A DNA stretch of 64,000 nucleotides, from positions 1 through 64,000 of the forward strand of contig BQJJ01000009.1 in NCBI GenBank assembly GCA_021604645.1, written 5' to 3'. The number at the start of each line of letters is the position of its first letter. Within the stretch, counting starts at the first letter, position 1. The notes below the pieces were generated by a model. That model worked only from the letters and a program-made list of their open reading frames with translations, had not been told where the DNA came from and ran no database searches. This document shows positions 1 through 64,000 of the stretch, in pieces. The translations under genes were made by a program, and so were the position numbers. The stretch comes from Methyloligella sp. (GTDB lineage: Bacteria; Pseudomonadota; Alphaproteobacteria; Rhizobiales; HXMU1428-3).

Positions 1-20
1 AATGATAGAATTACCTACAC

Positions 21-190
21 GAAGAAGGAGTACTGTCCCTTCTTAAGGGCAGTAGGACATGACGAAGCACCAGCGTAGCCCGGCGCAAAAGATCAGCCCG
101 AACGGAGCGGAGCGAGTACGGATAAGCTGATCCCATAAAAACACCGCCCCTCGGAGGCCCACCGCTTCAGCGGTGGAATAGCCGTGAGAG
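21..190 (+). repeat. Structured dispersed repeat, family 1, copy A
   Basis: This is one of three related intergenic blocks of about 150-170 bp (others near 2963 and 10099). Seen directly: a start motif GAAGAAGGAG, a hairpin with a GGGCAG right arm (47-52), the phrase GGACATG, the stem GATCAGC (91-97) with GCTGATC (126-132), and a last hairpin CCACCGC/GCGGTGG (159-165/170-176). It ends in the shared phrase GAATAGCCGTGAGAG. The block stops four bases before the end of metY, which reads the other way. Function is unknown. The strand was chosen because copy C lies in sense upstream of recJ. Confidence 0.7.
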
Positions 191-194
191 AAAA

Positions 195-1472
195 CTAGAG
201 ATTCTCCTCCAAATCCTGGATGATATCTAGAGCATCTTCAATCCCAACAGAAAGTCGAACCACATCATCACCAGCACCTGCCGCTGCGCGATCGTCATCA
301 GCCAGTTGGCGGTGTGTGGTAGAGGCAGGGTGAATAATCAAGCTACGCGTGTCACCCACATTGGCCAAGTGGCTAAAGAGACTAACCGAATTCACCAAAT
401 TCACACCTGCATCATAGCCGCCCTTCAGTCCAAAAGTGAAAACAGAGCCAGCACCACGCGGGCAGTAAGTTTTGGCGCGTTCATGATAGGCGTTATCGGG
501 TAAACCAGCATAATTCACCCAAGCAACCTTTTCATGGTTGGCAAGAAAGCGGGCAACCTCAAGTGCATTCGAGCAATGCTGCTTCATACGAAGGGGCAGG
601 GTTTCCATGCCTGTCGCAATCATAAAAGCATTAAAAGGGGAGATACAGGGCCCAAGATCACGCAGACCAAGTACGCGGCAAGCTATGGCAAGGGCAATCG
701 GACCAAAAGCTTCGCCAAGCACCATGCCATGGTAGCTATCACATGGAGTAGAAAGAGTTTTAAATTTACCTGAACTCATCCAATCAAAGGTGCCACAATC
801 AACCAGAACACCGCCAAGTGAATTACCATGTCCGCCTAAGAATTTTGTCATGGAATGAACAATGATGTCGGCACCATGCTCTTTTGGTTGGCAAAGATAA
901 GGTGTGGCAAGTGTATTATCTACAATTAAAGGAACACCAGCAGCTTTAGCTATCTCGGAAATAGCTTTAAGATCAGTGACAATACCACCAGGGTTAGCAA
1001 TAGATTCAACAAAAATAGCCTTGGTTTTCTCAGTAACCTGTGCCTGGAAACTTGCCGGATCATCAATATCCGCAAATTTGGCCGTCCAGCCAAATTTTTT
1101 AAAACTATGCCCAAACTGGTTGAGAGACCCACCATATAGTTGTTTAGCAGCAATAAATTCATCACCTGGTTCCATTAAGGTATGAAAGACAAGCAATTGT
1201 GCCCCATGACCAGAAGCAGTGGTGAGCGCAGCCGTCCCTCCCTCTAAGGCCGTAATACGTTCTTCAAGTACATTACTATTAGGGTTCATCAAGCGTGTGT
1301 ATATATTACCAAAAGCCTCAAGGTTAAAAAGGGAAGCTGCATGGTCAACATCATTAAAAACGTAAGAGCTGGTTTGGTAGATAGGCGTGGCACGAGCACC
1401 CGTTGTTGGGTCTGGAGCGGCGCCAGCGTGAACGGCAAGTGTCGAAAATTTTTGGTTTGGTCCTTCGGTCAT
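195..1472 (-). CDS. metY: O-acetylhomoserine aminocarboxypropyltransferase (O-acetylhomoserine sulfhydrylase)
   Basis: PLP enzyme of the Cys/Met metabolism family that makes homocysteine (or methionine) from O-acetylhomoserine and sulfide (or methanethiol) in the cytoplasm. The 425 residues match the usual length of MetY. The N-terminal phrase TLAVHAGAAPDPTTGARATP and the PLP lysine motif HSMTKFLGGHGN (about residues 207-218) are typical. A GGGAGGG ribosome binding site lies just upstream of the ATG. The gene diverges from rplM with a 416-bp gap. I looked for a SAM-II riboswitch in the leader and did not see its conserved core. MetZ is the nearest alternative name, but length and N-terminus favour MetY. 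Confidence 0.9.
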   Translation of the reverse strand: MTEGPNQKFSTLAVHAGAAPDPTTGARATPIYQTSSYVFNDVDHAASLFNLEAFGNIYTRLMNPNSNVLEERITALEGGTAALTTASGHGAQLLVFHTLMEPGDEFIAAKQLYGGSLNQFGHSFKKFGWTAKFADIDDPASFQAQVTEKTKAIFVESIANPGGIVTDLKAISEIAKAAGVPLIVDNTLATPYLCQPKEHGADIIVHSMTKFLGGHGNSLGGVLVDCGTFDWMSSGKFKTLSTPCDSYHGMVLGEAFGPIALAIACRVLGLRDLGPCISPFNAFMIATGMETLPLRMKQHCSNALEVARFLANHEKVAWVNYAGLPDNAYHERAKTYCPRGAGSVFTFGLKGGYDAGVNLVNSVSLFSHLANVGDTRSLIIHPASTTHRQLADDDRAAAGAGDDVVRLSVGIEDALDIIQDLEENL

Positions 1473-1888
1473 TAGTGATCCCTCCCGATCGATTTTTTAA
1501 AAACATAGCAGCAATCTATCAGTTGAAAGGCAAGCCCTAAGTGATGAGAAGTCAGTAAAAAGTATGAATGATTTATTTTAAAGAGAGAAAGGTTGTGGAA
1601 GCAAAGCGCTTTGAATGTAGAAAATCGGCCAAGGTATTATTTTACCACAAAGTTAAGTGTTTGTAATATATGGTGAAATAATTACTTGTTGACACAAAGA
1701 CTCGCATTGTCTAAAAAGCGCTATCGAATTTCGGCGCTAAGTGTTCTTGGCGCCTTTTATTTTAAATCGGCTAAAATTTAGAGCATCAAAACTTAAAACT
1801 CTACACGGTGACATCAAATTTATGGTGCCGTGAATGTTTGGCAGTCTTTAATTTTGCGCACTTCTTTATGTGCAATAGGAAAAATAAA
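1473..1888. promoter_or_regulatory. Divergent intergenic region with the rplM-rpsI promoter and leader
   Basis: A clear -35 element TTGACA is at 1689-1694. The -10 is weak (around 1710-1717, TCTAAAA). The leader contains a GGCGC...GCGCC hairpin (about 1733-1753) followed by T-rich sequence, which could be an attenuator or an L13 control site. This last point is inference. The metY side shows only its Shine-Dalgarno sequence. Confidence 0.5.
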
Positions 1889-2353
1889 ATGAAAACCTTT
1901 AATGCAACCCCCTCAACTATTGAGAAAAAATGGGTTTTGATCGATGCGGAAGGCCTAGTACTTGGCCGGCTTGCATCTATTATTGCCTACCGTTTGCGCG
2001 GTAAGCACTTGGCAACTTTCACACCAAACATGGATTGTGGCGATAACATCGTAGTAATCAATGCGGACAAAGTTGTTCTAACAGGCAAAAAACGCGAAAA
2101 CAAAACATATTACTGGCACACAGGTCACCCAGGTGGCATCAAGTCTCGTAAAGCTCATCAAATTCTAGATGGCCGCTTTCCAGAGCGTGTGCTTCAAAAA
2201 GCTGTTGAGCGTATGATGCCAGGTGGGCCTCTATCTCGTAAGCAACTGACAAATCTACGTATCTTCACTGGCGGTGAGCACACTCACGAAGCACAAGATC
2301 CACAACCGTTGGATGTTGGCGCCATGAATGATAAAAACAATCGGAAGGGCTAA
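1889..2353 (+). CDS. rplM: 50S ribosomal protein L13
   Basis: Component of the large ribosomal subunit. The chosen ATG gives 154 residues beginning [15 protein letters not shown], the standard length and N-terminus of bacterial L13. A longer open frame begins upstream but does not resemble L13. Visible family signatures include [17 protein letters not shown] near the N-terminus and [18 protein letters not shown] near residues 110-127. It is followed after 5 bp by rpsI, the usual operon. A weak TAGGA ribosome binding site precedes the start. Confidence 0.97.
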
Positions 2354-2358
2354 TCTAG

Positions 2359-2841
2359 ATGGCTGAAGAAATTAAATCACTGGAAGAACTAGGTGGTAAC
2401 AGCGAAGAAGCAGTCGTATCTGATGCTCCTGTCTATGTTCAAAAACTAGATGCTCAAGGCCGTGCTTATGCAACAGGTAAGAGAAAAGACGCTGTTGCAC
2501 GTGTTTGGGTAAAGCCTGGTAGCGGTAAAATCATCATCAATAAAAAAATTGATACTGAATATTTCGCGCGCCCTGTTTTGCAAATGATCATCCGTCAGCC
2601 TTTAAAAGCTGCTGATCGCGAAACTCAGTTTGACATTGTCGCTACTGTTCACGGTGGCGGTCTTTCAGGTCAAGCTGGCGCAATCCGCCACGGCATTTCA
2701 AAAGCGCTGACAAATTATGAACCAGCTCTTCGTCCGGTTCTGAAAAAAGGTGGCTTCCTAACTCGTGATAGCCGCGTTGTTGAACGTAAGAAATATGGTA
2801 GAGCAAAAGCCCGTCGTAGCTTCCAGTTCTCGAAACGTTAA
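2359..2841 (+). CDS. rpsI: 30S ribosomal protein S9
   Basis: Small-subunit ribosomal protein whose basic C-terminal tail reaches the P site. The 160 residues include the alphaproteobacterial N-terminal extension of about 30 residues. The core begins at [15 protein letters not shown]. The C-terminal signature [16 protein letters not shown] is intact. It is co-transcribed with rplM and followed by a strong terminator at 2898-2929. Confidence 0.97.
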
Positions 2842-2844
2842 TTT

Positions 2845-2873
2845 GGCGGAGGCTTTGTGGGCATCTGAAGCCC
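2845..2873 (+). repeat. Short hairpin motif, family 2, copy 1
   Basis: Small fold immediately after rpsI: outer stem GGC/GCC, an inner stem with one mismatch, apical phrase TTTGTGG and the conserved unpaired TGAA on the 3' side. It is the most divergent of six copies in the window. See the family entries at 10176, 20804, 21257, 21324 and 21386. Confidence 0.5.
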
Positions 2874-2897
2874 TTAAAGCAAACTCGAAATTCAAAA

Positions 2898-2929
2898 AGG
2901 GCTTTGCTTTATTGCAGAGCCCTTTTTTT
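2898..2929 (+). terminator. Rho-independent terminator of rplM-rpsI
   Basis: A GC-rich stem (AAGGGCTTTGC with GCAGAGCCCTT, one mismatch) closes a TTTATT loop and runs directly into seven T residues. Confidence 0.9.
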
Positions 2930-2962
2930 GTTTTCAAAGGAGATAGAATCCAACCCTACTTT

Positions 2963-3126
2963 ATGAAAAAGGAGCCCAGTCTTTTCGGCTGGGGGACATG
3001 GCAGCGAGAGCTGCCCGGCGCACAAGATCAGCCCGAACGGAGCGAAGCGAGTACGGATAAGCTGATCTAAAAGATGCGCCGCCCCACGGAGGCCCGAGCG
3101 TAGCGAGGAATAGCCGTGAGAGAGAG
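2963..3126 (+). repeat. Structured dispersed repeat, family 1, copy B
   Basis: It shares with copy A the GGAG start, GGACATG, CCCGGCGCA, the whole GATCAGC...GCTGATC hairpin (almost identical) and GAATAGCCGTGAGAGA. Its first hairpin has a different sequence but the same pairing (CCCAGTC/GGCTGGG, 2975-2981/2987-2993). Its second is GGCAGC/GCTGCC around a GAGA tetraloop. It lies in the 411-bp gap between rpsI and argC, which holds nothing else recognisable besides the terminator and the short hairpin. Confidence 0.7.
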
Positions 3127-3252
3127 AACTAAGTAGAAGTGACGCTTTGACGGTTGCGTCGTGGCAACTAAAACTTTCTTTTTATATTGTCCAAATCAGT
3201 TTCACATACTAAACAGGACAGCAAAGTTTATATTCAAGAAGAGATTAACATC

Positions 3253-4302
3253 ATGACAGCTCAAAAAATTCGCACAGTTATCATCGGCGCCTCAGGCTAT
3301 ACAGGCGGTGATTTTATGCGATTGGCTGTGCCGCATGAAAATATTGAGTTAACAGGTCTTGTCGCAAATACTCATGCAGGCAAACCAGTTGCAGATGTAT
3401 TCCCTCATCTTCGTATGGCAAACCTGCCAGATATGGTGAAATCAGATGATATCAATTGGGATGAAGTCGACGCCGCCATTTGCGGTCTCCCTCATGGTAC
3501 AGCGCAAGACATCATATCAACTTTGCCTAAAAGTGTTAAAGTTATTGATATGTCAGCAGATTTTCGCCTTAGAGATACAAAAACCTATAGCGAATGGTAT
3601 GGCCGCTCTCATGATCATGAAGAGCTATATAGTGAAGTCGCTTATGGTCTCACCGAACACAATAGAGACGATATCAGAAAAGCGCGGATCATAGCGTGCC
3701 CAGGTTGCTACCCAACAGCTGTCTTAATGGCCATGTTACCATTGGTGAAGTCAGAAATCGTTGAAACCGAAAGCATGATTTTAAACGCTGTGTCAGGTGT
3801 CTCCGGGGCAGGGCGTGGCTTAAAGCAAAACACGCTCTTTTGTGAAACGGGCGAAGGGTTCAGTCCTTATGCAATTGGCAATCATCGCCACACACCTGAA
3901 ATTGAGCAAGAGATCAACAAAGCTGCAGGCGAGGGCGACCTACAAGTTACATTCACTCCGCACCTTGTGCCAATGAGCAGAGGTGAATTGATCTCCTGCT
4001 ATTTGACCTTGAAAGCAGGACAAACAATCTCTGATGCAAGAGCAACTATGGAAAAGGCCTACAATGATGAAGCCTTTATCCATATCGCACCTGAAGGTGT
4101 CGTGCCAGGCACACAGCATGTGAGAGGATCAAACCATTGCCTAATCGGTCTGTTTGAAGGACGAGTAGAAAATCAACTCATCGTCATCTCGACAATTGAT
4201 AATTTGGTGAAAGGCTCAGCTGGCCAAGCCTTGCAAAACTTCAATTTAGCCTTTGGCATTGAAGAACAAACAGGCTTAGAGCAATTGCCGCTCTTTCCTT
4301 AA
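3253..4302 (+). CDS. argC: N-acetyl-gamma-glutamyl-phosphate reductase
   Basis: Third step of arginine biosynthesis: NADPH-dependent reduction of N-acetylglutamyl-5-phosphate to the semialdehyde, in the cytoplasm. The nucleotide-binding start VIIGASGYTGGD and the catalytic cysteine phrase IACPGCYPTAV (about residues 138-148) are clear. The ATG at 3253 gives 349 residues, typical of the long ArgC type. An upstream in-frame extension is not conserved in character. Its place after rpsI is common in Hyphomicrobiales. Confidence 0.95.
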   Translation: MTAQKIRTVIIGASGYTGGDFMRLAVPHENIELTGLVANTHAGKPVADVFPHLRMANLPDMVKSDDINWDEVDAAICGLPHGTAQDIISTLPKSVKVIDMSADFRLRDTKTYSEWYGRSHDHEELYSEVAYGLTEHNRDDIRKARIIACPGCYPTAVLMAMLPLVKSEIVETESMILNAVSGVSGAGRGLKQNTLFCETGEGFSPYAIGNHRHTPEIEQEINKAAGEGDLQVTFTPHLVPMSRGELISCYLTLKAGQTISDARATMEKAYNDEAFIHIAPEGVVPGTQHVRGSNHCLIGLFEGRVENQLIVISTIDNLVKGSAGQALQNFNLAFGIEEQTGLEQLPLFP

Positions 4303-4363
4303 AGCTAGTATTTGTCAGATTATTGCGAAAATAATTTCTAGCGGCTGGAGTTAAATAACAACT

Positions 4364-4816
4364 TCAGCCTCTTTCATCTTTTGCCGAAGCCATGCAGATA
4401 TAAGAGGTAATGCTACTCACCTGTGGCACTGTGCCGAGAACTTCTGTGTGAAAAAATTTATACGCCTCAAGGTCAGCAACCTCTACGCGCAAAAAATACT
4501 CAATCGCCCCAGATACGTTATGACATTCACGAACTTCTGGTGCGGCCTTCATCGCTTTTTCAAATGCTTCTTGGTCGGCCTTCAGGTGCCGAGAAAGCCC
4601 AACAGTCACAAGAACAGTAAAACCACCACCCACATAAGAACGGTCTAAGATGGCTTTATAGCCAAGAATAACCTTACGACGTTCAAGCTCTTGAACCCGG
4701 CGCAAGCAAGCTGATGCCGATAATCCAACCCTTTCCGCCAAATCAGAATTGCTGATACGGCCATCTAACTCGAGTTCGCGCAATATTCTTCTGTCTATTT
4801 CATCAATTTTCGTCAT
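4364..4816 (-). CDS. Lrp/AsnC family transcriptional regulator
   Basis: Leucine-responsive-type regulator, 150 residues. The N-terminal helix-turn-helix is visible at IDRRILRELELDGRISNSDLAERVGLSASACLRRVQELE. The C-terminal RAM (AsnC ligand-binding) domain follows, with VTVGLSRHL and the octamer-forming region. It is divergent from a LysE-type exporter 72 bp away. This arrangement commonly means the regulator controls the exporter in response to an amino acid, which is inference here. Confidence 0.9.
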   Translation of the reverse strand: MTKIDEIDRRILRELELDGRISNSDLAERVGLSASACLRRVQELERRKVILGYKAILDRSYVGGGFTVLVTVGLSRHLKADQEAFEKAMKAAPEVRECHNVSGAIEYFLRVEVADLEAYKFFHTEVLGTVPQVSSITSYICMASAKDERG

Positions 4817-4888
4817 ATGTTGTGAAATGATACATTTATGCAGAATAAAAGCAAGCTAATTGCTTTGAGTTCGACTTAACATCGGTCC

Positions 4889-5500
4889 ATGACATATGAC
4901 CTGCTTATATCACTATTTCTATTCGCATTGATCTCCACGTGCACACCAGGGCCGAACAATATAATGTTGTTAGCCTCAGGCATGAACTATGGGGTGCTGC
5001 GTACAATCCCTCACATGTTAGGCATCGGAATTGGTTTTCCGCTAATGGTTTTTCTTGTTGGAATAGGGGCATCAAAGGTTTTTGATGTGGTCCCAAATAG
5101 TTATTTGGTTCTCAAAATTTGCTGCACACTATATTTTCTATATTTGGCATGGCGAATAGCTACTGCTGGCAAACCCAATACAGAAACGCTAACAATCGAT
5201 AACCCTCAAAATAAACCACTGACATTCCTGGAAGCTGTGGCCTTTCAATGGATCAATCCCAAAGCGTGGACAATGGCTTTAACGGCTATCAGTCTTTACA
5301 CACCATCCGGCCAGGAGATTGGCAATGTCGCTATCGTCGCCGGGGCCTTTGTGTTTGCAGCTATTTTTTCAACGAATATCTGGGCAACTTTGGGAGAAAA
5401 AATGAGGCGAATAATTCATAATGATAGAAGCCGAAAAATCTTCAATTATCTTTGTGCATTTCTATTACTTGCTTCGCTTTACCCAATCTTGAGAGGATAA
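4889..5500 (+). CDS. LysE/RhtB family amino acid exporter
   Basis: Inner-membrane amino acid efflux protein of 203 residues. The N-terminal signature TPGPNNIMLLASGMNYG of the LysE/RhtB family is clear. Roughly six hydrophobic segments are visible (for example residues 2-20, 40-62, 68-86, 112-130, 145-165, 180-200). The divergent Lrp-type gene is its likely regulator. The substrate cannot be read from sequence. Confidence 0.88.
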   Translation: MTYDLLISLFLFALISTCTPGPNNIMLLASGMNYGVLRTIPHMLGIGIGFPLMVFLVGIGASKVFDVVPNSYLVLKICCTLYFLYLAWRIATAGKPNTETLTIDNPQNKPLTFLEAVAFQWINPKAWTMALTAISLYTPSGQEIGNVAIVAGAFVFAAIFSTNIWATLGEKMRRIIHNDRSRKIFNYLCAFLLLASLYPILRG

Positions 5501-5710
5501 GCCAAATAGATTAACTGTAAAAATATGTAATTTCCATAAATCCAAATAAAGCTGTTAAAGAAAAAGCGCTCAATAGGGTAATATTATACTTGAGGACCAG
5601 ATTTTGCTTGGGACTATTAAAAGAATCAAATAATAGCCATATTTAGTGAACAATGTTACGTTACCTAAATATTTCGTGTGCGTAACCAATCTAAAACCAA
5701 GCAGAAGATA

Positions 5711-5965
5711 ATGAAACTAGGCCTTTTAAATAATTGTCTCTTTAATAATATTAGACAACCACTCATCATTATCATAACCGCGTTGAGCCTAATGTCGCTT
5801 GCCGGCTGTTCAACGACAACTTTGCCTTGGCCTGATATGTCTATTTCTCGTGATGAAGCCGATGAAGCCCTAACCGCCAAAGAGCAGGATTTATTGTCAG
5901 AGCTTTTAGACACACAGAAAAAAACTCACAGACAAGACGCCGTTAAAGAGATCGAAAGCCGCTAA
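5711..5965 (+). CDS. Small putative lipoprotein
   Basis: An 84-residue protein with a signal peptide: a hydrophobic stretch LIIIITALSLMSLAGC ends in a lipobox (S-L-A-G-C, Cys33), so it is probably lipid-anchored. The mature part is short, charged and helical (EADEALTAKEQDLLSELLD). An AGAAG ribosome binding site favours the ATG at 5711 over an upstream GTG in the same frame. No family was recognised. Confidence 0.7.
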   Translation: MKLGLLNNCLFNNIRQPLIIIITALSLMSLAGCSTTTLPWPDMSISRDEADEALTAKEQDLLSELLDTQKKTHRQDAVKEIESR

Positions 5966-5985
5966 TTAGCAATCCATCTCTTAAA

Positions 5986-6066
5986 TTTCATTCTGAAAAC
6001 AACCAGCACAAACAAAAAAAGATTGACCAAATCTGTTTGTGGAGCGAAATTCGATTTAGAATGAAA
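5986..6066. other. Long intergenic hairpin
   Basis: Nested inverted repeats: TTTCATTCT (5986-5994) with AGAATGAAA (6058-6066); CACAAACA (6007-6014) with TGTTTGTG (6034-6041); GATT/AATC inside. It has no T-run of terminator type. It sits between the lipoprotein gene and the aminotransferase gene and could be a processing or regulatory element. Confidence 0.6.
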
Positions 6067-6210
6067 TGCTGAGATTTATGTTTCCAATTTTTCAAAAAAT
6101 TAGATAAACTCTCTCAAATTTGGTGAGAATGCATTTATTGAATGAATATCTACAAAATTCATCTTAAAGGCGCTCATATCTTTCAACCTATAAATCAATG
6201 AGGAATTCTC

Positions 6211-7425
6211 GTGCTCGACGATTTTCACCGTATCAAACGGCTCCCCCCCTATGTATTTGCTGAAGTTAACCGCTTAAAGCAAGATGCACGAGCGGCCGGA
6301 GCGGATATTATTGATTTCGGCATGGGAAATCCGGATGGTGCCACGCCTGAGCATATCGTTGAGAAAATGGTTGAAGCTGTACGTGATCCACGTGCTCATC
6401 GTTATTCAGCGTCAAAAGGTATTCCAGGGCTTCGTAAAGCTCAGGCAGCTTATTATGAGCGCCGTTTTGGTGTGAAATTAAACGCAGATACAGAAGTTGT
6501 GGCAACCCTCGGCTCAAAAGAAGGCTTTGCCAATATGGCGCAAGCCATCACAGCTCCAGGTGACGTGGTGCTGGTGCCAAACCCGACTTACCCAATTCAT
6601 GCGTTTGGCTTTATCATTTCCGGAGGTGTTATACGCCATCTGCCCGTAGAGCCAGACCATACCTTCCTTGAAGCGTTGGACAGAGCGATGCATTTCTCGG
6701 TGCCAAAACCTGTGGCTTTGGTTCTGAATTACCCATCTAACCCAACAGCAAAAGTCGCAAGCCTAGATTTCTACAAAGAAGTGGTAGCTTACGCCAAAAA
6801 GAATGATCTGATCCTTCTTTCAGACTTAGCTTATTCTGAGGTGTATTTTGATGATAATCCACCTCCCTCTATCCTTGAGGTTGATGGAGCGAAAGATGTG
6901 GCTGTCGAATTCACATCCATGTCTAAAACATACTCGATGCCAGGCTGGCGCATGGGCTTTGCTGTTGGCAATGAGCGACTAATCGGCGCACTTGCCCGCG
7001 TGAAGTCTTACCTTGATTATGGTGCATTTACGCCTATTCAAGTGGCAGCAACAGCAGCACTAAAAGGAGATCAGTCCTGCGTTGATGATATGCGATCACT
7101 TTATAAAAAACGTCGTGATTGCTTAGTCGACAGTTTCGCGCGTGTTGGCTGGGATATACCCTCACCACCTGCAACTATGTTTGCCTGGGTGCCAATTCCT
7201 GAAAGTTGTAAGGAAATGGGCTCATTAGAATTTTCCAAGCTTCTGTTGGAAAAAGCAGATGTGGCTGTCGCTCCTGGTATTGGTTTTGGAGAATATGGTG
7301 AAGGGTTTGTTCGCATTGCACTTGTGGAAAATGAACAAAGAATTCGCCAAGCAGCTAGAAATGTAAAAAGATTTCTCGCCGAAGAGCCAAAAAACATGCA
7401 TAACGTTGTGCCAATCGCACGTTAA
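6211..7425 (+). CDS. Class I/II aminotransferase, AlaC/LL-diaminopimelate aminotransferase-like
   Basis: Cytoplasmic PLP-dependent transaminase, 404 residues. Fold-type I signatures include DFGMGNPDG near residue 36, NPTYPIHAF, LNYPSNPTAKVAS and the PLP lysine phrase TSMSKTYSMPGWRMGF (about residues 230-245). It begins with GTG after a GAGGA ribosome binding site. It lies 17 bp before hom, a conserved pairing in related bacteria. The family includes the alanine aminotransferase AlaC and enzymes annotated as LL-diaminopimelate aminotransferase. The exact substrate is not decided here. Confidence 0.85.
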   Translation: MLDDFHRIKRLPPYVFAEVNRLKQDARAAGADIIDFGMGNPDGATPEHIVEKMVEAVRDPRAHRYSASKGIPGLRKAQAAYYERRFGVKLNADTEVVATLGSKEGFANMAQAITAPGDVVLVPNPTYPIHAFGFIISGGVIRHLPVEPDHTFLEALDRAMHFSVPKPVALVLNYPSNPTAKVASLDFYKEVVAYAKKNDLILLSDLAYSEVYFDDNPPPSILEVDGAKDVAVEFTSMSKTYSMPGWRMGFAVGNERLIGALARVKSYLDYGAFTPIQVAATAALKGDQSCVDDMRSLYKKRRDCLVDSFARVGWDIPSPPATMFAWVPIPESCKEMGSLEFSKLLLEKADVAVAPGIGFGEYGEGFVRIALVENEQRIRQAARNVKRFLAEEPKNMHNVVPIAR

Positions 7426-7442
7426 TACGGAAAATAATCAAA

Positions 7443-8783
7443 ATGAATGAGCCTTTAAAAATAGGGCTAGCTGGCCTAGGAACAGTAGGCTGCGGCGTTA
7501 TCCGCATGCTAGACCAGAACAATGGTGAGGATATTGCCCGCAAACTTGGCCGGCCGCTAAAGGTAACGGCTGTTTGCGCAAGGGACAAAAACAAGGATCG
7601 TGGCGTAGATATTAGTGGCTATAGCTGGTTCAACACACCAGAAGAACTCGCAAAATCTGGCGACATTGATGTTTATGTTGAACTAACCGGTGGAACGGAT
7701 GGGCCAGCTTTAGAGGCGACTAAAATAGCTCTGAAGCGTGGTCTTGATGTGGTCACAGCGAACAAAGCCATGCTTGCCGTTCACAGCACTGTGCTTGCAA
7801 AACTTGCCGAAGAAAATGGATGCGCTCTGTTGTTTGAAGCAGCTGTTGCTGGCGGTATTCCAATTGTAAAATCCATCAAAGAAAGCCTTTCAGGAAACTC
7901 TATTCAAAGGGTCTATGGCATTTTAAATGGCACATGTAATTACATGATGACCGCCATGCAAAATGAAGGAAAGCCCTTTGATGAAATCCTGAAAGCGGCA
8001 CAAGATGAAGGCTACGCTGAAGCTGATCCATCATTTGATGTTGGCGGTATTGATGCAGCTCATAAATTAGCATTGCTCACAACTCTAAGCTTTGGCACGG
8101 AAACATCGTTTGATGATATTTATATCGAAGGTATTGAGAAAATCACACCTGAAGATATCAAAGCAGCTGATGATCTTGGCTATAGAATTAAATTGCTAGG
8201 CGTCGCTTTGAAAACAGATGAAGGCATCGAGCAACGTGTGCACCCAACACTTGTCCCAAGTGAATCTGCCATTGGTCAGGTCTCGGGGGTGACAAACTGT
8301 GTTTGTGTCGACGGGGATTATGTCGGTAAGGTGATGCAGGTAGGCCCAGGAGCTGGTGAAGGACCAACAGCTTCAAGTGTGGTCGGAGATCTTATTGAAA
8401 CTGCCCGTATTGATAAATCGGCTAATGTCAAAAAAACAGTTTTCAGCATGCCAGTAGATAAATTAGCACCATATCAACGAGCACCTTTGAAGGCTCATGA
8501 AGGTGGTTATTATGTCCGCTTGAACCTTTCTGATCGCCCCGGAACATTCGCAGCTGTGGCAACACGAATGGCAGAATTTGGTATTTCATTGGAGAGTATC
8601 GTGCAGCGCAGTCACGGCACTGAGACGGATGAGAAAGTTGATGCCGCTGGTGTCGCTGCTGCCCCGGTTGTGATCATCACCCATGACACAACAGAGCAAG
8701 CTGTCTCTGAGGCCTTAAAGGCAATTGAGGAAGATGGGCATATTGTAGGCCAACCAAATATGATCCGCATTGAACGGTTATGA
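7443..8783 (+). CDS. hom: Homoserine dehydrogenase
   Basis: NAD(P)H-dependent conversion of aspartate semialdehyde to homoserine, feeding threonine and methionine synthesis. Visible in order are the Rossmann motif GLAGLGTVGCGV, the phrase VTANKAMLA, the catalytic region GILNGTCNYMMT, and DPSFDVGGIDAAHK. A C-terminal ACT regulatory domain starts at about residue 358 (LNLSDRPGTFAAVATRMAEFGISLES). The length of 446 is normal for the monofunctional ACT-containing form. The ACT domain suggests feedback control by threonine. Confidence 0.95.
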   Translation: MNEPLKIGLAGLGTVGCGVIRMLDQNNGEDIARKLGRPLKVTAVCARDKNKDRGVDISGYSWFNTPEELAKSGDIDVYVELTGGTDGPALEATKIALKRGLDVVTANKAMLAVHSTVLAKLAEENGCALLFEAAVAGGIPIVKSIKESLSGNSIQRVYGILNGTCNYMMTAMQNEGKPFDEILKAAQDEGYAEADPSFDVGGIDAAHKLALLTTLSFGTETSFDDIYIEGIEKITPEDIKAADDLGYRIKLLGVALKTDEGIEQRVHPTLVPSESAIGQVSGVTNCVCVDGDYVGKVMQVGPGAGEGPTASSVVGDLIETARIDKSANVKKTVFSMPVDKLAPYQRAPLKAHEGGYYVRLNLSDRPGTFAAVATRMAEFGISLESIVQRSHGTETDEKVDAAGVAAAPVVIITHDTTEQAVSEALKAIEEDGHIVGQPNMIRIERL

Positions 8784-8907
8784 TAATGCGGCGTTAATCA
8801 CAAACAAAATTTAAGTTGAGAAAAGACTTTAATTTGAGAAAAGATAATGGCATGAGTTATATAGCTTAGCCAATTTGGAATAAAAGAAAGATTGAAGAGT
8901 TTAAAAA

Positions 8908-9873
8908 ATGTCAGAACCATTAAATCAAAGCCTAGTTTGGGATGTGTTGCGTGTAACGGAAGTTGCTGCAATTGAGGCTGCAAAATTACGCGGACGCGGT
9001 GATGAAATGGCGGCAGATAAAGCCGCAGTTGACGCAATGCGCAGCGAATTAAATGGTCTGGACATAGATGGCCGTGTCGTCATCGGTGAAGGTGAGCGTG
9101 ATGAAGCGCCAATGCTTTTCATCGGTGAAGAAATAGGCACCAAGAAAGGCCCAAAAGTCGACATCGCAGTTGACCCATTGGAAGGCACAACGCTCTGCGC
9201 GAAATCAATGCCAAATTCTCTTGCAGTTCTAGCAATGGCTGAAGGCGGAAGCTTGCTTCACGCGCCAGATATCTACATGGAAAAAATAGCCATTGGTCCA
9301 GGCTTTGAGCCAGGCTTGGTTAGCTTGGAGCAATCTCCAACAGAAAACGTGAAAGCATTAGCAAACGCCAAGAATGTATCTGTGAATGATTTAACTGTTT
9401 GTATCCTTGATCGCTCTCGTCATGGGAAACTAATTGAAGAAGTCAGAGAAGCGGGCGCAGCTGTTAAATTAATCGGTGATGGTGACATAGCTGGTGTCAT
9501 CCAAACAACTGACTCTGCTGAAACAGGCATTGATATGTATATGGGCGTTGGTGGTGCTCCTGAAGGTGTGCTAGCAGCATCAGCCCTTCGCTCAATTGGC
9601 GGACAAATGGAAGGCCGTTTAACGCCGTTACATGAAAGCCATTATGAACGCGCTGCGAAAGTTGGCATTGAAGATCTATCAAAAATCTATTCTATTGCTG
9701 ACATGGTTAAAGGTGATGTGATCTTTGCCGCAACCGGCGTGACAACTGGCCAAATGCTAGATGGTGTACGCCGCGATGGTGACATGATTGAAACAGAAAC
9801 ATTGATCATGCATGTAAGTACCGGATCTGTGCGCTGGGTGAAAACACAAAAACAAGTGAACATTGAAGCTTAA
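8908..9873 (+). CDS. glpX: Class II fructose-1,6-bisphosphatase
   Basis: Gluconeogenic phosphatase that turns fructose-1,6-bisphosphate into fructose-6-phosphate. GlpX-type metal/phosphate motifs are visible: VVIGEGERDEAPML (about 58-71), DPLEGTT (about 90-96), DGDIAGVI and GVGGAPEGVLAA. The length of 321 residues is standard. It follows hom after 124 bp and is closed by a terminator at 9907-9942. Confidence 0.95.
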   Translation: MSEPLNQSLVWDVLRVTEVAAIEAAKLRGRGDEMAADKAAVDAMRSELNGLDIDGRVVIGEGERDEAPMLFIGEEIGTKKGPKVDIAVDPLEGTTLCAKSMPNSLAVLAMAEGGSLLHAPDIYMEKIAIGPGFEPGLVSLEQSPTENVKALANAKNVSVNDLTVCILDRSRHGKLIEEVREAGAAVKLIGDGDIAGVIQTTDSAETGIDMYMGVGGAPEGVLAASALRSIGGQMEGRLTPLHESHYERAAKVGIEDLSKIYSIADMVKGDVIFAATGVTTGQMLDGVRRDGDMIETETLIMHVSTGSVRWVKTQKQVNIEA

Positions 9874-9906
9874 AGCCGGTAAACTAGCTAGCTAGTTAAT
9901 TCAATT

Positions 9907-9942
9907 AAAAGAGCGTTCTTAGCCAACTAAGAGCGCTCTTTT
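9907..9942 (+). terminator. Terminator after glpX
   Basis: Near-perfect inverted repeat AAAAGAGCGTTCTTAG / CTAAGAGCGCTCTTTT around a CCAA loop, with one G-T pair. It ends in four T residues and, by symmetry, could work in both directions. Confidence 0.88.
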
Positions 9943-10098
9943 AGTATCTAGAGACAATGAACACAGCAAAAGAGTTATAAACACTCTATTTCACTCCCCT
10001 ATTGCCCTCTCTATCGAATAAGCTATGCTCAGTAACGAGCCCTGAGGCACCTGTACTCATAACAATTTACAATGAGTTTAGTAGTGTGCTTACTACAT

Positions 10099-10249
10099 GA
10101 AGAAGGAGCATTGCCCGTTTGAGGGCAATGGGACATGGCGAAGCGCCAGCACAGCCCGACGCAAGCGCCGCACAATGCGGTTGCTAGTGGGCAACTTGAA
10201 GCACATCAAAAATGTAGGCATTCAGGCTTTGCCTGAATTTGCCGTGAGG
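10099..10249 (+). repeat. Structured dispersed repeat, family 1, copy C (recJ leader)
   Basis: It has the same frame as copies A and B: GAAGAAGGAG, a perfect first hairpin CATTGCCC/GGGCAATG (10109-10116/10123-10130), GGACATG, then TGGCG-AAG-CGCCA. A last hairpin ATTCAGGC/GCCTGAAT (10220-10227/10231-10238) is followed by GCCGTGAGG. The central GATCAGC hairpin of A and B is replaced by a family 2 hairpin. The final GAGG sits 7 bp before the recJ ATG and probably serves as its ribosome binding site, so this copy is most likely transcribed as the recJ 5' leader. Confidence 0.7.
10176..10203 (+). repeat. Short hairpin motif, family 2, copy 2 (inside the recJ leader)
   Basis: TGC outer stem with GCA, inner stem GTTGC/GCAAC, apical TAGTGG and 3' TTGAA. 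It is embedded in family 1 copy C. Confidence 0.6.
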
Positions 10250-10256
10250 TTAAAAA

Positions 10257-12089
10257 ATGACCAAAGCATTAGCTGAAAATTTAGATGAGACCGGCTTTCT
10301 AGGCATTACCAAATCAGCCAAGGGTTTAATTTGGCGTGAGCGCCTTGATGAAGCTGGGCGCAATCAGGGGCTTGCGTTATCGCAAATTGCCGGTATTCCA
10401 GAAATACTAGGCCGTGTTTTGGCAGCCAGAGGCGCCACAATCGATAGTGTTGAAAATTGGTTGAACCCGTCTTTGAAAGAATTCATGCCTGATCCATATA
10501 CCATGCAGCATGTGGAAGTAGGGGCCAATCGCTTAGCCGAAGCAATTAAGAAAAAACAAAAGGTAGCGATCTTTGGTGACTATGACGTGGATGGCGCAGT
10601 CTCCAGTGCGTTGATGAAACTGTTCCTCAATACTCATGGTCTAGTCGATCCACAAATCTATATCCCTGACCGTATCTTTGAAGGTTATGGCCCAAACCCA
10701 GATGCCATTAACAGTCTGGTTGATAATGGGGCTGAGTTAATCGTCACGGTTGACTGTGGCACAGTTAGTCATGAAGCTTTAGCAGAAGCGACAAAACGAA
10801 ATATCGATGTGATTGTCGTCGACCATCACCTAGCCGGAGAAACCTTGCCGGATGTGACAGCCGTGATCAATCCAAATAGGCAAGATGATTTGTCAGATCT
10901 CGGTCATCTATGTGCCGGCGGCGTTGTCTTCATGCTGCTTGTCGCCACGAAGAGAGTGCTGTCACAAAAGGAATTTTATAAAAATGAGGGACTAAGTCCC
11001 CCTGATTTGATGTCCTATCTTGATCTTGTTGCCCTTTCAACCATTTGCGATGTCGTGCCCCTCAAAGGCTTGAACAGAGCGTTCGTGGCAAAAGGCCTGC
11101 AAGTTATGCACAAACGCCATAATGTTGGCCTCAGAGCTTTAGGAGACGCTGCAGGCCTAACCACGGCGCCAACTCCCTATCATCTTGGGTTTTTGCTAGG
11201 GCCTCGCATCAATGCCGGCGGGCGGATTGGCTCGTCAGAGCTCGGCGCAAAGCTATTATCTGAGCAAGATGATATTGAGGCAGACCGTATCGCCGCTTTG
11301 CTCAACAAGTTGAACGATGAACGCAAAGAAATGGAAAAGGTTACTTTAGAGGAAGCTACAACAAGAGTAGGGGATCTCATTGATGAGAGCCCGGAAATGC
11401 CGATTATTTTCATCGGCTCTAAAGACTGGCACAAAGGTCTGGTTGGCTTGGTGGCAAGTCGCTTAACAGAAAAGTTTCGCAGGCCCTCTTGTGTCTTAAG
11501 CATGGATGAAAAGTCAAAAACAGCGACAGGCTCGCTGCGCTCAATTTCAAGCGTGGATATTGGCCGCGTTGTCCAAAAAGCCAAAGATGACGGCATGATC
11601 TTAAAAGGCGGCGGCCATGCCATGGCAGCAGGCCTCACCTTGGAAACTGACAGATTGGCAGAAGTTGAAGCTTATTTCGCAGAACAACTCGGCAATGCAG
11701 TGACGACTGAACGCGCTAAGATGGGCCTAGATATAGACGGCGCCCTGACAGCCAATGGGGTTTCCCCTAATTTTATGGATCAATTAGAGCGAGCAGGCCC
11801 CTTTGGCGCGGGAAATCCAACGCCGCGCTTTGTGTTGCCCTCTCATCGAGTGAAGTTTTCCAAGGTGGTTGGTGACAATCACGTCAAATGCACATTGGAA
11901 GCAAGTGACCAATCCAGGATCAACGCCATTGCATTTCGTGTGGCAAACACAGAATTAGGTGAGTTGTTGCTTGACCGCACTGGAGAACCATTGCATATAG
12001 TGGGGCAGTTGCGACGCAACAGTTGGAATGGCCGTGAAACCATTGAATTAACAATTGAGGATGCGGCAAAGCCTGTAAAATCGTTTTAA
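10257..12089 (+). CDS. recJ: Single-stranded-DNA-specific exonuclease RecJ
   Basis: 5'-3' ssDNA exonuclease of the DHH family used in recombination and mismatch repair. Motifs visible in order are AIFGDYDVDGAVSSALM (about 104-120), VTVDCGT (about 163-169), VDHHLAGETLP (DHH, about 187-197) and GPRINAGGRIGSS. The DHHA1-type motif KGGGHAMAAGLTLE (about 450) comes next, then a C-terminal OB-like region (GPFGAGNPTPRF). The 610 residues are of normal size. The 5' leader is the folded repeat at 10099-10249. Confidence 0.95.
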   Translation: MTKALAENLDETGFLGITKSAKGLIWRERLDEAGRNQGLALSQIAGIPEILGRVLAARGATIDSVENWLNPSLKEFMPDPYTMQHVEVGANRLAEAIKKKQKVAIFGDYDVDGAVSSALMKLFLNTHGLVDPQIYIPDRIFEGYGPNPDAINSLVDNGAELIVTVDCGTVSHEALAEATKRNIDVIVVDHHLAGETLPDVTAVINPNRQDDLSDLGHLCAGGVVFMLLVATKRVLSQKEFYKNEGLSPPDLMSYLDLVALSTICDVVPLKGLNRAFVAKGLQVMHKRHNVGLRALGDAAGLTTAPTPYHLGFLLGPRINAGGRIGSSELGAKLLSEQDDIEADRIAALLNKLNDERKEMEKVTLEEATTRVGDLIDESPEMPIIFIGSKDWHKGLVGLVASRLTEKFRRPSCVLSMDEKSKTATGSLRSISSVDIGRVVQKAKDDGMILKGGGHAMAAGLTLETDRLAEVEAYFAEQLGNAVTTERAKMGLDIDGALTANGVSPNFMDQLERAGPFGAGNPTPRFVLPSHRVKFSKVVGDNHVKCTLEASDQSRINAIAFRVANTELGELLLDRTGEPLHIVGQLRRNSWNGRETIELTIEDAAKPVKSF

Positions 12090-12242
12090 AATTTATAGTT
12101 TTGCAATTTACACTTTTACAGAGTGTGAAACACAAAATACAGAGTGTAAAACTCAAAAAAATCATAAAAAAATGATGTTTTTGTAAAACAAAGCTTGCAA
12201 TGAGGGTAAAACTTTTTTATAGCAGTTTCTTCAGAGCTTTAA
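12090..12242. other. Short tandem repeat between recJ and tRNA-Glu
   Basis: The unit ACAGAGTGT followed by (A/G)AAA occurs twice in tandem (around 12118-12150) in AT-rich sequence. No gene or clear terminator is visible. Confidence 0.4.
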
Positions 12243-12317
12243 GCCCCCTTCGTCTAGTGGTTAGGACGCAAGATTTTCATTCTTGAAACAGGAGTTCGAT
12301 TCTCCTAGGGGGTGCCA
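12243..12317 (+). tRNA. tRNA-Glu (TTC)
   Basis: 75-nt cloverleaf with encoded CCA. Acceptor arm GCCCCCT pairs with AGGGGGT (G-T at the first pair). Anticodon stem CAAGA/TCTTG encloses loop TTTTCAT with anticodon TTC. The T-arm GTTCGATTC is present. Confidence 0.95.
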
Positions 12318-12389
12318 CTTTTTAAAAAGAGTGGTGCCAATTATAAAAGCTGTTGATCAGCTCTTCCCAAAGATTATAAGTTTGTAATT

Positions 12390-12872
12390 TTACTCTTTTG
12401 GTAGAAATGGCCGTAAAGTTTCGGCATGTTCAGGAAAGAGTTCAAGGATCTCACGCTCTTTCGCTATTTCCCAATCACGGTAATCAAATCCAGGGCTAAC
12501 AGCTTCTCCAACCAAACCATAGTCTTCAGAGAGCAATTCACTGGCTTTCCAGTATCCGCCAGGAACAGTTAGTTGGCGTTCATGGTTATCTCCCAAAAGT
12601 GTTTCATTCAACTCTCCATCAGGTGAAACTGTGATATAGCGCAACAAGCCTCCACCTTCATAAAAGTGAATAATAGGCGATTTATTCCGGTGAAGAAGAC
12701 CATGTGGTTTTTCCACGTCAAGCATATAGTGGATGGTTGTAAGAAGAGAACGCTTACCCCCCTCTCTGTCTGGACAGTCAATTTCTTCGGGTGAGCGAAA
12801 CGTCTCTTTAAACCATCCCCCCTCCTCATGACGGATGAGACCGAGTTTTGAGATGATATCCTGACGACCCAT
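12390..12872 (-). CDS. Cupin, DUF985 family protein
   Basis: A 160-residue single-domain cupin of the DUF985 (cupin_5) type. Family features seen: LGLIRHEEGGWFKETFRS at the N-terminus, TTIHYML, HGLLHRNKSPIIHFYEGG, QLTVPGGYWKASEL and the C-terminal VSPGFDYRDWEIAKREELL-like segment. These proteins have an RmlC-like barrel. The physiological role is unknown. It stands alone on the minus strand between tRNA-Glu and the AEC transporter. Confidence 0.85.
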   Translation of the reverse strand: MGRQDIISKLGLIRHEEGGWFKETFRSPEEIDCPDREGGKRSLLTTIHYMLDVEKPHGLLHRNKSPIIHFYEGGGLLRYITVSPDGELNETLLGDNHERQLTVPGGYWKASELLSEDYGLVGEAVSPGFDYRDWEIAKEREILELFPEHAETLRPFLPKE

Positions 12873-13124
12873 TTTAAATTCCTTAAATCTTGCATTAGGC
12901 TAGTTTGAAACACATTCACCTTATTGAATCTATTTCACGAGTGAAACACTAAAAAGCCTTTACACTCGAAAACCCATGCGTATAAATAAAAACTATACTA
13001 AAGGCTAGGAAGCCATAGTTTTAATCGGGTCTTCAAGTTTGCATCCGATTTTTCAAATCAAAGAATTTCAGTCACATAAAGAAGCTTTAAAAAACAAGAA
13101 GAATGAACAAGGCGTAAGAGTGAT

Positions 13125-14090
13125 ATGGCAGGTCTTTTAAATAACATCGTTCCCTTCTTTGGTTTGATTATTTTAGGCTACATTGGTGGAAAAATTTTCA
13201 GGCATGAAGAAAACAGCCTGTTATGGCTCAACCGGTTCATTATTTATGCCGCTCTGCCACCATTAATTTTTCAAATCATCAGAAAAGCGCCGCCAGAAGG
13301 GTTGCTGAATTTACCCTTCTTTATGGGGACCACTTTAAGTACATTTATAATCTTCGCCTTGACCGCATTCACAATGCGTTGGCTGTATCAAGCATCTCTA
13401 ACCAAAATGGGTATTCAGGGTGCTGCCGCGAGTTATGGTAATATCGGTTATATCGGACTACCGCTTTGTCTTGGGATATTTGGGAAAGACGCGGCCATTC
13501 CTGCCATTCTGGTTTTTTGTTTTGATAATACGCTACAATTTGTACTTGTTCCCTTGTTTAACGCCTTAGATAATGAAGGCCCTGTGAAAGTTCGTGAATT
13601 GGTGAAAAAGATCTTTCTGAAGGTGTTTTTGCATCCGTTTCTTTTGGCCACTATGGCCGGCATACTTTTTTTAAGCGGCGATATTCCAATGCCAGTCCCC
13701 TTAGATAAATTACTAACAATGTTAGAGCGAGCAGCCGGCCCATGTGCTTTATTTGCGCTGGGCGTAACGGTGGCTCAGCAGCCAGCTCTAAGATTCAAGA
13801 TGGAATTCTCAATTATTATTCTTGCGAAAGTGGTCATCCATCCAATCTTGACCTTCCTTATTCTGAGTTACATAGGGGGATTCGATAAAACCTGGATGGG
13901 AGTGGCAGTTTTGATGGCGGCACTGCCAACAGCATCAAATGTGTTTGTTATGGCGTCGGATTACAAAACATATGTAGATGGGACATCAAATAGCATTTTG
14001 ATCAGTACGGTTATTTCATTTGTTACAATTTCAGCACTACTGCTATTATTCCAACAAGACCTCATTCCCTTAAATCTATTTGCCAAATAG
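13125..14090 (+). CDS. AEC (auxin efflux carrier) family transporter
   Basis: Inner-membrane protein of 321 residues with about ten hydrophobic segments, typical of bacterial AEC permeases (MdcF/YwkB type). The characteristic SYGNIGYIGLPL phrase lies at about residues 104-115, and a second half carries LAKVVIHPILTFLIL and AALPTASNVFVMA. It probably exports or exchanges a small organic acid. Substrate unknown. It stands as a single gene. Confidence 0.88.
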   Translation: MAGLLNNIVPFFGLIILGYIGGKIFRHEENSLLWLNRFIIYAALPPLIFQIIRKAPPEGLLNLPFFMGTTLSTFIIFALTAFTMRWLYQASLTKMGIQGAAASYGNIGYIGLPLCLGIFGKDAAIPAILVFCFDNTLQFVLVPLFNALDNEGPVKVRELVKKIFLKVFLHPFLLATMAGILFLSGDIPMPVPLDKLLTMLERAAGPCALFALGVTVAQQPALRFKMEFSIIILAKVVIHPILTFLILSYIGGFDKTWMGVAVLMAALPTASNVFVMASDYKTYVDGTSNSILISTVISFVTISALLLLFQQDLIPLNLFAK

Positions 14091-14323
14091 TTAGAGTAAA
14101 ACAGTTTTTATCCTTTGAGAGCTTCGTAACAACTTAAACTAGACTGTAAGAGCACTCGCTTTTAAAGCAGAGAAACTCATGTAAAGATAAAAAAATATGA
14201 TGGGATTGTGAACACAGTTTTCGTTCTCAAACTTGACCTATAGTCTCTAATATGGCACCAACTGAAAGCAATAAACCAAAACAAGTTACGGGTTTTATTA
14301 AAAATAATAGAGGGTGCCAATAA

Positions 14324-15322
14324 ATGTCTGATCAAGTCCAGCAGCTGGCAAAGCATTGTCTAAACTATAGAGAGTCAAATTCAGCACGGGCTAATTTTCA
14401 GCTTGTCACCACCGTAACTTTATTCATCGGTTCTTGTTTGGCCATGTATCATAGTCTCGTCCATGTAGGCTTTTGGCTAACTCTTCTACTTGCGGTGCCA
14501 ACAGCCGGTTTAGTATTGCGTCTGTTTATTATTCAACATGATTGTGGTCATGGTTCGTTTTATAATAATAACAGTGCCAATGATTGGGTCGGCCGCTGTC
14601 TATCTGTTTTTACCATCACACCATATGCTTATTGGCGCCGTCTCCATGCGCTTCATCACGCAGGATCTGCCAATTTAGATAAACGTGGTTATGGTGACAT
14701 TGATACACTGACAGTCAAAGAATATAATGAACTGTCAAAATTAAAACGCCTTGGCTACCGGATCTATCGCAACCCATTTTTCCTTATGCTAGTAGGTGGC
14801 CCCGTTCATTTTGCCATTTTACAAAGATGGCCACTGTCATTTTCAAAACCATCATTACAAATGTGGGGCAGTGTTATGGGGTTAAACCTTTCTATGGCAG
14901 TCTTTTATGGGGCTATAATTTGGTATATTGGTTGGCTACCGTTCTTAATGTTAGCGATACCTGTAGCATTGATCGCCAGCTCCATCGGAGTTTGGTTATT
15001 CTATATCCAGCATCAATTTGAAGACACACACTGGGAAACAAGCCAGCACTGGGATCGCAAGACAGCAGCGCTTTATGGCAGCTCTTATTATGCGTTACCT
15101 AAAATTCTGCAATGGTTCACGGGGAATATAGGCATTCATCACGTTCATCATTTATGCAGCGCAATACCGAATTACCGCCTGCAGGAATGTGTTGATGATG
15201 AACCTGAGTTGAAAAAGATAAATTATCTGACCATTCGTCAAAGCTTAAAATATGCGAACCTCTCTTTATGGGATGAAGAATTAAAGAAACTCGTTCCCTT
15301 CAAAGCTGTAGCCTCAGCATAA
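14324..15322 (+). CDS. Membrane fatty acid desaturase
   Basis: Di-iron integral-membrane desaturase of 332 residues. The three histidine boxes are visible: HDCGHGSF (about 66-73), HALHHAGS (about 109-116) and IHHVHHL (about 271-277). Membrane segments flank the first box and lie at about 180-225. A fifth-box type IQHQFEDTHW near 228 is also typical. It likely introduces a double bond into membrane acyl chains and so adjusts fluidity. The GAGGGTGCC ribosome binding region supports the ATG at 14324. Confidence 0.9.
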   Translation: MSDQVQQLAKHCLNYRESNSARANFQLVTTVTLFIGSCLAMYHSLVHVGFWLTLLLAVPTAGLVLRLFIIQHDCGHGSFYNNNSANDWVGRCLSVFTITPYAYWRRLHALHHAGSANLDKRGYGDIDTLTVKEYNELSKLKRLGYRIYRNPFFLMLVGGPVHFAILQRWPLSFSKPSLQMWGSVMGLNLSMAVFYGAIIWYIGWLPFLMLAIPVALIASSIGVWLFYIQHQFEDTHWETSQHWDRKTAALYGSSYYALPKILQWFTGNIGIHHVHHLCSAIPNYRLQECVDDEPELKKINYLTIRQSLKYANLSLWDEELKKLVPFKAVASA

Positions 15323-15498
15323 TTGTTGAAAGCATATTAAGTAAAAATGTTAGCCTAAGGGGAAAATGAGGTATCTCTAATCCCCTAAGATGAAAATTTC
15401 CAGACTGAATATGCAAATTCCAAAAAATGAAACAGGCCTGTTAGATATCGCAACGAACAACGATTTCTAATACTGATCTGAGAGTATCAAAACCAATA

Positions 15499-16344
15499 AT
15501 GCTGAAATCAGCGATAATCATGGTTTTAGGAATGCTGTGCATTCCACTAGGAGATGCAGCTGGAAAGTTGCTAAGCAATTTCTATGCGACTGAGCCATAT
15601 TTCATCGCATGGAGCAGGTTCTTATTAGGGGCCAGCCTTCTCTTAATTGTAATGGCCGGCAAAAACCTCAATTTACAATTGTTACTTGATTGGCGTATCT
15701 GGTTGCGTGGAAGCTTTGTAACAGGTGGCATACTTTCAATTTTAACGGCGCTGTCAACAGAACCGATTTCAAATGTATTTGCCGCCTTTTTCATTGGTCC
15801 AATCGTTTCATATTTTGGCTCAGCTCTTTTCCTTGGAGAAGCCATCAATAAAAGCCGAACACTCTTATTATTCATTGGTTTCTGCGGTGTATTAATGGTT
15901 GTGAAACCAGCAGCGAATTTATCAGCTGGAATTGGCTTCGCTTTTTTAGCCGGCCTTTTTTATGGGTGCTTCTTAATATCAAGCAAGTGGCTGGCTGGAC
16001 AAGCAAGCTCAAAACAACTTCTCTTATCTCAGTTACTAGTCGGCAGCCTGCTACTCACGCCTGTTGGTATGCAATCAATCCCAGAATTTAGCTTAGATAT
16101 TGCTCTCCTAGTTCTTTTAAGTGCGGTAGCATCGGCTGTTGGTAATTTATTATTGATCATTGCCAATCAAAGAGAAGATGCCAGCAAACTTGCTCCTTTG
16201 ATTTATACCCAGCTCTTGGCCGCAACTGCATATGGCATTTTTATATTTAATACCTATCCCGATAAATGGAGTTTGCTGGGGCTATTCATCATATGTATCT
16301 CAGGCTTTGCAGCTTTTTTTATTACGAAAAAAACAAGCAAATAG
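15499..16344 (+). CDS. DMT superfamily (EamA) permease
   Basis: 281-residue inner-membrane protein with about ten transmembrane segments and two EamA repeats. The first ends with a paired GFCGVLMVVKP motif (about 133-143), typical of RhaT/EamA exporters. The substrate is unknown. It follows the desaturase by about 175 bp without an obvious shared signal. Confidence 0.87.
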   Translation: MLKSAIIMVLGMLCIPLGDAAGKLLSNFYATEPYFIAWSRFLLGASLLLIVMAGKNLNLQLLLDWRIWLRGSFVTGGILSILTALSTEPISNVFAAFFIGPIVSYFGSALFLGEAINKSRTLLLFIGFCGVLMVVKPAANLSAGIGFAFLAGLFYGCFLISSKWLAGQASSKQLLLSQLLVGSLLLTPVGMQSIPEFSLDIALLVLLSAVASAVGNLLLIIANQREDASKLAPLIYTQLLAATAYGIFIFNTYPDKWSLLGLFIICISGFAAFFITKKTSK

Positions 16345-16600
16345 ATCCACATTACCTCTCTCAATTTGTCTTTAAAGGCCAACGCATTCCACACGCCAAT
16401 ACTAAGCGGTACCAAGAGGGTGCCTAAAATTTAAGCAAAAACAGGGGCTTAAAAACTCAGAATTGTGTTTTTTAGTACTTTTAGGTAGGGGGTATGGCAA
16501 CGCAACATTAACCGTTCACGGATTACCTTCAGAGTTGAGAGGGATAATTTGATTCTGCCATCAGAGCATAATCAACGTCGAAAGACAGTGGGGAAATTAA
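16345..16600. other. Intergenic region before the chemoreceptor gene
   Basis: 256 bp with no open frame. The only notable features are a G-rich run near 16486 and a GTGGGGA just before the ATG. No terminator or operator was recognised. Confidence 0.4.
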
Positions 16601-18742
16601 ATGTTTAGTGCAATGAATAAAATCCGTTTGGCAACCAAACTACCGGTTGTCATTACTGGGGCAGCTTTTGTTATGGCTATCGTGATTGGTAGCATCAGCT
16701 ACTTCACAGCAAAACAAATGACTTATAATTTAATCGAGAAAAACTTTGCAGCAGTGCTTGAAGCAAAAACAGATGAGCTGAAAAATTATTTAGCAACGAT
16801 TGAAGAAGATCTAAAGGTTGAAGCGACATCAAAAGAAACAATTAGCGCATTAAAAGCATTCGATGCGGCTTGGCAGACGGTAGAGGGGGATAAAACAAAG
16901 ACTTTACAAGAAACATATATCGAAAAAAACCCGCATCCTCTAGGTCAAAAAGAAAAACTCATTTCTGCCAACGATGGAACGGCTTATGATGCAATACATA
17001 AACTCCATCATGGGAAATTTCGTAACTTACTGGAAAGTCGTGGATATTACGATATCTTCCTGATTAATAAAAAAGGGGATTTAGTCTACTCAGTTTTCAA
17101 AGAACTTGATTATGCGACCAATCTGAACAACGGGAAATATAAAAATTCAGACTTAGGAAACGCATATCGTGCAGCAATGAAAGGCTCCGAAATTAGTTTC
17201 TTTGATTTCAAACCATATGCTCCGTCGCATGGAGCCCCCGCAAGTTTTATGTCTATCCCAATCATAGATAATGGCACCACAATCGGGGCGCTAGTTTTTC
17301 AAATGCCGATTGATCGGATCAACAAAGTCATGGCTAAAAGCACAGGTTTAGGTAAATCTGGTGAAGCAGTGATTGTTGGGTCTGATTTTCTACTGCGCAA
17401 TGATTCAAAATTCTCTAAAGAAAATGACATTTTGAAAACACGTGTCGATAACGAGGCAATAAGAAAAGCACTAGCAGGCAAAGAAGGCATAGCCCAGTCA
17501 GATTCTTATAGAAATACCAATATGGAAATTGTGGCAGAGCCTTTCAAATATCGGGGCACATCATGGGCTGTGATGGCTGTAGAAGCTGTAGATGAAGTTG
17601 AGGTGCCAATTGTCGCGATGAGGAATGAAATTATCCTAATCTCAGTTATCTTGATGGCGATAATGGCTCTTGTTGGTTACTTCGTTTCAAAATCTATAAC
17701 CACACCGATTGCCGAAATATTAAAAGATATGGAAAGTCTGGCTAGTGGTAATAATGACATAGAAATCTCAGGTACCAACAGAGCAGATGAAATTGGTGAC
17801 ATTGCCAAAACGGTCTTAACTTTCAAGGAAAACGCAATTGAACGTGAGCGTTTACAAAAAGACAATGCTTTAAAAGAAGAAAAACAACGTTCTCGCCAAG
17901 GTGTGATTGAGCAGCATATTGAACAATTTCAAAGTGAAGTTGTTCAATCGCTTATTACTGTTTCGCAAAATTCGGAGCAAATGCAATCATGTGCCAACAC
18001 AATGCGAGAAAGCTCAAATGAAAGCGCTGAACAAACCAGAATTATGGGCTCTTCAACTGAAGAAGCACTTGAGTATGTAAGCGCAGCCTCTTCAGCTGGT
18101 GAAGAAATGAATTCAGCCATTGGTGAAATTGAGCATCAGGTGGTAAAAACCAAAGAGCTAGTAAATGTTGCAACAGATGAAGCCAGACAAACAGACGAAA
18201 AAGTTTCAAGTCTCACACATGCAGCTGAGAAAATTGGTGAGATTATAACCATCATTCAAGAAATTGCTGAGCAAACCAATTTACTGGCCCTCAATGCCAC
18301 AATTGAAGCAGCAAGAGCAGGCGATGCTGGTAAAGGGTTTGCTGTTGTGGCAGCCGAGGTTAAAGGGCTTGCCACACAAACGGCAAAAGCGACTGAAGAA
18401 ATCTCAACACAAATTGCAAATATCCAAACAGAGACCTCTGGTTCTGTAGCTGCTATTAAATCTGTTGCTAACAAAATTTCTGAAATCAACGAGTTTACGT
18501 CAGCTATTGCAACGGCAATAGAAGAACAAGGAGCAGCGACTACAGAAATCTCTCGCAATGTGCTCTCAACAGCAGATAAGACAAGAGATGTCACTGAGAA
18601 CTTAAAAGTGGTGACAGAGTCTGTAAAAAACACAGAAGAATCTGCAAATGAAGTTTTAAGCTCATCACAATCAGTAAAATCAGAGGCGGATAGTCTCAAA
18701 GGTATTATTGATGGCTTCTTAGAAAAAGTACGAGCTGCATAA
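16601..18742 (+). CDS. Methyl-accepting chemotaxis protein with a large periplasmic sensor domain
   Basis: Transmembrane chemoreceptor, 713 residues. TM1 lies at about 17-37 ([20 protein letters not shown]). A periplasmic region of about 310 residues resembling a dCache sensor follows ([31 protein letters not shown]). TM2 is at about 345-368 and a HAMP domain at about 369-420. The cytoplasmic signalling hairpin contains [30 protein letters not shown] (about 555-585). No C-terminal CheR pentapeptide is visible. It signals to CheA/CheW. No other che genes occur in the window. Confidence 0.92.
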
Positions 18743-18770
18743 ACTCAACCAGTGATAATTATAAATATAA

Positions 18771-18808
18771 ATAAAGCCTCTTAATTTATTTAAGAGGCTT
18801 TATTGTTT
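18771..18808. terminator. Bidirectional terminator
   Basis: Perfect inverted repeat ATAAAGCCTCTTAA / TTAAGAGGCTTTAT (18771-18784 / 18790-18803) with A-rich and T-rich flanks, between the convergent chemoreceptor and glyoxalase genes. Confidence 0.9.
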
Positions 18809-18819
18809 TAACTAACAAC

Positions 18820-19239
18820 TCACCATTTGCCACTGTTTTCCATTGAAGCCCAGGGCTCTTGTTTCTGTAAGGAAGGACCTTTTTGTAAAAGCTCAATGGA
18901 AATATTATCTGGTGAGCGGATAAAAGCCATACGTCCATCTCTAGGGGGACGATTAATCAGCACACCTTCATCCATGAGCTTTTGGCAGGTTTCATAGATA
19001 TTATCGACTTCATAAGCTAAATGACCAAAATTACGTCCTTCATCATATGGCTCAGGGTCCCAATTATAAGTGAGCTCTATTTGCGCCGCCTCATCACCTG
19101 GTGCAGCTAAAAAAATTAAGGTAAAACGACCAGCTTGCGACTCTTTACGGCGAATTTCGACAAGTCCTAATTTTTGGCAATAAAAATCGAGAGATTGGTC
19201 AATATCCGTAACTCGAACCATTGTGTGTAAATACCGCAT
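18820..19239 (-). CDS. gloA: Lactoylglutathione lyase (glyoxalase I)
   Basis: Converts the methylglyoxal-glutathione hemithioacetal to S-lactoylglutathione in the cytoplasm. The 139-residue protein carries the expected metal ligands: His6 (LHTMVRV), Glu (QIELTYNW, about 56), His (FGHLAYEV, about 74) and Glu (ISIELLQ, about 122). The two beta-alpha-beta-beta-beta modules are of normal spacing. A single gene. Confidence 0.93.
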
Positions 19240-19744
19240 AAATTCTTAAATCCCTAAAGTTTCACATCGAAAACACCTTAAGACAATTTCACCTGAAAAA
19301 TGTGAATTGTTGAGTGATTCGTCAAAATCTAGATGTTTTTATAGGAAAAACTATAGAAAACACTCAAGATGTGGCAAATCAAAAATTTATTAAGAGTTTT
19401 TTTACACTTTAAATTCGAAGCAGAGATTGCTTGTTTTTTGCTTTTAAAACAGTGCTTTCAGCCAAAAGATAATCGTCATTTTGCAATATTTGAATGTGGA
19501 GAACAAAGAACACAGCCAATTTTCTGCTGGTCTCTTTCATAGTTAATGCTATTTTCAAGTTGCTAGAAATGGTTTGACGAACTTCATTTAAAGGGTCTGA
19601 ACGACAGCCTCTTTCAAGTTGAATAGTTTGATAGAAAATCAAACAAAGATTTTCAAAACATATATTCGAATGATGAAGAAGTGCAGCGTTTAAGAAGAAA
19701 CGTCAAATCTTGTTGTTAATTAGTTATTAGCGGGGGTAAGCGGC
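19240..19744. other. 505-bp AT-rich intergenic region
   Basis: Divergent gap between gloA and the cold-shock gene. It holds a 77-codon frame on the minus strand that has no ribosome binding site or recognisable content. The last 60 bp should hold the cold-shock gene leader. Nothing else was recognised. Confidence 0.4.
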
Positions 19745-20329
19745 ATGGCGGCGAAAATATCGCCAGTTACCGAAGAAGAAATCACGCAGCTCGATGAAGA
19801 TGGAGCGCTTGATGTTATCGAGGTAGCAGGAGCAATTAAATGGTTTGATGCTTCAAAGGGTTACGGTTTTATTGTGCCGGATAATTCAGCAATGGAAGAT
19901 GTGCTTTTGCACGTAACTTGCTTAAGAGCAGGTGGTTTCCAAACTGCTTATGAAGGTGCAAGAGTGGTTGTAGAAGTTCTTGATCGTCCAAAAGGTTTGC
20001 AAGCATTTCGCATTGTAAGCATGGATGAATCAACAGCAGTACATCCATCACAACTACCACAAAGAACTCATGTAACAGTTGTTCCAGAAAGTGATTTCGA
20101 GCGCGCAGCAGTTAAATGGTTCAATAGAGTTCGTGGATTTGGATTTTTGACCAGAGGTGAAGGTACAGAAGATATTTTTGTACATATGGAAACTCTACGT
20201 CGCTTTGGGTTTGCTGAACTTCGTCCAGGACAGACTGTTATGGTTCGTTATGGTTACGGTTCAAAAGGTCTGATGGCAGCTGAATTAAAGCCAGACGGTG
20301 CACCAACAAATCTTCCTTTCTCACATTAA
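19745..20329 (+). CDS. Cold-shock protein with two CSD domains
   Basis: Nucleic-acid-binding protein of 194 residues made of two cold-shock domains. CSD1 covers about residues 27-88 ([28 protein letters not shown]). CSD2 covers about 120-186 ([33 protein letters not shown]). RNP1-like aromatic motifs are present in both. Tandem-CSD proteins of this size are typical of Hyphomicrobiales. A GGGGGTAAG element precedes the ATG. It probably acts as an RNA chaperone under cold or stationary stress. Confidence 0.93.
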
Positions 20330-20388
20330 TCTGAGAATGAGAATGTTTTTGTAGCTGAGCCAGAAATAACGGCTTAGCAAATAGATTG

Positions 20389-20416
20389 CGGGGTGCAGGT
20401 GCGCCCCGTTTTTTAT
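20389..20416 (+). terminator. Terminator after the cold-shock gene
   Basis: Stem CGGGG / CCCCG (20389-20393/20404-20408), with an inner GC pair, followed by a run of T residues. Confidence 0.85.
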
Positions 20417-20655
20417 TGCGTAAATTTACAAGTGCAATAAAAGAGCTGCGACAAGTTAAAAACTTGATATCTTGTCGAAAGACTGGCTTAATTTATCCAA
20501 TAAAGCCTGAGTTTCATAAGTTTTTTCAGCGATTTCAGGGCCTATCCTGAGATAGTTGTGCAGATTTTATCTTTTTATGAATATTTTTCATATATTGATA
20601 AAATAAGGCTTGCCGAACCTTTAAATTAAAGGTAATCAATGCCTCTCAGCAATTG

Positions 20656-20732
20656 CGGGGTATAGCTCAGCCTGGTAGAGCACTGGTTTTGGGAACCAGG
20701 GGTCGCGAGTTCGAATCTTGCTGCCCCGACCA
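20656..20732 (+). tRNA. tRNA-Pro (TGG)
   Basis: 77-nt cloverleaf including CCA. Acceptor arm CGGGGTA/TGCCCCG. Anticodon stem CTGGT/ACCAG around loop TTTGGGA, giving anticodon TGG. The T-arm phrase GTTCGAATC is present. Confidence 0.95.
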
Positions 20733-20803
20733 CGATTTAAGCATTTCACTTGAGATGAAATCGTAGTTAAATTGCTAAGTAAGTTCAACCTGAGCGGAGT
20801 TCA

Positions 20804-20833
20804 GCGCGGTTTTAATTGGGGAACCTGAAGCGC
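20804..20833 (+). repeat. Short hairpin motif, family 2, copy 3
   Basis: Outer stem GCGC/GCGC, inner stem GTTTT/GGAAC (using G-T pairs), apical AATTGG and the conserved CTGAA. It lies about 50 bp before the complex I subunit gene and could be part of its leader. Confidence 0.6.
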
Positions 20834-20880
20834 ATATTAAGAACCAGCACAGAAAAGCTGAACGACATTAAGGAAATATA

Positions 20881-21186
20881 ATGGTCGCACGCATTTATCG
20901 TCCAAGCAAAAATGCAATGCAGTCTGGCATAGGCTCCACCAAATTGTGGCGGCTAGAATATGCCCCTGAATCTCCTAAAAGTTTTGATCATGTCATGGGC
21001 TATTGCAGTTCTTCAGATATGAAATCACAAATCAAGCTAACATTTGAAAGCCAAGAAGACGCAATTGAGTATTGCAAGCGTCATGGCATTCCTTTTGAGC
21101 TTATGGAAGAGCAATCCAGAAAGCATCGTCCACGCACCTACGCCGAAAATTTCAAATACGGCCGCATCGGTACATGGACCCACTAA
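20881..21186 (+). CDS. NADH dehydrogenase (complex I) accessory subunit, NDUFS4-like
   Basis: 101-residue protein of the ETC complex I subunit conserved region (NDUFS4/18 kDa) family found in alphaproteobacteria. Features include the N-terminal VARIYRPSKNAMQSG, WRLEYAPESPKSFDHVMGYCSSSD and the C-terminal RPRTYAENFKYGRIGTWTH. It is a peripheral matrix/cytoplasm-side subunit that stabilises the N module of respiratory complex I. It usually stands alone near a tRNA, as here. Confidence 0.93.
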   Translation: MVARIYRPSKNAMQSGIGSTKLWRLEYAPESPKSFDHVMGYCSSSDMKSQIKLTFESQEDAIEYCKRHGIPFELMEEQSRKHRPRTYAENFKYGRIGTWTH

Positions 21187-21256
21187 CTAGCTTATGTAAA
21201 TAGCTCCAAATTCATGAAATTTCTTGTTGCGAATAAACGCATCAAAACGTATATAT

Positions 21257-21287
21257 AGCGCGGATGCTTGTGGGCATCTGAAGCGCA
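21257..21287 (+). repeat. Short hairpin motif, family 2, copy 4
   Basis: Outer stem GCGC/GCGC, inner stem GATGC/GCATC, apical TTGTGG and 3' TGAA. It is the first of a tandem cluster of three full copies plus fragments between the complex I subunit gene and tRNA-Arg. Confidence 0.7.
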
Positions 21288-21323
21288 AATAAAAAAAGCG
21301 CGGATGCCACGACGGTTGCTCAG

Positions 21324-21353
21324 CGGCGGTTTCTAGTGGGAAACTGAAGCCGC
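21324..21353 (+). repeat. Short hairpin motif, family 2, copy 5
   Basis: Outer stem GCGGC/GCCGC, inner stem GTTTC/GAAAC, apical TAGTGG and 3' TGAA. All ten pairs are Watson-Crick although the stem sequence differs from copy 4. A broken copy (GCGCGGATGC then GACGGTTGCT) lies directly upstream. Confidence 0.7.
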
Positions 21354-21385
21354 AATAAAAGAGCCACCTGAAGGAGCACTAAAAT

Positions 21386-21416
21386 GCGACGGTTGCTTGT
21401 GGGCAACCTGAAGGAG
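21386..21416 (+). repeat. Short hairpin motif, family 2, copy 6
   Basis: Inner stem GTTGC/GCAAC, apical TTGTGG and CTGAA. The outer stem is weak. A right-hand half copy ending in the same CTGAAGGAGCACT phrase lies at 21361-21380. This copy ends ten bases before tRNA-Arg. Confidence 0.65.
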
Positions 21417-21425
21417 CACTTAAAA

Positions 21426-21502
21426 GGTCCCATAGCTCAGCTGGATAGAGCAACTGCCTTCTAAGCAGTAGGTCCGAGGTTCGAATCCTCGTGGGATCGC
21501 CA
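21426..21502 (+). tRNA. tRNA-Arg (TCT), integration target
   Basis: 77-nt cloverleaf with CCA. Acceptor GGTCCCA/TGGGATC (one G-T pair). Anticodon stem TGCCT-type with loop CTTCTAA, giving anticodon TCT. The gene is intact because the integrated element rebuilt its 3' part. The same 3' sequence recurs at 52014. Confidence 0.95.
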
Positions 21503-21508
21503 TTCTTT
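21446..21508 (+). repeat. Left attachment site (tRNA-Arg 3' part)
   Basis: 63 bp from TAGAGCAACTGCC within the tRNA to the six bases ATTCTT plus T after it, matched base for base at the right end. Confidence 0.93.
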
Positions 21509-21808
21509 TCAATAACTTAAGTGACTTCTCAAAATTTCCAAAAAACCCATAGCTACAATATAGCTACACTTTTAAAAGAAAATCTTGTCGGTTATTTCGC
21601 AAGATTGTCAGTGGTTCTAAGCTACAGAATTTTTCAATTCATTTCTAGTCCAATCCTGGACATGTTAATAATGTCACATCACATTGCCTGAAAAGTCACA
21701 GTGCTTTTCATTGGTCTGTCGTCATTTCAGAATGCCAAAATTTTGATTTGGTGAAGTTTCTTGATTTTACAATGTCGGATTTTCATAAATTAAAAACGGC
21801 GACAATTT

Positions 21809-21824
21809 GAAGTGTCGACACTTC
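21809..21824. promoter_or_regulatory. Perfect 16-bp palindrome upstream of parA
   Basis: GAAGTGTCGACACTTC is fully self-complementary. It lies 165 bp before the parA ATG in an AT-rich leader with further GTCG-containing words nearby. It is a candidate centromere (parS) element or operator. Confidence 0.55.
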
Positions 21825-21971
21825 ATAAATATAGATTTGAGATAAATCACCAAGTTGAATTTTTAGTGTGTCGGAAATTTATTGTTTTAATTTTTTGACA
21901 ATTGTAATCGTCGAATTTGCAACAGTCCTTATTGGTGAAACTTCTTATCGTCTGGACTTCATCATTTCGAA

Positions 21972-21988
21972 GCGTGAAACTTTCACGC
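21972..21988. promoter_or_regulatory. 17-bp palindrome abutting the parA start codon
   Basis: GCGTGAAA-C-TTTCACGC, with 8-bp perfect arms, ends at the base before the ATG. It occupies the place where a ribosome binding site would be and is the best candidate for an autoregulatory operator. A GTG codon inside it (21974) is in frame and is an alternative start. Confidence 0.6.
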
Positions 21989-22624
21989 ATGAAAAAAATT
22001 GCAATCCTGGCTCAAAAGGGAGGTGTTGGAAAAACGACGCTTTGTTTAAACTTAGCTATTGCGGCTAAATTAGATCGTAAAAAGTCCGCTGTGATTGATA
22101 TGGATCCGCAAAAGAGCTCGTCTGAGTGGGCAAAGACTAGATCTCAACAATGGCCACAGATCAGAGCCACGAGCATTTCATTTCTACCGAAAATGCTATC
22201 TGTATTAAATGAGCTAAAAACCCATTTTGTTTTTATTGATACCCTCCCTAAAGATGACGATCTAACGGCGATGGCAGCTGCTAAAGAAGCGGATATTATT
22301 ATCATACCTGTTGGAAAATCTATCTTAGACGTTCGGGGCATTGCTCCAACTGTCAAAATTGCACTAGCAGCTAATAAGCCAACTTTTTTTGTTTTAAATC
22401 GCTTCCCTTATGGCACAGCTAGGAAAGATAAAGTGATTAAGGTGCTAAAGAGCAAATACCCCAATATAGCCATTGCTCCGATCTGTTTGATTGAGCGCCC
22501 TACCTATGATGCCAGCCTGGAGCATGGGCTCGGTGTTATTGAGTTCAAACCTAAATCTCATGCCGCATCAGACATAAAGACATTATACAGATACCTCTTA
22601 AAACAAATGAAGGAGTGCGGATGA
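21989..22624 (+). CDS. ParA family partition ATPase
   Basis: Deviant Walker-type ATPase for plasmid segregation, 211 residues. The N-terminal KKIAILAQKGGVGKTTLCLNLA carries the deviant Walker A (KGGVGKT, about 9-15). DMDPQKSSSEWA (A') and VFIDTLPKDDD (B region, about 87-97) follow. There is no N-terminal HTH, so it is of the short ParA type, whose partner normally does the DNA binding. The ATG at 21989 is preferred over an upstream TTG. The stop overlaps the start of the next gene (ATGA). Confidence 0.9.
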   Translation: MKKIAILAQKGGVGKTTLCLNLAIAAKLDRKKSAVIDMDPQKSSSEWAKTRSQQWPQIRATSISFLPKMLSVLNELKTHFVFIDTLPKDDDLTAMAAAKEADIIIIPVGKSILDVRGIAPTVKIALAANKPTFFVLNRFPYGTARKDKVIKVLKSKYPNIAIAPICLIERPTYDASLEHGLGVIEFKPKSHAASDIKTLYRYLLKQMKECG

Positions 22625-23004
22625 TGAGCTCTAAAGAAGATGACATGCTCAAGGCTTTGGATGAAATGGAGCATGCAGCTCTCAATCAATCAAAAGGGCA
22701 GACTGTAGGCATTGAAACAAACATACCTGAAGCGCCCTCAAAACAGACCACAGGCTATAATGAAGATCAAAACGATAAGTCTTCCAAGGCGGATGACAAA
22801 ACCGTTTTAGAAGGTGTTAGGTTTAAGCAAATTGGAGGGCATTTTCATATTGATGTACATAAAGCCATTGCTTTGATCGGTGTGAATGAAGACCGCACTA
22901 TCCAGTCACTTGCAGCTGAGGCCTTTGAAGATCTACTTCTAAAACGTGGATGTGAGAAATCTATTTTGGAGCTGACAAAGCTAACGCGACCAACGAAGAA
23001 ATGA
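22621..23004 (+). CDS. Putative partition partner with C-terminal ribbon-helix-helix-like region
   Basis: 127 residues starting at the ATG behind an AAGGAG site and overlapping parA by four bases. The first about 70 residues are polar and probably disordered. The last about 50 (FKQIGGHFHIDVHKAIALIGVNEDRTIQSLAAEAFEDLLLKRG) look like a ribbon-helix-helix fold of the kind in small plasmid DNA-binding proteins. By position it is the likely centromere-binding partner of ParA. Family assignment is by pattern only. Confidence 0.65.
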   Translation: MMSSKEDDMLKALDEMEHAALNQSKGQTVGIETNIPEAPSKQTTGYNEDQNDKSSKADDKTVLEGVRFKQIGGHFHIDVHKAIALIGVNEDRTIQSLAAEAFEDLLLKRGCEKSILELTKLTRPTKK

Positions 23005-23117
23005 AATGCTGGCCTAGAAATTTATGGCTTATTCATTTTAAGTGAAATTTCGGATTTGTTGCCTTTTTTATTCAGCTCCTGTAGAAAGTTATATATTCAA
23101 AGAGGGAAGGGAAGTGT

Positions 23118-24047
23118 TTGGCAAAGCCAACACGCCAGAAATTACAGCTTATAAATACCGCAACTGAGTTGCTCAATAATCCTTACCCAAATTATGATCA
23201 AATGGTTTTTATGCCTAGTGATCTAGCACAAATAACATTCCCTCATTCTGATCCTGGTGACTTACCAATTTGGACGCGCCAAAATGGCAACCAGGTGTTT
23301 TTTATTCGCCCTGCCGCAAGCCAGGGCAAAATCATTGGCTACCCTTATGGATCTATTCCGCGTTTGTTGATGCACTGGATTACAACGGAGCTTCAGCATA
23401 GTTCTGAGCCTGTTATTTCTCTTGGTGATAATCTATCAGCCTTTATGAAAGAATTGGGTTTAGATCCTCATAGGGGCGGTGTGCGTAGTGATCGGTTGCG
23501 GTGTCAGAAGCAATTGCAGCGTTTTTTCCGTTCGGTCTATAGCAATGAATATGATCATACAAAACATGGCAAAAAAGGATTTGAATATAGTGATGTTCAA
23601 ATCGCGCCCAAGGGTAAGCTCTGGTGGGAATTTAATGGTGATGAGGAAACTGTTTTTGACGGTACTTTGAAATTATCTGAAGATGCACTTGAGATGTTTC
23701 GTAAGTCGCCTATTCCGGGAGACCTTAGAATTCTAAGTGCTTTAAAAAGCTCTTCTCTTTGCCTTGATTATAATGACTGGCTGCATTTAAAAACTTACAT
23801 CGCTAATAAAAAGGACTTGCCACAACGGGTGCCCTGGCGCGGGTTAATCATGCAATTTGGTGGGAGCTATGGGGCTGAGGAAACGATCACCAAAAGTCAC
23901 ATCAGTAATTTTCGTCGCAAGTCCAAATGGGCAATTCAATGTGTTACTCAACTGTGCCCTTATTTGGATATTGATTACTTTGACGGGGGTGTGATTATCA
24001 AGCCTGCCCCATTGCCCTTGGATATTCAAAGAAATTTATCAAAATAG
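23118..24047 (+). CDS. Plasmid replication initiator, RepA family
   Basis: 309-residue protein resembling plasmid-encoded RepA (RepA_C) initiators of alphaproteobacterial plasmids. Supporting phrases are GYPYGSIPRLLMHWITTE (about 74-91), LGDNLSAFMKELGLDPHRGGVRSDRLR and the late FGGSYGAEETITKSHISNFRRKSKWAIQ. Two winged-helix-like halves are likely. It begins with TTG. Four iteron-like repeats lie directly downstream, as expected for an iteron-regulated theta replicon. Together with ParA and its partner it forms a complete plasmid maintenance block. Confidence 0.75.
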   Translation: MAKPTRQKLQLINTATELLNNPYPNYDQMVFMPSDLAQITFPHSDPGDLPIWTRQNGNQVFFIRPAASQGKIIGYPYGSIPRLLMHWITTELQHSSEPVISLGDNLSAFMKELGLDPHRGGVRSDRLRCQKQLQRFFRSVYSNEYDHTKHGKKGFEYSDVQIAPKGKLWWEFNGDEETVFDGTLKLSEDALEMFRKSPIPGDLRILSALKSSSLCLDYNDWLHLKTYIANKKDLPQRVPWRGLIMQFGGSYGAEETITKSHISNFRRKSKWAIQCVTQLCPYLDIDYFDGGVIIKPAPLPLDIQRNLSK

Positions 24048-24063
24048 TTTCGTTTCAATCACT

Positions 24064-24290
24064 TACATATGCTGAATATGTACTCCCCTCTTAAAGTGAA
24101 GGGGTGTGGATGGTTTAACTTATCCACGCTGAATAGGTACTCCCTGAATTTCATACATTTAAACAGTGGTTTAACCGACAAATCAAAGGCTTATCTATGC
24201 TGTAAGAGTACTCCCTAAATTGACGGTAATGATTTCAATTAGTTAGCTTGAAAATGATGGGATTTAGATAAGCTGCAAAGGTACTCACAC
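24064..24290 (+). other. Candidate replication origin with four iterons
   Basis: Four direct repeats of GCTG followed by about seven variable bases and GTACTC or similar: GCTGAATATGTACTCCC (24071), GCTGAATAGGTACTCCC (24128), GCTGTAAGAGTACTCCC (24199) and GCTGCAAAGGTACTCAC (24272). Each is preceded by a related TTA-rich word. Spacings are 57, 71 and 73 bp. Together with the adjacent RepA gene this fits an iteron-type oriV. Confidence 0.75.
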
Positions 24291-24397
24291 CCTATAAGAA
24301 ACCCTATAGAAAAATTGGCCTTGTAATAGACGGGCACAAAATGTGGATAATTTTATATCCGCTCTTGGGGCTTAGCCCCGCCGCTATGGCATCCCCA

Positions 24398-24419
24398 GAT
24401 GTTCAGGGGGATACCGTAA
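24398..24419 (+). repeat. Left arm of a long-range inverted repeat around the KAP gene
   Basis: The 22-bp word GATGTTCA-GG-GGGATACCGTAA occurs in inverted form at 27022-27043 with 20 of 22 positions equal. A GGGGC-TTA-GCCCC hairpin (24367-24379) lies just outside this arm. Confidence 0.8.
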
Positions 24420-24533
24420 TGGTTTTTTATTGGTGATGTTTAAATAATACGGTTGTTATGAATTGCGGCAACAAGCTAGCATCTCAACATTCTAGATATA
24501 TGAAAATAGAAATTTTTCAAAAGCAGTAAAGCG

Positions 24534-26738
24534 ATGATGATAAAAATAGATTCTGATCGTGCGGTAAAAAAAGCCGAAGATGATCAATATGATTTTGTAG
24601 GTATAGCTAGTAGCCTTGCACCATCTATTTTAGAAACTGTTAAAGGGGAAGGCCTTGTTATTGGTTTAGAGGGGCAATGGGGTTCAGGCAAAACATCTTT
24701 ATTAAACTTTTTACAAAAAGAATTGGAAAAAGACGGAAATAATAACATTCATATTATTAGCTCAACTCCTTGGTTAAATGGGGATGCTGCTAATTTAGTG
24801 GGATCTGTATTAAGCCCTATATCGAAGGTTCTCATTGATGTGGAAAAAGAAAAAATGTCATCTGAAGATGATGAACTACAGATGATGAAAGATAAGGTCA
24901 AAAAGATTGGTTTTTTGCTAAATGATTATACCCAGAAAACAGCACGTAATCTTGCACCCTTTGCTAGTTTTGCTGGAACGGTTTTACCTGGTTTTGATGG
25001 TGTTTCTAAAGTTTTAGAAACAGGGGCAAATGCTCTTGAAACTCTAAAAACAAATGAGACACCCGCTAAATTAAAAGAGGATATCTCTAAAAAAATCACA
25101 GAATTAGATGTGGGGTTTGTCATTATTCTAGATGATCTAGACCGTTTGGAGCCTGAACAAGCTGTAGAGGTTGTACGCTTGGTTCGATCGGTTGCTGACT
25201 TTCCGAATGTAGCATATTTAATGTGTTACGACAGAGATGTACTTGCTCAAGCGCTTAAGACGGGGCTCAAGGTAAAAGATGGAGATTTATATCTACAAAA
25301 GATTGTGCAATTGACCTTTACTATTCCTTTACCTGAACCTTTCGACTTACGTACTCAGTTCTGTAAAGAAGCAGAAGAGATTTATGAAGAAATAGCGGGT
25401 AAAAAACTTAAAGGTGAGCTTCTTTCTGATTTAAAGTCTGCTGTCGATAGGGAGGGAGTGGGGCTGACTACACCTAGAGAAGTTAAATTAACACTTAATA
25501 GTATTCGTTTCATTTATCCATCAATTATTGATGATGTGTATTTTCCAGATTTGTGCAGAATCTACCTTATTAAAACAACAAATTTCAAGCTCTATAAATG
25601 GTTAGAACAATATTTAGCAATACGTTCAATATTGGTTACGGGGGATGGTAATTTAGATGGAGAGGCTCGAAAAAAAATGGGCCTGAGACTCAAAAAACTT
25701 TTACCTTCTGATAATATTGAATCGACCAAATCTATATGGAGCCTTGGAAGATTTGTGCCAGGCATTGAAAGTAACGCTAAACCTAAGAAACGTGTGTTCT
25801 CTCATGTCTCATCAGATGAGGTGCAGCGTTCAATTGCACTAAAACGACTTGGTAGCCCCTTGCACTATCGTTTTTATTTTGCGCTTACCGGACCCAAGAC
25901 AGTAATGTCAGATGAAGATTTTGATAATATTCTGAAAATGGCGAGAGAGGATATTGTAGAATTAAAAGCAACCTTGATTACGCAATCGCAGTCGTTTCGC
26001 CAATCTGGTAAAACTTGGTTTGAACATATTTTAGATCGTTTGGATGACCACGTTATAGCTCAATTAGACGAAAATACAGCTAAAGGATTCATTGTTGCAA
26101 TCGGCAATATGATGGATGTGGCGATGTCTTCAGATAAGGGGCCAAGAGTATTTGAGTTTAGTATAGGCGAGACAGCTGTAAGCGTAGTTAAATCACTTTT
26201 TATGCGTTTGAATGAATTGAACAGGGATATATTCCAAGAGGTTTCAAAGTCTTTTGTAAAAGATGGGGAAGCAATAAATTGGCTAGTTGGATATTTTTTA
26301 CGTGATCAGTTATGCGATCATGGAAAGATCGGCAACCAAGCGGTATCCGAAAAGCAGTGGGTGTTTTCGGATAAATTTCTTTATGTGTTGAGTGAGATAT
26401 TGAGCGATCGTTTGAATGAACCTGATGTTCAAAATTCGTTTGCTGATATGCCTAAACTCTCAAATCTCCTTTATATTTGGAAAAAGATATCAGGAGATGA
26501 GGTTGTGAATGCTTGGGTTGCTGATTATAGCAAGAATGATGAGGGGTTTCTTACGATATTGAATCATCTACGACATTGGAGCATGAGTGATAAAATTTAT
26601 TATCCTCTTTCCAAAAAGAATATTGAGGATTTTTATGTATTAGATGATGCGTTAAAACGCCTTGATAATCTCGTAGGGGGAGAGTTTGATGATACTGTAA
26701 AAGATTTAAAGGAAGCTATGGAGCAAGCACGTAATTAA
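24534..26738 (+). CDS. KAP family P-loop NTPase
   Basis: 734-residue STAND-like NTPase of the KAP family. Walker A is GQWGSGKTSLLNF (about 45-57) and Walker B is FVIILDDLDRLEPEQAVEVV (about 193-212). The segment VADFPNVAYLMCYDRDVLAQAL and the PREVKLTLNSIRF sensor region are typical. No strong transmembrane insert is visible, unlike some KAP proteins. The C-terminal half is helical and unassigned. KAP NTPases are common in phage-exclusion and defence contexts (for example PifA). Here the gene stands alone between two inverted repeat arms, so it is likely a defence cargo gene. The function is inferred, not shown. Confidence 0.85.
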   Translation: MMIKIDSDRAVKKAEDDQYDFVGIASSLAPSILETVKGEGLVIGLEGQWGSGKTSLLNFLQKELEKDGNNNIHIISSTPWLNGDAANLVGSVLSPISKVLIDVEKEKMSSEDDELQMMKDKVKKIGFLLNDYTQKTARNLAPFASFAGTVLPGFDGVSKVLETGANALETLKTNETPAKLKEDISKKITELDVGFVIILDDLDRLEPEQAVEVVRLVRSVADFPNVAYLMCYDRDVLAQALKTGLKVKDGDLYLQKIVQLTFTIPLPEPFDLRTQFCKEAEEIYEEIAGKKLKGELLSDLKSAVDREGVGLTTPREVKLTLNSIRFIYPSIIDDVYFPDLCRIYLIKTTNFKLYKWLEQYLAIRSILVTGDGNLDGEARKKMGLRLKKLLPSDNIESTKSIWSLGRFVPGIESNAKPKKRVFSHVSSDEVQRSIALKRLGSPLHYRFYFALTGPKTVMSDEDFDNILKMAREDIVELKATLITQSQSFRQSGKTWFEHILDRLDDHVIAQLDENTAKGFIVAIGNMMDVAMSSDKGPRVFEFSIGETAVSVVKSLFMRLNELNRDIFQEVSKSFVKDGEAINWLVGYFLRDQLCDHGKIGNQAVSEKQWVFSDKFLYVLSEILSDRLNEPDVQNSFADMPKLSNLLYIWKKISGDEVVNAWVADYSKNDEGFLTILNHLRHWSMSDKIYYPLSKKNIEDFYVLDDALKRLDNLVGGEFDDTVKDLKEAMEQARN

Positions 26739-27365
26739 AAATTTTAATAAAAAATTTTATAAATTCAAGTAACTAAACGCTCCCGAAGGAGCGTCTTAAG
26801 CAACTTTCGTTACGTATATCCACAACCCTCGGACATCACTCGTTAGGCTGCCTAAGAATGCTAGATAAGAGGAGAATCTAAGTCAATTAAGCTGCTTAAT
26901 TTTCGAGCAATTTCAAATAAAGCTCTCGCTCACTGAAATCAGTTTTCGAGGTGTTTTTCTGTCAAAAGATTATCTCTCTAATCCTAAGCACTAAAACGAT
27001 CTTAAATCGCCATACAGCGCGTTACGGTATCCCTTTGAACATCCGGGGGTCTGGGGGCTGGCCCCCAGGGGGTAAGTTTGACATTTGATAGTCGATGCAT
27101 CGTTTACGTTTATTCTAAGCATGATGATAGATATGCCCGCACGAATTTTTGTGATTAGAAAAAATGCAAACGACTAGCACTCGGAAAATTTTTGGCGTTA
27201 TCTGACGGTGTGATCAAAATGAAACGGAACGAGTAAAGCGAGAGACAAGAGAATATTTAAAGCGCAACTATACATCGCTGCGCGACATAGGTGCTTTGCT
27301 GCAACAAAAACAACAATCAAACCAGCTCTAGCTAAAGAGAAATGAAGATTGTTAAGCCTTAAATT
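26739..27365. other. Intergenic region between the KAP and relaxase genes
   Basis: 627 bp. It holds a hairpin ACGCTCC/GGAGCGT right after the KAP gene (26777-26794, no T-run), the right arm of the inverted repeat and a strong GC hairpin. The last 250 bp contain a frame (VKRETREYLKRNYTSLRDIGALLQ) that lacks a start codon. This is the expected place for oriT. Confidence 0.5.
27022..27068 (-). repeat. Right arm of the inverted repeat with an adjacent GC-rich hairpin (oriT candidate)
   Basis: TTACGGTATCCC-TTT-GAACATC mirrors 24398-24419. Next to it is a perfect 8-bp hairpin CTGGGGGC-TG-GCCCCCAG (27051-27058/27061-27068). The location 300 bp upstream of a MOBQ-type relaxase gene makes it an origin-of-transfer candidate. 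No nick-site consensus was confirmed. Confidence 0.55.
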
Positions 27366-28631
27366 TTGAGTAACCCGCACTTTGATTTAAAAACTATATC
27401 GCGCTCGAACGGGACTTGGTTTTCAGCTGTCAAAGCTGCATCTTATATTTCAGGACAACGGCTTTATGATGCGAATGCCAAAGAATATATTGATTATACT
27501 TGGCGTAAAGATGTCGCTCATTCTGAAATACTGGCTCCTGAAGGAACACCGACTTCTTTACTCAATCGGGAATGTTTGTGGAACAAAGTGGAGGAATGCG
27601 AAAAACGTAAAGACAGCCAGCTTGCCCGCTCAATCATTATCGGTATGCCTCATGAAATAAGCCATGATGAACGTGTGGATTTACTGCGGGGATATGTGCA
27701 AGATAATTTTGTCTCTCAAGGGATGATTGCCGATATTGCCTTGCATAAGCCTAGTACTGATCAATCAGCAGACAACCGCAATCATCACGCACATATTTTA
27801 CTAACTTTGCGCAAGGCCGATGAAAACGGCTTCTATCGCACCAAAACCCGCGAATGGAATTCACGAGACAATGCTATTAAATGGCGCAAGTTATGGGCTG
27901 ATCATCAGAACCAAACTTTTGAGCGTAAGGGGCTGGTTTTGCAAGTGGATGAGCGTACGCTCAAACCTAAGCATGAGATGGTGTATGGAAATCAACAATT
28001 TCCAAAGGAATATCAATTTGAGCTCACACCAGAGTTAAAAATGGGTAGACCAAACAGTCCTGACTTTGCCCAGAACTTGCTTAGTAATCAAAGCATCATT
28101 GATGGGAATTTAGATGTTCTCTCAGAGCTGCATGACAAGGCAGACAAACGCTTGCAGAAAATAGACCGTATGAAAGCGCGTCTTAAAAAGCAGGAACGGG
28201 AAAGGCAACGTAAACAGGGCAGGGGCATAAAAACCCGTGATTCTGAATTTAACAATTTAAGCCAAACAATTTGGCAAATCAAAAGTGCCTCCCGTATCCA
28301 CAAACGTCTACGGTTCTTAGCAAAAAAGTCAGATGAGCATTTTCAGCTTATGATTTACCTGCATGGATTTAAGATGGCTTTGGTTGCACGAAAACATGAT
28401 CTAAGAAAGCTTGAAAAAAATCTGCATTATATCGAATATCTAGGCGCTAAAATTGATAAATTCTTTGGCAGAGTGGGTGAAAAAGAACAACAGAAAGAAC
28501 GTGATAAAGCCTTTAACCCCAATAAAAAGTCAGAGTTGAAGCCAAAGAAAAACAAGAAGCTGTCTGTTAAAAATGTACAACAAGAAAACAATAAACAGCG
28601 GCGTCGGCAGAGACGGAAAGGGCCGTCTTAG
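27366..28631 (+). CDS. MobA/MobL family relaxase
   Basis: 421-residue DNA-nicking relaxase of the MobA/MobL (MOBQ-like) family. The N-terminus has the typical AVKAASYISGQRLYD and the later metal-binding motif NRNHHAHILLTLR (about 137-149). The C-terminal third is a highly basic coiled coil (RLKKQERERQRKQGRG; KKSELKPKKNKK). It starts with TTG. It would nick at oriT and pilot the strand to the coupling protein. No primase domain is visible. Confidence 0.88.
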   Translation: MSNPHFDLKTISRSNGTWFSAVKAASYISGQRLYDANAKEYIDYTWRKDVAHSEILAPEGTPTSLLNRECLWNKVEECEKRKDSQLARSIIIGMPHEISHDERVDLLRGYVQDNFVSQGMIADIALHKPSTDQSADNRNHHAHILLTLRKADENGFYRTKTREWNSRDNAIKWRKLWADHQNQTFERKGLVLQVDERTLKPKHEMVYGNQQFPKEYQFELTPELKMGRPNSPDFAQNLLSNQSIIDGNLDVLSELHDKADKRLQKIDRMKARLKKQERERQRKQGRGIKTRDSEFNNLSQTIWQIKSASRIHKRLRFLAKKSDEHFQLMIYLHGFKMALVARKHDLRKLEKNLHYIEYLGAKIDKFFGRVGEKEQQKERDKAFNPNKKSELKPKKNKKLSVKNVQQENNKQRRRQRRKGPS

Positions 28632-28802
28632 GACGCTTTCACCTCAGATGAGGGTTACTCTGACTGATTAACAATAAGAAAGATTATGCTGTTATTTTTA
28701 CTTTTCTTGTCTGAAAGGTGAGTTTTATTGTTATTTTGCCTTTGCAAAGAAAGAATAAATGATTAAACTTTCTTTTTAAGATTGATAAAGTAAAGATAAA
28801 TC

Positions 28803-29999
28803 ATGACGGATGCGACAAATACGCGGTTGGGGAAATATATCAAGTGCAGCGTCACTGGCGAGACTTATCAAGCATTCTTACCGTCTGATCTACCACCAAA
28901 CCCTCCGGTTAGCCTCATCCCTTTACAGGCTTTGCTTTCTAAAGCCAACCAGGCATTAGGCAAGTTAGATGTTGTATCTGAGATTCTGCCTGATCATACC
29001 TTATTGCTTTATTACTATGTGCGTAAAGAAGCCGTTTTGTCGTCGCAAATTGAGGGAACACAATCCTCACTTTCCGACTTGCTGCTTTATGAAAGCAATG
29101 AAATTCCCACAGTACCGCTAGATGATGTTGCAGAAGTCTCTTCCTATGTTTCAGCTTTGGAGCATGGTTTAAAGCGCGTTCAAGATGGATTTCCTCTATC
29201 ATTGCGGCTCATTCGGGAAATGCACAAAATTCTCTTATCTACGGGTAGGGGAAGCAATCAACAACCTGGCCAGTTTCGCAGTTCGCAAAATTGGATTGGA
29301 GGATCAAGACCAGGCAATGCAGCCTTTGTCCCTCCTCCAGTTGAGCATCTATTAGATTGCTTGGATGCTTTTGAAAAATATCTCCATCTTGAAGAACGCC
29401 CTTATAGCTCATTGATTGATGCTGGGCTGCTTCATGTGCAGTTTGAAACCATTCATCCATTTTTAGATGGCAATGGTCGGATTGGTCGATTACTAATCAC
29501 TTTCTTTCTCATGATGATGGGTGATTTACGCCAGCCTAATCTTTATCTCAGTCTTTATTTTAAAAATAATCGTGCCGATTATTATGAACGATTAAGTGCT
29601 GTTCGCAGTTCTGGTGATTGGGAAGGTTGGCTTGAATTTTTTCTTAAAGGGGTTATAGAAACAGCGAACCAAGTGGTCCAAACCAGTCAAGCTGTATCGA
29701 ACCTGTTTAAAGCGGATATTGAGAAAGTCGCTACGCTTAAACGGGCTGGCATTTCAGCTGGCTACGTTCATGAATATTTACAACAAAAAGCCATTGTGAA
29801 TGTAACCAATGCTGCGAAAATTCTTGATGTCTCGATACCAACAGCAAGAGCCGCTTTAAAAAACCTCAAAGAGCTAGGTATTGTTCATGATATTAGCGGT
29901 TCAGGTAAGGAGCGGCTTTATATCTATACGGCATTGATAGACCTATTGGAAAAAGGCACTGAGCCAATTGCTTATTCACAAGGTGAAGGAAATGGCTAA
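28803..29999 (+). CDS. Fic domain protein (putative AMP transferase)
   Basis: 398 residues. The N-terminal inhibitory helix motif SSQIEGTQ (about 80-87) fits the S/T-x-x-x-E-G/N rule of self-inhibited class II Fic proteins. The catalytic motif HPFLDGNGRIGR (about 217-228) is complete. A C-terminal winged-helix domain (about 320-375, AAKILDVSIPTARAALKNLKELG) suggests DNA binding or autoregulation. Such proteins AMPylate or otherwise modify targets and are frequent in mobile elements. The gene converges on traG with an 8-bp gap. Confidence 0.9.
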   Translation: MTDATNTRLGKYIKCSVTGETYQAFLPSDLPPNPPVSLIPLQALLSKANQALGKLDVVSEILPDHTLLLYYYVRKEAVLSSQIEGTQSSLSDLLLYESNEIPTVPLDDVAEVSSYVSALEHGLKRVQDGFPLSLRLIREMHKILLSTGRGSNQQPGQFRSSQNWIGGSRPGNAAFVPPPVEHLLDCLDAFEKYLHLEERPYSSLIDAGLLHVQFETIHPFLDGNGRIGRLLITFFLMMMGDLRQPNLYLSLYFKNNRADYYERLSAVRSSGDWEGWLEFFLKGVIETANQVVQTSQAVSNLFKADIEKVATLKRAGISAGYVHEYLQQKAIVNVTNAAKILDVSIPTARAALKNLKELGIVHDISGSGKERLYIYTALIDLLEKGTEPIAYSQGEGNG

Positions 30000-30007
30000 G
30001 GCTTGAA

Positions 30008-31588
30008 CTAAGCTGCTTTGGTGGCAGTTTCTTTATTTTCAGGCTCTTTGCTATCAGATTGCTGCGTGAACTCATCCGTCAGAATAACATTATGATGCGG
30101 TGGGCAACCATCCCATAAATCATAAAGACCTTTAAAGAAGCTATGGGTGTAATGCATTTTGTTTGCCAAAATTGGGCGCATGCCTTTTTGCAGCACGATA
30201 CATTGATTTTGTTCCATAGACATAATCTCATCAGCCGTCATAAGCGGCCGTGAGGCTTCGCCTGTTCCACCATTAATGGAATTTGGCATGACGTCAGTCA
30301 TCCCGTGATGATGGCCTGCCGAGCGGGTTTTAACTGTTTTAACACCCAATGTATCGGAAAGCTTTTTTGCCTCTTCAATTTGATTAATACCAAAAACGAT
30401 CTTTGTATTACAATTGGCCTCAAAGCTTTCCCAGCCATTACCATAGACCCGTTTGGCCTGGGCAATATCCTGCACAAACAGGCAAAGCTGAATGCCAGCT
30501 TTGCGCGCAATTGAAATTGCTGTTTCAAATGGTTTTAGCCGTCCTAAATTGGCAAACTCATCAAGCATGAACGTAACCCGTTTTGGGGATCTAGATTGAG
30601 CGCGATTAATTTCAGCAAGCGCCACACCAGTCATCATGGCAAGGGCTGGGTAATATGTCGCTAGATGCTCAGGCGGTACCACAAGATAAATCGTCTCAGT
30701 TCTAAATCTAGCATTAGCAAAACTAAAATCTGAGCTTTTCGTAACTTCGTTTAATAAAGGACTATCCCATATGCGTGTTTTGCTTTGAACGGTGGCCATG
30801 ACATTGCTGCGTAGTTTGCTTTCCTGATTTTGCAGCATGTGAGCAACGCGTGTAATGAGGGGATGACCATAATGAACCATGGCTATCAGCACCTCGTCGA
30901 ATGCTTCCTCGCTTAAGGTGATAAGGTGGCGCACCTCACCTAACGTGCGTTTTTCTGGCTGTCTGGTGTAGAGCACATAAAGGATGATGCCCATTAACAC
31001 CTCGCGTGCTTGGCAATCCCAAAAACTATCTTCTGAGTTCGCGCTATCAGGAACAATCAAAGATGTTATAAGTTCCACATCATCCCGCTCATTTGTAGTG
31101 CCAGCGCGCACATAATCAAGAGGGTTATAACAATCAGACAGTGGGCTAAAAGGTGCCCATAAATGTACGTAGCCATATTTGCGGCGCTCGCGTTTGGTGG
31201 TTGCCCAGCATTCGCCATTCGGGTCAGTAACAACGGCTGAAGTATCGCCAAGCTTAAGCAGGTTAGTAATTACAAAACATGTTGTTTTGCCTGACTTAGT
31301 GGGAGCGGTAATCAATGCGTGATCATCGTGGGGAGCATATAATCGCTCACCTTTAATTTCTCCGACAATCAAGCCTTCTCCATCATTAAAGCCTGCTTGT
31401 TTTAATTCTAAAAAATTTGAAAAACGCGCAGAACCGAATGTTTTTGCATCTTTACCAAACAGGTAAACTAAGCCTTTGCGCAGCCAGCGAAATACGACAG
31501 CTACACCTTTTAGGCTACTAAAGCAAAGACGAAGCAAGAACCATATGATTTTAAAGTTCAAATTGAAAATCTTACATATTGTCCCCAT
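30008..31588 (-). CDS. Type IV coupling protein, VirD4/TraG family
   Basis: 526-residue hexameric ATPase that links relaxosome and mating channel. Walker A is TAPTKSGKTTCFV (about 91-103). Walker B is VTFMLDEFANLGRLKPFETAIS (about 330-350). QLCLFVQDIAQAKRVYG and LMTADEIMSMEQNQCIVLQKGMRP follow. The N-terminus has a single short hydrophobic stretch (IIWFLLRLCF) rather than the usual two full membrane spans, so it is shorter than many relatives. No VirB genes accompany it. Confidence 0.92.
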   Translation of the reverse strand: MGTICKIFNLNFKIIWFLLRLCFSSLKGVAVVFRWLRKGLVYLFGKDAKTFGSARFSNFLELKQAGFNDGEGLIVGEIKGERLYAPHDDHALITAPTKSGKTTCFVITNLLKLGDTSAVVTDPNGECWATTKRERRKYGYVHLWAPFSPLSDCYNPLDYVRAGTTNERDDVELITSLIVPDSANSEDSFWDCQAREVLMGIILYVLYTRQPEKRTLGEVRHLITLSEEAFDEVLIAMVHYGHPLITRVAHMLQNQESKLRSNVMATVQSKTRIWDSPLLNEVTKSSDFSFANARFRTETIYLVVPPEHLATYYPALAMMTGVALAEINRAQSRSPKRVTFMLDEFANLGRLKPFETAISIARKAGIQLCLFVQDIAQAKRVYGNGWESFEANCNTKIVFGINQIEEAKKLSDTLGVKTVKTRSAGHHHGMTDVMPNSINGGTGEASRPLMTADEIMSMEQNQCIVLQKGMRPILANKMHYTHSFFKGLYDLWDGCPPHHNVILTDEFTQQSDSKEPENKETATKAA

Positions 31589-31990
31589 AGTTAATTATAA
31601 TGAGTAGAATAAGAGAGATTGACAATTAGCTTCATATAATTAGTAAAACCGATGTGACATATTTCCAGCAGTATATGCTTCTGTTTTTTTCTGCTCTTAT
31701 TGTAAGAGAAAACAGTCAAAGAAAACGTGGGAAAAGGCCAGGTTTTGCTATGAGATGACATGCCTGCTTCGTTCCTTCTCGCTAGTATGGTCAAAGGCAT
31801 ATTTGATTCTGGGTTACGGATAGTTAGGCAAGTGTAGTCGATAGATATACTTTTATTGATTGATTCAATAGTTCTTTTGTTTGTAATTGTTCATGTTTAA
31901 TATTTCTTTGGCTATGATTTTACTTTGTTTATCTTGTATTTCTCTCAACATTCAATCATCATAACATTGAATGGCATTTTGATATGCCCA
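31589..31990. promoter_or_regulatory. Divergent intergenic region between traG and the restriction-like operon
   Basis: About 400 bp of AT-rich DNA that should carry the promoters of traG (leftward) and of the HTH-methyltransferase operon (rightward). A partial palindrome ATTGATTGATTCAAT lies near 31854. No reliable promoter could be picked by eye. Confidence 0.4.
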
Positions 31991-32167
31991 ATGACGATTA
32001 AAGACATTGCGGAATATTTCAAAATTGCAGAGAAGACCGCGTGTGGATTTGCTTCAGAGGGGGAGGTTCCAAGTTTTAAGGTTAGTAATGCTTGGCGTTT
32101 TGAAATAGAAGAAATTGACGCTTGAATAAAACGCCAATCAGAAAACAATACAGCGCAAGATCAGTAG
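31991..32167 (+). pseudogene. Small HTH (excisionase/MerR-like) gene interrupted by an in-frame TGA
   Basis: From the ATG at 31991 the frame encodes 44 residues (TIKDIAEYFKIAEKTACGF...WRFEIEEIDA), a HTH_17-like fold, and stops at TGA 32123-32125. In relatives the motif normally continues IDxWI. Here the codon after IDA is TGA where TGG (Trp) would fit, and the same frame goes on with IKRQSENNTAQDQ to TAG at 32165. So this is either a nonsense mutation or a naturally truncated regulator. It lies 12 bp before the methyltransferase gene and probably regulated the operon. Confidence 0.65.
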
Positions 32168-32179
32168 GATAAATAAAGC

Positions 32180-34837
32180 ATGAATATAGCTCAGATCGAA
32201 AAAAACCTTACAAAACTTATCGGGGGTATTTCACCCGATAGCTTTATTTACGATCTCTTGCTGGCTTACGGCACACCCAAAACGACTGTAACACTGCTTA
32301 AAAAGGGCAATCGCAACCTTTCCAAAAAAGACGATCAGATTATTCTCAAGCGAAAACTGTTCTTCCAAGAAACACAAGAACAAGATCTGCACGGCCTGAT
32401 TGATGGCTTAAAGAATGATGATGCCACCCACCGCCATGATCCACGATTTATTGTTGTGACGGATTATAAAACCTTACTGGCCATTGATACAAAAACAGAT
32501 GATACACTCGATATAAAAATTACCGAGATCAACAAGCATCCATTCTTTTTCGGACCATGGGCAAAAATTGAGAAAAACACCCATTACAACGAGCAAGAAG
32601 CCGACGTCAAAGCCGCCGAAAAAATGGCGAAGATCTATGATGAGATCTTAAAAGACAACGCATTTGAAACAAAAGAAGACCTGCACGGCCTTAATATCTT
32701 CTTATCACGCTTGTTATTCTGCTTCTTTGCTGAAGATACTGGGATCTTTGATGGCGAGAATGTTTTCACAAACTATGTCAGCACTTCTCAAGAAGACGGA
32801 AGTGACCTTGATGATTACCTGAACAAGCTGTTTGAGGTGCTGAATACTGCCGATCATTCAGGATATCCCGATTACCTCTCAAAATTCCCCTATGTGAATG
32901 GTGGCTTGTTCGGTGACAAATACTTTGCACCTAACTTCTCTCGCAAAGCACGCCGCATGATTATTGAATGTGGGGAGCTGGACTGGGCAACAATTAATCC
33001 CGATATTTTCGGCTCAATGTTCCAAGCTGTGGTTCACACAGACCAGCGTAGCAGCATGGGGCAGCATTACACCTCCGTGCCGAATATCATGAAAGTTATT
33101 GAGCCGCTATTCCTCAATGAGCTGCGTGAAGAGTTTGATAAATATTACGATAACCAGAAAAAACTGGAACAGCTTCTGGCCCGCCTTGAAAAGCTCCGCA
33201 TTTTTGACCCTGCTTGTGGATCGGGTAACTTCCTAATTATTGCCTATAAAGAAATCCGCGAACTGGAGATGGAGATCTTCCAGCGCATTCAGGAAATCAC
33301 GGATAACCCATCACTCCCATTCTCACGCATTCAGCTCTCACAATTCTATGGGATTGAGCTGGACGATTTTGCGCATGAGGTCGCCATTCTTTCCCTATGG
33401 CTGGCCGAACACCAAATGAACGTGAAATTTGAGGAAGTCTTTGGCCAGACAAACCCAACCCTGCCATTGAAAGAAGGTGGGAACATTGTTTGTGAAAACG
33501 CTACTAGAATCCCGTGGGAAGATGTATGTCCGAAAGACAAAAATGCCGAGATTTATATTTTGGGAAATCCTCCATATTTAGGTAGTAAAGATCAGGATGA
33601 AGATCAAAAACAGGATTTAGAACATGTATTCAAAGAGCAGTCTAGTTATAAAAAATTAGACTATATTGCATGTTGGTTTCAGTTAGGTGCTAAATACATT
33701 TTTAAAACAAACTTTAAATGTGCATTTGTTTCCACAAATTCTGTATGCCAAGGTGAACAGGTTGATATTTTATGGAGAAATATATTCTTACAAGATATCT
33801 CCATTGAGTTTGCTTACCAATCTTTTGATTGGACAAATAATGCAAAGAGCAAAGCTGGTGTAACTTGTATTATCGTAGGAATTTCTAATAATCAAAACAT
33901 TAGAAAACGCTGTATATACCAAAACGATACCAAATTAGAGGCTTTTAATATCTCCCCATATCTGATTGAAGGCTCTAATCTTACTATAGCACCAAGAAGC
34001 AAATCTATATCCAAACTCCCAGAAATGATAAGGGGCAGCCAGCCAACAGATGATGGAAATTTGATTATTTCAGCGGATGAATATCAAAATATTTCACGCA
34101 ACATTCCAGAAGCAGTCCGCTTTATCAAAAGATACATGGGAGCGGATGATTTTATTAATGATAAAGAAAGATACTGCCTTTGGATAAACCAAGAAGATAA
34201 GGAAGTCGCGCTTAATATTGATTTTATAAAGGACCGTACAGACAAGTGTGCAAATTTTAGAGCTAAAAGCAAAAAAGCTGGAACAAGACTTAAAGCGGCT
34301 ACTCCCTGGAAATTTGATGAAGTTAAGCACAAGAATACAGCTTCGCTTCTTTTTCCTGTAATATCTTCTTACAGACGAAAATATGTCCCCATTGGCTTTT
34401 TTGATAGCAAAACCGTTATAAGTAACAAAGCGCAGGTAATTTATAATGCAACAGCATTCTCATTTGGGATTTTATCATCCCGGATGCATGTTTTGTGGTT
34501 AAGTGTTACCAGTTCAAGGATGAGAAACGATTATCAATATTCTTCTAAACTAAGCTACAACACCTTTCCTATCCCAGCTCTTACAGAAAAGCAAAAAGAA
34601 ACGATCGCCACGCATGTTTATAATGTGCTGGAAGAACGTGAAAAGCACTCTGAAAAAACAATGGCGGAGCTGTATGACCCTGACAAAATGCCGGATGGGT
34701 TAAGAGAAGCGCATCAACACCTTGACCTTGCGGTTGAGCGTTGCTACCGCTCCAAACCATTCACCAGCGATGAAGAGCGCCTTGAATATCTTTTCAAGCT
34801 CTATGAGAGCATGATTGCTAATGAAAATGCGGGGTAA
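32180..34837 (+). CDS. Class I N6-adenine DNA methyltransferase of a multi-gene restriction/defence operon
   Basis: 885 residues. SAM-binding motif I is FDPACGSGNFLI (about 342-353) and the amino-adenine motif IV is NPPY in ILGNPPYLGS (about 459-468). The protein aligns in layout with MmeI-type enzymes: N-terminal domain, helical spacer with LFCFFAEDTGIF, methyltransferase, target-recognition region and a C-terminal helical end. The N-terminal segment, where MmeI has a D-ExK nuclease site, shows only IILKRKLFFQE. A nuclease is therefore not visible and cleavage may be done by the GIY-YIG partner. Five bases separate it from the next gene. Confidence 0.85.
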   Translation: MNIAQIEKNLTKLIGGISPDSFIYDLLLAYGTPKTTVTLLKKGNRNLSKKDDQIILKRKLFFQETQEQDLHGLIDGLKNDDATHRHDPRFIVVTDYKTLLAIDTKTDDTLDIKITEINKHPFFFGPWAKIEKNTHYNEQEADVKAAEKMAKIYDEILKDNAFETKEDLHGLNIFLSRLLFCFFAEDTGIFDGENVFTNYVSTSQEDGSDLDDYLNKLFEVLNTADHSGYPDYLSKFPYVNGGLFGDKYFAPNFSRKARRMIIECGELDWATINPDIFGSMFQAVVHTDQRSSMGQHYTSVPNIMKVIEPLFLNELREEFDKYYDNQKKLEQLLARLEKLRIFDPACGSGNFLIIAYKEIRELEMEIFQRIQEITDNPSLPFSRIQLSQFYGIELDDFAHEVAILSLWLAEHQMNVKFEEVFGQTNPTLPLKEGGNIVCENATRIPWEDVCPKDKNAEIYILGNPPYLGSKDQDEDQKQDLEHVFKEQSSYKKLDYIACWFQLGAKYIFKTNFKCAFVSTNSVCQGEQVDILWRNIFLQDISIEFAYQSFDWTNNAKSKAGVTCIIVGISNNQNIRKRCIYQNDTKLEAFNISPYLIEGSNLTIAPRSKSISKLPEMIRGSQPTDDGNLIISADEYQNISRNIPEAVRFIKRYMGADDFINDKERYCLWINQEDKEVALNIDFIKDRTDKCANFRAKSKKAGTRLKAATPWKFDEVKHKNTASLLFPVISSYRRKYVPIGFFDSKTVISNKAQVIYNATAFSFGILSSRMHVLWLSVTSSRMRNDYQYSSKLSYNTFPIPALTEKQKETIATHVYNVLEEREKHSEKTMAELYDPDKMPDGLREAHQHLDLAVERCYRSKPFTSDEERLEYLFKLYESMIANENAG

Positions 34838-34842
34838 TTAAT

Positions 34843-36123
34843 ATGAACAGATGGGGCGAACAATTTCAATCACATCCGATACATGCGACCATAAAAGAAG
34901 CTTATGAACTTATTAATATTGAGTTTAATGATACTGATAGTGATGAACAGTCAGAAAAAAGACGGTTGCTTAAGTTGGTAAACCTTTTTGAAGAAACTAT
35001 AAAAGGCCTTGATGCAGAACTAATTCCATACAATCTTCTAGATCAAATCAATACAGCAATTCGTCAGCAAAATGTATGGAACCAGTTCACAGCATATAAT
35101 TCAAACGGAAACAGTCAGCATTTAAAAAATGCAAATGATCATTTAAATAATGTACTCCTACAATTTACTCAGTTATTGGCAATAGCTAAAAGATCAGAAG
35201 TTACCACCCCTCTAAAAGGTCTAGAAAAATCGCTTGATGAATTTGCGAATGCTATTTCATCAAAAAAAGAAAAATTAGAAGATGATATTGATAAGGCATC
35301 CGATTTAATCAACAAACAGGATAAACAACTAGAAGAATTATCTACAGCTATTATCACAAAAAAACAGGAAACAGATACGCTATTAGCCACATGGCAAGAG
35401 CATCATTCTAATGCCCAAAATAAAAGAGATGCTGATTTTACAGCAGACCAAAAAGTAAGAACAGATGCCTTTGCAACATGGAAAGAAGAAGTCGAACAGG
35501 ATGCAAAGAAGCAACTCAAAGAGATAATAGATAGTAGCACCGAAACACTTAATGCAGGACAAAACGATTTTGATAAAAATATATCATCCTTTATCAAAAA
35601 CGCAGAGAATAAACATGCTGCAATACTAGAACTATATGAGTTAGTCGCAGGTGATAGTGTTGCATCAGGATACTTGCAAAGTGCTGAGAGTGATAAAAAG
35701 CAGGCAAACTTTTGGCGTTGGGCAGCAATTGTATTTATTGTTTTTACTGCGATTTGGACAGGATATGCGTACATTGCAGACACGGGTATTGGTGTTAGTG
35801 GAGAGATATTGTGGGGTAAAATTCTAAAAGCTTTCTCTGTTACAGGGGTTCTATTATTTGGTGCTGCTTATTCAGCAAAACAGTCAAACTCTCATCGTCA
35901 AAGTGAAACGCAGGCGCGATGGTTCGCGTTAGAGGTTAAAGCTATTGATCCATTTATTTCTTCTTTATCAGAAACCGATCAAAAAGCTCTCAAGAATAAA
36001 TTAAGCGACCGTTTATTTGCTCAACAACATAATAAAACTGAAAAAGAAGCACCTATTATGGATGAGAACGCCTATACAACAATAGTAAAAGGCATCACTG
36101 ATATTTTAAAAGCCAATAAATAA
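34843..36123 (+). CDS. Coiled-coil membrane protein of the methyltransferase operon
   Basis: 426-residue protein of no family I recognise. Residues about 125-265 form a long coiled coil (LEKSLDEFANAISSKKEKLEDDIDKASDLI and following, shown here only in part). Two membrane segments follow at about 290-312 (WRWAAIVFIVFTAIWTGYAYI) and 327-345 (AFSVTGVLLFGAAY). The last 80 residues are soluble and helical. It is tightly placed between the methyltransferase and helicase genes (5 and 12 bp), so it is almost certainly part of the same system. A membrane-bound sensor or effector is a reasonable inference. Confidence 0.75.
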   Translation: MNRWGEQFQSHPIHATIKEAYELINIEFNDTDSDEQSEKRRLLKLVNLFEETIKGLDAELIPYNLLDQINTAIRQQNVWNQFTAYNSNGNSQHLKNANDHLNNVLLQFTQLLAIAKRSEVTTPLKGLEKSLDEFANAISSKKEKLEDDIDKASDLINKQDKQLEELSTAIITKKQETDTLLATWQEHHSNAQNKRDADFTADQKVRTDAFATWKEEVEQDAKKQLKEIIDSSTETLNAGQNDFDKNISSFIKNAENKHAAILELYELVAGDSVASGYLQSAESDKKQANFWRWAAIVFIVFTAIWTGYAYIADTGIGVSGEILWGKILKAFSVTGVLLFGAAYSAKQSNSHRQSETQARWFALEVKAIDPFISSLSETDQKALKNKLSDRLFAQQHNKTEKEAPIMDENAYTTIVKGITDILKANK

Positions 36124-36135
36124 GAAAGCTCATCA

Positions 36136-38058
36136 ATGCCAAATATCGTCGACGTCACATATGCCCAAACGGGGGAAAGCACCAAAACCAATTCAATGGG
36201 TATGCGAGAAATGCAGGAGCGTGCTTACTCTGCACGTGATGCGCAATACCTGTTGCTGAAATCGCCGCCTGCTTCAGGTAAATCTCGTGCGTTGATGTTT
36301 ATTGCGTTGGATAAGCTGATTAACCAAGGCTTGCAGAAAGTCATTGTAGCCGTGCCTGAAAAGTCTATCGGTGGGTCATTTGGTAAGACTGACCTTAAAG
36401 AACACGGATTTTTCGCTAACTGGGAACCTAACGATATATATAATCTTTGTACCTCTGGTGGCGAGAAAAGTAAAACGGAAGCCTTTATGCGTTTCATGGA
36501 GAGTGATGAACAAATTCTTATTTGTACGCACGCGACGTTACGCTTTGCTTTTGAACAAATCGATGAAAGTAAATTCGATAATTGCTTGCTTGCCATCGAT
36601 GAATTTCATCATGTATCTGCCGATAAAGAAAATAGTCGTTTGGGTGGATTGCTGAATTCTATCATGACGAAATCCAGCGTTCATGTGGTTGCTATGACAG
36701 GTTCTTATTTTCGTGGAGATGGCGTGCCTGTTTTAATGCCTGAAGATGAAGCTAAATTCTCAAAGGTTACTTATAATTATTACGAGCAACTGAATGGCTA
36801 TGATTATCTTAAATCTCTAGGCATTGGTTATCATTTCTATCAGGGAAAATATACTAGCGCGATTGATGAAGTGCTGGATACGGATAAGAAAACAATTCTA
36901 CATATTCCAAATGTAAATGCAGGTGAATCCACTAGAGACAAATACCAAGAAGTCGATACCATATTGGATATCATTGGTGACGTGGATTATCAGGATGCCA
37001 GCACTGGCATTATCTACCTAAAGCGCCGCTCAGATGGAAAGGTTTTGAAAGTCGCAAACCTTGTGGAAGAAATCGGCCGTGACCGCGTGCAAGAATATCT
37101 GCGCAAAATTGAATCTGTGGATGACATGGATTTAATCATTGCCCTTGGCATGGCAAAAGAAGGATTTGACTGGCCATATTGCGAACATGCTTTAACAGTG
37201 GGTTACAAAGGGTCTTTAACAGAAGTTATTCAGATTATCGGGCGTTGCACGCGTGATAGCGATAATAAAATACACGCTCAGTTTACAAACCTGATTGCCC
37301 AACCAGACACAAAAGATGATATTGTTACGCTATCGGTAAATAATATGCTTAAAGCAATCACGTGCTCTTTGTTAATGGAGCAGGTTCTAGCGCCTAACTT
37401 CAAGTTTAGAGCAAAGGTATCTGGTGATGATGAGGAAGCCAAATCAGGAGAGATTAAAATCCGAGGATTTAAAGAGCCAACATCCAAGCGCGTAAAAGAA
37501 ATTGTTGAATCTGATCTTAATGATTTAAAGGCAAGTATTTTGCAGGATGATAAAATAATCAAAGCTTTGCCTGGCAATGTTGATCCTGAAGTAATCAACA
37601 AGGTGATGATCCCCAAAATTATTAAAATTAAATATCCTGAATTATCAGATGAAGAAGTAGAAGAAGTGCGGCAGCATGTCGTGGTTGATTCCGTGATTAA
37701 AAACGGTGAAATCAAGGAAACTGGCGATAAGCGTTTTATTCGTATGGCTGGCAAGTTTGTGAATATTGATGATTTGCACGTCGATCTAATTGATAGTGTA
37801 AATCCATTTCAAGCGGCCTTTGAAATTCTATCCAAATCCGTAACAGCGCAGGTGTTCCGTGTCATTCAGGGAGCGATTGAAGCCACCCGCATACAAATGA
37901 CAGATGAAGAAGCTATGCTGTTGTGGCCAAAGATTAAAAGCTTTGTACAAAACAACAATGGACAGCAACCAAATATTAACGCAGTTGATCAGCTGGAGCA
38001 GCGTCTAGCTGAAGCTTTAGTCTATATTCAAAATCAGCGCAGACAGCAGAATTTATAA
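36136..38058 (+). CDS. DExH-box superfamily 2 helicase
   Basis: 640 residues. Motif I is LKSPPASGKSRALMF (about 40-54). Motif II is AIDEFHHVS (DEFH, about 152-160). Motif III is VAMTGSYFRGDG (about 178-189). Motif VI is VIQIIGRCTRDSD (about 365-377). The type is that of restriction or phage-defence translocases. The C-terminal about 220 residues are acidic and unassigned. It is co-directional with the methyltransferase, membrane and GIY-YIG genes and probably translocates on DNA to couple recognition to cleavage. Confidence 0.9.
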   Translation: MPNIVDVTYAQTGESTKTNSMGMREMQERAYSARDAQYLLLKSPPASGKSRALMFIALDKLINQGLQKVIVAVPEKSIGGSFGKTDLKEHGFFANWEPNDIYNLCTSGGEKSKTEAFMRFMESDEQILICTHATLRFAFEQIDESKFDNCLLAIDEFHHVSADKENSRLGGLLNSIMTKSSVHVVAMTGSYFRGDGVPVLMPEDEAKFSKVTYNYYEQLNGYDYLKSLGIGYHFYQGKYTSAIDEVLDTDKKTILHIPNVNAGESTRDKYQEVDTILDIIGDVDYQDASTGIIYLKRRSDGKVLKVANLVEEIGRDRVQEYLRKIESVDDMDLIIALGMAKEGFDWPYCEHALTVGYKGSLTEVIQIIGRCTRDSDNKIHAQFTNLIAQPDTKDDIVTLSVNNMLKAITCSLLMEQVLAPNFKFRAKVSGDDEEAKSGEIKIRGFKEPTSKRVKEIVESDLNDLKASILQDDKIIKALPGNVDPEVINKVMIPKIIKIKYPELSDEEVEEVRQHVVVDSVIKNGEIKETGDKRFIRMAGKFVNIDDLHVDLIDSVNPFQAAFEILSKSVTAQVFRVIQGAIEATRIQMTDEEAMLLWPKIKSFVQNNNGQQPNINAVDQLEQRLAEALVYIQNQRRQQNL

Positions 38059-38069
38059 GGTGCATAGGC

Positions 38070-39224
38070 GTGGATAAAGATGATTTGCTAAAGCTGATTG
38101 AAGATGATGATTTAGGGCTTTTAAATGTTAAGTCTAAGCAATCTGCTGCTGCCACTGCAGATGAGCGCCTTATCTCATCCTTCACTCAAATCAATAAATT
38201 TATCTCCGAAAATGGCCGAGAACCTGAAAGCGGTAGAGGCATTCAAGAACACCAGCTTTATGCCCGCCTGAATGGTATTCGTGAAAATGTTGAGAAGATG
38301 GAAGCTCTTGCAAATCTAGATGAGCATGGTTTGCTAAATGTCCAGCGCAAAGAAATCAGCTCTATTGATGATATTTTTGATGATGATGATTTGGGTATTT
38401 TAGGTAATGAAGCAGAGAGCATATTTACGCTGAAGCACGTTTCAAAAAAAACGACAATGCCTGACTATGTCGCCCGCCGTAATCCATGCAAGAATTTTGA
38501 AACGTTTGAAGCAATATTTATTCAATGCCAAGCCGATCTAACAGCTGGTAAAAGAAAGTTGTGGCCATTTAAGAATGAGCAACAAATTCAAAAGGGTTAT
38601 TTTTTTGTTCTTAAAGGTGTACTGCTCTATGTGGCTGATGTGGGTGAAGTTGAGAAAAATAATGGCAAAAAGAATGCTAGGTTGCGGTGTGTTTTCGAGA
38701 ATGAGACCGAGTCAGATATGCTTTTACGTTCACTGGCAGCGGAGCTTTATAAAGATGGACGGCGCGTAACCGAGCATGAAGACCACTTATTAGATGGATT
38801 CAGCAATATTACCGATGAGGACGAAGAAACAGGCTACATATACGTGCTACGCTCTTTAAGCAGCAAGCCCGAAATTCAAGAAGTTGAAAACCTTTATAAA
38901 ATCGGTTTTTCAACTGTACCTGTTGAACATCGAATTAAAAATGCAGAAAAAGAACCAACATATTTAATGGCACCCGTTCACATCGTAGAGACTTATCAAT
39001 GCTACAATATGAACCCGCAAAAACTTGAGCAGATGCTTCATATGTTCTTTGGATCGTCTTGTCTAAATATTGATGTGTTCGATCAGAATGGCCAACGCCA
39101 CACGCCTCGTGAATGGTTCATTGCGCCACTAGATATTATTGAGCAAACAATACACTTTGTGATGAATGGAGATATTGTGAATTACCGTTATGATCCAAAT
39201 CAACAAACAATTGTAGTCAGATAA
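38070..39224 (+). CDS. GIY-YIG nuclease (T5orf172/MUG113-like domain)
   Basis: 384 residues, GTG start, last gene of the operon. The C-terminal domain shows TGYIYVLRSLSS (about 253-264), LYKIGFS (about 275-281), VEHRIKNAEKEP with the catalytic-type Arg, KLEQMLHMFF with the conserved Glu and the terminal REWFIAPLDIIEQ. These fit a GIY-YIG fold of the T5orf172/MUG113 branch. The N-terminal 120 residues carry a repeated acidic motif: DDDLGLLNV (about 11-19), HGLLNVQ and DDDDLGILG (about 105-113). It is the probable nuclease of the system. Confidence 0.88.
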   Translation: MDKDDLLKLIEDDDLGLLNVKSKQSAAATADERLISSFTQINKFISENGREPESGRGIQEHQLYARLNGIRENVEKMEALANLDEHGLLNVQRKEISSIDDIFDDDDLGILGNEAESIFTLKHVSKKTTMPDYVARRNPCKNFETFEAIFIQCQADLTAGKRKLWPFKNEQQIQKGYFFVLKGVLLYVADVGEVEKNNGKKNARLRCVFENETESDMLLRSLAAELYKDGRRVTEHEDHLLDGFSNITDEDEETGYIYVLRSLSSKPEIQEVENLYKIGFSTVPVEHRIKNAEKEPTYLMAPVHIVETYQCYNMNPQKLEQMLHMFFGSSCLNIDVFDQNGQRHTPREWFIAPLDIIEQTIHFVMNGDIVNYRYDPNQQTIVVR

Positions 39225-39742
39225 GCAGCCGATCAAATCAGCAAAGCTATGCTGAGTTAAGCCATTCTGCATTTTCAAAATATTATTTTTCAATTGGCAA
39301 TCTTGATGATTTTATAAAAGATCAATTTAAATAAGGTAATTCTAATAATGCAAATGAGATTATGAGATTATGAGATGCGCATTAAGCTCGCATGAAGAAC
39401 TTGACCTTAAACTTCAGGTTTTGCACCAACGATAATAGATAACTGGTGTCACACCAATCTAACGAATAGTATCTGTAATAGATATCCCTTACCGACTGTA
39501 AAAAACAACCTGTCGCACTTGAAGCAGCCTATTTCAATAGGATAACTATCTTCATTCAAAATAAGTGAAACAATTGCACATAATCTAAGCAGTTTAGATG
39601 CAGGGCTTTTGTGAGAGTGGTAATCTTAGCCAATCCATTCGGATAGCAACATCTCATAAATATGTTTTTTTACCGCGCCTGTCTTTTGGCGTGAATGATT
39701 AGTTGTGAATTTCTTTCTCTCTGTTCTTGAAGGAGACAGTTC
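39225..39742. other. 518-bp intergenic region after the defence operon
   Basis: AT-rich. It contains a short tandem word GAGATTAT near 39355 and no supported open frame. The last 20 bp hold the AAGGAG site of the next gene. Confidence 0.4.
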
Positions 39743-39988
39743 ATGTCTGACAAAGATTACAAACCTGATTTTAATGTTTACACAATTACTGGTGAAGGCC
39801 GGCAAAAGTATTGGAGCAAGGTTGGTGCTGCCTTTGCGCATAGCGATGGCAAAAAGGGATATAACATTATCCTTTCCGCCTTGCCCCTTGATGGCAAGCT
39901 GGTGCTCATTGATTATGAAGAAGATGAGCAACGCCGGTTAGAGGCTAAAGATCAACCTAAAACTACTAAAAAGGCTACGGCAGCTTAA
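39743..39988 (+). CDS. Small conserved-type hypothetical protein
   Basis: 81 residues with a good ribosome binding site (GAAGGAGACAG). It contains KVGAAFAHSDGKKGYNIILSALPLDGKLVLIDY, which looks like a compact beta-rich domain, followed by a charged tail. Similar small proteins occur beside replication and transfer genes of alphaproteobacterial plasmids, but I cannot name a family. A strong terminator follows. Confidence 0.7.
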   Translation: MSDKDYKPDFNVYTITGEGRQKYWSKVGAAFAHSDGKKGYNIILSALPLDGKLVLIDYEEDEQRRLEAKDQPKTTKKATAA

Positions 39989-40002
39989 ACTTTTCTATAT
40001 TG

Positions 40003-40029
40003 ACCGCCTCTTTAATGAGGCGGTTTTTT
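40003..40029 (+). terminator. Rho-independent terminator
   Basis: Perfect stem ACCGCCTC/GAGGCGGT around TTTAAT, followed by T residues. Confidence 0.92.
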
Positions 40030-40100
40030 CTTTCCATTCTTGAAACATGTACTACCCTTTATATAAGCGGCCTTTTGTGAAATGAAAACCAAGGAGTGCC

Positions 40101-40337
40101 ATGGCAATAATAGTTAAAACTAACGATAAAACAGGTATTGACCGTATCAATCTACGACTTGAAGAAGTTGGCTTTACTGACCAATATCTCGTCGAAGCAA
40201 TCCCTTTAGAGTGTGATACATTGCATCATTATCTTTCAGGCAAAAAGCCATTTCCAACAGGCTTGCTTTTAAGAATTGCTGATATGTTAAGTGTGAATGT
40301 AAAATGGTTAAGTGGTGAAGAGCAAACCAAATGCTGA
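40101..40337 (+). CDS. Small helix-turn-helix (XRE-like) protein
   Basis: 78 residues behind an AAGGAG site. The central part, LVEAIPLECDTLHHYLSGKKPFPTGLLLRIADMLSVNVKWLSGEE, follows the XRE pattern (helix pair then A-D-M-L-x-V-x-x-x-W-L-x-G). It is a probable transcriptional regulator in the accessory region. Confidence 0.75.
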   Translation: MAIIVKTNDKTGIDRINLRLEEVGFTDQYLVEAIPLECDTLHHYLSGKKPFPTGLLLRIADMLSVNVKWLSGEEQTKC

Positions 40338-40425
40338 TTTGTTCACCAGAAAACATGATCGCCAGTTTACTCTCGCCTGCCCCCAGTGGGCGGAGCAATG
40401 GGACAGGCTCCAGGAAACATGGCTT

Positions 40426-41343
40426 TTAAATAATTGATATAGATTGATGGTTTTTTAAGTGCTCGATGATACTTTCGATACCAACTTCTAAGTTAAATGT
40501 TCTTAATGTATATTCCATACTTGCTGCTGAGAGATGGTCCTTTTCTCTTGTCTTTGGTTGCCAGCTCAATAAGCCATAAAACCCTGGCATTTCACTTTCA
40601 ATACCCATTTTTGACCATTGATTGAAATCATAATCTACATTTACATGAACAGAATTGATAGAATCTATTCTAACAAATCCAATTGGTTCAATATTGTTGA
40701 TATCACTGTAATGGTAATAGCCTAATAATTGAAATGTTTTTCTAATTTTATCTATTGAAAACGCTAAAGTATATGAGCTAACAGTTGTGTCTTTTAATTC
40801 AAACTTTCTAAGATGAGTTCCAAGAAAATATATTTTTTCTCCTAGAACATATGCAATACCTGCCTCTGTCTTGTCGTAAAATTTATTTTTAGTTCGTGTA
40901 GATTGATTTTTCCAAACTAATCGATAGGAAAGATAACCTTTCTTCATACCTATTAACATAAATAAAAATTGGGCTTTTTTTGTTTTAGTGTTTTTTCTTA
41001 TACCAATGTAAAGCCCTCCTAGATCTACAATTGAGGGACGTGATTGGTGGCTGATATTTTCTAAAGTTTTTATAACACCATATTTATCAAAAACGTCTTT
41101 GTTTAGAGGGCCTAATATTTTCTCTAAGCCACCAGCTTGGTCAACAAATTCAATAATATCTTTTACGGTCTGATTGTATTGAGTCTTAGCGTTTTTTCCT
41201 CTTATGAAATTTCTTAAGTATTCAATTTCGCAGTTAAGAATATTTGTTATTTCTTTATAAGAGGATCTTTTCACTAATACATGAATTGCTTTGCGATATA
41301 AATTTAGTTCACTAGCATCTATTTTAATAATGTCATGTTCCAT
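40426..41343 (-). CDS. Hypothetical protein
   Basis: 305 residues with no recognised family. The first about 70 residues (KAIHVLVKRSSYKEITNILNCEIEYLRNFIRGKN) resemble a DNA-binding helical unit. The rest is beta-rich (GGLYIGIRKNTKTKKAQFLFMLIGMKKGYLSYRLVW is the most regular part). It is divergent from the excisionase-like gene, with paired CCGGTAAA direct repeats between them. It may be a regulator. Base use is more AT-rich than its neighbours. Confidence 0.65.
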   Translation of the reverse strand: MEHDIIKIDASELNLYRKAIHVLVKRSSYKEITNILNCEIEYLRNFIRGKNAKTQYNQTVKDIIEFVDQAGGLEKILGPLNKDVFDKYGVIKTLENISHQSRPSIVDLGGLYIGIRKNTKTKKAQFLFMLIGMKKGYLSYRLVWKNQSTRTKNKFYDKTEAGIAYVLGEKIYFLGTHLRKFELKDTTVSSYTLAFSIDKIRKTFQLLGYYHYSDINNIEPIGFVRIDSINSVHVNVDYDFNQWSKMGIESEMPGFYGLLSWQPKTREKDHLSAASMEYTLRTFNLEVGIESIIEHLKNHQSISII

Positions 41344-41370
41344 ACTCTTAAATTGATCAGATTCTTTTCT

Positions 41371-41388
41371 CCGGTAAAGTCCGGTAAA
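41371..41388 (+). promoter_or_regulatory. Paired direct repeat, operator candidate
   Basis: CCGGTAAA occurs at 41371-41378 and again at 41381-41388, spaced exactly 10 bp (one helix turn), in the divergent gap between the 305-residue gene and the excisionase-like gene. Confidence 0.5.
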
Positions 41389-41479
41389 ACTTTATCCCAA
41401 ATTTATACCAATCTAAACTCTCGTATTACCGTTATAAATCAATCAAATTATTTGCATCACTAACCTTTCAGAGAAAGTC

Positions 41480-41725
41480 ATGCAGATGTCTAATAAGCTT
41501 CAGGATTACGAACAATTCTTAAACACGGTTGATGCCGCGAAGATCTTAAAACTCTCACCTCGCACACTTGAGCGTATGCGTGTTGAAGGTGGTGGGCCGA
41601 AGTTTTGTAAAGCGGGGCTGGGGAAAAGATCCCGTGTTCTTTATCGCTATCAAGACCTGCTTGATTGGCTTGCCCCTAGAAGCTTTGACAACACCTCACA
41701 ATATGGCAATGCGCCTGGTGAATAA
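41480..41725 (+). CDS. Excisionase/AlpA-like helix-turn-helix protein
   Basis: 81 residues with a HTH_17-type winged helix: FLNTVDAAKILKLSPRTLERMRVEGGGPKF and then YRYQDLLDWLAPRSF. These features are those of AlpA or excisionase proteins. It lies 62 bp before the rolling-circle Rep gene and probably controls it or assists excision. ATG at 41480 or 41486. Confidence 0.82.
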   Translation: MQMSNKLQDYEQFLNTVDAAKILKLSPRTLERMRVEGGGPKFCKAGLGKRSRVLYRYQDLLDWLAPRSFDNTSQYGNAPGE

Positions 41726-41787
41726 TGAGGCCGTTTTCTTTTACTTGATACTAATAGAAACATCAGGTCGTTTTTGAAAGAAAAACC

Positions 41788-42783
41788 ATGACAGAATATA
41801 ACCAACCCCTTCATCATATCACCCCATCAGGTAAGTACCGCAATTGGCGCAAACATCGGTTGCAAGCCATTGCCTTAGGGGCGGCATACAAACGTTTAGG
41901 GGTTGGTTTTCAGAAAAAAGCAGAACGAGTGTTTGTGTGCTCTCGCCGGATTGATTTCACAAAACCACAAGATGACCAACTGGGATCAACAGTTGTTAAC
42001 CGCTATGGCTGCAAAGATCGTCTTTGTCCAGGTTGTCAATCTTCCCGATCACGTAAGAACTTTATGGAATTGATGCAACTCTATCAGCGTTACCATGAGG
42101 CTTACCCTGGTGACCGGGCCGCAATGCTAACACTGACTATTCCCAATGTGTCCGTTTCAACTATGAAAGAAGAGCTAAGTGCTCTTCTCACCGGCTTTAG
42201 AAAGCTTACCCGCCGCAAGCCCTTTGAACATGCTGTAAGAGCTTGGTTTCGGGCGCTAGAAGTTTCATATAACCCAAACACCGGTCTTTATCACCCGCAT
42301 ATTCATGCGTTGCTTCTGTTTCCACCTCACTATTTTGATAAACAACATAATTATTATCTCAAGCATCAGCAGTGGTTGAAGCTCTGGCAGCAGGTTATGC
42401 GCCGAACGGATATTAAACATCTCGACATTCGGATGCTTAAACCACACCCGCAAGACATCACAGGTAATGTCAAATCACCTGTGATGGGCAAGGCCATTGC
42501 AGAAATTGCGAAATATGCCACGAAACCAGCCGATATTTTTATGCCAAGAGGCCGCGGTTTTGCCGTTGATGAGAAGGTTATCTTTGCTCTTGCTTACACA
42601 CTTAAACACCGGCGTTTGATCGCCTACAGCAAAGTCTTTCGGGAATATCGCCGAGAGAATAAATCACAAATAACAGAATCCAAGATGGATGACTTAGATG
42701 TCTATATCTGGATGGAGCAGCCGGATGTGCAGACGGCTGATTACTACCTCCATGAAGAAACTGCATTTAACACTAAACTTTAA
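41788..42783 (+). CDS. Rolling-circle replication initiator (Rep_1-like, HUH)
   Basis: 331 residues. A zinc-finger-like segment is CKDRLCPGCQSSRSRKNF (about 72-89), followed by motif I AMLTLTIPNVSV and HUH motif YHPHIHALLLFPP (about 167-179). The motif III region EIAKYATKPADIF (about 239-251) places the nicking tyrosine and lysine. This is the pattern of Rep proteins of small rolling-circle plasmids. It is followed within 15 bp by a small gene and then the FtsK-type translocase. Confidence 0.85.
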   Translation: MTEYNQPLHHITPSGKYRNWRKHRLQAIALGAAYKRLGVGFQKKAERVFVCSRRIDFTKPQDDQLGSTVVNRYGCKDRLCPGCQSSRSRKNFMELMQLYQRYHEAYPGDRAAMLTLTIPNVSVSTMKEELSALLTGFRKLTRRKPFEHAVRAWFRALEVSYNPNTGLYHPHIHALLLFPPHYFDKQHNYYLKHQQWLKLWQQVMRRTDIKHLDIRMLKPHPQDITGNVKSPVMGKAIAEIAKYATKPADIFMPRGRGFAVDEKVIFALAYTLKHRRLIAYSKVFREYRRENKSQITESKMDDLDVYIWMEQPDVQTADYYLHEETAFNTKL

Positions 42784-42798
42784 AAGAAAGGAGCAGCT

Positions 42799-43062
42799 AT
42801 GCCGCTCATGTACACTGGAAAAATAGAAGGTATGAAACGTAGCAGCTATGATGGCGTTGAACGCTTAGCGCTGCAATTCATCGAACGCAAAACGGATGGA
42901 TCTCTTGATCCCATTCAGATCAAGGTGCCTCTTGATGTGCCACAAACGGAACTCAAGGTTGGTGTAACGGTCCAACTGCCTGTTTTGTTAGCTAGCATGG
43001 ATAACCGGATTTATTATCGGGTCGATGCGGACGCTTACAGAGCCCAGCTGGCCCGTAAGTAA
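42799..43062 (+). CDS. Small protein between Rep and FtsK genes, possible ssDNA-binding protein
   Basis: 87 residues behind an AAAGGAG site. It is beta-rich with TGKIEGMKRSSYDGVERLALQFIE and KVPLDVPQTELKVGVTVQLPV, suggesting a small OB-like barrel. By position (Rep - this - translocase) it could bind the displaced single strand, as in small rolling-circle elements and filamentous phages. No sequence signature proves this. Confidence 0.6.
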   Translation: MPLMYTGKIEGMKRSSYDGVERLALQFIERKTDGSLDPIQIKVPLDVPQTELKVGVTVQLPVLLASMDNRIYYRVDADAYRAQLARK

Positions 43063-43083
43063 CGCCTTATGCAGAGATCAGCT

Positions 43084-43180
43084 TTACCGGAAAAGATGCA
43101 TCAAACATTGATCACTGCCACCACTACCTAGCCTGGGCAGGCTAATGCGCAAAGTCTGCTCAGCATTTTTCTTCCGGAGA
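43084..43180 (+). promoter_or_regulatory. Folded leader of the FtsK-type gene
   Basis: CCGGAA (43087-43092) pairs with TTCCGG (43172-43177), then ATGC with GCAT inside. A local hairpin TAGCCT/AGGCTA (43129-43134/43139-43144) lies in the loop. The right outer arm overlaps the CCGGAGA ribosome binding region of the translocase gene. Confidence 0.55.
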
Positions 43181-43185
43181 TACTT

Positions 43186-45027
43186 ATGATTGATACTCGC
43201 ACTAAATTAGAAAAAACCCTTGGAAGGTTAGCCTACAATTATGTGGGTACAGCCTTACGGACCCAATTATGGATGGTTTTTGGACTATCCATCACTTACT
43301 TTATGCATAAGCCAGGTGAGCCTTTTTTTGATAGCTTATTCGTGTACCTTACCGCGATGACCTTTAGCTTTGGTTTTTTCTTTCCCTATCTGTCCACTTA
43401 TTTAAGACACTATACAGCCAATGCAAAAGGTCCGCCCCATCTTTGGTGGCTTATTGTTGAAAGAACCATGTTACCGATATTCTTTATAGTTTTTTGCAAC
43501 ATAGCAAAGCAACGCTTAGACCGTCACTATTCCATCGGGCAGCAATGGATCAGCAGTTCCAAAAAACTTTGCCTATTAGAACAATCGGATAAACTTGTCG
43601 AACTATCAGACAAACTTGCTCAAGAAAATGAGCAAAAACAAACGCGTCTGCTTAAAATTATCAATTGGGGAATGAAGCGTTACAGAAATCAAAGCACCCA
43701 TAAATTTGTCAATGCCATGCGAGCGGTTGGCCAACATATTGATGAACTAGAGCCGCATTATAATTGGGGAACTAGTGAAGAGACTTTATGTAATTTGTTT
43801 GAGCGGTATAATTATGGTCTTCCAACTCATAAAGAACTGATTGAAGACAGATACCGCACTAAGATGTCTCCAAGTTATGATGGCAAACATCTTCCTGAGA
43901 TCTCACCGCAACAACCAACATTTGAAGGCAAGATGTTATATCTTGCTGTGCTCATCAGAGCTGAACAAGATAAGCACTATAACAAATTGGATTTTAAACG
44001 ATCTGATTTTAAAAGGGGACACTTTGTCTATAAGTCTGATCGAAGTGCTATTGATATTGATTATTGGAAAAGAAACCTGCCAGCTATCAATGTTTATCTT
44101 GGTGGTGAATGGATGGTCGAGCCTATAGACGGCACCTCTCTCATGCTTTTTAAACTGCAAGAATTACCACCGGTCATTCCGTTTCAGACAGAATTTTTAC
44201 GAGACGGTGAAATCTTCTATGGCTTTAACGTCAGAACGGGGGAGCGCTATTATAATGATCTTGATAAATTCCCACATCATCTCATTGTTGGTCAATCGGG
44301 CTCTGGAAAGTCAGTGTTTTTAAATCAAGTGATGGCGTCTGTTATTCACAACATGGATTATTTTGAAAAGATTGTCCTGGTTGATTTAAAGGGTGGTGTA
44401 GAGCTTGGAAAATATGAAGGGCTGCATTCAAACATTGAGTTGGTTGATGATTATGATGCTCTCTTGGGTAGTGTTGAAAAAGTCTATGCGCAATTGGAAG
44501 CACGCCTTAAACTTATGAAACAAAAAGGTCATACCATTTTTGACGGTCCGCATTTGTGTATGATCGTTGATGAATATGCTCAAATCCAACAGTTTGAACC
44601 AATCACCAAACAAGAAAAAGAAGCTTATAAGCTTTTGCTCTCCTATTTAAATCGCATTTCAATGAAGGGGCGTGCAGCTCGGGTGACCATCTGGGCGCAA
44701 CTTCAAAAAGCTACCGTGGATAATATTAGTTCCAGCTTTAGAAACAACCTTCAGACTAAAATTTGTTTCAAAGTCCATTCTAACACCGATGCAGCAATTG
44801 TATTTGGTAACGCTGCTGATTTGCCAGGCATAGCTTCATTAGGTGGGTTCAAGAATTTGCCGAAGGGTCGTTTTGTATTAAGTGATGATGTCACAGGTGA
44901 AGATGTGTATATGCAAGCAGCGATGCTAGATGACGGGGTTCCGCTGGCCCGTCTACTTCAGACGGCTGGCGGTGCACGAGTGGTAAGTGAGGAGCAAGTC
45001 GACGAGCAAGTGCGTGAGGCCGAGTGA
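43186..45027 (+). CDS. FtsK/SpoIIIE domain DNA translocase
   Basis: 613 residues. Two to three N-terminal membrane segments lie at about 27-45, 53-75 and 87-108. A long helical linker follows. The ATPase domain carries Walker A HHLIVGQSGSGKSVFLNQ (about 365-382) and Walker B CMIVDEYAQIQQFE (about 457-470). RAARVTIWAQLQKA then fits the FtsK/SpoIIIE fold. With the adjacent Rep it recalls actinobacterial-type elements in which a single TraB/FtsK pump moves DNA, but it might also serve replication or partition of the element. Confidence 0.88.
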   Translation: MIDTRTKLEKTLGRLAYNYVGTALRTQLWMVFGLSITYFMHKPGEPFFDSLFVYLTAMTFSFGFFFPYLSTYLRHYTANAKGPPHLWWLIVERTMLPIFFIVFCNIAKQRLDRHYSIGQQWISSSKKLCLLEQSDKLVELSDKLAQENEQKQTRLLKIINWGMKRYRNQSTHKFVNAMRAVGQHIDELEPHYNWGTSEETLCNLFERYNYGLPTHKELIEDRYRTKMSPSYDGKHLPEISPQQPTFEGKMLYLAVLIRAEQDKHYNKLDFKRSDFKRGHFVYKSDRSAIDIDYWKRNLPAINVYLGGEWMVEPIDGTSLMLFKLQELPPVIPFQTEFLRDGEIFYGFNVRTGERYYNDLDKFPHHLIVGQSGSGKSVFLNQVMASVIHNMDYFEKIVLVDLKGGVELGKYEGLHSNIELVDDYDALLGSVEKVYAQLEARLKLMKQKGHTIFDGPHLCMIVDEYAQIQQFEPITKQEKEAYKLLLSYLNRISMKGRAARVTIWAQLQKATVDNISSSFRNNLQTKICFKVHSNTDAAIVFGNAADLPGIASLGGFKNLPKGRFVLSDDVTGEDVYMQAAMLDDGVPLARLLQTAGGARVVSEEQVDEQVREAE

Positions 45028-45238
45028 GCGGAGCGAAGGAGGGTGATAAAACGAGAGAGGAGGGCTTGTGACAAGCGTTCGCGAGTGCATGGCTAGAGGA
45101 TCGATAGATCGCCAGCGGAAGCGCGGCGGATGGCAGATCTCTTAAATGAAACAACACAACCTTGAACTCAGAAGGAAAGAGATAAGGGAGTGAGACGAAT
45201 TTATGACCGTAACTAAAGTCAGCGAGATACAGCAAAGA

Positions 45239-45262
45239 GGCCAGGGTTTTATTACTCTGGCC
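45239..45262. terminator. Bidirectional hairpin between convergent genes
   Basis: GGCCAG...CTGGCC with inner GT/AC pairs around TTTATT, between the FtsK-type gene and the small gene on the other strand. T-rich sequence follows on the plus strand. Confidence 0.6.
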
Positions 45263-45280
45263 ATTCTTATTTGATTTCAT

Positions 45281-45421
45281 TTAAAACCAACCGCGTCTGG
45301 CTCTTTTCTTAGCGCGGCGTCGTTTTATCCAAGTGGTATAAAAGCGACGCAACTTGGCAAATAGGTGCATCGACACATAAAGAATAAAAGCCGATTTCCA
45401 AAGTAGTAGTTCAAATTCCAT
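45281..45421 (-). CDS. Very small membrane protein (46 aa)
   Basis: Begins MEFELLLWKSAFILYVSMHL and ends in a strongly basic tail (WIKRRRAKKRARRGWF). A good AAGGAG site lies 8 bp before the ATG. One membrane helix with a positive cytoplasmic end is predicted by eye. It lies directly downstream of the double hairpin at 45465-45661 and could be expressed from it. Function unknown. Confidence 0.6.
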   Translation of the reverse strand: MEFELLLWKSAFILYVSMHLFAKLRRFYTTWIKRRRAKKRARRGWF

Positions 45422-45464
45422 AAGTCATTTCTCCTTGTTGTTGATTAAGAGTAGTATGGCGGAG

Positions 45465-45577
45465 ATCTCTAGCCTTTTCACAGCCGAGGGGCTCCCGTCT
45501 GCAAGCGGAATATAAAATATTACCCGAAGGGTTCTATATCCGCTGAAGATGGGAAACGGCTTGAAAAGGCTAGAGAT
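45465..45577. promoter_or_regulatory. Long imperfect hairpin H1
   Basis: Nested perfect arms: 16 bp (45465-45480 with 45562-45577), AGCCG/CGGCT, CCCGTCT/AGATGGG, AGCGGA/TCCGCT, TATA/TATA and ACCC/GGGT. About 40 pairs in 113 nt. It lies upstream of the 46-aa gene and after the end of ardA. It is a candidate single-strand promoter, single-strand origin or mRNA control fold. Confidence 0.75.
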
Positions 45578-45589
45578 GATAACAGAATG

Positions 45590-45661
45590 CCCCATGAGAG
45601 CCTGGACAAGGGAGCAGCCCCCATATAGCTGGAGACCGCTGGCCAGGCATCTCTCATGGGG
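45590..45661. promoter_or_regulatory. Second hairpin H1b
   Basis: 11-bp perfect arms CCCCATGAGAG/CTCTCATGGGG (45590-45600/45651-45661), then CCTGG/CCAGG inside. It adjoins H1, so the 200-bp stretch after ardA is nearly all foldable. Confidence 0.7.
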
Positions 45662-45686
45662 GAAATGCAACTTAAAAAACACTTGT

Positions 45687-46193
45687 CTAAGGACAAATGT
45701 AGATAAAGTTTTTTCCAGCAATCATAACTTCTGCGTACTCCATAGAGAGATTGTAGGCGATTGATTCATAGTCAATGTACCATTCAAGCGCTTTAGGGAT
45801 CTCACCAAAGAGGCCTTCTTCAACAAAGTGTTCAGCAAGTTCAGTCATGTTTCTGAACTGATAGAGAGTGACATCAAAGTCATCGGGATTAACCGTTTGA
45901 GGGTCGAAGTCATAGCCGCATTCGCCTATTGCGATGATAAAGCATTGTTTCTCATACTCAGACCAATTATCAGTAACTTTGAAAAAACTCTCCAGTGAGC
46001 ATTGAGATAAGCCCCAGGCATTTGCCAGCGCTACATCAATGCTTTCGCCTTCTATAAACTGGATTTCATATTCTTCAACGGGCTGATTATAATCATTTCG
46101 GTTGACTTTGGCTTGTTTGAGATACTCTTCTGCATTGTCGAAATAAAAGCCTGAAGCTGAAATGTCGTAAGGTTGAGCATATAGGGTTGTCAT
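45687..46193 (-). CDS. ardA: Antirestriction protein ArdA
   Basis: 168 residues, the normal ArdA size. ArdA is an acidic DNA mimic that blocks type I restriction enzymes during entry of a mobile element. Seen here are TLYAQPYDISASGFYFDNAE, many Asp/Glu residues (ESIDVALANAW, DDFDVTLYQF) and the conserved end YFIDYESIAYNL-type segment (WYIDYESIAYNLSMEYAEV). The ATG at 46193, behind AAAAGGAGAAAC, is preferred over an upstream in-frame start. That ribosome binding site lies in the outer arm of a 191-nt palindrome. Confidence 0.93.
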   Translation of the reverse strand: MTTLYAQPYDISASGFYFDNAEEYLKQAKVNRNDYNQPVEEYEIQFIEGESIDVALANAWGLSQCSLESFFKVTDNWSEYEKQCFIIAIGECGYDFDPQTVNPDDFDVTLYQFRNMTELAEHFVEEGLFGEIPKALEWYIDYESIAYNLSMEYAEVMIAGKNFIYICP

Positions 46194-46384
46194 GATTGTT
46201 TCTCCTTTTGTTTTCAAGACAGCGGAGAGACAAGCCGGGTGCTGAGCGCCAAGGGTCACTGACAGCTTTGCTGGAAGGAAACGGCCAACACGGGCTTCCT
46301 TTAAGCTGGCGCGGGCAGGCCGTTGACCCTGCGCTCCAAACCGCTAGACAGCAGCAACTTGAATAAACAAAAGGAGAAACAATC
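46194..46384. promoter_or_regulatory. 191-nt imperfect palindrome H2 in front of ardA
   Basis: Outer arms of 20 bp are perfect: GATTGTTTCTCCTTTTGTTT (46194-46213) with its complement at 46365-46384. Further nested arms are TCAAG/CTTGA, AGCGG/CCGCT, GAGCGC/GCGCTC, AGGGTCA/TGACCCT, CAGCTT/AAGCTG and AAGGAA/TTCCTT. The left arm is the ardA ribosome binding site. As RNA this would hide the site. As single-stranded DNA it would give a double-stranded promoter-like stem. Confidence 0.8.
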
Positions 46385-46689
46385 TGATAACAATGCTTGT
46401 AACTGAACAAATTTAATCTGGCTCATTGAGACGTCAGTGTTCTCATGACCTTCAAGCACAATTGAAAGGACTTAAATTAGTTAGCTAAGAATTATCGGTT
46501 TTAAGAAACGGTAATTCAATGATTTGCGCTTTCAAGTGTTGAATAGCGGCTTCTAGGCTTACTGTTTTTATAGCATCTGATAACAGCGTATGTTTATGAG
46601 AATTAGATGCTTTTTTCTTATATATCGACTTCCCGTTCAAGCCTCTTCTTCAATGTTCATCCCAACATCTGTATTGTTTTCGCCGCGCT
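46385..46689. other. Gap between the ardA and ardC leaders
   Basis: About 305 bp of AT-rich DNA without supported genes. Promoters for either divergent gene could lie here, but none was clear. Confidence 0.35.
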
Positions 46690-46868
46690 CTTTTCAAGCA
46701 ACAGCTCTTGCTGCCTTTCGCTTTCCTATGGTGCGTAACGTGCTTCCCGTCTGGATGCAATGAGCTTCCGCACCAAGTGACCGAGAAGCTATGCATCCAG
46801 CCGCTCAGCACGTTCTCTCCCGCACCATCGAAAGGCAGTTGTTTCAGAGCTGTCTTAATTTTGAAAAG
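46690..46868. promoter_or_regulatory. 179-nt imperfect palindrome H3 in front of ardC
   Basis: Seven nested perfect arms, about 56 pairs. CTTTTCAA/TTGAAAAG (46690/46861), ACAGCTCT/AGAGCTGT (46701/46846), CTGCCTTTCG/CGAAAGGCAG (46711/46829) and ATGGTGCG/CGCACCAT (46728/46821) come first. AACGTGCT/AGCACGTT (46737/46807), CTGGATGC/GCATCCAG (46751/46793) and AGCTTC/GAAGCT (46763/46785) follow. The right outer arm runs into the AAAAGGAG ribosome binding site of ardC. Confidence 0.85.
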
Positions 46869-46878
46869 GAGAGCTCTT

Positions 46879-47763
46879 ATGAAAAAAAGCAAAAAAGATA
46901 TTTATCAAACAGTGACTGATCAGATTATTACGGCACTTGAGCAAGACACAGGAGATCCACAAATGCCCTGGCAACGCAGTGGATTTCAAACAGGCTTACC
47001 AACCAATGCTTCCACCCAAAATGAATATCAAGGCATTAACATTCTTTCATTATGGGCTTCAGCAATGACACAACAATTTGAACAAGGGCTTTGGGCCACT
47101 TATCGCCAATGGCAAGCCATCGATTGCCAGGTTAAACGGGGTTCTAAAGCCAGTATGGTTGTTTTCTATAAGGAATACAAAGTAGACCCAAGCGCTGTTA
47201 ATGAGGCAGAGGGAGATGACGGCAAGCGCCGTGTGGCAAAAGCCAGCCAAGTCTTTAATGTCGCTCAGGTTGAGGGTTATAATCAAGAAAAGATTATTAA
47301 ACCACAACCCCCAATGGATCGTATTTTAAAAGCCGATCAATTTATTCAATCTTCTTCTGCCACCATTAAATTTGGTGGAGACCGAGCATATTACCAGCCA
47401 GCCACTGATCATATTCAAATGCCGGATGAACATCTATTTATTGGAACTGAAACTTTCAATCGTCAGGAAGCCTATTATGCCGTGCTGCTTCATGAACTTA
47501 CTCATTGGACCGGCCATACATATCGCCTTAACCGTTCGTTTAGTGACCGTTTTGGAAATGAAGCTTATGCAATAGAAGAACTGGTTGCTGAACTTGGTTC
47601 TGCTTTTCTCTGTGCTGATCTAAACATCACACCTGAGACTAGACCAGATCATGCTAAATATATTCAATCATGGCTTAAAGTTATGAAAGCCGATAATCGT
47701 GCCGTCTTTGCTGCGGCTTCTAAAGCGCAGGAAGCAGTGCGTTTTTTAAAACAGCTAATATAG
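46879..47763 (+). CDS. ArdC-like antirestriction protein (ssDNA-binding domain plus zincin-like metallopeptidase domain)
   Basis: 294 residues from the ATG behind AAAAGGAGAGC. The N-terminal ssDNA-binding half has YQTVTDQIITALEQ, MPWQRSGF and NILSLWASAMTQQF. The C-terminal zincin-like half has VLLHELTHWTGHTYRLNR (HExxH, about 203-207) and the downstream glutamate in YAIEELVAELGSAFL. ArdC-type proteins protect entering single-stranded plasmid DNA against restriction. The gene is divergent from ardA. A terminator follows. Confidence 0.9.
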   Translation: MKKSKKDIYQTVTDQIITALEQDTGDPQMPWQRSGFQTGLPTNASTQNEYQGINILSLWASAMTQQFEQGLWATYRQWQAIDCQVKRGSKASMVVFYKEYKVDPSAVNEAEGDDGKRRVAKASQVFNVAQVEGYNQEKIIKPQPPMDRILKADQFIQSSSATIKFGGDRAYYQPATDHIQMPDEHLFIGTETFNRQEAYYAVLLHELTHWTGHTYRLNRSFSDRFGNEAYAIEELVAELGSAFLCADLNITPETRPDHAKYIQSWLKVMKADNRAVFAAASKAQEAVRFLKQLI

Positions 47764-47769
47764 ACGAAA

Positions 47770-47800
47770 AATGAGACGGATTATCTCCGTCTCATTCTTT
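47770..47800 (+). terminator. Terminator after the ArdC-like gene
   Basis: Perfect 11-bp stem AATGAGACGGA/TCCGTCTCATT around TTATC, followed by CTTT. Confidence 0.88.
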
Positions 47801-48063
47801 AAATTTATCGAAAACAATCATTATAAAACAGAGTATTTAGCTGTTACTCAATTTAGTCGATGTTATGCAAGGTTAGTCTGCTTCCGGTACGGAATTGACT
47901 ACCTTAAACTAAGAATTAAAGGTCAGAATTTGACCCCAACCGGGAATTTTTAGCCCGGTCCCAGATGTTTTAATGAGGACAAGACGAAGATTGTCTAGAT
48001 GATCATTCTAGGCAAATGCGTCCCAACGCTTGTCTGGATGCATCAATACCTGTATAGAAAATT
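47801..48063. other. Intergenic region with small hairpins
   Basis: It contains GGTCA/TGACC (near 47920-47935) and ACCGGG/CCCGGT (near 47939-47960). No gene is supported. The promoter of the HEPN gene should lie here. Confidence 0.4.
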
Positions 48064-49053
48064 ATGGGTTATGATTCACAGAACAATCTATCAGTAGGTA
48101 CTAAACTTCGCCCGGTTTTGGAAACAGTTGAGTTGCTAGGTTATAAGCCGATTAAAGACAATTTGAGTGTTCCCAATAGAGTGGGGTGTTATTTCTGGTA
48201 TGATGAAAAAGATTATAAGTCTTGGTCTGGTGTTAATCTTGATGTGTACAAGAATGAAGGTCTTATTACCATCGAAATAGGATCCAGGATTTCTGGAAGT
48301 TATTGGGACCTAACTCATCAGAATAAAACTCTGAGACTGATGCGAGATCTGTTTGGTGGTCACTTTTCCACTAGTTTTGGACGAAACAGATACTGGCGTC
48401 TGGATGACCCTCCACCTTCTCCGGTGTCTTCCGGATGCTATTTGGCACGATGGCATTTCCATAATGCGCAAGCTAAAGCGCACATCTACCTGATGACAAG
48501 GAAGTTAGAGGGGGAGATAACAAGGGAGAAGTCAACTGGCCTAGAATTCATGGATGAAATGAATCCACGCCTATTGTCGAATAACCTTCTAATCCCCTAC
48601 GTTATAGCTATATGGGAGGAATACTTTCGTTCAACTTTTGCGGTGGCCATCAAATACGTAGATAATCGAGACTCAGTGTTAAAGAAAATTCGCCTGAATA
48701 ACGCGCAACTTAAACAAATTGCTGAAAAACAGAAACCTATAGAACAGATCATTTCTGAGTGTTTTTCGTTTCAGCGTCCAAGTCTGATAACCCAGAATTT
48801 TAAAATGCTCGATAACAATATCGATATTGCTGCTGCCCTTCGAAAGCCATATCGTAGCAGGAAATTGACATTGTATGATTCTATCGAAGCACTTGTTGAA
48901 GGTCGAAACGACTTTGTGCATACTGGTAAAATGGACTTAACTCTCTATGATCGAGAGTTAGAACGGCATTTAGTTGATATTGTAGAAGCCATTGATCGGG
49001 CTTACGGTGTCATGGGATCGTGTTTTGACTTTATTCCGATACACGACTACTGA
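48064..49053 (+). CDS. Putative HEPN-domain protein
   Basis: 329 residues. The C-terminal helical part contains EALVEGRNDFVHTG, whose R-N-D-F-V-H (about 281-286) is the Rx4H motif of HEPN ribonucleases, with the polar residue after Arg that is usual in active members. The N-terminal half (WSGVNLDVYKNEGLITIEIG) is a separate unassigned alpha/beta part. HEPN proteins of this size often act as RNA-targeting toxins or defence effectors. No antitoxin partner was seen next to it. Confidence 0.65.
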   Translation: MGYDSQNNLSVGTKLRPVLETVELLGYKPIKDNLSVPNRVGCYFWYDEKDYKSWSGVNLDVYKNEGLITIEIGSRISGSYWDLTHQNKTLRLMRDLFGGHFSTSFGRNRYWRLDDPPPSPVSSGCYLARWHFHNAQAKAHIYLMTRKLEGEITREKSTGLEFMDEMNPRLLSNNLLIPYVIAIWEEYFRSTFAVAIKYVDNRDSVLKKIRLNNAQLKQIAEKQKPIEQIISECFSFQRPSLITQNFKMLDNNIDIAAALRKPYRSRKLTLYDSIEALVEGRNDFVHTGKMDLTLYDRELERHLVDIVEAIDRAYGVMGSCFDFIPIHDY

Positions 49054-49253
49054 AATCATGTTTATCGTTATCATATAGTCCATGGCTGATAGCTATCACA
49101 CATGTGCCTGGTCTACAGTGCCATTCCACTTACAATGTAAAAAATAAAAAAGAAGAATTAAAGAATAACCGCTTTGCCTCAAACTCTCCTTCTTCGCAAA
49201 CACTGCTTAGATTGGCTCTTGGCACTAAGTGACCCAAGCAGGTATATATCAGG

Positions 49254-50504
49254 CTATGTATAAAACCTTTGATTCATTTCGCAATGTTTTAGAACTGGTT
49301 CAAAAATAGTATCATACCAAAACCATTGGCTTTTAATCCACACACCATATCCCTTGCCTTTCTTTTTGGCTTCTATTGACTTCCAAAATTGCTGAAAATG
49401 ATGTTTGTTAAATTTAGGGTAACCACGACTATGAACATAATCGAGCACTTCTCGTTGGAAATATTTAGCTTTTTCTGCATCTTTAAGGATCACAGTGGCC
49501 ACCTTTGAAATATCTTCATCACTTCTAGCAATCTTTAGAATTTCATCAGCCCCACCTTTGCGGTTTGCTGTGCGAGGTAAAATATGAATACGGTAAGCAT
49601 AGTGAGGATCATTATACTCATCATAAGTGAGGTGGCTTTCAAAAGCCTCTTGAACAACTACCAATTCTTTTGGAAGAGTAACTTCTTTTCTGGATTTAAG
49701 ATCTTTATCAAAGACAAATTCACTCATTTGTAGACTAAAAGGAAGTTTAGTTGCTATTTCATACTCTTTGCCTAATAAACTGCTAATGTATCGATTGAAA
49801 TTTAAAGAGTTGGCTTGAAACTTAGAAGCAAGAGATTGATCAATCTGATCAGAACCACGATGTTCAATTTCATGACGAATTTCAATGAGAAATAATAGGT
49901 TATTTTTAGTTCCACTGTCTAATGGACATTTTGAATGTGATAGGCACCCACCAAGATCGATTAGTTTTTCTTGACCATGCCTAGTTTTTACAATTTCTCC
50001 TTTTTTATTTTTGTATCTTATATCTTCGCCCAGATCTAAATAATGAGCGTGCAAAAGATAAGTCCAAGCGATGCATATATTGACTATAAAAATTTCTGAT
50101 TTGAACTTTATTGAAGGATTATTAAAAACAGAAATTGCTGAAATCATAGCCTCTTGAGCTAGGATTCCTAGTTCATCTCGTCTTGCTGATGGAACAAACT
50201 TTAGTTCTCTCATTTTGAGAAGAAGTTGATGATAACGCATCAAACATTCTTTAATTTGAGTTTCAGAGGCAGGCTGTAGTTCCGCGTAACGCCCTTGCCT
50301 ATTTCGTATAAACCCTATCTCACGGTGGTTGACTGTGCGTTCCAAGTGGCTGAATATTGATTGGATCTGCTGATTGTTCAGATCTGTATGAATAGTAAGC
50401 CCTAAAATCTCGGCTTCTTCTTTTGGAGACAAGATTAAGCTTCGCCGACCTAAGGCAGGTTGTGGCAAGCCATTTATCTTTTTATTATCATCGTATCGCA
50501 ACAA
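49254..50504 (-). CDS. DUF3644-type protein (HEPN-like)
   Basis: 416 residues. The features LILSPKEEAEILGLTI, SIKFKSEIFIVNICIAWTYLLHAHYL and LFLIEIRHEIEHRG fit the DUF3644 family. R-H-E-I-E-H (about 208-213) is an Rx4H motif, again pointing to the HEPN superfamily. The C-terminal 150 residues (HILPRTANRKGGADEILKIA onward) may bind DNA. Its role is unknown. A defence or abortive-infection role is inferred from family and from its place beside the integrase and another HEPN gene. Confidence 0.7.
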   Translation of the reverse strand: MLRYDDNKKINGLPQPALGRRSLILSPKEEAEILGLTIHTDLNNQQIQSIFSHLERTVNHREIGFIRNRQGRYAELQPASETQIKECLMRYHQLLLKMRELKFVPSARRDELGILAQEAMISAISVFNNPSIKFKSEIFIVNICIAWTYLLHAHYLDLGEDIRYKNKKGEIVKTRHGQEKLIDLGGCLSHSKCPLDSGTKNNLLFLIEIRHEIEHRGSDQIDQSLASKFQANSLNFNRYISSLLGKEYEIATKLPFSLQMSEFVFDKDLKSRKEVTLPKELVVVQEAFESHLTYDEYNDPHYAYRIHILPRTANRKGGADEILKIARSDEDISKVATVILKDAEKAKYFQREVLDYVHSRGYPKFNKHHFQQFWKSIEAKKKGKGYGVWIKSQWFWYDTIFEPVLKHCEMNQRFYT

Positions 50505-50707
50505 TTATCTAAGTCCATAGAATCACAATTATGGTAATATTTTACTATATTGCTCTGTCTTAAACTTAATCTTATATCTGTTCCGCTGTTGCAGTGGAAA
50601 AGCTGTTAATAAAAAGGTAGTTTTTTGCTACATTAGCACATACTCTTTCCGATTTTCATTTTGAACTAAAGATTTCATTCTTTCTCCTGTTGGCATGTAA
50701 GTGACAT

Positions 50708-51862
50708 CTAAACCATTCTATTTTTCATCGTATCTTTGATCAAGTGGCCTACTTCTTCGTTTAATTCCTTTACAGGATTATTGGTGATGTGAGCATATCT
50801 TTCCGTAGTCGTAGATTTCTTATGCCCTAGTAATTTTCCAATGTGCAGCAATGATGCTCCACTTTCAGCTGCTGTTGATGCAAAAGAATGCCGTAGATCG
50901 TGAATTCGAAAATTCTCTAAACGAGCTGTCTTTCTCACAATAACCCAGGGTTTTTGAATATTGACCATCGACCGGCAATAGACTTTGCCAACAATGACAT
51001 ATGGATTGTTTGTCTGTCTTGGAATTGATTGAAGAACTGCCATTGCTGGTTCATTGAGATTGATTGATTTCGCTCCGGTCTTAGAATCGGGTAAAAAGAT
51101 CACCTGCTTTTCATAGTTGATATACTCCCACTTTAAATTGAGGATCTCACCTTTTCGTGCACCAGTGAATATCAATAATCGTATGGCAGCAGCTGCATAA
51201 AGTGAGATCCTCCCCTTGGCCTCTTCTTCACTAATGGCACCACCCAGGCGACTAAGCTCCTCTTTTGATAAATAACGCTCAACTTTATTTTCTGTAAATC
51301 TTTTGATCCCCTTACAAGGGTTGCTATTGATTGGACGGTACCCATATTCTTCTGCCCAGCTCATTATCACTGAAATAACCATGAGAGTTACATTTGCATA
51401 GCGAGGTGTATGAGCATATTTGTGATGCAACTTCGTAATGTCGGGCCGAGAAATTTCGCTTATGATCATTTTTCCTAAAAAAGGTAAAATTTTCTTGTCA
51501 ATCACAGCGCTATATTCGCGACGGGTTGTTGGCTTAATATTTGGATAGTGTGATTGCTTAAAATGATCCACCAGCTCTTTGAGTGAGACTGCCGTTTCTT
51601 TTTCTTTCGCTGTCTGTATTGGATCAACTTTAAAAGCCATTGCTTGACGACGGGCTGTATCTGGCGTCCAGGGTAAACCATGACGGCCAATGGTGATGAA
51701 CTTCTGTTTACCCCGAATGCACGTCTTTAGAAAATAACTTGCACTCAGTCTTTGACGTCTCACGCCAAAGCCCTTGAGGGAGGTGTCATAGACAGTGTCA
51801 CCCGGTTGCAACCGTTCCACCACAGTTTTATTGATATGTGCACGAAAGCTCTTTTTATCCAT
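50708..51862 (-). CDS. Tyrosine-type integrase
   Basis: 384-residue phage-type recombinase of the element. The N-terminal arm-binding region (GDTVYDTSLKGFGVRR) is typical of P4-like integrases. The catalytic residues are Arg in FTGARKGEILNLKWE (about 233), the HxxR box HDLRHSFAS (about 319-327), His in LLGHKKSTTTERY and the nucleophile Tyr in ERYAHI (about 357). It lies about 150 bp from the right attachment site, as is usual for tRNA-targeting integrases. Confidence 0.95.
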   Translation of the reverse strand: MDKKSFRAHINKTVVERLQPGDTVYDTSLKGFGVRRQRLSASYFLKTCIRGKQKFITIGRHGLPWTPDTARRQAMAFKVDPIQTAKEKETAVSLKELVDHFKQSHYPNIKPTTRREYSAVIDKKILPFLGKMIISEISRPDITKLHHKYAHTPRYANVTLMVISVIMSWAEEYGYRPINSNPCKGIKRFTENKVERYLSKEELSRLGGAISEEEAKGRISLYAAAAIRLLIFTGARKGEILNLKWEYINYEKQVIFLPDSKTGAKSINLNEPAMAVLQSIPRQTNNPYVIVGKVYCRSMVNIQKPWVIVRKTARLENFRIHDLRHSFASTAAESGASLLHIGKLLGHKKSTTTERYAHITNNPVKELNEEVGHLIKDTMKNRMV

Positions 51863-52013
51863 CAGTATGTCCTCAGCTACAAAGTAAGAATACCTAAATA
51901 GCTACAAACGAGCTACAGATTGGATGGATATTGCTGCGTAACAGCATATGAGTGTGTCGGTAAACAATTGAAAAAATGGTGTTATATCAACCTGCTTCGC
52001 AGCTGCAGCATTT

Positions 52014-52076
52014 TAGAGCAACTGCCTTCTAAGCAGTAGGTCCGAGGTTCGAATCCTCGTGGGATCGCCATTCTTT
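52014..52076 (+). repeat. Right attachment site (tRNA-Arg 3' copy)
   Basis: Identical to 21446-21508. It includes the anticodon arm, T-arm and CCA of tRNA-Arg but not its 5' half, so it is not a functional tRNA. Confidence 0.93.
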
Positions 52077-52077
52077 A

Positions 52078-52827
52078 TCACTTCTTTGATTTCTCAATTA
52101 TTTTCAGAATAGCTTTTTTATTATTAGCGGCATCTTTGTTTGATGGATCAAGCTCGTGAGCCTTTGAGAAATCTTGATAAGCGTCTTGATGTTGCCCTAA
52201 AAAATAATAGGAAATACCCCGGTTATAATATGTATTAGAAACTTTCGGTCTGAGTTCTAGAGAGGCACTATAATCGCTAATCGCTTTTTTATAATTCTTC
52301 ATTCGCTTATGAACTTCTGCTCGTTGCAAATAGTCATAATCACTTCCAGGGTCAGAAATCAAAGCTGCATTAAAGTCTTCTAATGCTTTAGCAAGCTCTC
52401 CCTTGTTTCTATAGGCAATGCCGCGATTACTGAGTGCTAAGGCGTAGTCAGGTATTCTCTTCAATACATTGCTAAAACTAGCTATAGCCAAATCGTATTT
52501 TTCTATTCTTAAATAAACAGAGCCAAGGTTATTACCAGCTTTGACATTTTTAGGGTTCACCCGAAGAGCGCTTTGAAAATCAGAAAGAGCATCATCATAT
52601 TGCTCTTTCATGAAATACTGCCTCCCGCGATTTTCATACATGATCGATAAATTTTCTTTAGAAATCGGTTTCCCTCTAAAGAGTTTAGAGCTGATGATTT
52701 CTGAGCAAGACTTGATTGCAGCCTCACCATTTTTCACTTCGCAAGCAGTTGCTGCTGCAAAAGCGCCATATGAAAAGAGAGGGAGAAAAAATAACGAGAA
52801 GAAAATAGTAAGAATAATACGCGTCAC
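52078..52827 (-). CDS. Secreted/periplasmic TPR protein
   Basis: 249 residues from a GTG behind AAGGAG. A signal peptide (IILTIFFSLFFLPLFSYGAFAAA) is followed by about five tetratricopeptide repeats, for example ALSDFQSALRVNPKNVKAG, ALALSNRGIAYRNKGELAKA and NTYYNRGISYYFLGQHQDA. It is probably a periplasmic scaffold. It is the first gene outside the element, ending two bases from the attachment repeat, so its terminator region may have been changed by the insertion. Confidence 0.85.
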   Translation of the reverse strand: MTRIILTIFFSLFFLPLFSYGAFAAATACEVKNGEAAIKSCSEIISSKLFRGKPISKENLSIMYENRGRQYFMKEQYDDALSDFQSALRVNPKNVKAGNNLGSVYLRIEKYDLAIASFSNVLKRIPDYALALSNRGIAYRNKGELAKALEDFNAALISDPGSDYDYLQRAEVHKRMKNYKKAISDYSASLELRPKVSNTYYNRGISYYFLGQHQDAYQDFSKAHELDPSNKDAANNKKAILKIIEKSKK

Positions 52828-52974
52828 AACAAACACTCCTTAAAAAGTTTCAAGGGGGCAATAAAGACAATCGTATATCTGACTTAGAAATTTTTAAAGT
52901 CTTTATATATTAAATTTATGTAACTGATTGTTTAGAGAAGAAATAAGTCTATGCCGTTGAGGTTCTTTTAGCCG

Positions 52975-53124
52975 TTATCGGCCTTCTTTATTTGAAAAAA
53001 ATTTCTTAATTAACAGTCGGCCAAAATAAAACAAGGCATAAATTAAACAGCCAGCCCCATAGAGATAAAGCATAGCTTCAGTAAAAATTGCAAAATAATA
53101 TATCCCTAACTCATACCAAGTCAT
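52975..53124 (-). CDS. Very small membrane protein (49 aa)
   Basis: Begins MTWYELGIYYFAIFTEAMLY and ends LIKKFFSNKEGR. One long hydrophobic helix is followed by a basic tail. Only a weak AGAGA ribosome binding site is visible. It resembles in size and layout the 46-aa protein at 45281, without clear sequence identity. Confidence 0.5.
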   Translation of the reverse strand: MTWYELGIYYFAIFTEAMLYLYGAGCLIYALFYFGRLLIKKFFSNKEGR

Positions 53125-53296
53125 AACATCTCTTGTGTCGAACTAAAATTAAATTTTACCAAAAACCATAAGGTAACTCAATTGTTTGAGAATTATTTTA
53201 AGGGCTGAAATAAAAAATGATAAAGACAGTTTATCGTCGAGACTTATCCCCGCTCTTACAATTGCGAATATAGTTCTGAGTAAAGGAGCAATCGTA

Positions 53297-54460
53297 ATGG
53301 CTAAAACACCGCATCTAAATCTACCTTACATCTCAGCAGCGCAGGCACAAAAACATGTCACTCATAACGAAGCTTTAAGAGCGCTTGATGCGATTGTTCA
53401 TCTCTCTGTTCTTGATAGAGATTTATCAACACCGCCAATATCACCCAATGAAGGTGATCGTTATTTAGTAGCGTCCAATGCAATTGAAGAGCGGAGCGGG
53501 CAAGAACAGAGCATTGCAGCTTTTCAAGATGGAGCTTGGGTCTTCTACACCCCAAATACCGGGTGGCTGGCATGGATTGTAGATGAAGCTATTCTCGTAG
53601 GTTGGGATGGAAGTAATTGGGTTGTTAGCAGCGGTGGTAGCGGTAGTGGCGGTGGTGCTTCAGTGAATCTAAATCCAGCAACCGGGGGGGTGGTTGGGGT
53701 TAATGCGACCGCAGATGCAACAAACCGGTTATCAGTGAACTCCCCAGCTACTCTCTTTAATCACGAGGGAGACGACCATAAAATCAAGGTCAATAAAAAT
53801 ACAAATTCAGATACAGCAAGCGTCCTCTTTCAAACAGGTTTTTCAGGAAGAGCTGAGTTTGGGTTAACGGGGGATGATAATTTTCATATGAAAGTCAGCC
53901 CTGATGGTTCTAACTGGACAGAAGGAATGGTCATTGATGGTAGTACAGCTCAAATCGGCATAGGTTCAAATACACCTGATGCATCTTTACATATTAAAGC
54001 TGCAGATAGTAAAGTGTTATATATTGGTCCAAATGATACATTTGTAAATGAAAACCACCAAATGGAAATAATTGGAGTTGGAAACAGAACACCTCTTATG
54101 ATAGCTGGTGGCTCAGGTCTGATCGAGTTTTGGAAAGAAACTGAAATAGCCTCTTTAACGGCCGCAGTATCTTTTGGTATGGCTATGCCGGGGCAACCCG
54201 TAGGTGATGATTTTGTAGTTTCAGGTTATTCAAATACATTAGGCTGGCAAGAATTAATAAGAATTAAAAATAATTCTGAAAAGACAGTCGTCATGCAAGG
54301 GCCTGTTAGCCTTGGCAGTTATAGCACTGCATCATTGCCTTCCGCATCAAATTCCGGTGCCGGTGCAATGGTTTTTGTTACAGATGCGTCTGGTGGGGCT
54401 ATCCCAGCTTTTTCCGACGGGACAAATTGGTTAAGGTGTTCAGATCGGAGTATCATTTGA
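53297..54460 (+). CDS. DUF2793 domain protein, tail-fibre-like
   Basis: 387 residues from the ATG behind AAAGGAG. The N-terminal about 110 residues (HLNLPYISAAQAQKHVTHNE, LAWIVDEAILVGWDG) match the DUF2793 domain seen in alphaproteobacterial phage and gene-transfer-agent tail proteins. A glycine-serine linker comes next, then a beta-rich region ending in SGAGAMVFVTDASGG, a common fibre-tip type end. No other phage genes surround it, so it may be a phage remnant or a surface protein. A longer upstream frame exists but lacks a start signal. Confidence 0.78.
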   Translation: MAKTPHLNLPYISAAQAQKHVTHNEALRALDAIVHLSVLDRDLSTPPISPNEGDRYLVASNAIEERSGQEQSIAAFQDGAWVFYTPNTGWLAWIVDEAILVGWDGSNWVVSSGGSGSGGGASVNLNPATGGVVGVNATADATNRLSVNSPATLFNHEGDDHKIKVNKNTNSDTASVLFQTGFSGRAEFGLTGDDNFHMKVSPDGSNWTEGMVIDGSTAQIGIGSNTPDASLHIKAADSKVLYIGPNDTFVNENHQMEIIGVGNRTPLMIAGGSGLIEFWKETEIASLTAAVSFGMAMPGQPVGDDFVVSGYSNTLGWQELIRIKNNSEKTVVMQGPVSLGSYSTASLPSASNSGAGAMVFVTDASGGAIPAFSDGTNWLRCSDRSII

Positions 54461-54989
54461 TATTGTCAATGTGACGCAAAGTTTTATACAGCTTTAAATT
54501 CCACTATATAGGGTTATAAGATCGTTTCTTCCTTTTTTAACAATGAAAAATGAAACCCCTGTTTATTATAAAATTAGTTTTATTAGACACCCTTTCATTT
54601 TTAAAAAAGTCTATATTGTTTGGGTGCTGTGCCTATTACCTTATAGTGAATTTCTAAAAGTATATCCCCTTGCATTTCACTACCCATTTTGTATCTTTCA
54701 TAGAAATATTTAATAAAACTCTGTCTTCCGTCAAAGCATATGTGTATAGAATATAAAGAATATGCAAAATTCATTTCCTAGTCGACCAGTATGGTTCTCA
54801 GAACTACTTACTATTCGAAAGGTATACCCCTTATTTAGACAAACTTAGGTCCACTTATTAGAATACCTATGTTTTGAAAAAAATTTCACAAGTCGTTCTA
54901 GTTTCGAGTTATGCCATTTTGGGGTTAGCAGCTCTTTATCTAAAATGTGGGTCGCTTGAAGTAATCTCATTAGTAAAATCGATTTAGAG
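54461..54989. other. 529-bp AT-rich intergenic region
   Basis: Between the DUF2793 gene and the end of the polysaccharide cluster, two convergent transcripts. No open frame, strong hairpin or repeat was seen. Confidence 0.4.
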
Positions 54990-56300
54990 TCACTTAGCGA
55001 TACAATCCAACTTTAAAGTATCGATTGTTCTAATTGCTGATAGTAATTTGGCTATATTGCAGCGATATTCAAAATAAATATTATCGATATTTTTATCACC
55101 TATTACCACTGATTTCGTTGCATTTGGTATAATCTCTTGGAAATGCACTAAGTAATCCAGTTCCAGTGCTGAGCATAAATGCACAGACCATGGATCTTTT
55201 TGATTTGATGGAATGATTTCAATTATCTTTGTTCCCCTTCTACAGAACGCTACATTTGCCATGATAGCTCCAAATTCAGAAACAATTATCTCGGCACTAT
55301 TAAAAAGTACTGCTTGCTCAGGAATTGAATATTCTTGCGGATGAATGACTGTGAAACCCTCGTTTTTGAGTATGTTTTCAACCTCATCGCGATTTTTTAA
55401 TATACGTGTCTTCGCATCTGATCGAGATAAGAAAATTCTCTTGGGGAACTTTTTAGAAACAACGTTAGGGTATTTTGTTTTAATACGATCTAAAAGGTCA
55501 CTATACACTTTGCGGTGATTTGGTGAAGCACAATAAGTTGAGACTGCATTATGCCGATTACTGACAATACAATCATCCAACTTATAGGCTCTTTCAGAGC
55601 ACTCTAGAATTTTCTCTGCCTTAATATTGTAAAGCTCAAAAAAAGATTTTTGCCAATCTGTTAGAGGTCGAACAATCAAATCAATAGAGTGCTTAGAAGC
55701 AAAATCAAGCAAGGGGACCATATCCAAGAGAAAGTGTCCATAATTGTGTGATGCATAATGAGTGGCTATCATTTTTAATCCCGATATTTTAGGAGCATTG
55801 GAAAGTAAATGAGGCCAATAGAAATATTCGTCTTTGGAGTCTTTAGATTTTCTGTTTTCCACGGCATACGTTGTTAAAAAATTAGGGTCGGCAAATTGAC
55901 CAAGAATTGAATGGCGCCAAACCACACCTTCATCAGAAATAATAAAACCGCTTTCAGGAAACCAATATTGATCCTGCAAACGCTCTAGCATCATTTCAGG
56001 TGCTCGTACGGAATGATTTACATAGAATGCACTCTCGTCCTTAGACTTCGATAATATGGACGACGGATGCTGCAAAACATCAAAATAAACTTCTGGAACA
56101 TGTTCATATTCAACTGTTTGTGGTGCCCCAATGAATTCTTCTATTGTCACGCGTGGTAGAATGGTTTCACGGTTTATCCAAAGCTTCTTATCTGTATGTT
56201 CTACATCCTGAATATCTTTGCTAGATTTTCTTATTTTCACTATCGTTTGTTGGGTCTTCTTATATTTCGACTTAAATAATTTAGAAAATTTTTTGAACAT
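54990..56300 (-). CDS. Glycosyltransferase family 61 protein
   Basis: 436 residues, last gene of the polysaccharide operon. The C-terminal DUF563/GT61 signature ILKNEGFTVIHPQEYS ... NSAEIIVSEFGAIMANVAF is clear, as is ATHYASHNYGHFLLDMVPLLDF (about 185-206). It probably transfers a pentose or similar sugar onto the surface glycan. ATG at 56300 is preferred over an adjacent TTG by the AAGGTGA spacing. Confidence 0.85.
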   Translation of the reverse strand: MFKKFSKLFKSKYKKTQQTIVKIRKSSKDIQDVEHTDKKLWINRETILPRVTIEEFIGAPQTVEYEHVPEVYFDVLQHPSSILSKSKDESAFYVNHSVRAPEMMLERLQDQYWFPESGFIISDEGVVWRHSILGQFADPNFLTTYAVENRKSKDSKDEYFYWPHLLSNAPKISGLKMIATHYASHNYGHFLLDMVPLLDFASKHSIDLIVRPLTDWQKSFFELYNIKAEKILECSERAYKLDDCIVSNRHNAVSTYCASPNHRKVYSDLLDRIKTKYPNVVSKKFPKRIFLSRSDAKTRILKNRDEVENILKNEGFTVIHPQEYSIPEQAVLFNSAEIIVSEFGAIMANVAFCRRGTKIIEIIPSNQKDPWSVHLCSALELDYLVHFQEIIPNATKSVVIGDKNIDNIYFEYRCNIAKLLSAIRTIDTLKLDCIAK

Positions 56301-56307
56301 CAATGGA

Positions 56308-57600
56308 TCACCTTGATTGAGTAAATAATGAAGATATTCTACTTTTGATAGTTCTGAAAATTGGATACCGTGCCAAAGCAGGGTCGATTATACGGCGAAG
56401 CTCCATGTACAGTAGGTTTTTTAAGGTTCGCTTTTCTCCGATTTGTGCCTTAAGCAATCGAGAAGAAATTATTTTGGTATTCAATTGAGCTTCAATTGGT
56501 ACACCTCTTAGTGTGAATTTCGAAGCTTTCGAAGTTCCGTTCTTTACACGTCTTGTTGCTTCAAGGTATTGATGCCCATAAATACGGTCAGGTTCTAGAT
56601 GACAACCCTCCGCCCATTCATTCCATGCATTTATAAAAACTAGCTTGTCATTTTCAAATTTCTCTTCAGTATATTCTTGAGCCAGTTTTAGCCAATATTC
56701 ATAATTTTCGGGAGTTCCATTTAGAAGAAATAGAGATCTTTCCTGAACACGAGCTGTATTGTCCCAGTTAGGCACAACAGTGCGATAGACTTTTTGTTCG
56801 TTATATGATTTTCCTAAATAACTTTTAGCTAGATCTGAATAATCAATGGCAATACCTGAATGGTCACTGTAAAAATCGATTTGAGGTGCTAAGTTTGAAC
56901 AGTTTGGGGCATGAGGGGGGAATTGAACTCCTGCATCAAAACCATACTGTTCGTAATCTTCATTGCCGTGTACCATCGCGCATATCAAATGTAGTTTAGG
57001 TATTCCTATAGAGGTACAATAGTCTCTCCAGATTTGTAATGTCTTGGAAGGTGTCGGAAGATGTTGAGGACGATAAACAATAAAAGCAGGAGCACCATCT
57101 ACACGCAAATACCTTTCGTCTTCAAAGAAAGGAATGACACTCTTTATAAAATCAATATCATCATTTGCCTTATATTGTTGTGCAATTAAAATACTCTGTT
57201 CACTAGCATCCCAGCGGCGTGTCCAATTTTCATTGGCCCAACATAACATGAACGGCATCTCGGCTTTTGGGTCGGAGAGCATAGCATCAACGGGTAGGTC
57301 AAGTAATCTTTTTCCAGAGAACCAATAATAATGATAACAAAATGCATCAATGCCGTATGATTTAGCTAATTCAATCTGCTCATAGCGTGTTTCTGGAACG
57401 CGTAAATCATAGAAACCTAAATCTGTAGGTAAATGTGGTTGAAGGTGCCCTTTATAAAGAGGCTTTGCCTTCGTAACATTTGTCCACTCAGTAAAACCTT
57501 TACCCCACCATTCATTGTTTTCTGCAAATGGATAAAACTGTGGTAAGTAAAAAGCGATATTCTTACATGACGTGTCCTGAGATTCAGATTTTGTTGTCAT
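56308..57600 (-). CDS. WbsX-like glycoside hydrolase family 99-type protein
   Basis: 430 residues of the Glyco_hydro_99-like (WbsX) type. Signatures are IAFYLPQFYPFAENNEWWGKG near the N-terminus (about 15-35), FTEWTNVTKAKPLYKGHLQPH, CYHYYWFSGKRLL (about 93-105), FMLCWANENWTRRWD and FINAWNEWAEGCHLEPD (about 325-341). Such genes are common in O-antigen clusters and have a TIM-barrel fold. The start overlaps the end of the upstream methyltransferase gene by four bases. Confidence 0.88.
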   Translation of the reverse strand: MTTKSESQDTSCKNIAFYLPQFYPFAENNEWWGKGFTEWTNVTKAKPLYKGHLQPHLPTDLGFYDLRVPETRYEQIELAKSYGIDAFCYHYYWFSGKRLLDLPVDAMLSDPKAEMPFMLCWANENWTRRWDASEQSILIAQQYKANDDIDFIKSVIPFFEDERYLRVDGAPAFIVYRPQHLPTPSKTLQIWRDYCTSIGIPKLHLICAMVHGNEDYEQYGFDAGVQFPPHAPNCSNLAPQIDFYSDHSGIAIDYSDLAKSYLGKSYNEQKVYRTVVPNWDNTARVQERSLFLLNGTPENYEYWLKLAQEYTEEKFENDKLVFINAWNEWAEGCHLEPDRIYGHQYLEATRRVKNGTSKASKFTLRGVPIEAQLNTKIISSRLLKAQIGEKRTLKNLLYMELRRIIDPALARYPIFRTIKSRISSLFTQSR

Positions 57601-58493
57601 AGGTTAACACCACACTTTCTGCCAATTCGTCTAATAGCATTCTTTACATTTAGGGGCAGCGTATTTCTAATTATAGTGCGTGCGCTTTTTCTAAAAATAT
57701 TTTCATTTCCTAAAATTGCAGGCCCTTGTTTGTTCGGTGAATAATATGGATCGTTCACTTCAACTGCCAAATTCATGAGGTTTATTGCTGTTTCGTGTGG
57801 ATCTAATATTTTAGCCCGGCTAACAACTTGGTAAACAAAACCATGCGGATTAGTCAGCAGACCTTGACGGCCAGTTTCTGTAATGCTTTCCCAAATATCC
57901 AAAAATTCGGTCTGTCTAGGAGTTCGTACTACAAACTGTGCTTCGATAATTCCCAGGCCAGCATTTTCGTAAAGATCATTTATATTCGTTAGACCAAAGA
58001 ACTGAATATGAGTGCGATCTAGTAGGCCCCAATCTTGATAACGAAAATTTTCGGCAAGTAGACACGCGCCTATCGTGCAATGCCCAACATGAGGAAGAGA
58101 CAGAATTATTTCTCCTCCAGGGCGTAGGAGTGAAACCATACCTTGTAAAGTACGCAATGGGTTTTGTACATGCTCTAGCACATCAGCTGCTATAACAATA
58201 TCAAATCTATCTTCATCATCTAGAACATGAAACCAACTTGGGTCATTCAGATCCAGTGAGTAAATTTTATCTGTAAATTCTTCTAATTTTGCAATAGCAG
58301 TGGGATCAATCTCCAGTGCTACAACATCACATTTGTTTGTTGAAATGAGATGCTTGGTAATAGAGCCAGGCCCTGCGCCGACTTCAAGAACGCGTTTTCG
58401 GGATCCCACCATATTGATAACACGAGCAGGAGCACTGTCCGAAGTGAGGTCAACTTCATATTCATAAGTATGTCGCATATTTGTTTTTGTCAT
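57597..58493 (-). CDS. Class I SAM-dependent methyltransferase
   Basis: About 298 residues. SAM motif I is KRVLEVGAGPGSITKHL. FDIVIAADVLEHVQNPLRTL and LLRPGGEIILSLPHVGH follow (about 100-140). It is related to methyltransferases of polysaccharide clusters. It probably methylates a sugar or caps the chain. The ATG at 58493 is preferred over an upstream TTG in the same frame. Confidence 0.85.
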   Translation of the reverse strand: MTKTNMRHTYEYEVDLTSDSAPARVINMVGSRKRVLEVGAGPGSITKHLISTNKCDVVALEIDPTAIAKLEEFTDKIYSLDLNDPSWFHVLDDEDRFDIVIAADVLEHVQNPLRTLQGMVSLLRPGGEIILSLPHVGHCTIGACLLAENFRYQDWGLLDRTHIQFFGLTNINDLYENAGLGIIEAQFVVRTPRQTEFLDIWESITETGRQGLLTNPHGFVYQVVSRAKILDPHETAINLMNLAVEVNDPYYSPNKQGPAILGNENIFRKSARTIIRNTLPLNVKNAIRRIGRKCGVNL

Positions 58494-58570
58494 TGGCTTG
58501 CCATTCAATTGATTACCGCTAAGTCTTTTGAAATGATAAAAAAACTAATGTGTTTTCTTATTAGTTAAAA

Positions 58571-59428
58571 CTAAAACGAACTTTCACCTACGTGGATAGC
58601 ATAGGGGCGGGTTTTCTCCCCTTTTTCAATCGCGATTAGGCTGTCATAAAAAGCAACAGATAAAACAGATCTTTTTAAATCCATACCATTGAGTTCTGTA
58701 TCAATACCAGCATACCATTCATGCATATGGTCAACGATAGATTTACCGGTTTCAATAAATGTACCTGGTCGGCGAAACCCTCCTTCCCAACCATCCCAAT
58801 AGGCAGTGTGTAGGTCTTCGCAAATGTAAACCCCACCATTGGATATTTCGGGAAATAGATATCGAAAACTAGCTAATTGATGGCTCGCAATATGACTTCC
58901 ATCATCAATAACAATATCAATCCCCCCCATCTCATCGGTTACGGATTTCAAAAATTCGGGATTCGATTGATCGCCAATACGAACATTGGTTCCTTTTGAT
59001 TCGAAGGCTGCGCAATTCTGGTCTATATCAATTCCGAAAATAATAGCATCAGGGCCAAAATATTTACGCCACATTTGCAGTGAGCCACCATTCTGGACAC
59101 CAAGCTCTAGAATTCTCAGTTGTCCATTGGGAGCAAAGATAGAGTCTTTCTCGCCCTTTAAAGAGGCTGCATATGACTTAAGAGGTGCAAAATATCGATC
59201 ATAAATGGCCAAGTAATGATGCCACTTAAATATTCGCCGGTCTTTATTAGAATAAACAATACGTTCTAATTCATTAGAGGCGTTCTGTAGATTCTCTCGT
59301 ATTATTTTTGGAGCATCGTCATCAGATATGATGACGAATTGTTCTAAGCTATCATCATCAGAATTTTTTTTGAGTCTTGGAAAAACCTGTTTTACTAAAG
59401 ACTTGAAAGTTTTATCTATCATATTCAT
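58571..59428 (-). CDS. Class I SAM-dependent methyltransferase, cephalosporin hydroxylase/CmcI-like
   Basis: About 285 residues. LRILELGVQNGGSLQMWRKYF (motif I, about 105-125), IIFGIDIDQNC, IVIDDGSHIASHQLASFRYLF (about 173-193) and NGGVYICEDLHTAYW follow the CmcI-like or macrocin-O-methyltransferase pattern. It likely acts on a sugar of the surface polysaccharide. It lies between wzt and the other methyltransferase on the same strand. Confidence 0.82.
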   Translation of the reverse strand: MNMIDKTFKSLVKQVFPRLKKNSDDDSLEQFVIISDDDAPKIIRENLQNASNELERIVYSNKDRRIFKWHHYLAIYDRYFAPLKSYAASLKGEKDSIFAPNGQLRILELGVQNGGSLQMWRKYFGPDAIIFGIDIDQNCAAFESKGTNVRIGDQSNPEFLKSVTDEMGGIDIVIDDGSHIASHQLASFRYLFPEISNGGVYICEDLHTAYWDGWEGGFRRPGTFIETGKSIVDHMHEWYAGIDTELNGMDLKRSVLSVAFYDSLIAIEKGEKTRPYAIHVGESSF

Positions 59429-59484
59429 TGTCACATCTCATGCTTATTGACCTTTTAAAAAGAAACAAATTCTAAATTCAAAAA

Positions 59485-60246
59485 TCAAGTTTTAAGCGTC
59501 TCTCCGGTTTCTAGTTCATACTCTTTGATAATTTGAGCAACATCCCCAAATCGTTTTACGCTGCCTTTTTCCATCCATAAAACTTTGTTACAAAACTTTC
59601 TTATAATAAAGTTCGAATGTGTGGCTACAACCATGATTTCAGTCTGACCGATCATATCTTCAACACGAGCGATCGCCTTATCAAGGAAGGCGGCATCTCC
59701 CGCACCTATCATTTCGTCCATTACTAAAATTTGCGGATAAATTGCTGTAGTGATTGCAAATGCAAGCCGCATATACATGCCAGAAGAGTATGTGCGTACT
59801 GGCATATGTATGAAATCTCCCAACTCTGAAAATTCCACAATGGAGGGTATAAGACCATCAATCTCTTTTTTTGTTAGGCCTAGGAAAATACCGCGAAGGC
59901 GGATGTTCTCTAAGCCACTAACCTCTGCATCCATTCCTAAAGTAATATCAACCAAACAGGAAACATCTCCGTCAATCACAACCTCCCCCTGTTGTGGGTA
60001 GTAAATTTGAGCGAGGACTTTTAATAGTGTTGATTTTCCCGCACCATTATGTCCAATAATCCCAATTCGGTCCCCTGAATTAAAGCTTATTGATACATTA
60101 GATAAAGCTGTAATAACCTGAGTACCAGTTTGGTTTCTTTCAATTTTCCCGCCAAGTTTACTGCCAATGGTGGCACGTAAAGAACTGTTTTCTGCTGAAT
60201 ATACAGGATAAGCGAGGCTGATATTTTTTAGATGAATATGCGCCAT
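59485..60246 (-). CDS. wzt: Polysaccharide ABC transporter ATP-binding protein (Wzt-type)
   Basis: 253 residues. Walker A is IGIIGHNGAGKSTLLKVL (about 64-81). The signature is RTYSSGMYMRLAFAI (about 151-165) and Walker B is ILVMDEMIGAGDAAF. This is the type of O-antigen/teichoic acid exporters (TagH/Wzt/KpsT). It lacks the C-terminal carbohydrate-binding extension of long Wzt proteins. It forms the exporter with the adjacent permease, three bases away. Confidence 0.9.
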   Translation of the reverse strand: MAHIHLKNISLAYPVYSAENSSLRATIGSKLGGKIERNQTGTQVITALSNVSISFNSGDRIGIIGHNGAGKSTLLKVLAQIYYPQQGEVVIDGDVSCLVDITLGMDAEVSGLENIRLRGIFLGLTKKEIDGLIPSIVEFSELGDFIHMPVRTYSSGMYMRLAFAITTAIYPQILVMDEMIGAGDAAFLDKAIARVEDMIGQTEIMVVATHSNFIIRKFCNKVLWMEKGSVKRFGDVAQIIKEYELETGETLKT

Positions 60247-60249
60247 GTC

Positions 60250-61038
60250 TTAAATCCAAAAAATGAGCCGGCGTACATATTTGCCAACAAAAATCGGAAT
60301 GGCCACAATAGCTAGAACAAGTGTTCCAAGTGTTAGCAGCCAGGGAAAAATATTAATTTCACTGCCAATTAGAGGGTCACGCAAGATGGACATAAACCAA
60401 TATAATGGATTGAGTAAAAGATAATCTTGATATTTCTCGGATAAGAAATGAGGCTGCCAAATCACAGGCGTAATGTAAAATAACAACTGTATTGAAGAAT
60501 TGATGAGGTGCTTGACATCTGTAAATCGAACACAAATGATTGCAAGAAAAAACGAAATAAAATACATCAATAATGACATAATAAACAGCGCTGGAATAAA
60601 CAGTAGAATTTTCCAGCTAATTGATATTTGAAAAATTGCAAAGACTAACGCGATAACGACCATATTATGCAATAAAAATATCAAGTTACGAACTATCAGG
60701 GCAGAGATAATAACGGAAGGTTCTAACTTTTGACCAAGCATAAAATGTTTGTTTGAAATGAATGTATCTGTTGCTTCAATGATGCAGCTTGACAGGAACC
60801 CCCATAGGATCAGAGATACGACAATATAAGGCAAAAATTCAGAAACATTTGCCTTCCATAAGATGGTCCAAACGAGGCCAATGATAAGCGCGGATATCGC
60901 AACCGACAGCGATATCCAAAACTGACCCAGTTGAGTACGGGCATAACGCCTACGGATATCGCCACTCCCCAGAATATACCAGATGCGCCATTTACAAACA
61001 CCATCAAGGATATCTTTCCACCCAATGTTAAAACTCAT
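60250..61038 (-). CDS. wzm: Polysaccharide ABC transporter permease (Wzm-type)
   Basis: 262 residues of the ABC-2 type. Six membrane segments are visible, starting with FWISLSVAISALIIGLVWTIL (about 40-60). The amphipathic N-terminal phrase RRYARTQLGQFWISL and the C-terminal LLNPLYWFMSILRDPLIG are typical of O-antigen export permeases. It exports lipid-linked polysaccharide across the inner membrane with Wzt. Confidence 0.9.
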   Translation of the reverse strand: MSFNIGWKDILDGVCKWRIWYILGSGDIRRRYARTQLGQFWISLSVAISALIIGLVWTILWKANVSEFLPYIVVSLILWGFLSSCIIEATDTFISNKHFMLGQKLEPSVIISALIVRNLIFLLHNMVVIALVFAIFQISISWKILLFIPALFIMSLLMYFISFFLAIICVRFTDVKHLINSSIQLLFYITPVIWQPHFLSEKYQDYLLLNPLYWFMSILRDPLIGSEINIFPWLLTLGTLVLAIVAIPIFVGKYVRRLIFWI

Positions 61039-61133
61039 TCAAAAATCACTCCCTAGTGAAACTTTATCGCTTCTGTATTCTATTGCTAGATAATTGGCTT
61101 CAGATATTTTTACCAACCACTTAGTACTCTTTT

Positions 61134-61688
61134 TTAGTATGTTAATTCGGCTGCGAACTCAGAGAGAGAGAGACCCTCTTGGTCTTTGCTGGAAAGCTTA
61201 GGAGGCAAATTATCTGGCCATTTAATATTGATGTCTGGATCATTCCAGGTTAGACATCCCTCACTCTCTTTGTTGTAATAATCTGTGGTTTTATAGGCGA
61301 GTTCGGCCGTTTCACTCAGTGTTAAAAAGCCGTGTGCAAATCCATTTGGTATCCAAAGTTGCTTTTTATTATCTGCGCTGAGTACTGCGCTCACCCACTT
61401 GCCAAAACTTTTTGACCCTGGACGAATATCAACAGCCACATCAAAAATTTCCCCTAGTAAAACACGCACTAATTTTCCTTGGCCCATAGGCTCTCTTTGA
61501 AAATGCAATCCACGTAAAACACCTTTTGAAGATTTAGAATGATTGTCTTGCACAAATGATAAATCGAGGCCTGTCGTTTCCTGAAATTTACGCTGATTGT
61601 AACTCTCAAAAAAGAAACCTCTATCATCTTCAAAAATCTGTGGTTGGAGTATCAAGACATCTTCGATGTCTAAAGGAGTGCTAATCAT
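61134..61688 (-). CDS. rfbC: dTDP-4-dehydrorhamnose 3,5-epimerase
   Basis: 184 residues of the RmlC cupin family, third step of dTDP-L-rhamnose synthesis. Visible are DDRGFFFESYNQRKF, SFVQDNHSKSSKGVLRGLHFQ (the catalytic His in LRGLHFQ, about 62), VAVDIRPGSKSFGKW and WIPNGFAHGFLTLSE. It overlaps rfbA at its start. Confidence 0.95.
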   Translation of the reverse strand: MISTPLDIEDVLILQPQIFEDDRGFFFESYNQRKFQETTGLDLSFVQDNHSKSSKGVLRGLHFQREPMGQGKLVRVLLGEIFDVAVDIRPGSKSFGKWVSAVLSADNKKQLWIPNGFAHGFLTLSETAELAYKTTDYYNKESEGCLTWNDPDINIKWPDNLPPKLSSKDQEGLSLSEFAAELTY

Positions 61689-62566
61689 TATAGTGAGAGC
61701 TCCTTGAGTACCTGGGTAAGATATTGTCCATAATTATTTTTTAATAAAGGAGCAGCCAAGCGTTCCATTTGTTCGTTGTCAATCCAGCCCCGCCGTAAAG
61801 CGATCTCTTCAGGGCAAGCAATCTTTAAACCTTGTCGGTGTTCAATCGTTTGTACGAATTGTTGGGCTTCAACAAGGCTTTCATGCGTCCCCGTATCTAG
61901 CCAAGCGTAGCCACGCCCCATGCGTTCACAAGAAAGCGCATCTTGTTCAAGATAAAGGCGATTTAGGTCTGTAATCTCTAGTTCACCGCGGTCGGACGGT
62001 TTGACTTCCTTTGCCAAAGCTGAAGCTTGTTCGTCATAAAAATAAAGGCCAGTAACAGCATAGTTGGATTTTGGTGAAACCGGTTTTTCCTCAAGACTGA
62101 GAACTCTGCCAGTTTCATCAAATTCAGCCACGCCATATCTCTCAGGATCATTAACGTGGTAAGCAAAAATTGTTGCCCCTTTTTTGCGATTATCAGCATT
62201 CTGTAAAACTGAATGCAAGTCATGACCGTAAAAAATATTATCACCCAATATTAAAGCAGAAGGTGAAGAGGATAAAAAATCTTCACCGATAATAAGGGCT
62301 TGTGCCAGTCCATCCGGTGAGGGTTGTATGGCATACTCAATTGAAATACCCCATTGTGAACCATCGCCCAATAGGTCTTTAAATTGAGGCATATCTTGCG
62401 GTGTAGAAATGATAAGGATTTCTCTAATACCAGCTAACATAAGAGTTGTTAGGGGGTAATAAATCATAGGTTTATCAAACACTGGTAAAAGCTGTTTTGA
62501 TATGACTTGAGTGACAGGGTAGAGACGAGTGCCAGAACCACCTGCTAAAATAATCCCACGACGCAT
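61688..62566 (-). CDS. rfbA: Glucose-1-phosphate thymidylyltransferase
   Basis: 292 residues starting [19 protein letters not shown], the nucleotidyltransferase signature. First step of dTDP-L-rhamnose synthesis (dTTP + glucose-1-phosphate). [20 protein letters not shown] and [13 protein letters not shown] are also diagnostic. The ATG overlaps the rfbD stop codon by one base. A TTG further upstream is not needed. Confidence 0.96.
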
Positions 62567-63471
62567 TAAGCAATTTCCTTTTGTTTTAACTCTGAAACAA
62601 GCTTTTGAGCGTGATGTTTCCAATCTGGAATTTTAAGATCAAAAGTTTCCTGAATTTTCGTATTATTAAGCAAGGAGAAGTGTGGGCGTCTTGCCAAAGT
62701 TGGATATTCGCTACTAGAGATTGGAAAAATCTTAGATTTTTTTAGTGTTAGAGAGAAGTTTAGTTTTTGAGCTTCTTCCACTAAAAAACAAGCAAAGTCA
62801 TACCAGCTTATCCGTCCGGTCGGCGATAAGTGGTATAGTCCTGAATAGTTATTTGGCGCTTGGCTTTGTTTGTTAATTTGGGCAAGGCAATCAGCTGTGA
62901 TTTGCGCAATAAACTCAGCGCTCGTTGGTACACCTATTTGATCACTCACAATTTTTAACTCGTCTTTTTCTGTAGCGAGTTTAAGTATAGTTTTTGCAAA
63001 ATTGCTTTTTCTTTCGCTATAAACCCAGCTGGTTCGAAAAATCAAATGCTTGCAATCAGAAGCTATGACTGCATTCTCACCTTGCAATTTGGTCCAACCA
63101 TAAACATTAATAGGATTAGGGCGGCTACTTTCTAGGTTAGGTGTGTTTGTTTTCCCATCAAAAACATAATCGGTTGAATAATGGATGAGCCAGGAGTTTA
63201 ATTTCTTAGCTTCTAAAGCCATCAACTCAACGGCATCAGCATTAATTTTATATGCGAGACCTATATCATCTTCAGCATGATCAACAGCAGTGTAAGCTGC
63301 CGCATTCACAATAAAGTCTGGCGAGGTGTCTCTTATGCTCTGCTTTAATAGATCTAGATTGCAAAGATCAACTTGATGGCGATTACAACTGATTAATTCA
63401 CCGATTTCAGGAAGAGTTTGTCGTAGATGATATCCAACCTGCCCATCCGCTCCAAATAAAAGAATTCTCAT
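62566..63471 (-). CDS. rfbD: dTDP-4-dehydrorhamnose reductase
   Basis: 301 residues, SDR family, last step of dTDP-L-rhamnose synthesis. N-terminal [20 protein letters not shown] is the NADPH-binding motif. [12 protein letters not shown] (about 57-68), the YxxxK catalytic pair in [10 protein letters not shown] and the [10 protein letters not shown] phrase are present. It overlaps rfbB and rfbA at its two ends. Confidence 0.95.
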
Positions 63472-64000
63472 GCGTATTGCCTCTTAACCCAATCGCGATA
63501 ATCTCCTGAAATGATCCGGCTAACCCATAACTGATTGTCCAGATACCATTGAACAGTTTTTTCAATACCGCTTTCAAAGCTCTCTTGAGGAGACCATTTT
63601 AATTCTTTCTGAATTTTATCTGCGTTTACAGCGTAGCGACGGTCATGACCTGGCCGGTCTTCAACAAATTGAATTTGCTCCTTGTATGAAAGGCCATCAG
63701 TCCTAGGAAGTTTACTGTCTAAAATATGACAAATTTTTTCAACTATTTCCAAATTGGTTTTTTCATTTAAACCGCCAATATTATAAACCTCACCAGGAGT
63801 TCCGCTTTGTAGCGCTAGCTTTAAGGCCCGGCAGTGATCGCTGACATATAACCAGTCACGAATTTGCTGACCATCACCATAAATAGGCAGAGGTTTATTC
63901 GAAAGGGCATTATGAATAATAAGCGGGATCAGTTTTTCAGGAAATTGAAAAGCACCATAATTATTCGAGCAGTTGGTTATGATAGTCGGAAGACCATAAG
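63468..64000 (-). CDS. rfbB: dTDP-glucose 4,6-dehydratase (partial, start lies outside the window)
   Basis: The last about 176 residues of RmlB. From the window edge inward it reads [56 protein letters not shown] and then [28 protein letters not shown]. These are the typical extended-SDR C-terminal motifs of the second step of dTDP-L-rhamnose synthesis. The 5' part, including the NAD motif, is beyond the window end. Confidence 0.95.

Follow-up and report, generated by a model that had tools for sequence, protein, structure and literature searches.

The window, a stretch of 64,000 nucleotides from Methyloligella sp. (contig BQJJ01000009.1, positions 1 to 64,000 of the forward strand), carries three copies of a structured repeat. 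The first stands at the very beginning of the window, whereas the second and the third occupy spacers between genes which, judging from the translated proteins, we take to be rpsI and argC, and glpX and recJ, respectively. Contig C11 of the same genome opens with the same 141 bases as the window, which belongs to contig C9, so that the window begins where the assembly breaks within a copy of the repeat. The start codon of recJ lies four bases past the end of the third copy. The features are as follows.

20..192, + strand: copy 1 of the structured repeat (covariance model E 1.9e-28), with the 5' box CGAAGAAGGAG, hairpin 1, GGACATG, the core, P5/P4 plus hairpin 4, and GCCGTGAGAG
31..54, + strand: hairpin 1 of copy 1 (TACTGTCCC...GGGCAGTA)
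91..132, + strand: nested palindromic module R3 (GATCAGC...GCTGATC) at the tip of hairpin 3 of copy 1
2962..3126, + strand: copy 2, in the rpsI/argC spacer (covariance model E 1.7e-22)
3026..3067, + strand: nested module R3 within copy 2
10098..10252, + strand: copy 3, in the glpX/recJ spacer, the site named in the sequence-only reading (covariance model E 3.4e-22)
10109..10130, + strand: hairpin 1 of copy 3 (CATTGCCC/GGGCAATG)
10175..10203, + strand: nested module R2 (AATGCGGTTGCTAGTGGGCAACTTGAAGC) inserted into copy 3
10213..10249, + strand: GTAG loop strand, P4/hairpin 4 (ATTCAGGC/GCCTGAAT) and conserved GCCGTGAG end of copy 3
21386..21417, + strand: module R2, solitary, directly upstream of a tRNA at 21426

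Elsewhere in the window, the 3' part of a tRNA is present as an exact 63-base duplication at 21446-21508 and 52014-52076, bracketing about 30.6 kb, and a phage-type integrase-like protein is encoded at 50708-51862 on the minus strand. The interval looks like an integrated island with attL and attR at a tRNA gene.

A structure under selection

Judging from 11 genomic copies, the element consists, in the 5' part, of the box CGAAGAAGGAG, hairpin 1 with its covarying arms, the word GGACATG and hairpin 2; in the middle, of a CGGCGC/GCGCCG stem that can bear the nested palindrome R3 at its tip; and, in the 3' part, of the 3-bp helix P5, the internal loop GNAG/CGUGA, and helix P4 with hairpin 4, followed by GCCGTGAGAG and a short A-rich end. 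Some 16 bases on the 5' side of the box are also weakly conserved. The element is about 120-140 bp long and forms four hairpins when folded as a single strand; upon a check for the terminal inverted repeats that a MITE of a DNA transposon would have, the two ends of one copy proved to be unlike each other. Helix P5 was missing from the first consensus; it was spotted by comparing families and then upheld within the genus, where it reads CTC/GAG 94 times, GTC/GAC 10 times and ATC/GAT 5 times. Order-wide, the GNAG/CGUGA loop is invariant and sits between covarying helices. The GNAG strand occurs as GGAG (35), GTAG (17), GCAG (10) and GAAG (8).

The sequence-only reading had claimed that the copies at 21, 2963 and 10099 form one family in which the arms of the hairpins change together, and that such compensatory change betrays a selected structure. 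Both claims are borne out, and every word and arm it listed was found in the sequence: the first-hairpin arms CATTGCCC/GGGCAATG come from the copy at 10098, CCCAGTC/GGCTGGG from the copy at 2962 and CTG-CCC/GGGCAG from the copy at 20, and the last-hairpin arms ATTCAGGC/GCCTGAAT and CCACCGC/GCGGTGG come from the copies at 10098 and 20, respectively. In the 11-copy alignment, 12 of the 26 pairs show compensated double changes, and the covariation score, 0.396 versus 0.162 in shuffles, was reached by none of 500 shuffles, with slid registers scoring 0.09 at most. For 73 distinct copies from the genome of the window, the score is 0.414 as against 0.124 +/- 0.007 in shuffles, in an alignment that, being fitted to the covariance model, leans towards the structure; a set of 15 sequences drawn from 10 genomes across the order scores 0.421 as against 0.154. 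Taken singly, the three window copies fold with z-scores of -1.8, -3.5 and -2.5. A covariance model, a check which the same reading had suggested, scores the three window copies, all of them among its training sequences, at E 1e-22 to 2e-28. The first such model was built on copies from which the nested modules R2 and R3 had been removed; the order-level core model was built from an alignment of unedited sequences. The element has a single-strand structure that is under selection. A coding role was rejected, since the frame that starts with the ATG of GGACATG is broken in some copies (by an early TAG in locus L011).

Copies across the genome and the order

The genome of the window (hereafter G000; G002 and the like denote other genomes of the order) holds at least 149 copies in a covariance model search, and seven genus mates hold from 20 to at least 88 copies each, so that 20 and at least 149 mark the extremes of copy number within the genus. 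Across the order, the core model (E 1e-4) finds matches in 45 of 199 genomes and none, at that threshold, in the other 154. A loose pattern scan of the genome contigs returned mostly chance hits, and L213 and L230 were the only strong ones among the loci that were checked. No similar element was found in the plasmid and phage collections searched, and spread by plasmid or phage was rejected on this ground.

Nearly all copies are intergenic. Their flanking genes run in the same direction in 23 cases, in the opposite direction in 22, convergently in 30 and divergently in 7, that is, unidirectional and convergent spacers are favoured and divergent ones rarely hold copies; the strand of a copy is independent of the direction of the neighbouring genes.

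Sites also differ between close relatives. The site of copy 2 is empty in G002 and occupied in G006, and the site of copy 3 holds a copy or a remnant in G002, G003, G005, G006 and G007. When syntenic sites of G000 and G002 are compared, many prove to be common and some gained or lost; since so many are common, this comparison does not demonstrate current mobility. In the few gained sites examined, neither a target-site duplication nor a clean insertion boundary was seen, the flanks of the empty sites being too altered to place a precise boundary. Orthologous copies can show a compensated change of arms (CTCATCCC/GGGATGAG versus CTCAGCCC/GGGCTGAG), which could alternatively stem from exchange between copies.

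Orientation of the copies and the replication fork

In this genus, single copies hold a fixed orientation with respect to the replication strand skew. Within the contigs of G000, 146 of 149 copies agree in strand, as compared to a random mean of 94 and a random maximum of 106, and after collapsing the clusters the agreement is 128 of 131 (random, 83); in the genus mate G002, all 44 copies among the matches listed share one strand within contigs. The direction of replication was deduced from the GC skew at third codon positions (GC3), rather than from mapped positions of the origin and the terminus; the strand with negative skew is, by the usual rule, the lagging strand. The forward strand of the element falls on the negative-skew strand in 92 of 101 copies in G000, in 31 of 34 in the genus mate G004 and at all 7 loci in G032, a member of another family. 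The nested module R3 is polar as well (16 to 0), and so is the second short repeat, module R2 (GTTGC..GTGGGCAAC; 24 to 1 when solitary), which is seen at window 21386-21417, at L104 7181-7240 and at L116 12175-12235, has the form NNNCGGTTGCNNGTGGGCAACYTGAAGNNN with covarying 3-bp outer arms, sometimes forms tandem arrays with a repeat unit of about 40 bp, and follows the replication skew. A literature search, mostly of open-access papers, turned up no palindromic repeat family for which such a replication polarity has been reported. As an aside, the contigs of G000 fall into two classes by GC3 skew, a strong one (about 0.4) and a weak one (about 0.1), which may represent two replicons or a history of inversions.

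The polarity bears on what the sequence-only reading had foreseen, namely that copies scattered over the genome in random places and on random strands would favour a selfish palindromic repeat. In place, the copies are indeed spread over the whole genome, mostly between genes; in strand, they are not random but follow the replication skew, and a plain, randomly oriented palindrome does not fit. Polarity is absent in G018, G066 and G096. In G018 and G066, where the strands are mixed, inverted doublets are common, those of G018 folding into long hairpins, whereas in the genus of the window they are rare, and its few wrong-way copies are mostly members of inverted pairs. In any genome, inverted neighbours face each other 5'-to-5' (26 of 26), an arrangement that would, by analogy, be REPIN-like and suit a hairpin formed by a single strand.

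As to which strand folds, G-T mispairs outnumber A-C mispairs on the forward strand in hairpin 1 (68:34) and in hairpin 3 (21:7). Together with the better folding of the forward strand by DNA parameters (see below), this excess provides modest evidence, the copies not being independent, that it is the forward strand which folds and is selected. A Y1 element, in contrast, should act on the opposite strand, the one exposed on the lagging-strand template.

We consider it probable that the element is a non-autonomous interspersed repeat of the BIME/REPIN/RIME/Bru-RS kind, the spread or survival of which is coupled to the replication fork. A regulatory RNA leaves the copy number, the gene context and the turnover of sites unaccounted for, and a randomly oriented palindrome the strands, whereas a repeat tied to the fork accounts for both. 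We infer that the copies would spread or survive through a step at the fork that employs the folded single strand, most likely in the form of HUH/Y1-like single-strand transposition, and the polarity might have been sharpened by the loss of copies that expose the better-folding strand on the lagging-strand template. The nearest model is the single-strand transposition of IS200/IS605 and of REP with RAYT (PMC6006769, PMC8266576, PMC3116915), yet none of the seven genus mates searched has a Y1_Tnp, some of them holding at least 88 copies. In G000 itself, two adjacent genes for Y1-type transposase-like proteins (L099 and L102; G000:C1:11499-15370) are absent from these seven genomes, and G018 has a protein that, presumably, resembles a RAYT; no repeat copy was found within about 1.5 kb on either side of the two loci in G000 or of the single Y1 locus in G018. 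A RAYT was rejected as the present mobiliser because Y1 transposases show no correlation with copy number. Similarly, RVT_1 is absent from G000, from five genus mates (G001, G002, G003, G005 and G007) and from G032, which led us to reject a reverse transcriptase as the present mobiliser and speaks against a retro-mobile element derived from a group II intron or a retron. One may tentatively envisage that an unknown factor recognises the folded single strand at the fork via the GNAG/CGUGA loop and thereby sets the orientation, in which case the element would represent a novel class of mobile repeats, coupled to the fork and dispensing with RAYT and reverse transcriptase, or else would serve the replisome as a polar signal.

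The main rival to the fork-coupled repeat is orientation-dependent loss, whereby insertion would proceed either way and the copies with the more stable hairpin strand on the lagging-strand template would be deleted. DNA folding parameters make the forward strand the more stable one in 75 of 101 copies of the element, and for the second short repeat the same holds in 51 of 51; by skew, this better-folding strand sits on the leading-strand template, as such loss would have it. The two wrong-way copies in syntenic stretches, both present in one species only, also fit. However, the stability gap between the strands of the element, 0.7 kcal/mol in the median, seems too small for 98% polarity, and the related elements in G018, G066 and G096 lack polarity altogether, so that we regard this explanation as rather unlikely. 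Orientation could also be kept by selection if the element were a functional polar signal of the chromosome, serving the replisome or the nucleoid much as KOPS, Chi or AIMS do. That polarity is nearly complete in the genus and in G032 agrees with this, and the invariant loop, with covarying helices on both sides, resembles a binding site, but a copy number that varies from 20 to at least 149 within one genus, the gain and loss of sites, the non-polar families and the 154 of 199 genomes with no match at the threshold used make it a quite improbable one. Finally, a regulatory role as a structured RNA, be it a leader, an attenuator or an sRNA, along the lines of the RNA element that the sequence-only reading had thought possible, appears most improbable of all: the RNA-like covariation, a modest G-U excess on one strand and the end of copy 3 just short of the recJ start codon would suit it, but there are at least 149 copies, with no favoured orientation or position relative to the genes and with presence differing between close relatives, and a search of Rfam gave no family at the gathering threshold (that reading, too, knew of no matching riboswitch), a leader RNA or riboswitch being ruled out by the gene context (23/22/30/7) together with the copy number.

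Small palindromic repeats are common in bacteria, and their spread is largely unexplained. The combination of near-complete polarity, a selected structure, sets of copies that differ between close species and related families with inverted doublets offers a natural test of fork-coupled insertion against orientation-dependent loss. It also calls for caution, as a covarying structure between genes may turn out to be a repeat rather than a riboswitch.

Comparison with known repeats

Below the Rfam cut-off, the family BASRCI27 matches hairpin 1 of one relative only, on the other strand; it was rejected as the family of the element, since this weak match rests on the palindrome of that single hairpin. 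The element resembles REP/BIME/REPIN sequences with their RAYT (TnpA-REP): these, too, are small intergenic palindromes in mosaic arrangement that are scarce between divergent genes, and the inverted doublets seen in some genomes of the order recall REPINs, which are tied to single-strand HUH transposition (PMC3116915, PMC3733652, PMC8266576). Like REPs, the element resides in intergenic regions, with a preference for unidirectional and convergent spacers. However, a REP is defined by a 5' GTAG or GTGG tetranucleotide beside the palindrome (PMC3686654), whereas the loop strand here is GNAG, with no fixed GT(A/G)G tag, and there is no cognate RAYT flanked by the repeat or tracking its copy number. 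Furthermore, the unit is 120-140 nt with four hairpins, as compared to 20-50 nt for a REP, and in this genus it occurs mostly as single copies locked to the replication skew.

IS200/IS605 elements use a folded single strand as the substrate, insert in a fork-coupled way and target the lagging-strand template (PMC6006769), and it is the folded single strand and the coupling to the fork, as proposed here, that the repeat would share with them. Unlike these elements, it contains no transposase gene, none is reliably present in the genome, and the G-T test favours the opposite strand.

Within the Hyphomicrobiales, RIME1 and RIME2 (Osteras, 1995) and Bru-RS1 and Bru-RS2 (Halling and Bricker, 1994) are reportedly palindromic intergenic repeats of 103-109 bp with a conserved structure and unknown function. 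To our knowledge, no replication polarity has been reported for them. By description rather than by sequence, the element is like these rhizobial and Brucella repeats in being palindromic, intergenic and structured; the size of Bru-RS is also given in PMC2267715 and PMC10800456. By description, again, the element can be likened to another alphaproteobacterial family in being intergenic, longer than 100 bp and built of inverted repeats. This is the family of CIR repeats, which Chen and Shapiro are said to have linked in 2003 to CcrM sites in Caulobacter and other alphaproteobacteria. The kind of the element is, then, one already known from BIME/REPIN, RIME and Bru-RS.

Follow-up and report, generated by a model that had tools for sequence, protein, structure and literature searches.

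In the window, the whole 64-kb stretch of DNA that was analyzed, the anti-restriction gene ardA is preceded by a long palindrome that, as a member of a family of related leaders, is probably an Frpo-like single-stranded DNA (ssDNA) promoter. Our confidence is lower that the element in the window itself uses the leader in this manner. Both predictions were made from sequence comparisons and calculated folds. Within the window is an integrated mobile element from an alphaproteobacterium. It encodes a Rep_1 protein of the pC194-type HUH group (41788..42783, + strand; Pfam Rep_1, E 1.8e-57), which is the presumed relaxase or initiator of the element; a presumed DNA pump with a domain match to FtsK/SpoIIIE-type proteins (43186..45027, + strand); and ArdA (168 aa; 45687..46193, - strand), for which the Pfam ArdA match (E 1.9e-5) scored 25.8 bits, below the cut-off of 27. 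Also encoded are ArdC (46879..47763, + strand), with Pfam ArdcN and zincin-like metallopeptidase domains, a HEPN-domain protein, a DUF3644 protein, and, next to a tRNA match (52009-52067), a tyrosine integrase (50708-51862). The element core is duplicated on contig C17 of the same genome (locus L006), where the copy is 88% identical over 43607-47779; the genome has four ardC genes in all. A transfer origin was looked for in the window element and not found. A non-coding stretch at 40344-40430, about 90% conserved among the window element, the C17 copy, and the relative L008, contains a GC-rich inverted repeat and is only a candidate for the nick site or transfer origin of the Rep_1 element.

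The first-pass annotation described, before ardA, perfect outer arms of 20 bp that lie 151 bp from each other, with the ardA ribosome binding region as the outer left arm and nested arms between, and this description held up. Each outer arm (46194-46213 and 46365-46384) has 20 nt; the two are 100% complementary across a gap of 151 nt, and no other perfect inverted repeat in the window reaches this length (gaps of up to 400 nt). The maxima in 60 dinucleotide shuffles of the window were 11 to 16 bp. The ribosome binding site (RBS) AAAGGAG (46202-46208, - strand) is inside the gene-side arm, directly 5' of the ATG at 46193-46191, and the distal arm is the anti-RBS copy. The nested arms are real, as the fold z-scores of the leader hairpin (46191..46392) are in the range of -5 to -6: -58.4 kcal/mol and z -6.3 for the + strand folded as DNA, -51.8 kcal/mol and z -5.2 for the - strand folded as DNA, and z -6.0 for the RNA. 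The ardA leader has also been kept better than its surroundings, because it is 95.7% identical to the C17 copy and 93.7% identical to L008, versus 88% and 81%, respectively, for the enclosing blocks. An origin as a MITE or other dispersed repeat was rejected because the palindrome occurs in only two copies in the genome, each before ardA. Rfam returned nothing at E<=1 for the ardA leader or for eight other loci with the motif described below, which speaks against a known riboregulator; blastn of the leader DNA against plasmids gave no match, and exact leader patterns were absent from viral contigs. Two further hairpins are located nearby. One, at 45465-45577 (RNA z -4.9), has 16-bp perfect arms, exceeded among the perfect inverted repeats in the window only by those of the ardA palindrome, and behind it is a gene, with an RBS, for a 46-aa putative membrane protein (45281-45421, - strand). 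The other is a strong hairpin at 45590-45665.

Perfect outer arms are not found before every ardA. Most of the leaders from 80 ardA loci carry other hairpins and, because perfect arms are rare, the search turned to a common core. Many of the 80 leaders fold strongly and have a module in common that consists of one strand CCGCRCCA and another strand CCGTG, in either order. The first order was found 38 times among ardA leaders versus 7 in shuffles, and the second order 14 times versus 2.2. The first order was captured in a model, R1, built from 26 sequences with 12 pairs. RNAalifold predicted no pairs on the core alignment, and hence pairs were counted on the stated structure. The stem covariation score of R1 was 0.232, compared with 0.06 to 0.12 for slid versions, and was matched by 0 of 500 shuffles. 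In the ardA leader the core, arranged as GTCAACGGCCTGC-CCGCGCCA-hairpin-CCGTG-TTGGCC, is at 46273..46332 (- strand; R1 55.9 bits, E 5.6e-13), and it is absent from the hairpin at 45465-45577. The comparison of ardA and ardC leaders across related elements that had been suggested from the initial reading yielded a conserved core with a covarying stem. We propose that the strands GCCCGCRCCA and CCGTG, in two circularly permuted forms, may be a recognition module. Circularly permuted cores (CCGTGG...GCCCGCACCA) were observed at L126 3806, L051 1961, L109 1370, and L033 3381, often accompanied by TCTATTTT on the opposite strand. A separate short hairpin, GGTTGCATGCGCAACC, recurs directly 5' of the RBS of ardA or ardC (L010, L063, L105, L102, and others) in several groups, Nitrosomonas included.

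A search with R1 that was independent of ardA gave matches in 20 of 385 whole alphaproteobacterial genomes. With few exceptions the strong matches were on the strand of a gene, 50 to 95 nt 5' of its RBS and start codon. The genes behind them encode ArdA, ArdC, DUF2958, DUF3768, and ParB-like proteins, as well as small MGLDMYA and KVGAAW proteins without a Pfam match, and we propose that these families may form an establishment regulon. Two or three co-directional R1 copies per element are common (L133, L169, L181, L062, and L079). A later sample of the phylum gave more matches, of which all convincing ones were alphaproteobacterial. The sole matches of that search outside the class (G453 and G718, E 7e-4) look like chance, since either the TTG or a gene is missing. 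Within the non-subscription literature that was searched, no description of such promoters in alphaproteobacteria was found. Small proteins of the type KVGAAW..KDGKGY, which have no Pfam match, are encoded behind leaders at 39743-39985 (+ strand) of the window and at L043 9746, L056 13952, and L181 13736. They are candidates for unknown establishment functions, and the leader of the gene at 39743 has no strong fold.

The strand opposite to the gene, read outward from the core, has promoter-like elements. A TTG is nearly fixed, most commonly as TTGAC, and an A at position 2 of a -10 element follows at a spacer of 16 nt in 34 of 54 leaders (background 19%, P 1.3e-12). TA is present at this spacing in 17 of the 54 (background 2%), and YA in 30 of the 54, versus 9% elsewhere. 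This signal was not built in, because the -10 is outside the R1 model, and it persists in the 31 leaders outside the R1 training set (P 1.4e-5). When template strands of the family were folded as DNA, the -35 was paired with a probability of 0.8 to 0.9, and the -10 A was paired in only 0.40, compared with 0.7 to 0.9 for its neighbors; a second dip was at the expected +1. In the ardA leader, the predicted -35 TTGACC (46323..46328) falls on the non-template side when the + strand folds and is base-paired to the opposite arm; the predicted -10 TAGACA (46345..46350, + strand) follows 16 nt later, and its A 46346 is unpaired (pairing probability 0.00). The -10 consensus is weak in both leaders of the window (TAGACA for ardA and TACGCA for ardC). 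The TTGACC-TAGACA pair could be read in duplex DNA as well, as an ordinary double-stranded promoter facing away from ardA, in which case the palindrome would do no more than stabilize the mRNA or bind a regulator. We regard this as very improbable because such a promoter would be directed away from the gene that always follows, and because it would not account for the conserved distance, the covariation in the stem, or the lack of pairing at the -10. Promoter matches directed toward the gene were not in excess in the duplex just 5' of the RBS (match score 6.46 versus 6.65 in shuffled sequence).

An ssDNA promoter would work as follows. Once single-stranded, the + strand, which is the template for ardA, would fold so that the distal arm supplies the non-template -35 and -10 and the gene-side arm acts as the template. 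The -35 would be in a duplex, and the -10 A and the +1 region would be in built-in bubbles, which could permit RNA polymerase to open the promoter readily. The unpaired template stretch that faces the predicted +1 (about 46357) is at 46219..46237, where the RNA (- strand) would be expected to start within the gene-side arm, giving a predicted 5' untranslated region of about 26 to 44 nt. The RNA would leave via the base of the hairpin and carry a free RBS. The RBS would be in the outer arm because it is within the first transcribed bases. Double-stranded DNA would offer no good promoter inside the hairpin facing the gene, and a read-through mRNA would fold and sequester its RBS, so that ardA would be off while the element is resident and expressed as it enters a cell. 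A promoter active only while the DNA is single-stranded would make it possible to produce a shield protein upon entry into a new cell. We infer the recruitment of the polymerase, the timing of expression, the silencing of read-through, and the presence of the + strand in single-stranded form during transfer of this element.

The initial expectation was that the palindrome functions only as RNA. An mRNA from an ordinary upstream promoter would be locked by pairing of its 5' arm with the RBS, preventing translation until a trigger arrives, as in the fold-back inhibition of the IS10 transposase mRNA. The position of the RBS within a 20-bp stem and the RNA z-score of -6.0 are consistent with such a lock, which would also be workable for divergent genes, and one promoter-like site is located upstream (46519-46491, - strand). 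That site is no more than expected by chance (0.8 expected), and a lock in the RNA would leave the fixed-spacing -35/-10 pair on the opposite strand without explanation. Stem mismatches provided a further comparison. A folded strand can accommodate a G.T mismatch but not its complement, A.C. When G.T and A.C were scored alike in the stems of the 54 leaders, mismatches that are A.C in the coding strand and G.T in the template outnumbered the reverse by 87 to 36.5. The fraction with G.T on the template was 0.70 (CI 0.62 to 0.78), compared with 0.54 expected from composition, and 33 leaders were biased in this direction versus 10 in the other. Without the commonest ardA family the bias was weaker (63 versus 35, CI 0.56 to 0.72). 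The two leaders of the window are too perfect and have almost no informative mismatches. One core pair (R:T), which is A-U or G.U in the coding strand, would alone favor RNA. Nevertheless, the bias suggests that it is the template strand, folded as DNA, and not the mRNA that is under selection. It weakens the RNA-only reading, which we now consider unlikely, although an RNA lock may be a second lock alongside the ssDNA promoter.

If the leaders are ssDNA promoters, the template should be the strand that is transferred. The MOBQ nic sequence TAAGTGCGC occurs in five plasmids that have motif genes, immediately 5' of the relaxase gene or close to it. We take the polarity of this nic, and hence the assignment of the T-strand, to be established knowledge; on this basis the transferred strand is the template for six of the six motif genes in the five plasmids. 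The MOBQ nic consensus has been published (PMC3832669). The structured EGeRS1 leaders of the Bacillus plasmid pLS20, which are also present in several copies per element directly 5' of the RBS of ardC or other establishment genes, block read-through, an activity that would be in accord with an RNA lock (PMC8708921). However, the T-strand of pLS20 is the non-template strand, and the authors rejected an ssDNA promoter, in contrast to the transferred template strand of the MOBQ relatives examined here.

Among known ssDNA promoters, close counterparts are Frpo1 and Frpo2, from plasmid F (Masai and Arai 1997; PMC9849209). Like them, the ardA leader is a long, non-coding, imperfect hairpin directly before an anti-defence or establishment gene, as are the leaders before leading-region genes of F, and a -35 and a -10 are rebuilt in the folded strand, both in the family and, with a weak -10, in the window. 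In Frpo, as in the five MOBQ plasmids, the template is the transferred strand; it folds better than the coding strand, and the stem mismatches of Frpo1 and Frpo2 are biased toward G.T on the template, as in the leaders here. Unlike the present leaders, Frpo has no detected CCGCRCCA/CCGTG module and belongs to another host group with another gene set. No sequence homology to Frpo was detected, and R1 found no significant match in the F leading region (best E 1.7, at Frpo1). The ardA gene of ColIb-P9, which is expressed early (PMC9849209), has a leader with TTGCAT-15-TAAGAT on the T-strand, a paired -35, and an unpaired -10 AAG. The ardA and klcA leaders of ColIb-P9 and F precede the same class of gene and differ in their larger hairpin and their spacer of 15; R1 found no significant match in ColIb leaders (best E 0.16, not at ardA). 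Since R1 misses Frpo and ColIb and the geometry is alike, the predicted mechanism matches that of known ssDNA promoters and the sequence family is separate. One giant hairpin is common to the klcA and ardA leaders of plasmids F and ColIb-P9 (L184 9756; L200 8470 and 16106). ssDNA promoters before anti-defence genes have been put forward as a general design by Samuel et al. 2024, who found candidates via BLAST with known Frpo or by a -35/-10 search in four islands. In the available text of that paper none of the candidates is named as alphaproteobacterial, and the leaders here have their own conserved core (PMC11541004).

Another function of hairpins recognized by RNA polymerase in rolling-circle elements is to act as a single-strand origin (sso). 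At the ardA palindrome, RNA polymerase could prime the complementary strand of a rolling-circle element, with ardA expression being incidental. The Rep_1 protein, which is of the rolling-circle type, is in favor of this possibility, and the two functions are partly compatible because Frpo acts both as a promoter and as a priming site. Nevertheless, we consider an sso an improbable explanation because the motif is at a fixed distance before a defined set of genes, with several co-directional copies per element.

The annotation had also pointed to the palindrome before ardC as having the same architecture with a different sequence. The ardC leader (46690..46872; RNA z -7.4) does fold alike, with the promoter geometry on the - strand: a predicted -35 TTGCAT (46755..46760), a predicted -10 TACGCA (46732..46737) at a spacer of 17 with A 46736 unpaired, and a predicted +1 bulge at 46721-46727 of the folded strand. 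Their sequences differ only in part, since the core CCGCRCCA...CCG(T/A)G is common to both, in ardC as a divergent CTT/AAG subtype (46750..46801, + strand; R1 21.6 bits, E 0.0016). A shared early-expression leader on both anti-restriction genes, as had been suggested, is strongly supported at the level of sequence by the core, the distance to the start codon, the -35/-10 geometry, and the T-strand of the MOBQ plasmids. The accompanying caveat remains. ardA (- strand) and ardC (+ strand) are divergent, and each has the promoter geometry on its own template strand, so that one transferred strand cannot serve both. If one strand alone is transferred, then one of the two leaders does not serve as an ssDNA promoter in conjugation. 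In the other multi-copy elements inspected the motif copies are co-directional, and the window element is the exception. A tentative possibility is that alphaproteobacterial elements have a separate, unnamed family of ssDNA promoters whose own module marks an establishment regulon, and that Rep_1/FtsK elements might use both strands, each being single-stranded at some time in transfer.

The best documentation of ssDNA promoters comes from enterobacterial plasmids, and searches for them rely on resemblance to a few Frpo sequences. In a different bacterial class, a family with a distinct core would mean that the design is wider than searches for Frpo similarity can see. With the R1 profile, establishment genes whose function is unknown can be recognized in plasmids and integrated elements of alphaproteobacteria, and the divergent ardA and ardC pair provides a natural test of a strictly strand-specific ssDNA promoter. 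The TTGAC-16-YA arrangement, with a paired -35 and an unpaired -10 A, makes the opening of ssDNA promoters testable by point mutations.

Follow-up and report, generated by a model that had tools for sequence, protein, structure and literature searches.

The window, by which we mean the whole 64,000-nt stretch of DNA analysed here, carries an element of about 30.6 kb that is bounded by a 63-bp exact repeat (21446 to 52076). The left copy, attL (21446..21508, + strand), is the 3′ part of tRNA-Arg(TCT), and attR (52014..52076, +) repeats this tRNA end exactly and closes the element. A MobA/MobL relaxase (27366..28631, +) is encoded in the same direction as the antirestriction gene ardC, and profile matches identify a VirD4/TraG-type coupling protein (30008..31588, −), an FtsK/SpoIIIE-family ATPase (43186..45027, +) and a tyrosine integrase (50708..51862, −). 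The Rep_1 rolling-circle initiator (41788..42783, +) is a second possible source of single-stranded DNA (ssDNA). Together with an 87-aa protein and the FtsK/SpoIIIE ATPase, this initiator forms a block that is conserved, along with a MobA/L relaxase, in related elements of the genus (41788-45027 in the window; 6448-9851 in locus L003; 5477-8945 in L064); the pairing of Rep and FtsK recalls actinomycete integrative elements. The cargo at 32180-39224 and 48064-50504, possibly defence genes, encodes an MmeI-like restriction-modification protein, a DEAD-box helicase and T5orf172/MUG113, HEPN and DUF3644 proteins.

The ardC gene itself (46879..47763, +) encodes 294 aa with Pfam matches to the ArdcN ssDNA-binding domain (1.1e-34) and the MPTase-PolyVal metallopeptidase domain (1.4e-51). 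Divergent from it lies ardA (45687..46193, −; start codon read from the sequence), whose match to Pfam ArdA (E 3.1e-05) scores 25.1 bits, just below the 27-bit cut-off. Further along this strand, a 46-aa open reading frame (ORF) with a Shine-Dalgarno sequence (SD) occupies 45281..45421 (−); a Pfam search of this ORF returned no match.

Hairpins ahead of ardC, ardA and a 46-aa reading frame

The ardC leader is covered by a long imperfect palindrome (46690..46868, +). As ssDNA, the + strand is predicted to fold into a single long, imperfect hairpin (66 pairs, −46.8 kcal/mol), and the − strand, which is the template of ardC, forms an equally long one that is more stable (66 pairs, −51.2 kcal/mol). 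The DNA fold of the surrounding 221 nt (46670-46890) reaches −49.9 kcal/mol, compared with a shuffle mean of −27.8 (z −7.3; 0 of 200 shuffles equal), and positions 46681-46880 are the extreme (z −7.5) of a scan of the element in 515 segments of 200 nt (mean z −0.6, sd 1.25). Five inverted repeats (I1, I2, I4, I9 and I12) independently recovered the nested arms. The palindrome of the original prediction is therefore real by fold, shuffles and inverted repeats, with 66 pairs in place of the proposed 56 or so. Its right outer arm had been said to run into the ribosome binding site, and it does: the arm ends at 46868, within the SD AAGGAG (46866..46871, +; read from the sequence), and contains the first three bases of this motif (AAG).

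The original prediction had also proposed predicting the ssDNA fold and looking for promoter boxes in its stem. The former is recovered as a single long hairpin; a promoter scan of 46380-46900 found no sigma-70 −35/−10 pair in the ardC hairpin, and we rejected a sigma-70 promoter within it. The sole sigma-70 site in this interval, compared with 1.1 expected by chance, lies on the − strand outside the hairpin. Neither the window nor 18 related loci gave a relevant family in Rfam searches at gathering and permissive thresholds. Upstream of the leader, a terminator-like inverted repeat (I5) followed by TTTTTT lies at 46572..46617 (+); it was absent from the terminator scan because its loop, at 20 nt, is long.

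The ardC palindrome has company. A palindrome of about the same size leads ardA (about 46197..46380, −; z −6.0), with arms that cover the whole SD. A third long hairpin (45465..45577, −) stands about 43 nt ahead of the start of the 46-aa ORF, and fold analysis places another in tandem upstream of it (45591..45662, −).

The same genome contains a second, diverged element of this kind on contig C17, in which the 46-aa ORF is kept at 93% DNA identity. Between the two copies, the ardA and ardC leaders are 96% and 94% identical, compared with 80% for the spacer, 81% for the ardA gene and 88% for the ardC gene. The leaders of ardC, ardA and the 46-aa ORF are all better kept than the surrounding spacer or the ardA gene. 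The ardA leader is also about 90% identical in two congeneric genomes. A DNA search with the leader against 150 related genomes and 72,556 plasmids (E limit 0.01) found only the C17 copy in its own genome. Two more ardC genes of this genome (43% and 40% identity), at G000:C21:16285-17139 (L067) and G000:C6:204123-205001 (L068), also have structured leaders, which differ in sequence.

ardC leaders in other alphaproteobacteria and on plasmids

Of the 297 genomes searched within the order, 85 carry ardC genes. The 81 distinct leaders collected, nearly all alphaproteobacterial, have a mean fold z of −2.67, compared with −0.80 for a control set of 323 other upstream regions at the same loci (p 1.4e-9, like-for-like); outside the order but within the class, 27 leaders average −2.06. 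By sequence, the leaders fall into 40 clusters, several of which combine a clear long hairpin with a small hairpin of 7-8 bp before the SD; in cluster c6, the SD is paired as well. Cluster c4 was dropped as support, since its leaders contain an ordinary intrinsic terminator, and an ArdC subfamily at about 36% identity has leaders without strong structure and without pyrimidine bias.

In template-strand alignments, 13 of the 35 pairs predicted for A4 and 10 of the 29 for A5 show compensatory two-sided changes that maintain pairing. An apical G.T pair is invariant in 12 of 12 and 11 of 11 sequences of these alignments, a count that derives from template-strand prediction and is hence biased towards that strand. 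The original prediction implied that relatives keeping ardC would keep the palindrome, and structured leaders indeed occur in many alphaproteobacterial genera, in families that covary. By eye, we saw no −35/−10 boxes in the GC-rich leader families. On the template strand, a conserved purine-rich stretch of about CCGGAACGAAGTGGAGG occupies the apical loop and is common to several leader clusters (loci L088, L091, L092, L098, L101, L029 and others).

Covariance models of two ardC leader families, R1 and R2, were searched in the 297 genomes and matched mainly ahead of ardC. They also matched ahead of a ParB-like gene, a YAcAr-domain gene, a 148-aa gene and a gene of 76-82 aa, the last of which stands, in apparently related versions, behind both R1 and R2. 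For ardC and the other led genes alike, the distance from hairpin to start codon is 36-60 nt and includes an SD, and pairs of copies on the same contig share an orientation (3 of 3 cases). Since the same hairpin families stand before other genes, we dropped an autoregulation specific to ArdC. No convincing led gene could be assigned to three of the R2 matches (L123, L128 and L136). The small uncharacterised genes of 148 aa and 76-82 aa (at L113, L114, L116 and L131) are candidates for anti-defence or establishment functions.

The R1 model found no match in the genome of the window, and the best R2 score of the window hairpins, with filters off, was not significant (E 0.13). We therefore place them in this class by architecture and position only: they share architecture with R1 and R2, not demonstrable sequence ancestry.

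On plasmids, one hairpin family occurs in 374 records, mostly from Agrobacterium and Rhizobium and including pTiC58, of which 262 are typed as conjugative. In pRi1724, the apical motif of this family stands before ardC and two DUF736 genes, on one strand and all directed towards the transfer genes, and pTiC58 has the same layout, with ardC pointing to the tra region. Around the excised circle of the window element, ardC lies ~11 kb from the relaxase start, on the same coding strand as in pTiC58; its relation to the relaxase and the coupling protein reproduces the pTiC58 layout, and ardA is opposite.

Strand bias and the readings of the hairpin

The two strands of the ardC leaders are not equivalent. 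The gene strand is pyrimidine-rich (0.559 vs 0.502; p 3e-14). Folds of the template strand are more stable by 3.66 kcal/mol (compared with +0.1 in controls; p 2e-9), an advantage that also holds against structured controls, which show none (p 8e-4). About −2.8 of the −3.7 kcal/mol of asymmetry is due to the purine-rich composition of the template strand, leaving a small excess of −0.86 relative to shuffles (p 0.03). Frpo1 and Frpo2 of the F plasmid, used as a positive control, deviate in the same direction (−15 and −8 kcal/mol). The consensus helices tend towards the template strand in their wobble pairs (G.T vs A.C, 29 vs 19), a trend that is not significant (p 0.19), so no conclusion was rested on these counts.

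The simplest reading of the bias is that the folded template strand is incoming ssDNA; alternatively, the mRNA leader may merely be kept pyrimidine-rich. We lean, if only just, towards the palindrome being a leader signal that works on the arrival of the element in a new cell in single-stranded form. On entry, the ardC template strand would fold into the long hairpin and might recruit RNA polymerase, alone or with a partner, and transcription would leave the hairpin base into ardC before a complementary strand exists. The signal would be lost once the DNA becomes double-stranded. A transcript starting at the hairpin base would lack the left arm and have a free SD; a read-through transcript from upstream would contain both arms and have its SD partly masked. 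An ssDNA signal would also account for leaders that are better conserved than much of the surrounding sequence, and the related hairpins before ardC across many alphaproteobacteria, Ti plasmids included, suggest a signal read from incoming ssDNA.

The ardA and ardC leaders both show the template-strand bias, and as the two genes are divergent, transfer of a single strand could provide a template for only one of them. We speculate that the relaxase and Rep_1, as two potential nickases, might expose different strands.

The template-strand bias favors an ssDNA signal on this strand over a translational lock, in which an mRNA hairpin would hide the SD and keep ardC silent until it is opened or until transcription starts inside the hairpin. 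Such a lock would suit the outer arm over the AAG of the ardC SD, the arms over the whole ardA SD and the paired SD of cluster c6. However, in the other modelled leaders the hairpin ends 36-60 nt before the start codon and leaves the SD free, and G.U pairs are not in excess on the mRNA strand of the leader folds (G.T 26 vs A.C 40). The leader loops are, moreover, rich in pyrimidines in the mRNA, whereas most structured RNAs show the opposite, and the bias points to the other strand; we regard the lock as unlikely. Still less probable, in our view, is that the hairpin is an antisense RNA, structured and transcribed from the strand opposite to the leader. The template strand does resemble a functional fold, with its invariant apical G.T pair, but this reading requires each of several unrelated genes (ardC, parB-like, DUF736 and ardA) to contain its own promoter within its 5′ end and finds no Rfam match; we give it very little credence.

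Long inverted repeats beside start codons are common operators, and the arms confirmed here, beside the start codon of ardC, could in principle form a double-stranded operator for a DNA-binding regulator or a cruciform switch. A double-stranded site should show no strand bias, and the bias is strong; 66 pairs with conserved loops are also far beyond the length of an operator, which makes this reading highly improbable. Strand bias and single-strand use are compatible, by contrast, with a single-strand initiation site or origin, where the folded strand would prime complementary synthesis after transfer or rolling-circle replication and the position before ardC would be secondary. ssoA-type origins carry the CS-6 loop motif TAGCGW, and inspection of 46690-46868 found its TAGCG core to be absent. 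The element encodes a MobA/L relaxase as well as a Rep_1 initiator, and known ssDNA promoters can also prime replication (Masai and Arai 1997, cited in PMC11541004). Several copies per element, at fixed spacing before SD-bearing genes, nevertheless fit expression better, and we judge an origin to be improbable, ranking it below the lock and above the operator.

Relation to known single-stranded signals

Experiments on the enterobacterial plasmids F and ColIb-P9 have established expression from incoming ssDNA, and ssDNA promoters are described in enterobacterial and some other islands. The Frpo1/Frpo2 and ssi promoters of F and ColIb-P9 are very long imperfect hairpins that stand before leading-region genes (ssb, psiB and ygeA; ardA in ColIb-P9) (PMC9849209, PMC11541004). 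The window palindrome is likewise a long imperfect ssDNA hairpin upstream of an establishment gene, and such hairpins recur here as several co-oriented copies. As in Frpo, the fold of the template strand is more stable than that of the gene strand, a difference that in the leaders is mostly an effect of composition. Unlike Frpo and ssi, the window hairpin has no sigma-70 −35/−10 boxes in its stem, measures about 180 nt rather than 300-400 nt, reaches the SD with its outer arm, and leads, with its ardA counterpart, a divergent gene pair. There is also no sequence similarity to Frpo: the window leader was unmatched in 72,556 plasmids (E limit 0.01), and Frpo1 itself as the query matched at least 5000 plasmid records.

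The original prediction of an Frpo-type promoter is thus partly supported: structure, conservation, template bias, establishment genes and Ti/Ri orientation speak for it, and the lack of boxes and of similarity and the divergence of ardA and ardC do not. The palindrome is probably a new, box-less variant of the ssDNA leading-region signals. More tentatively, we consider it possible, though doubtful, that alphaproteobacterial mobile elements, including Ti and Ri plasmids, share a large, strand-specific class of box-less ssDNA hairpins that turns on genes for antirestriction and establishment from incoming ssDNA by means of a conserved apical motif that RNA polymerase, or another factor, recognises. 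If true, the principle of ssDNA expression would extend to a second large bacterial group, and the hairpin family before the ardC, parB-like and DUF736 genes of pTiC58 and its relatives would represent a testable type of box-less promoter. The hairpins would also be of practical use in marking the leading regions of alphaproteobacterial elements, which would guide the search for anti-defence genes. We found no paper on such hairpins in alphaproteobacteria in a literature search that largely excluded subscription journals, so an earlier report is possible; the main text of the leading-region survey PMC11541004 does not name Agrobacterium, rhizobia or DUF736.

Two other systems bear comparison. 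The STAXI motif, for which a role as ssDNA or as RNA has been discussed (PMC2864571), is structured and lies near genes for antirestriction, SSB and integrase. It shares with the window hairpins a position near antirestriction genes and differs in consisting of repeated pseudoknots; Rfam gave no match in the window or the 18 related loci. The sso1 of ICEBs1, a single-strand origin that starts second-strand replication (PMC4595007), is likewise an ssDNA signal on an integrative mobile element, whereas the leaders described here lie at a fixed distance ahead of genes and occur more than once per element.

Finally, the orientation of ardC relative to the relaxase is nearly fixed within a relaxase type and differs between types. 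Among pairs within 40 kb, matched by hand, the two genes are co-directional in 15 of 15 cases with strong PF03432 relaxases and in 8 of 10 with PF03389; in weak PF03432 types, the relaxase is opposite to ardC in 18 of 25 hand-matched pairs. As a fixed orientation may be inherited synteny, we do not take it as proof. It could, however, help to infer the side of oriT and the direction of transfer.
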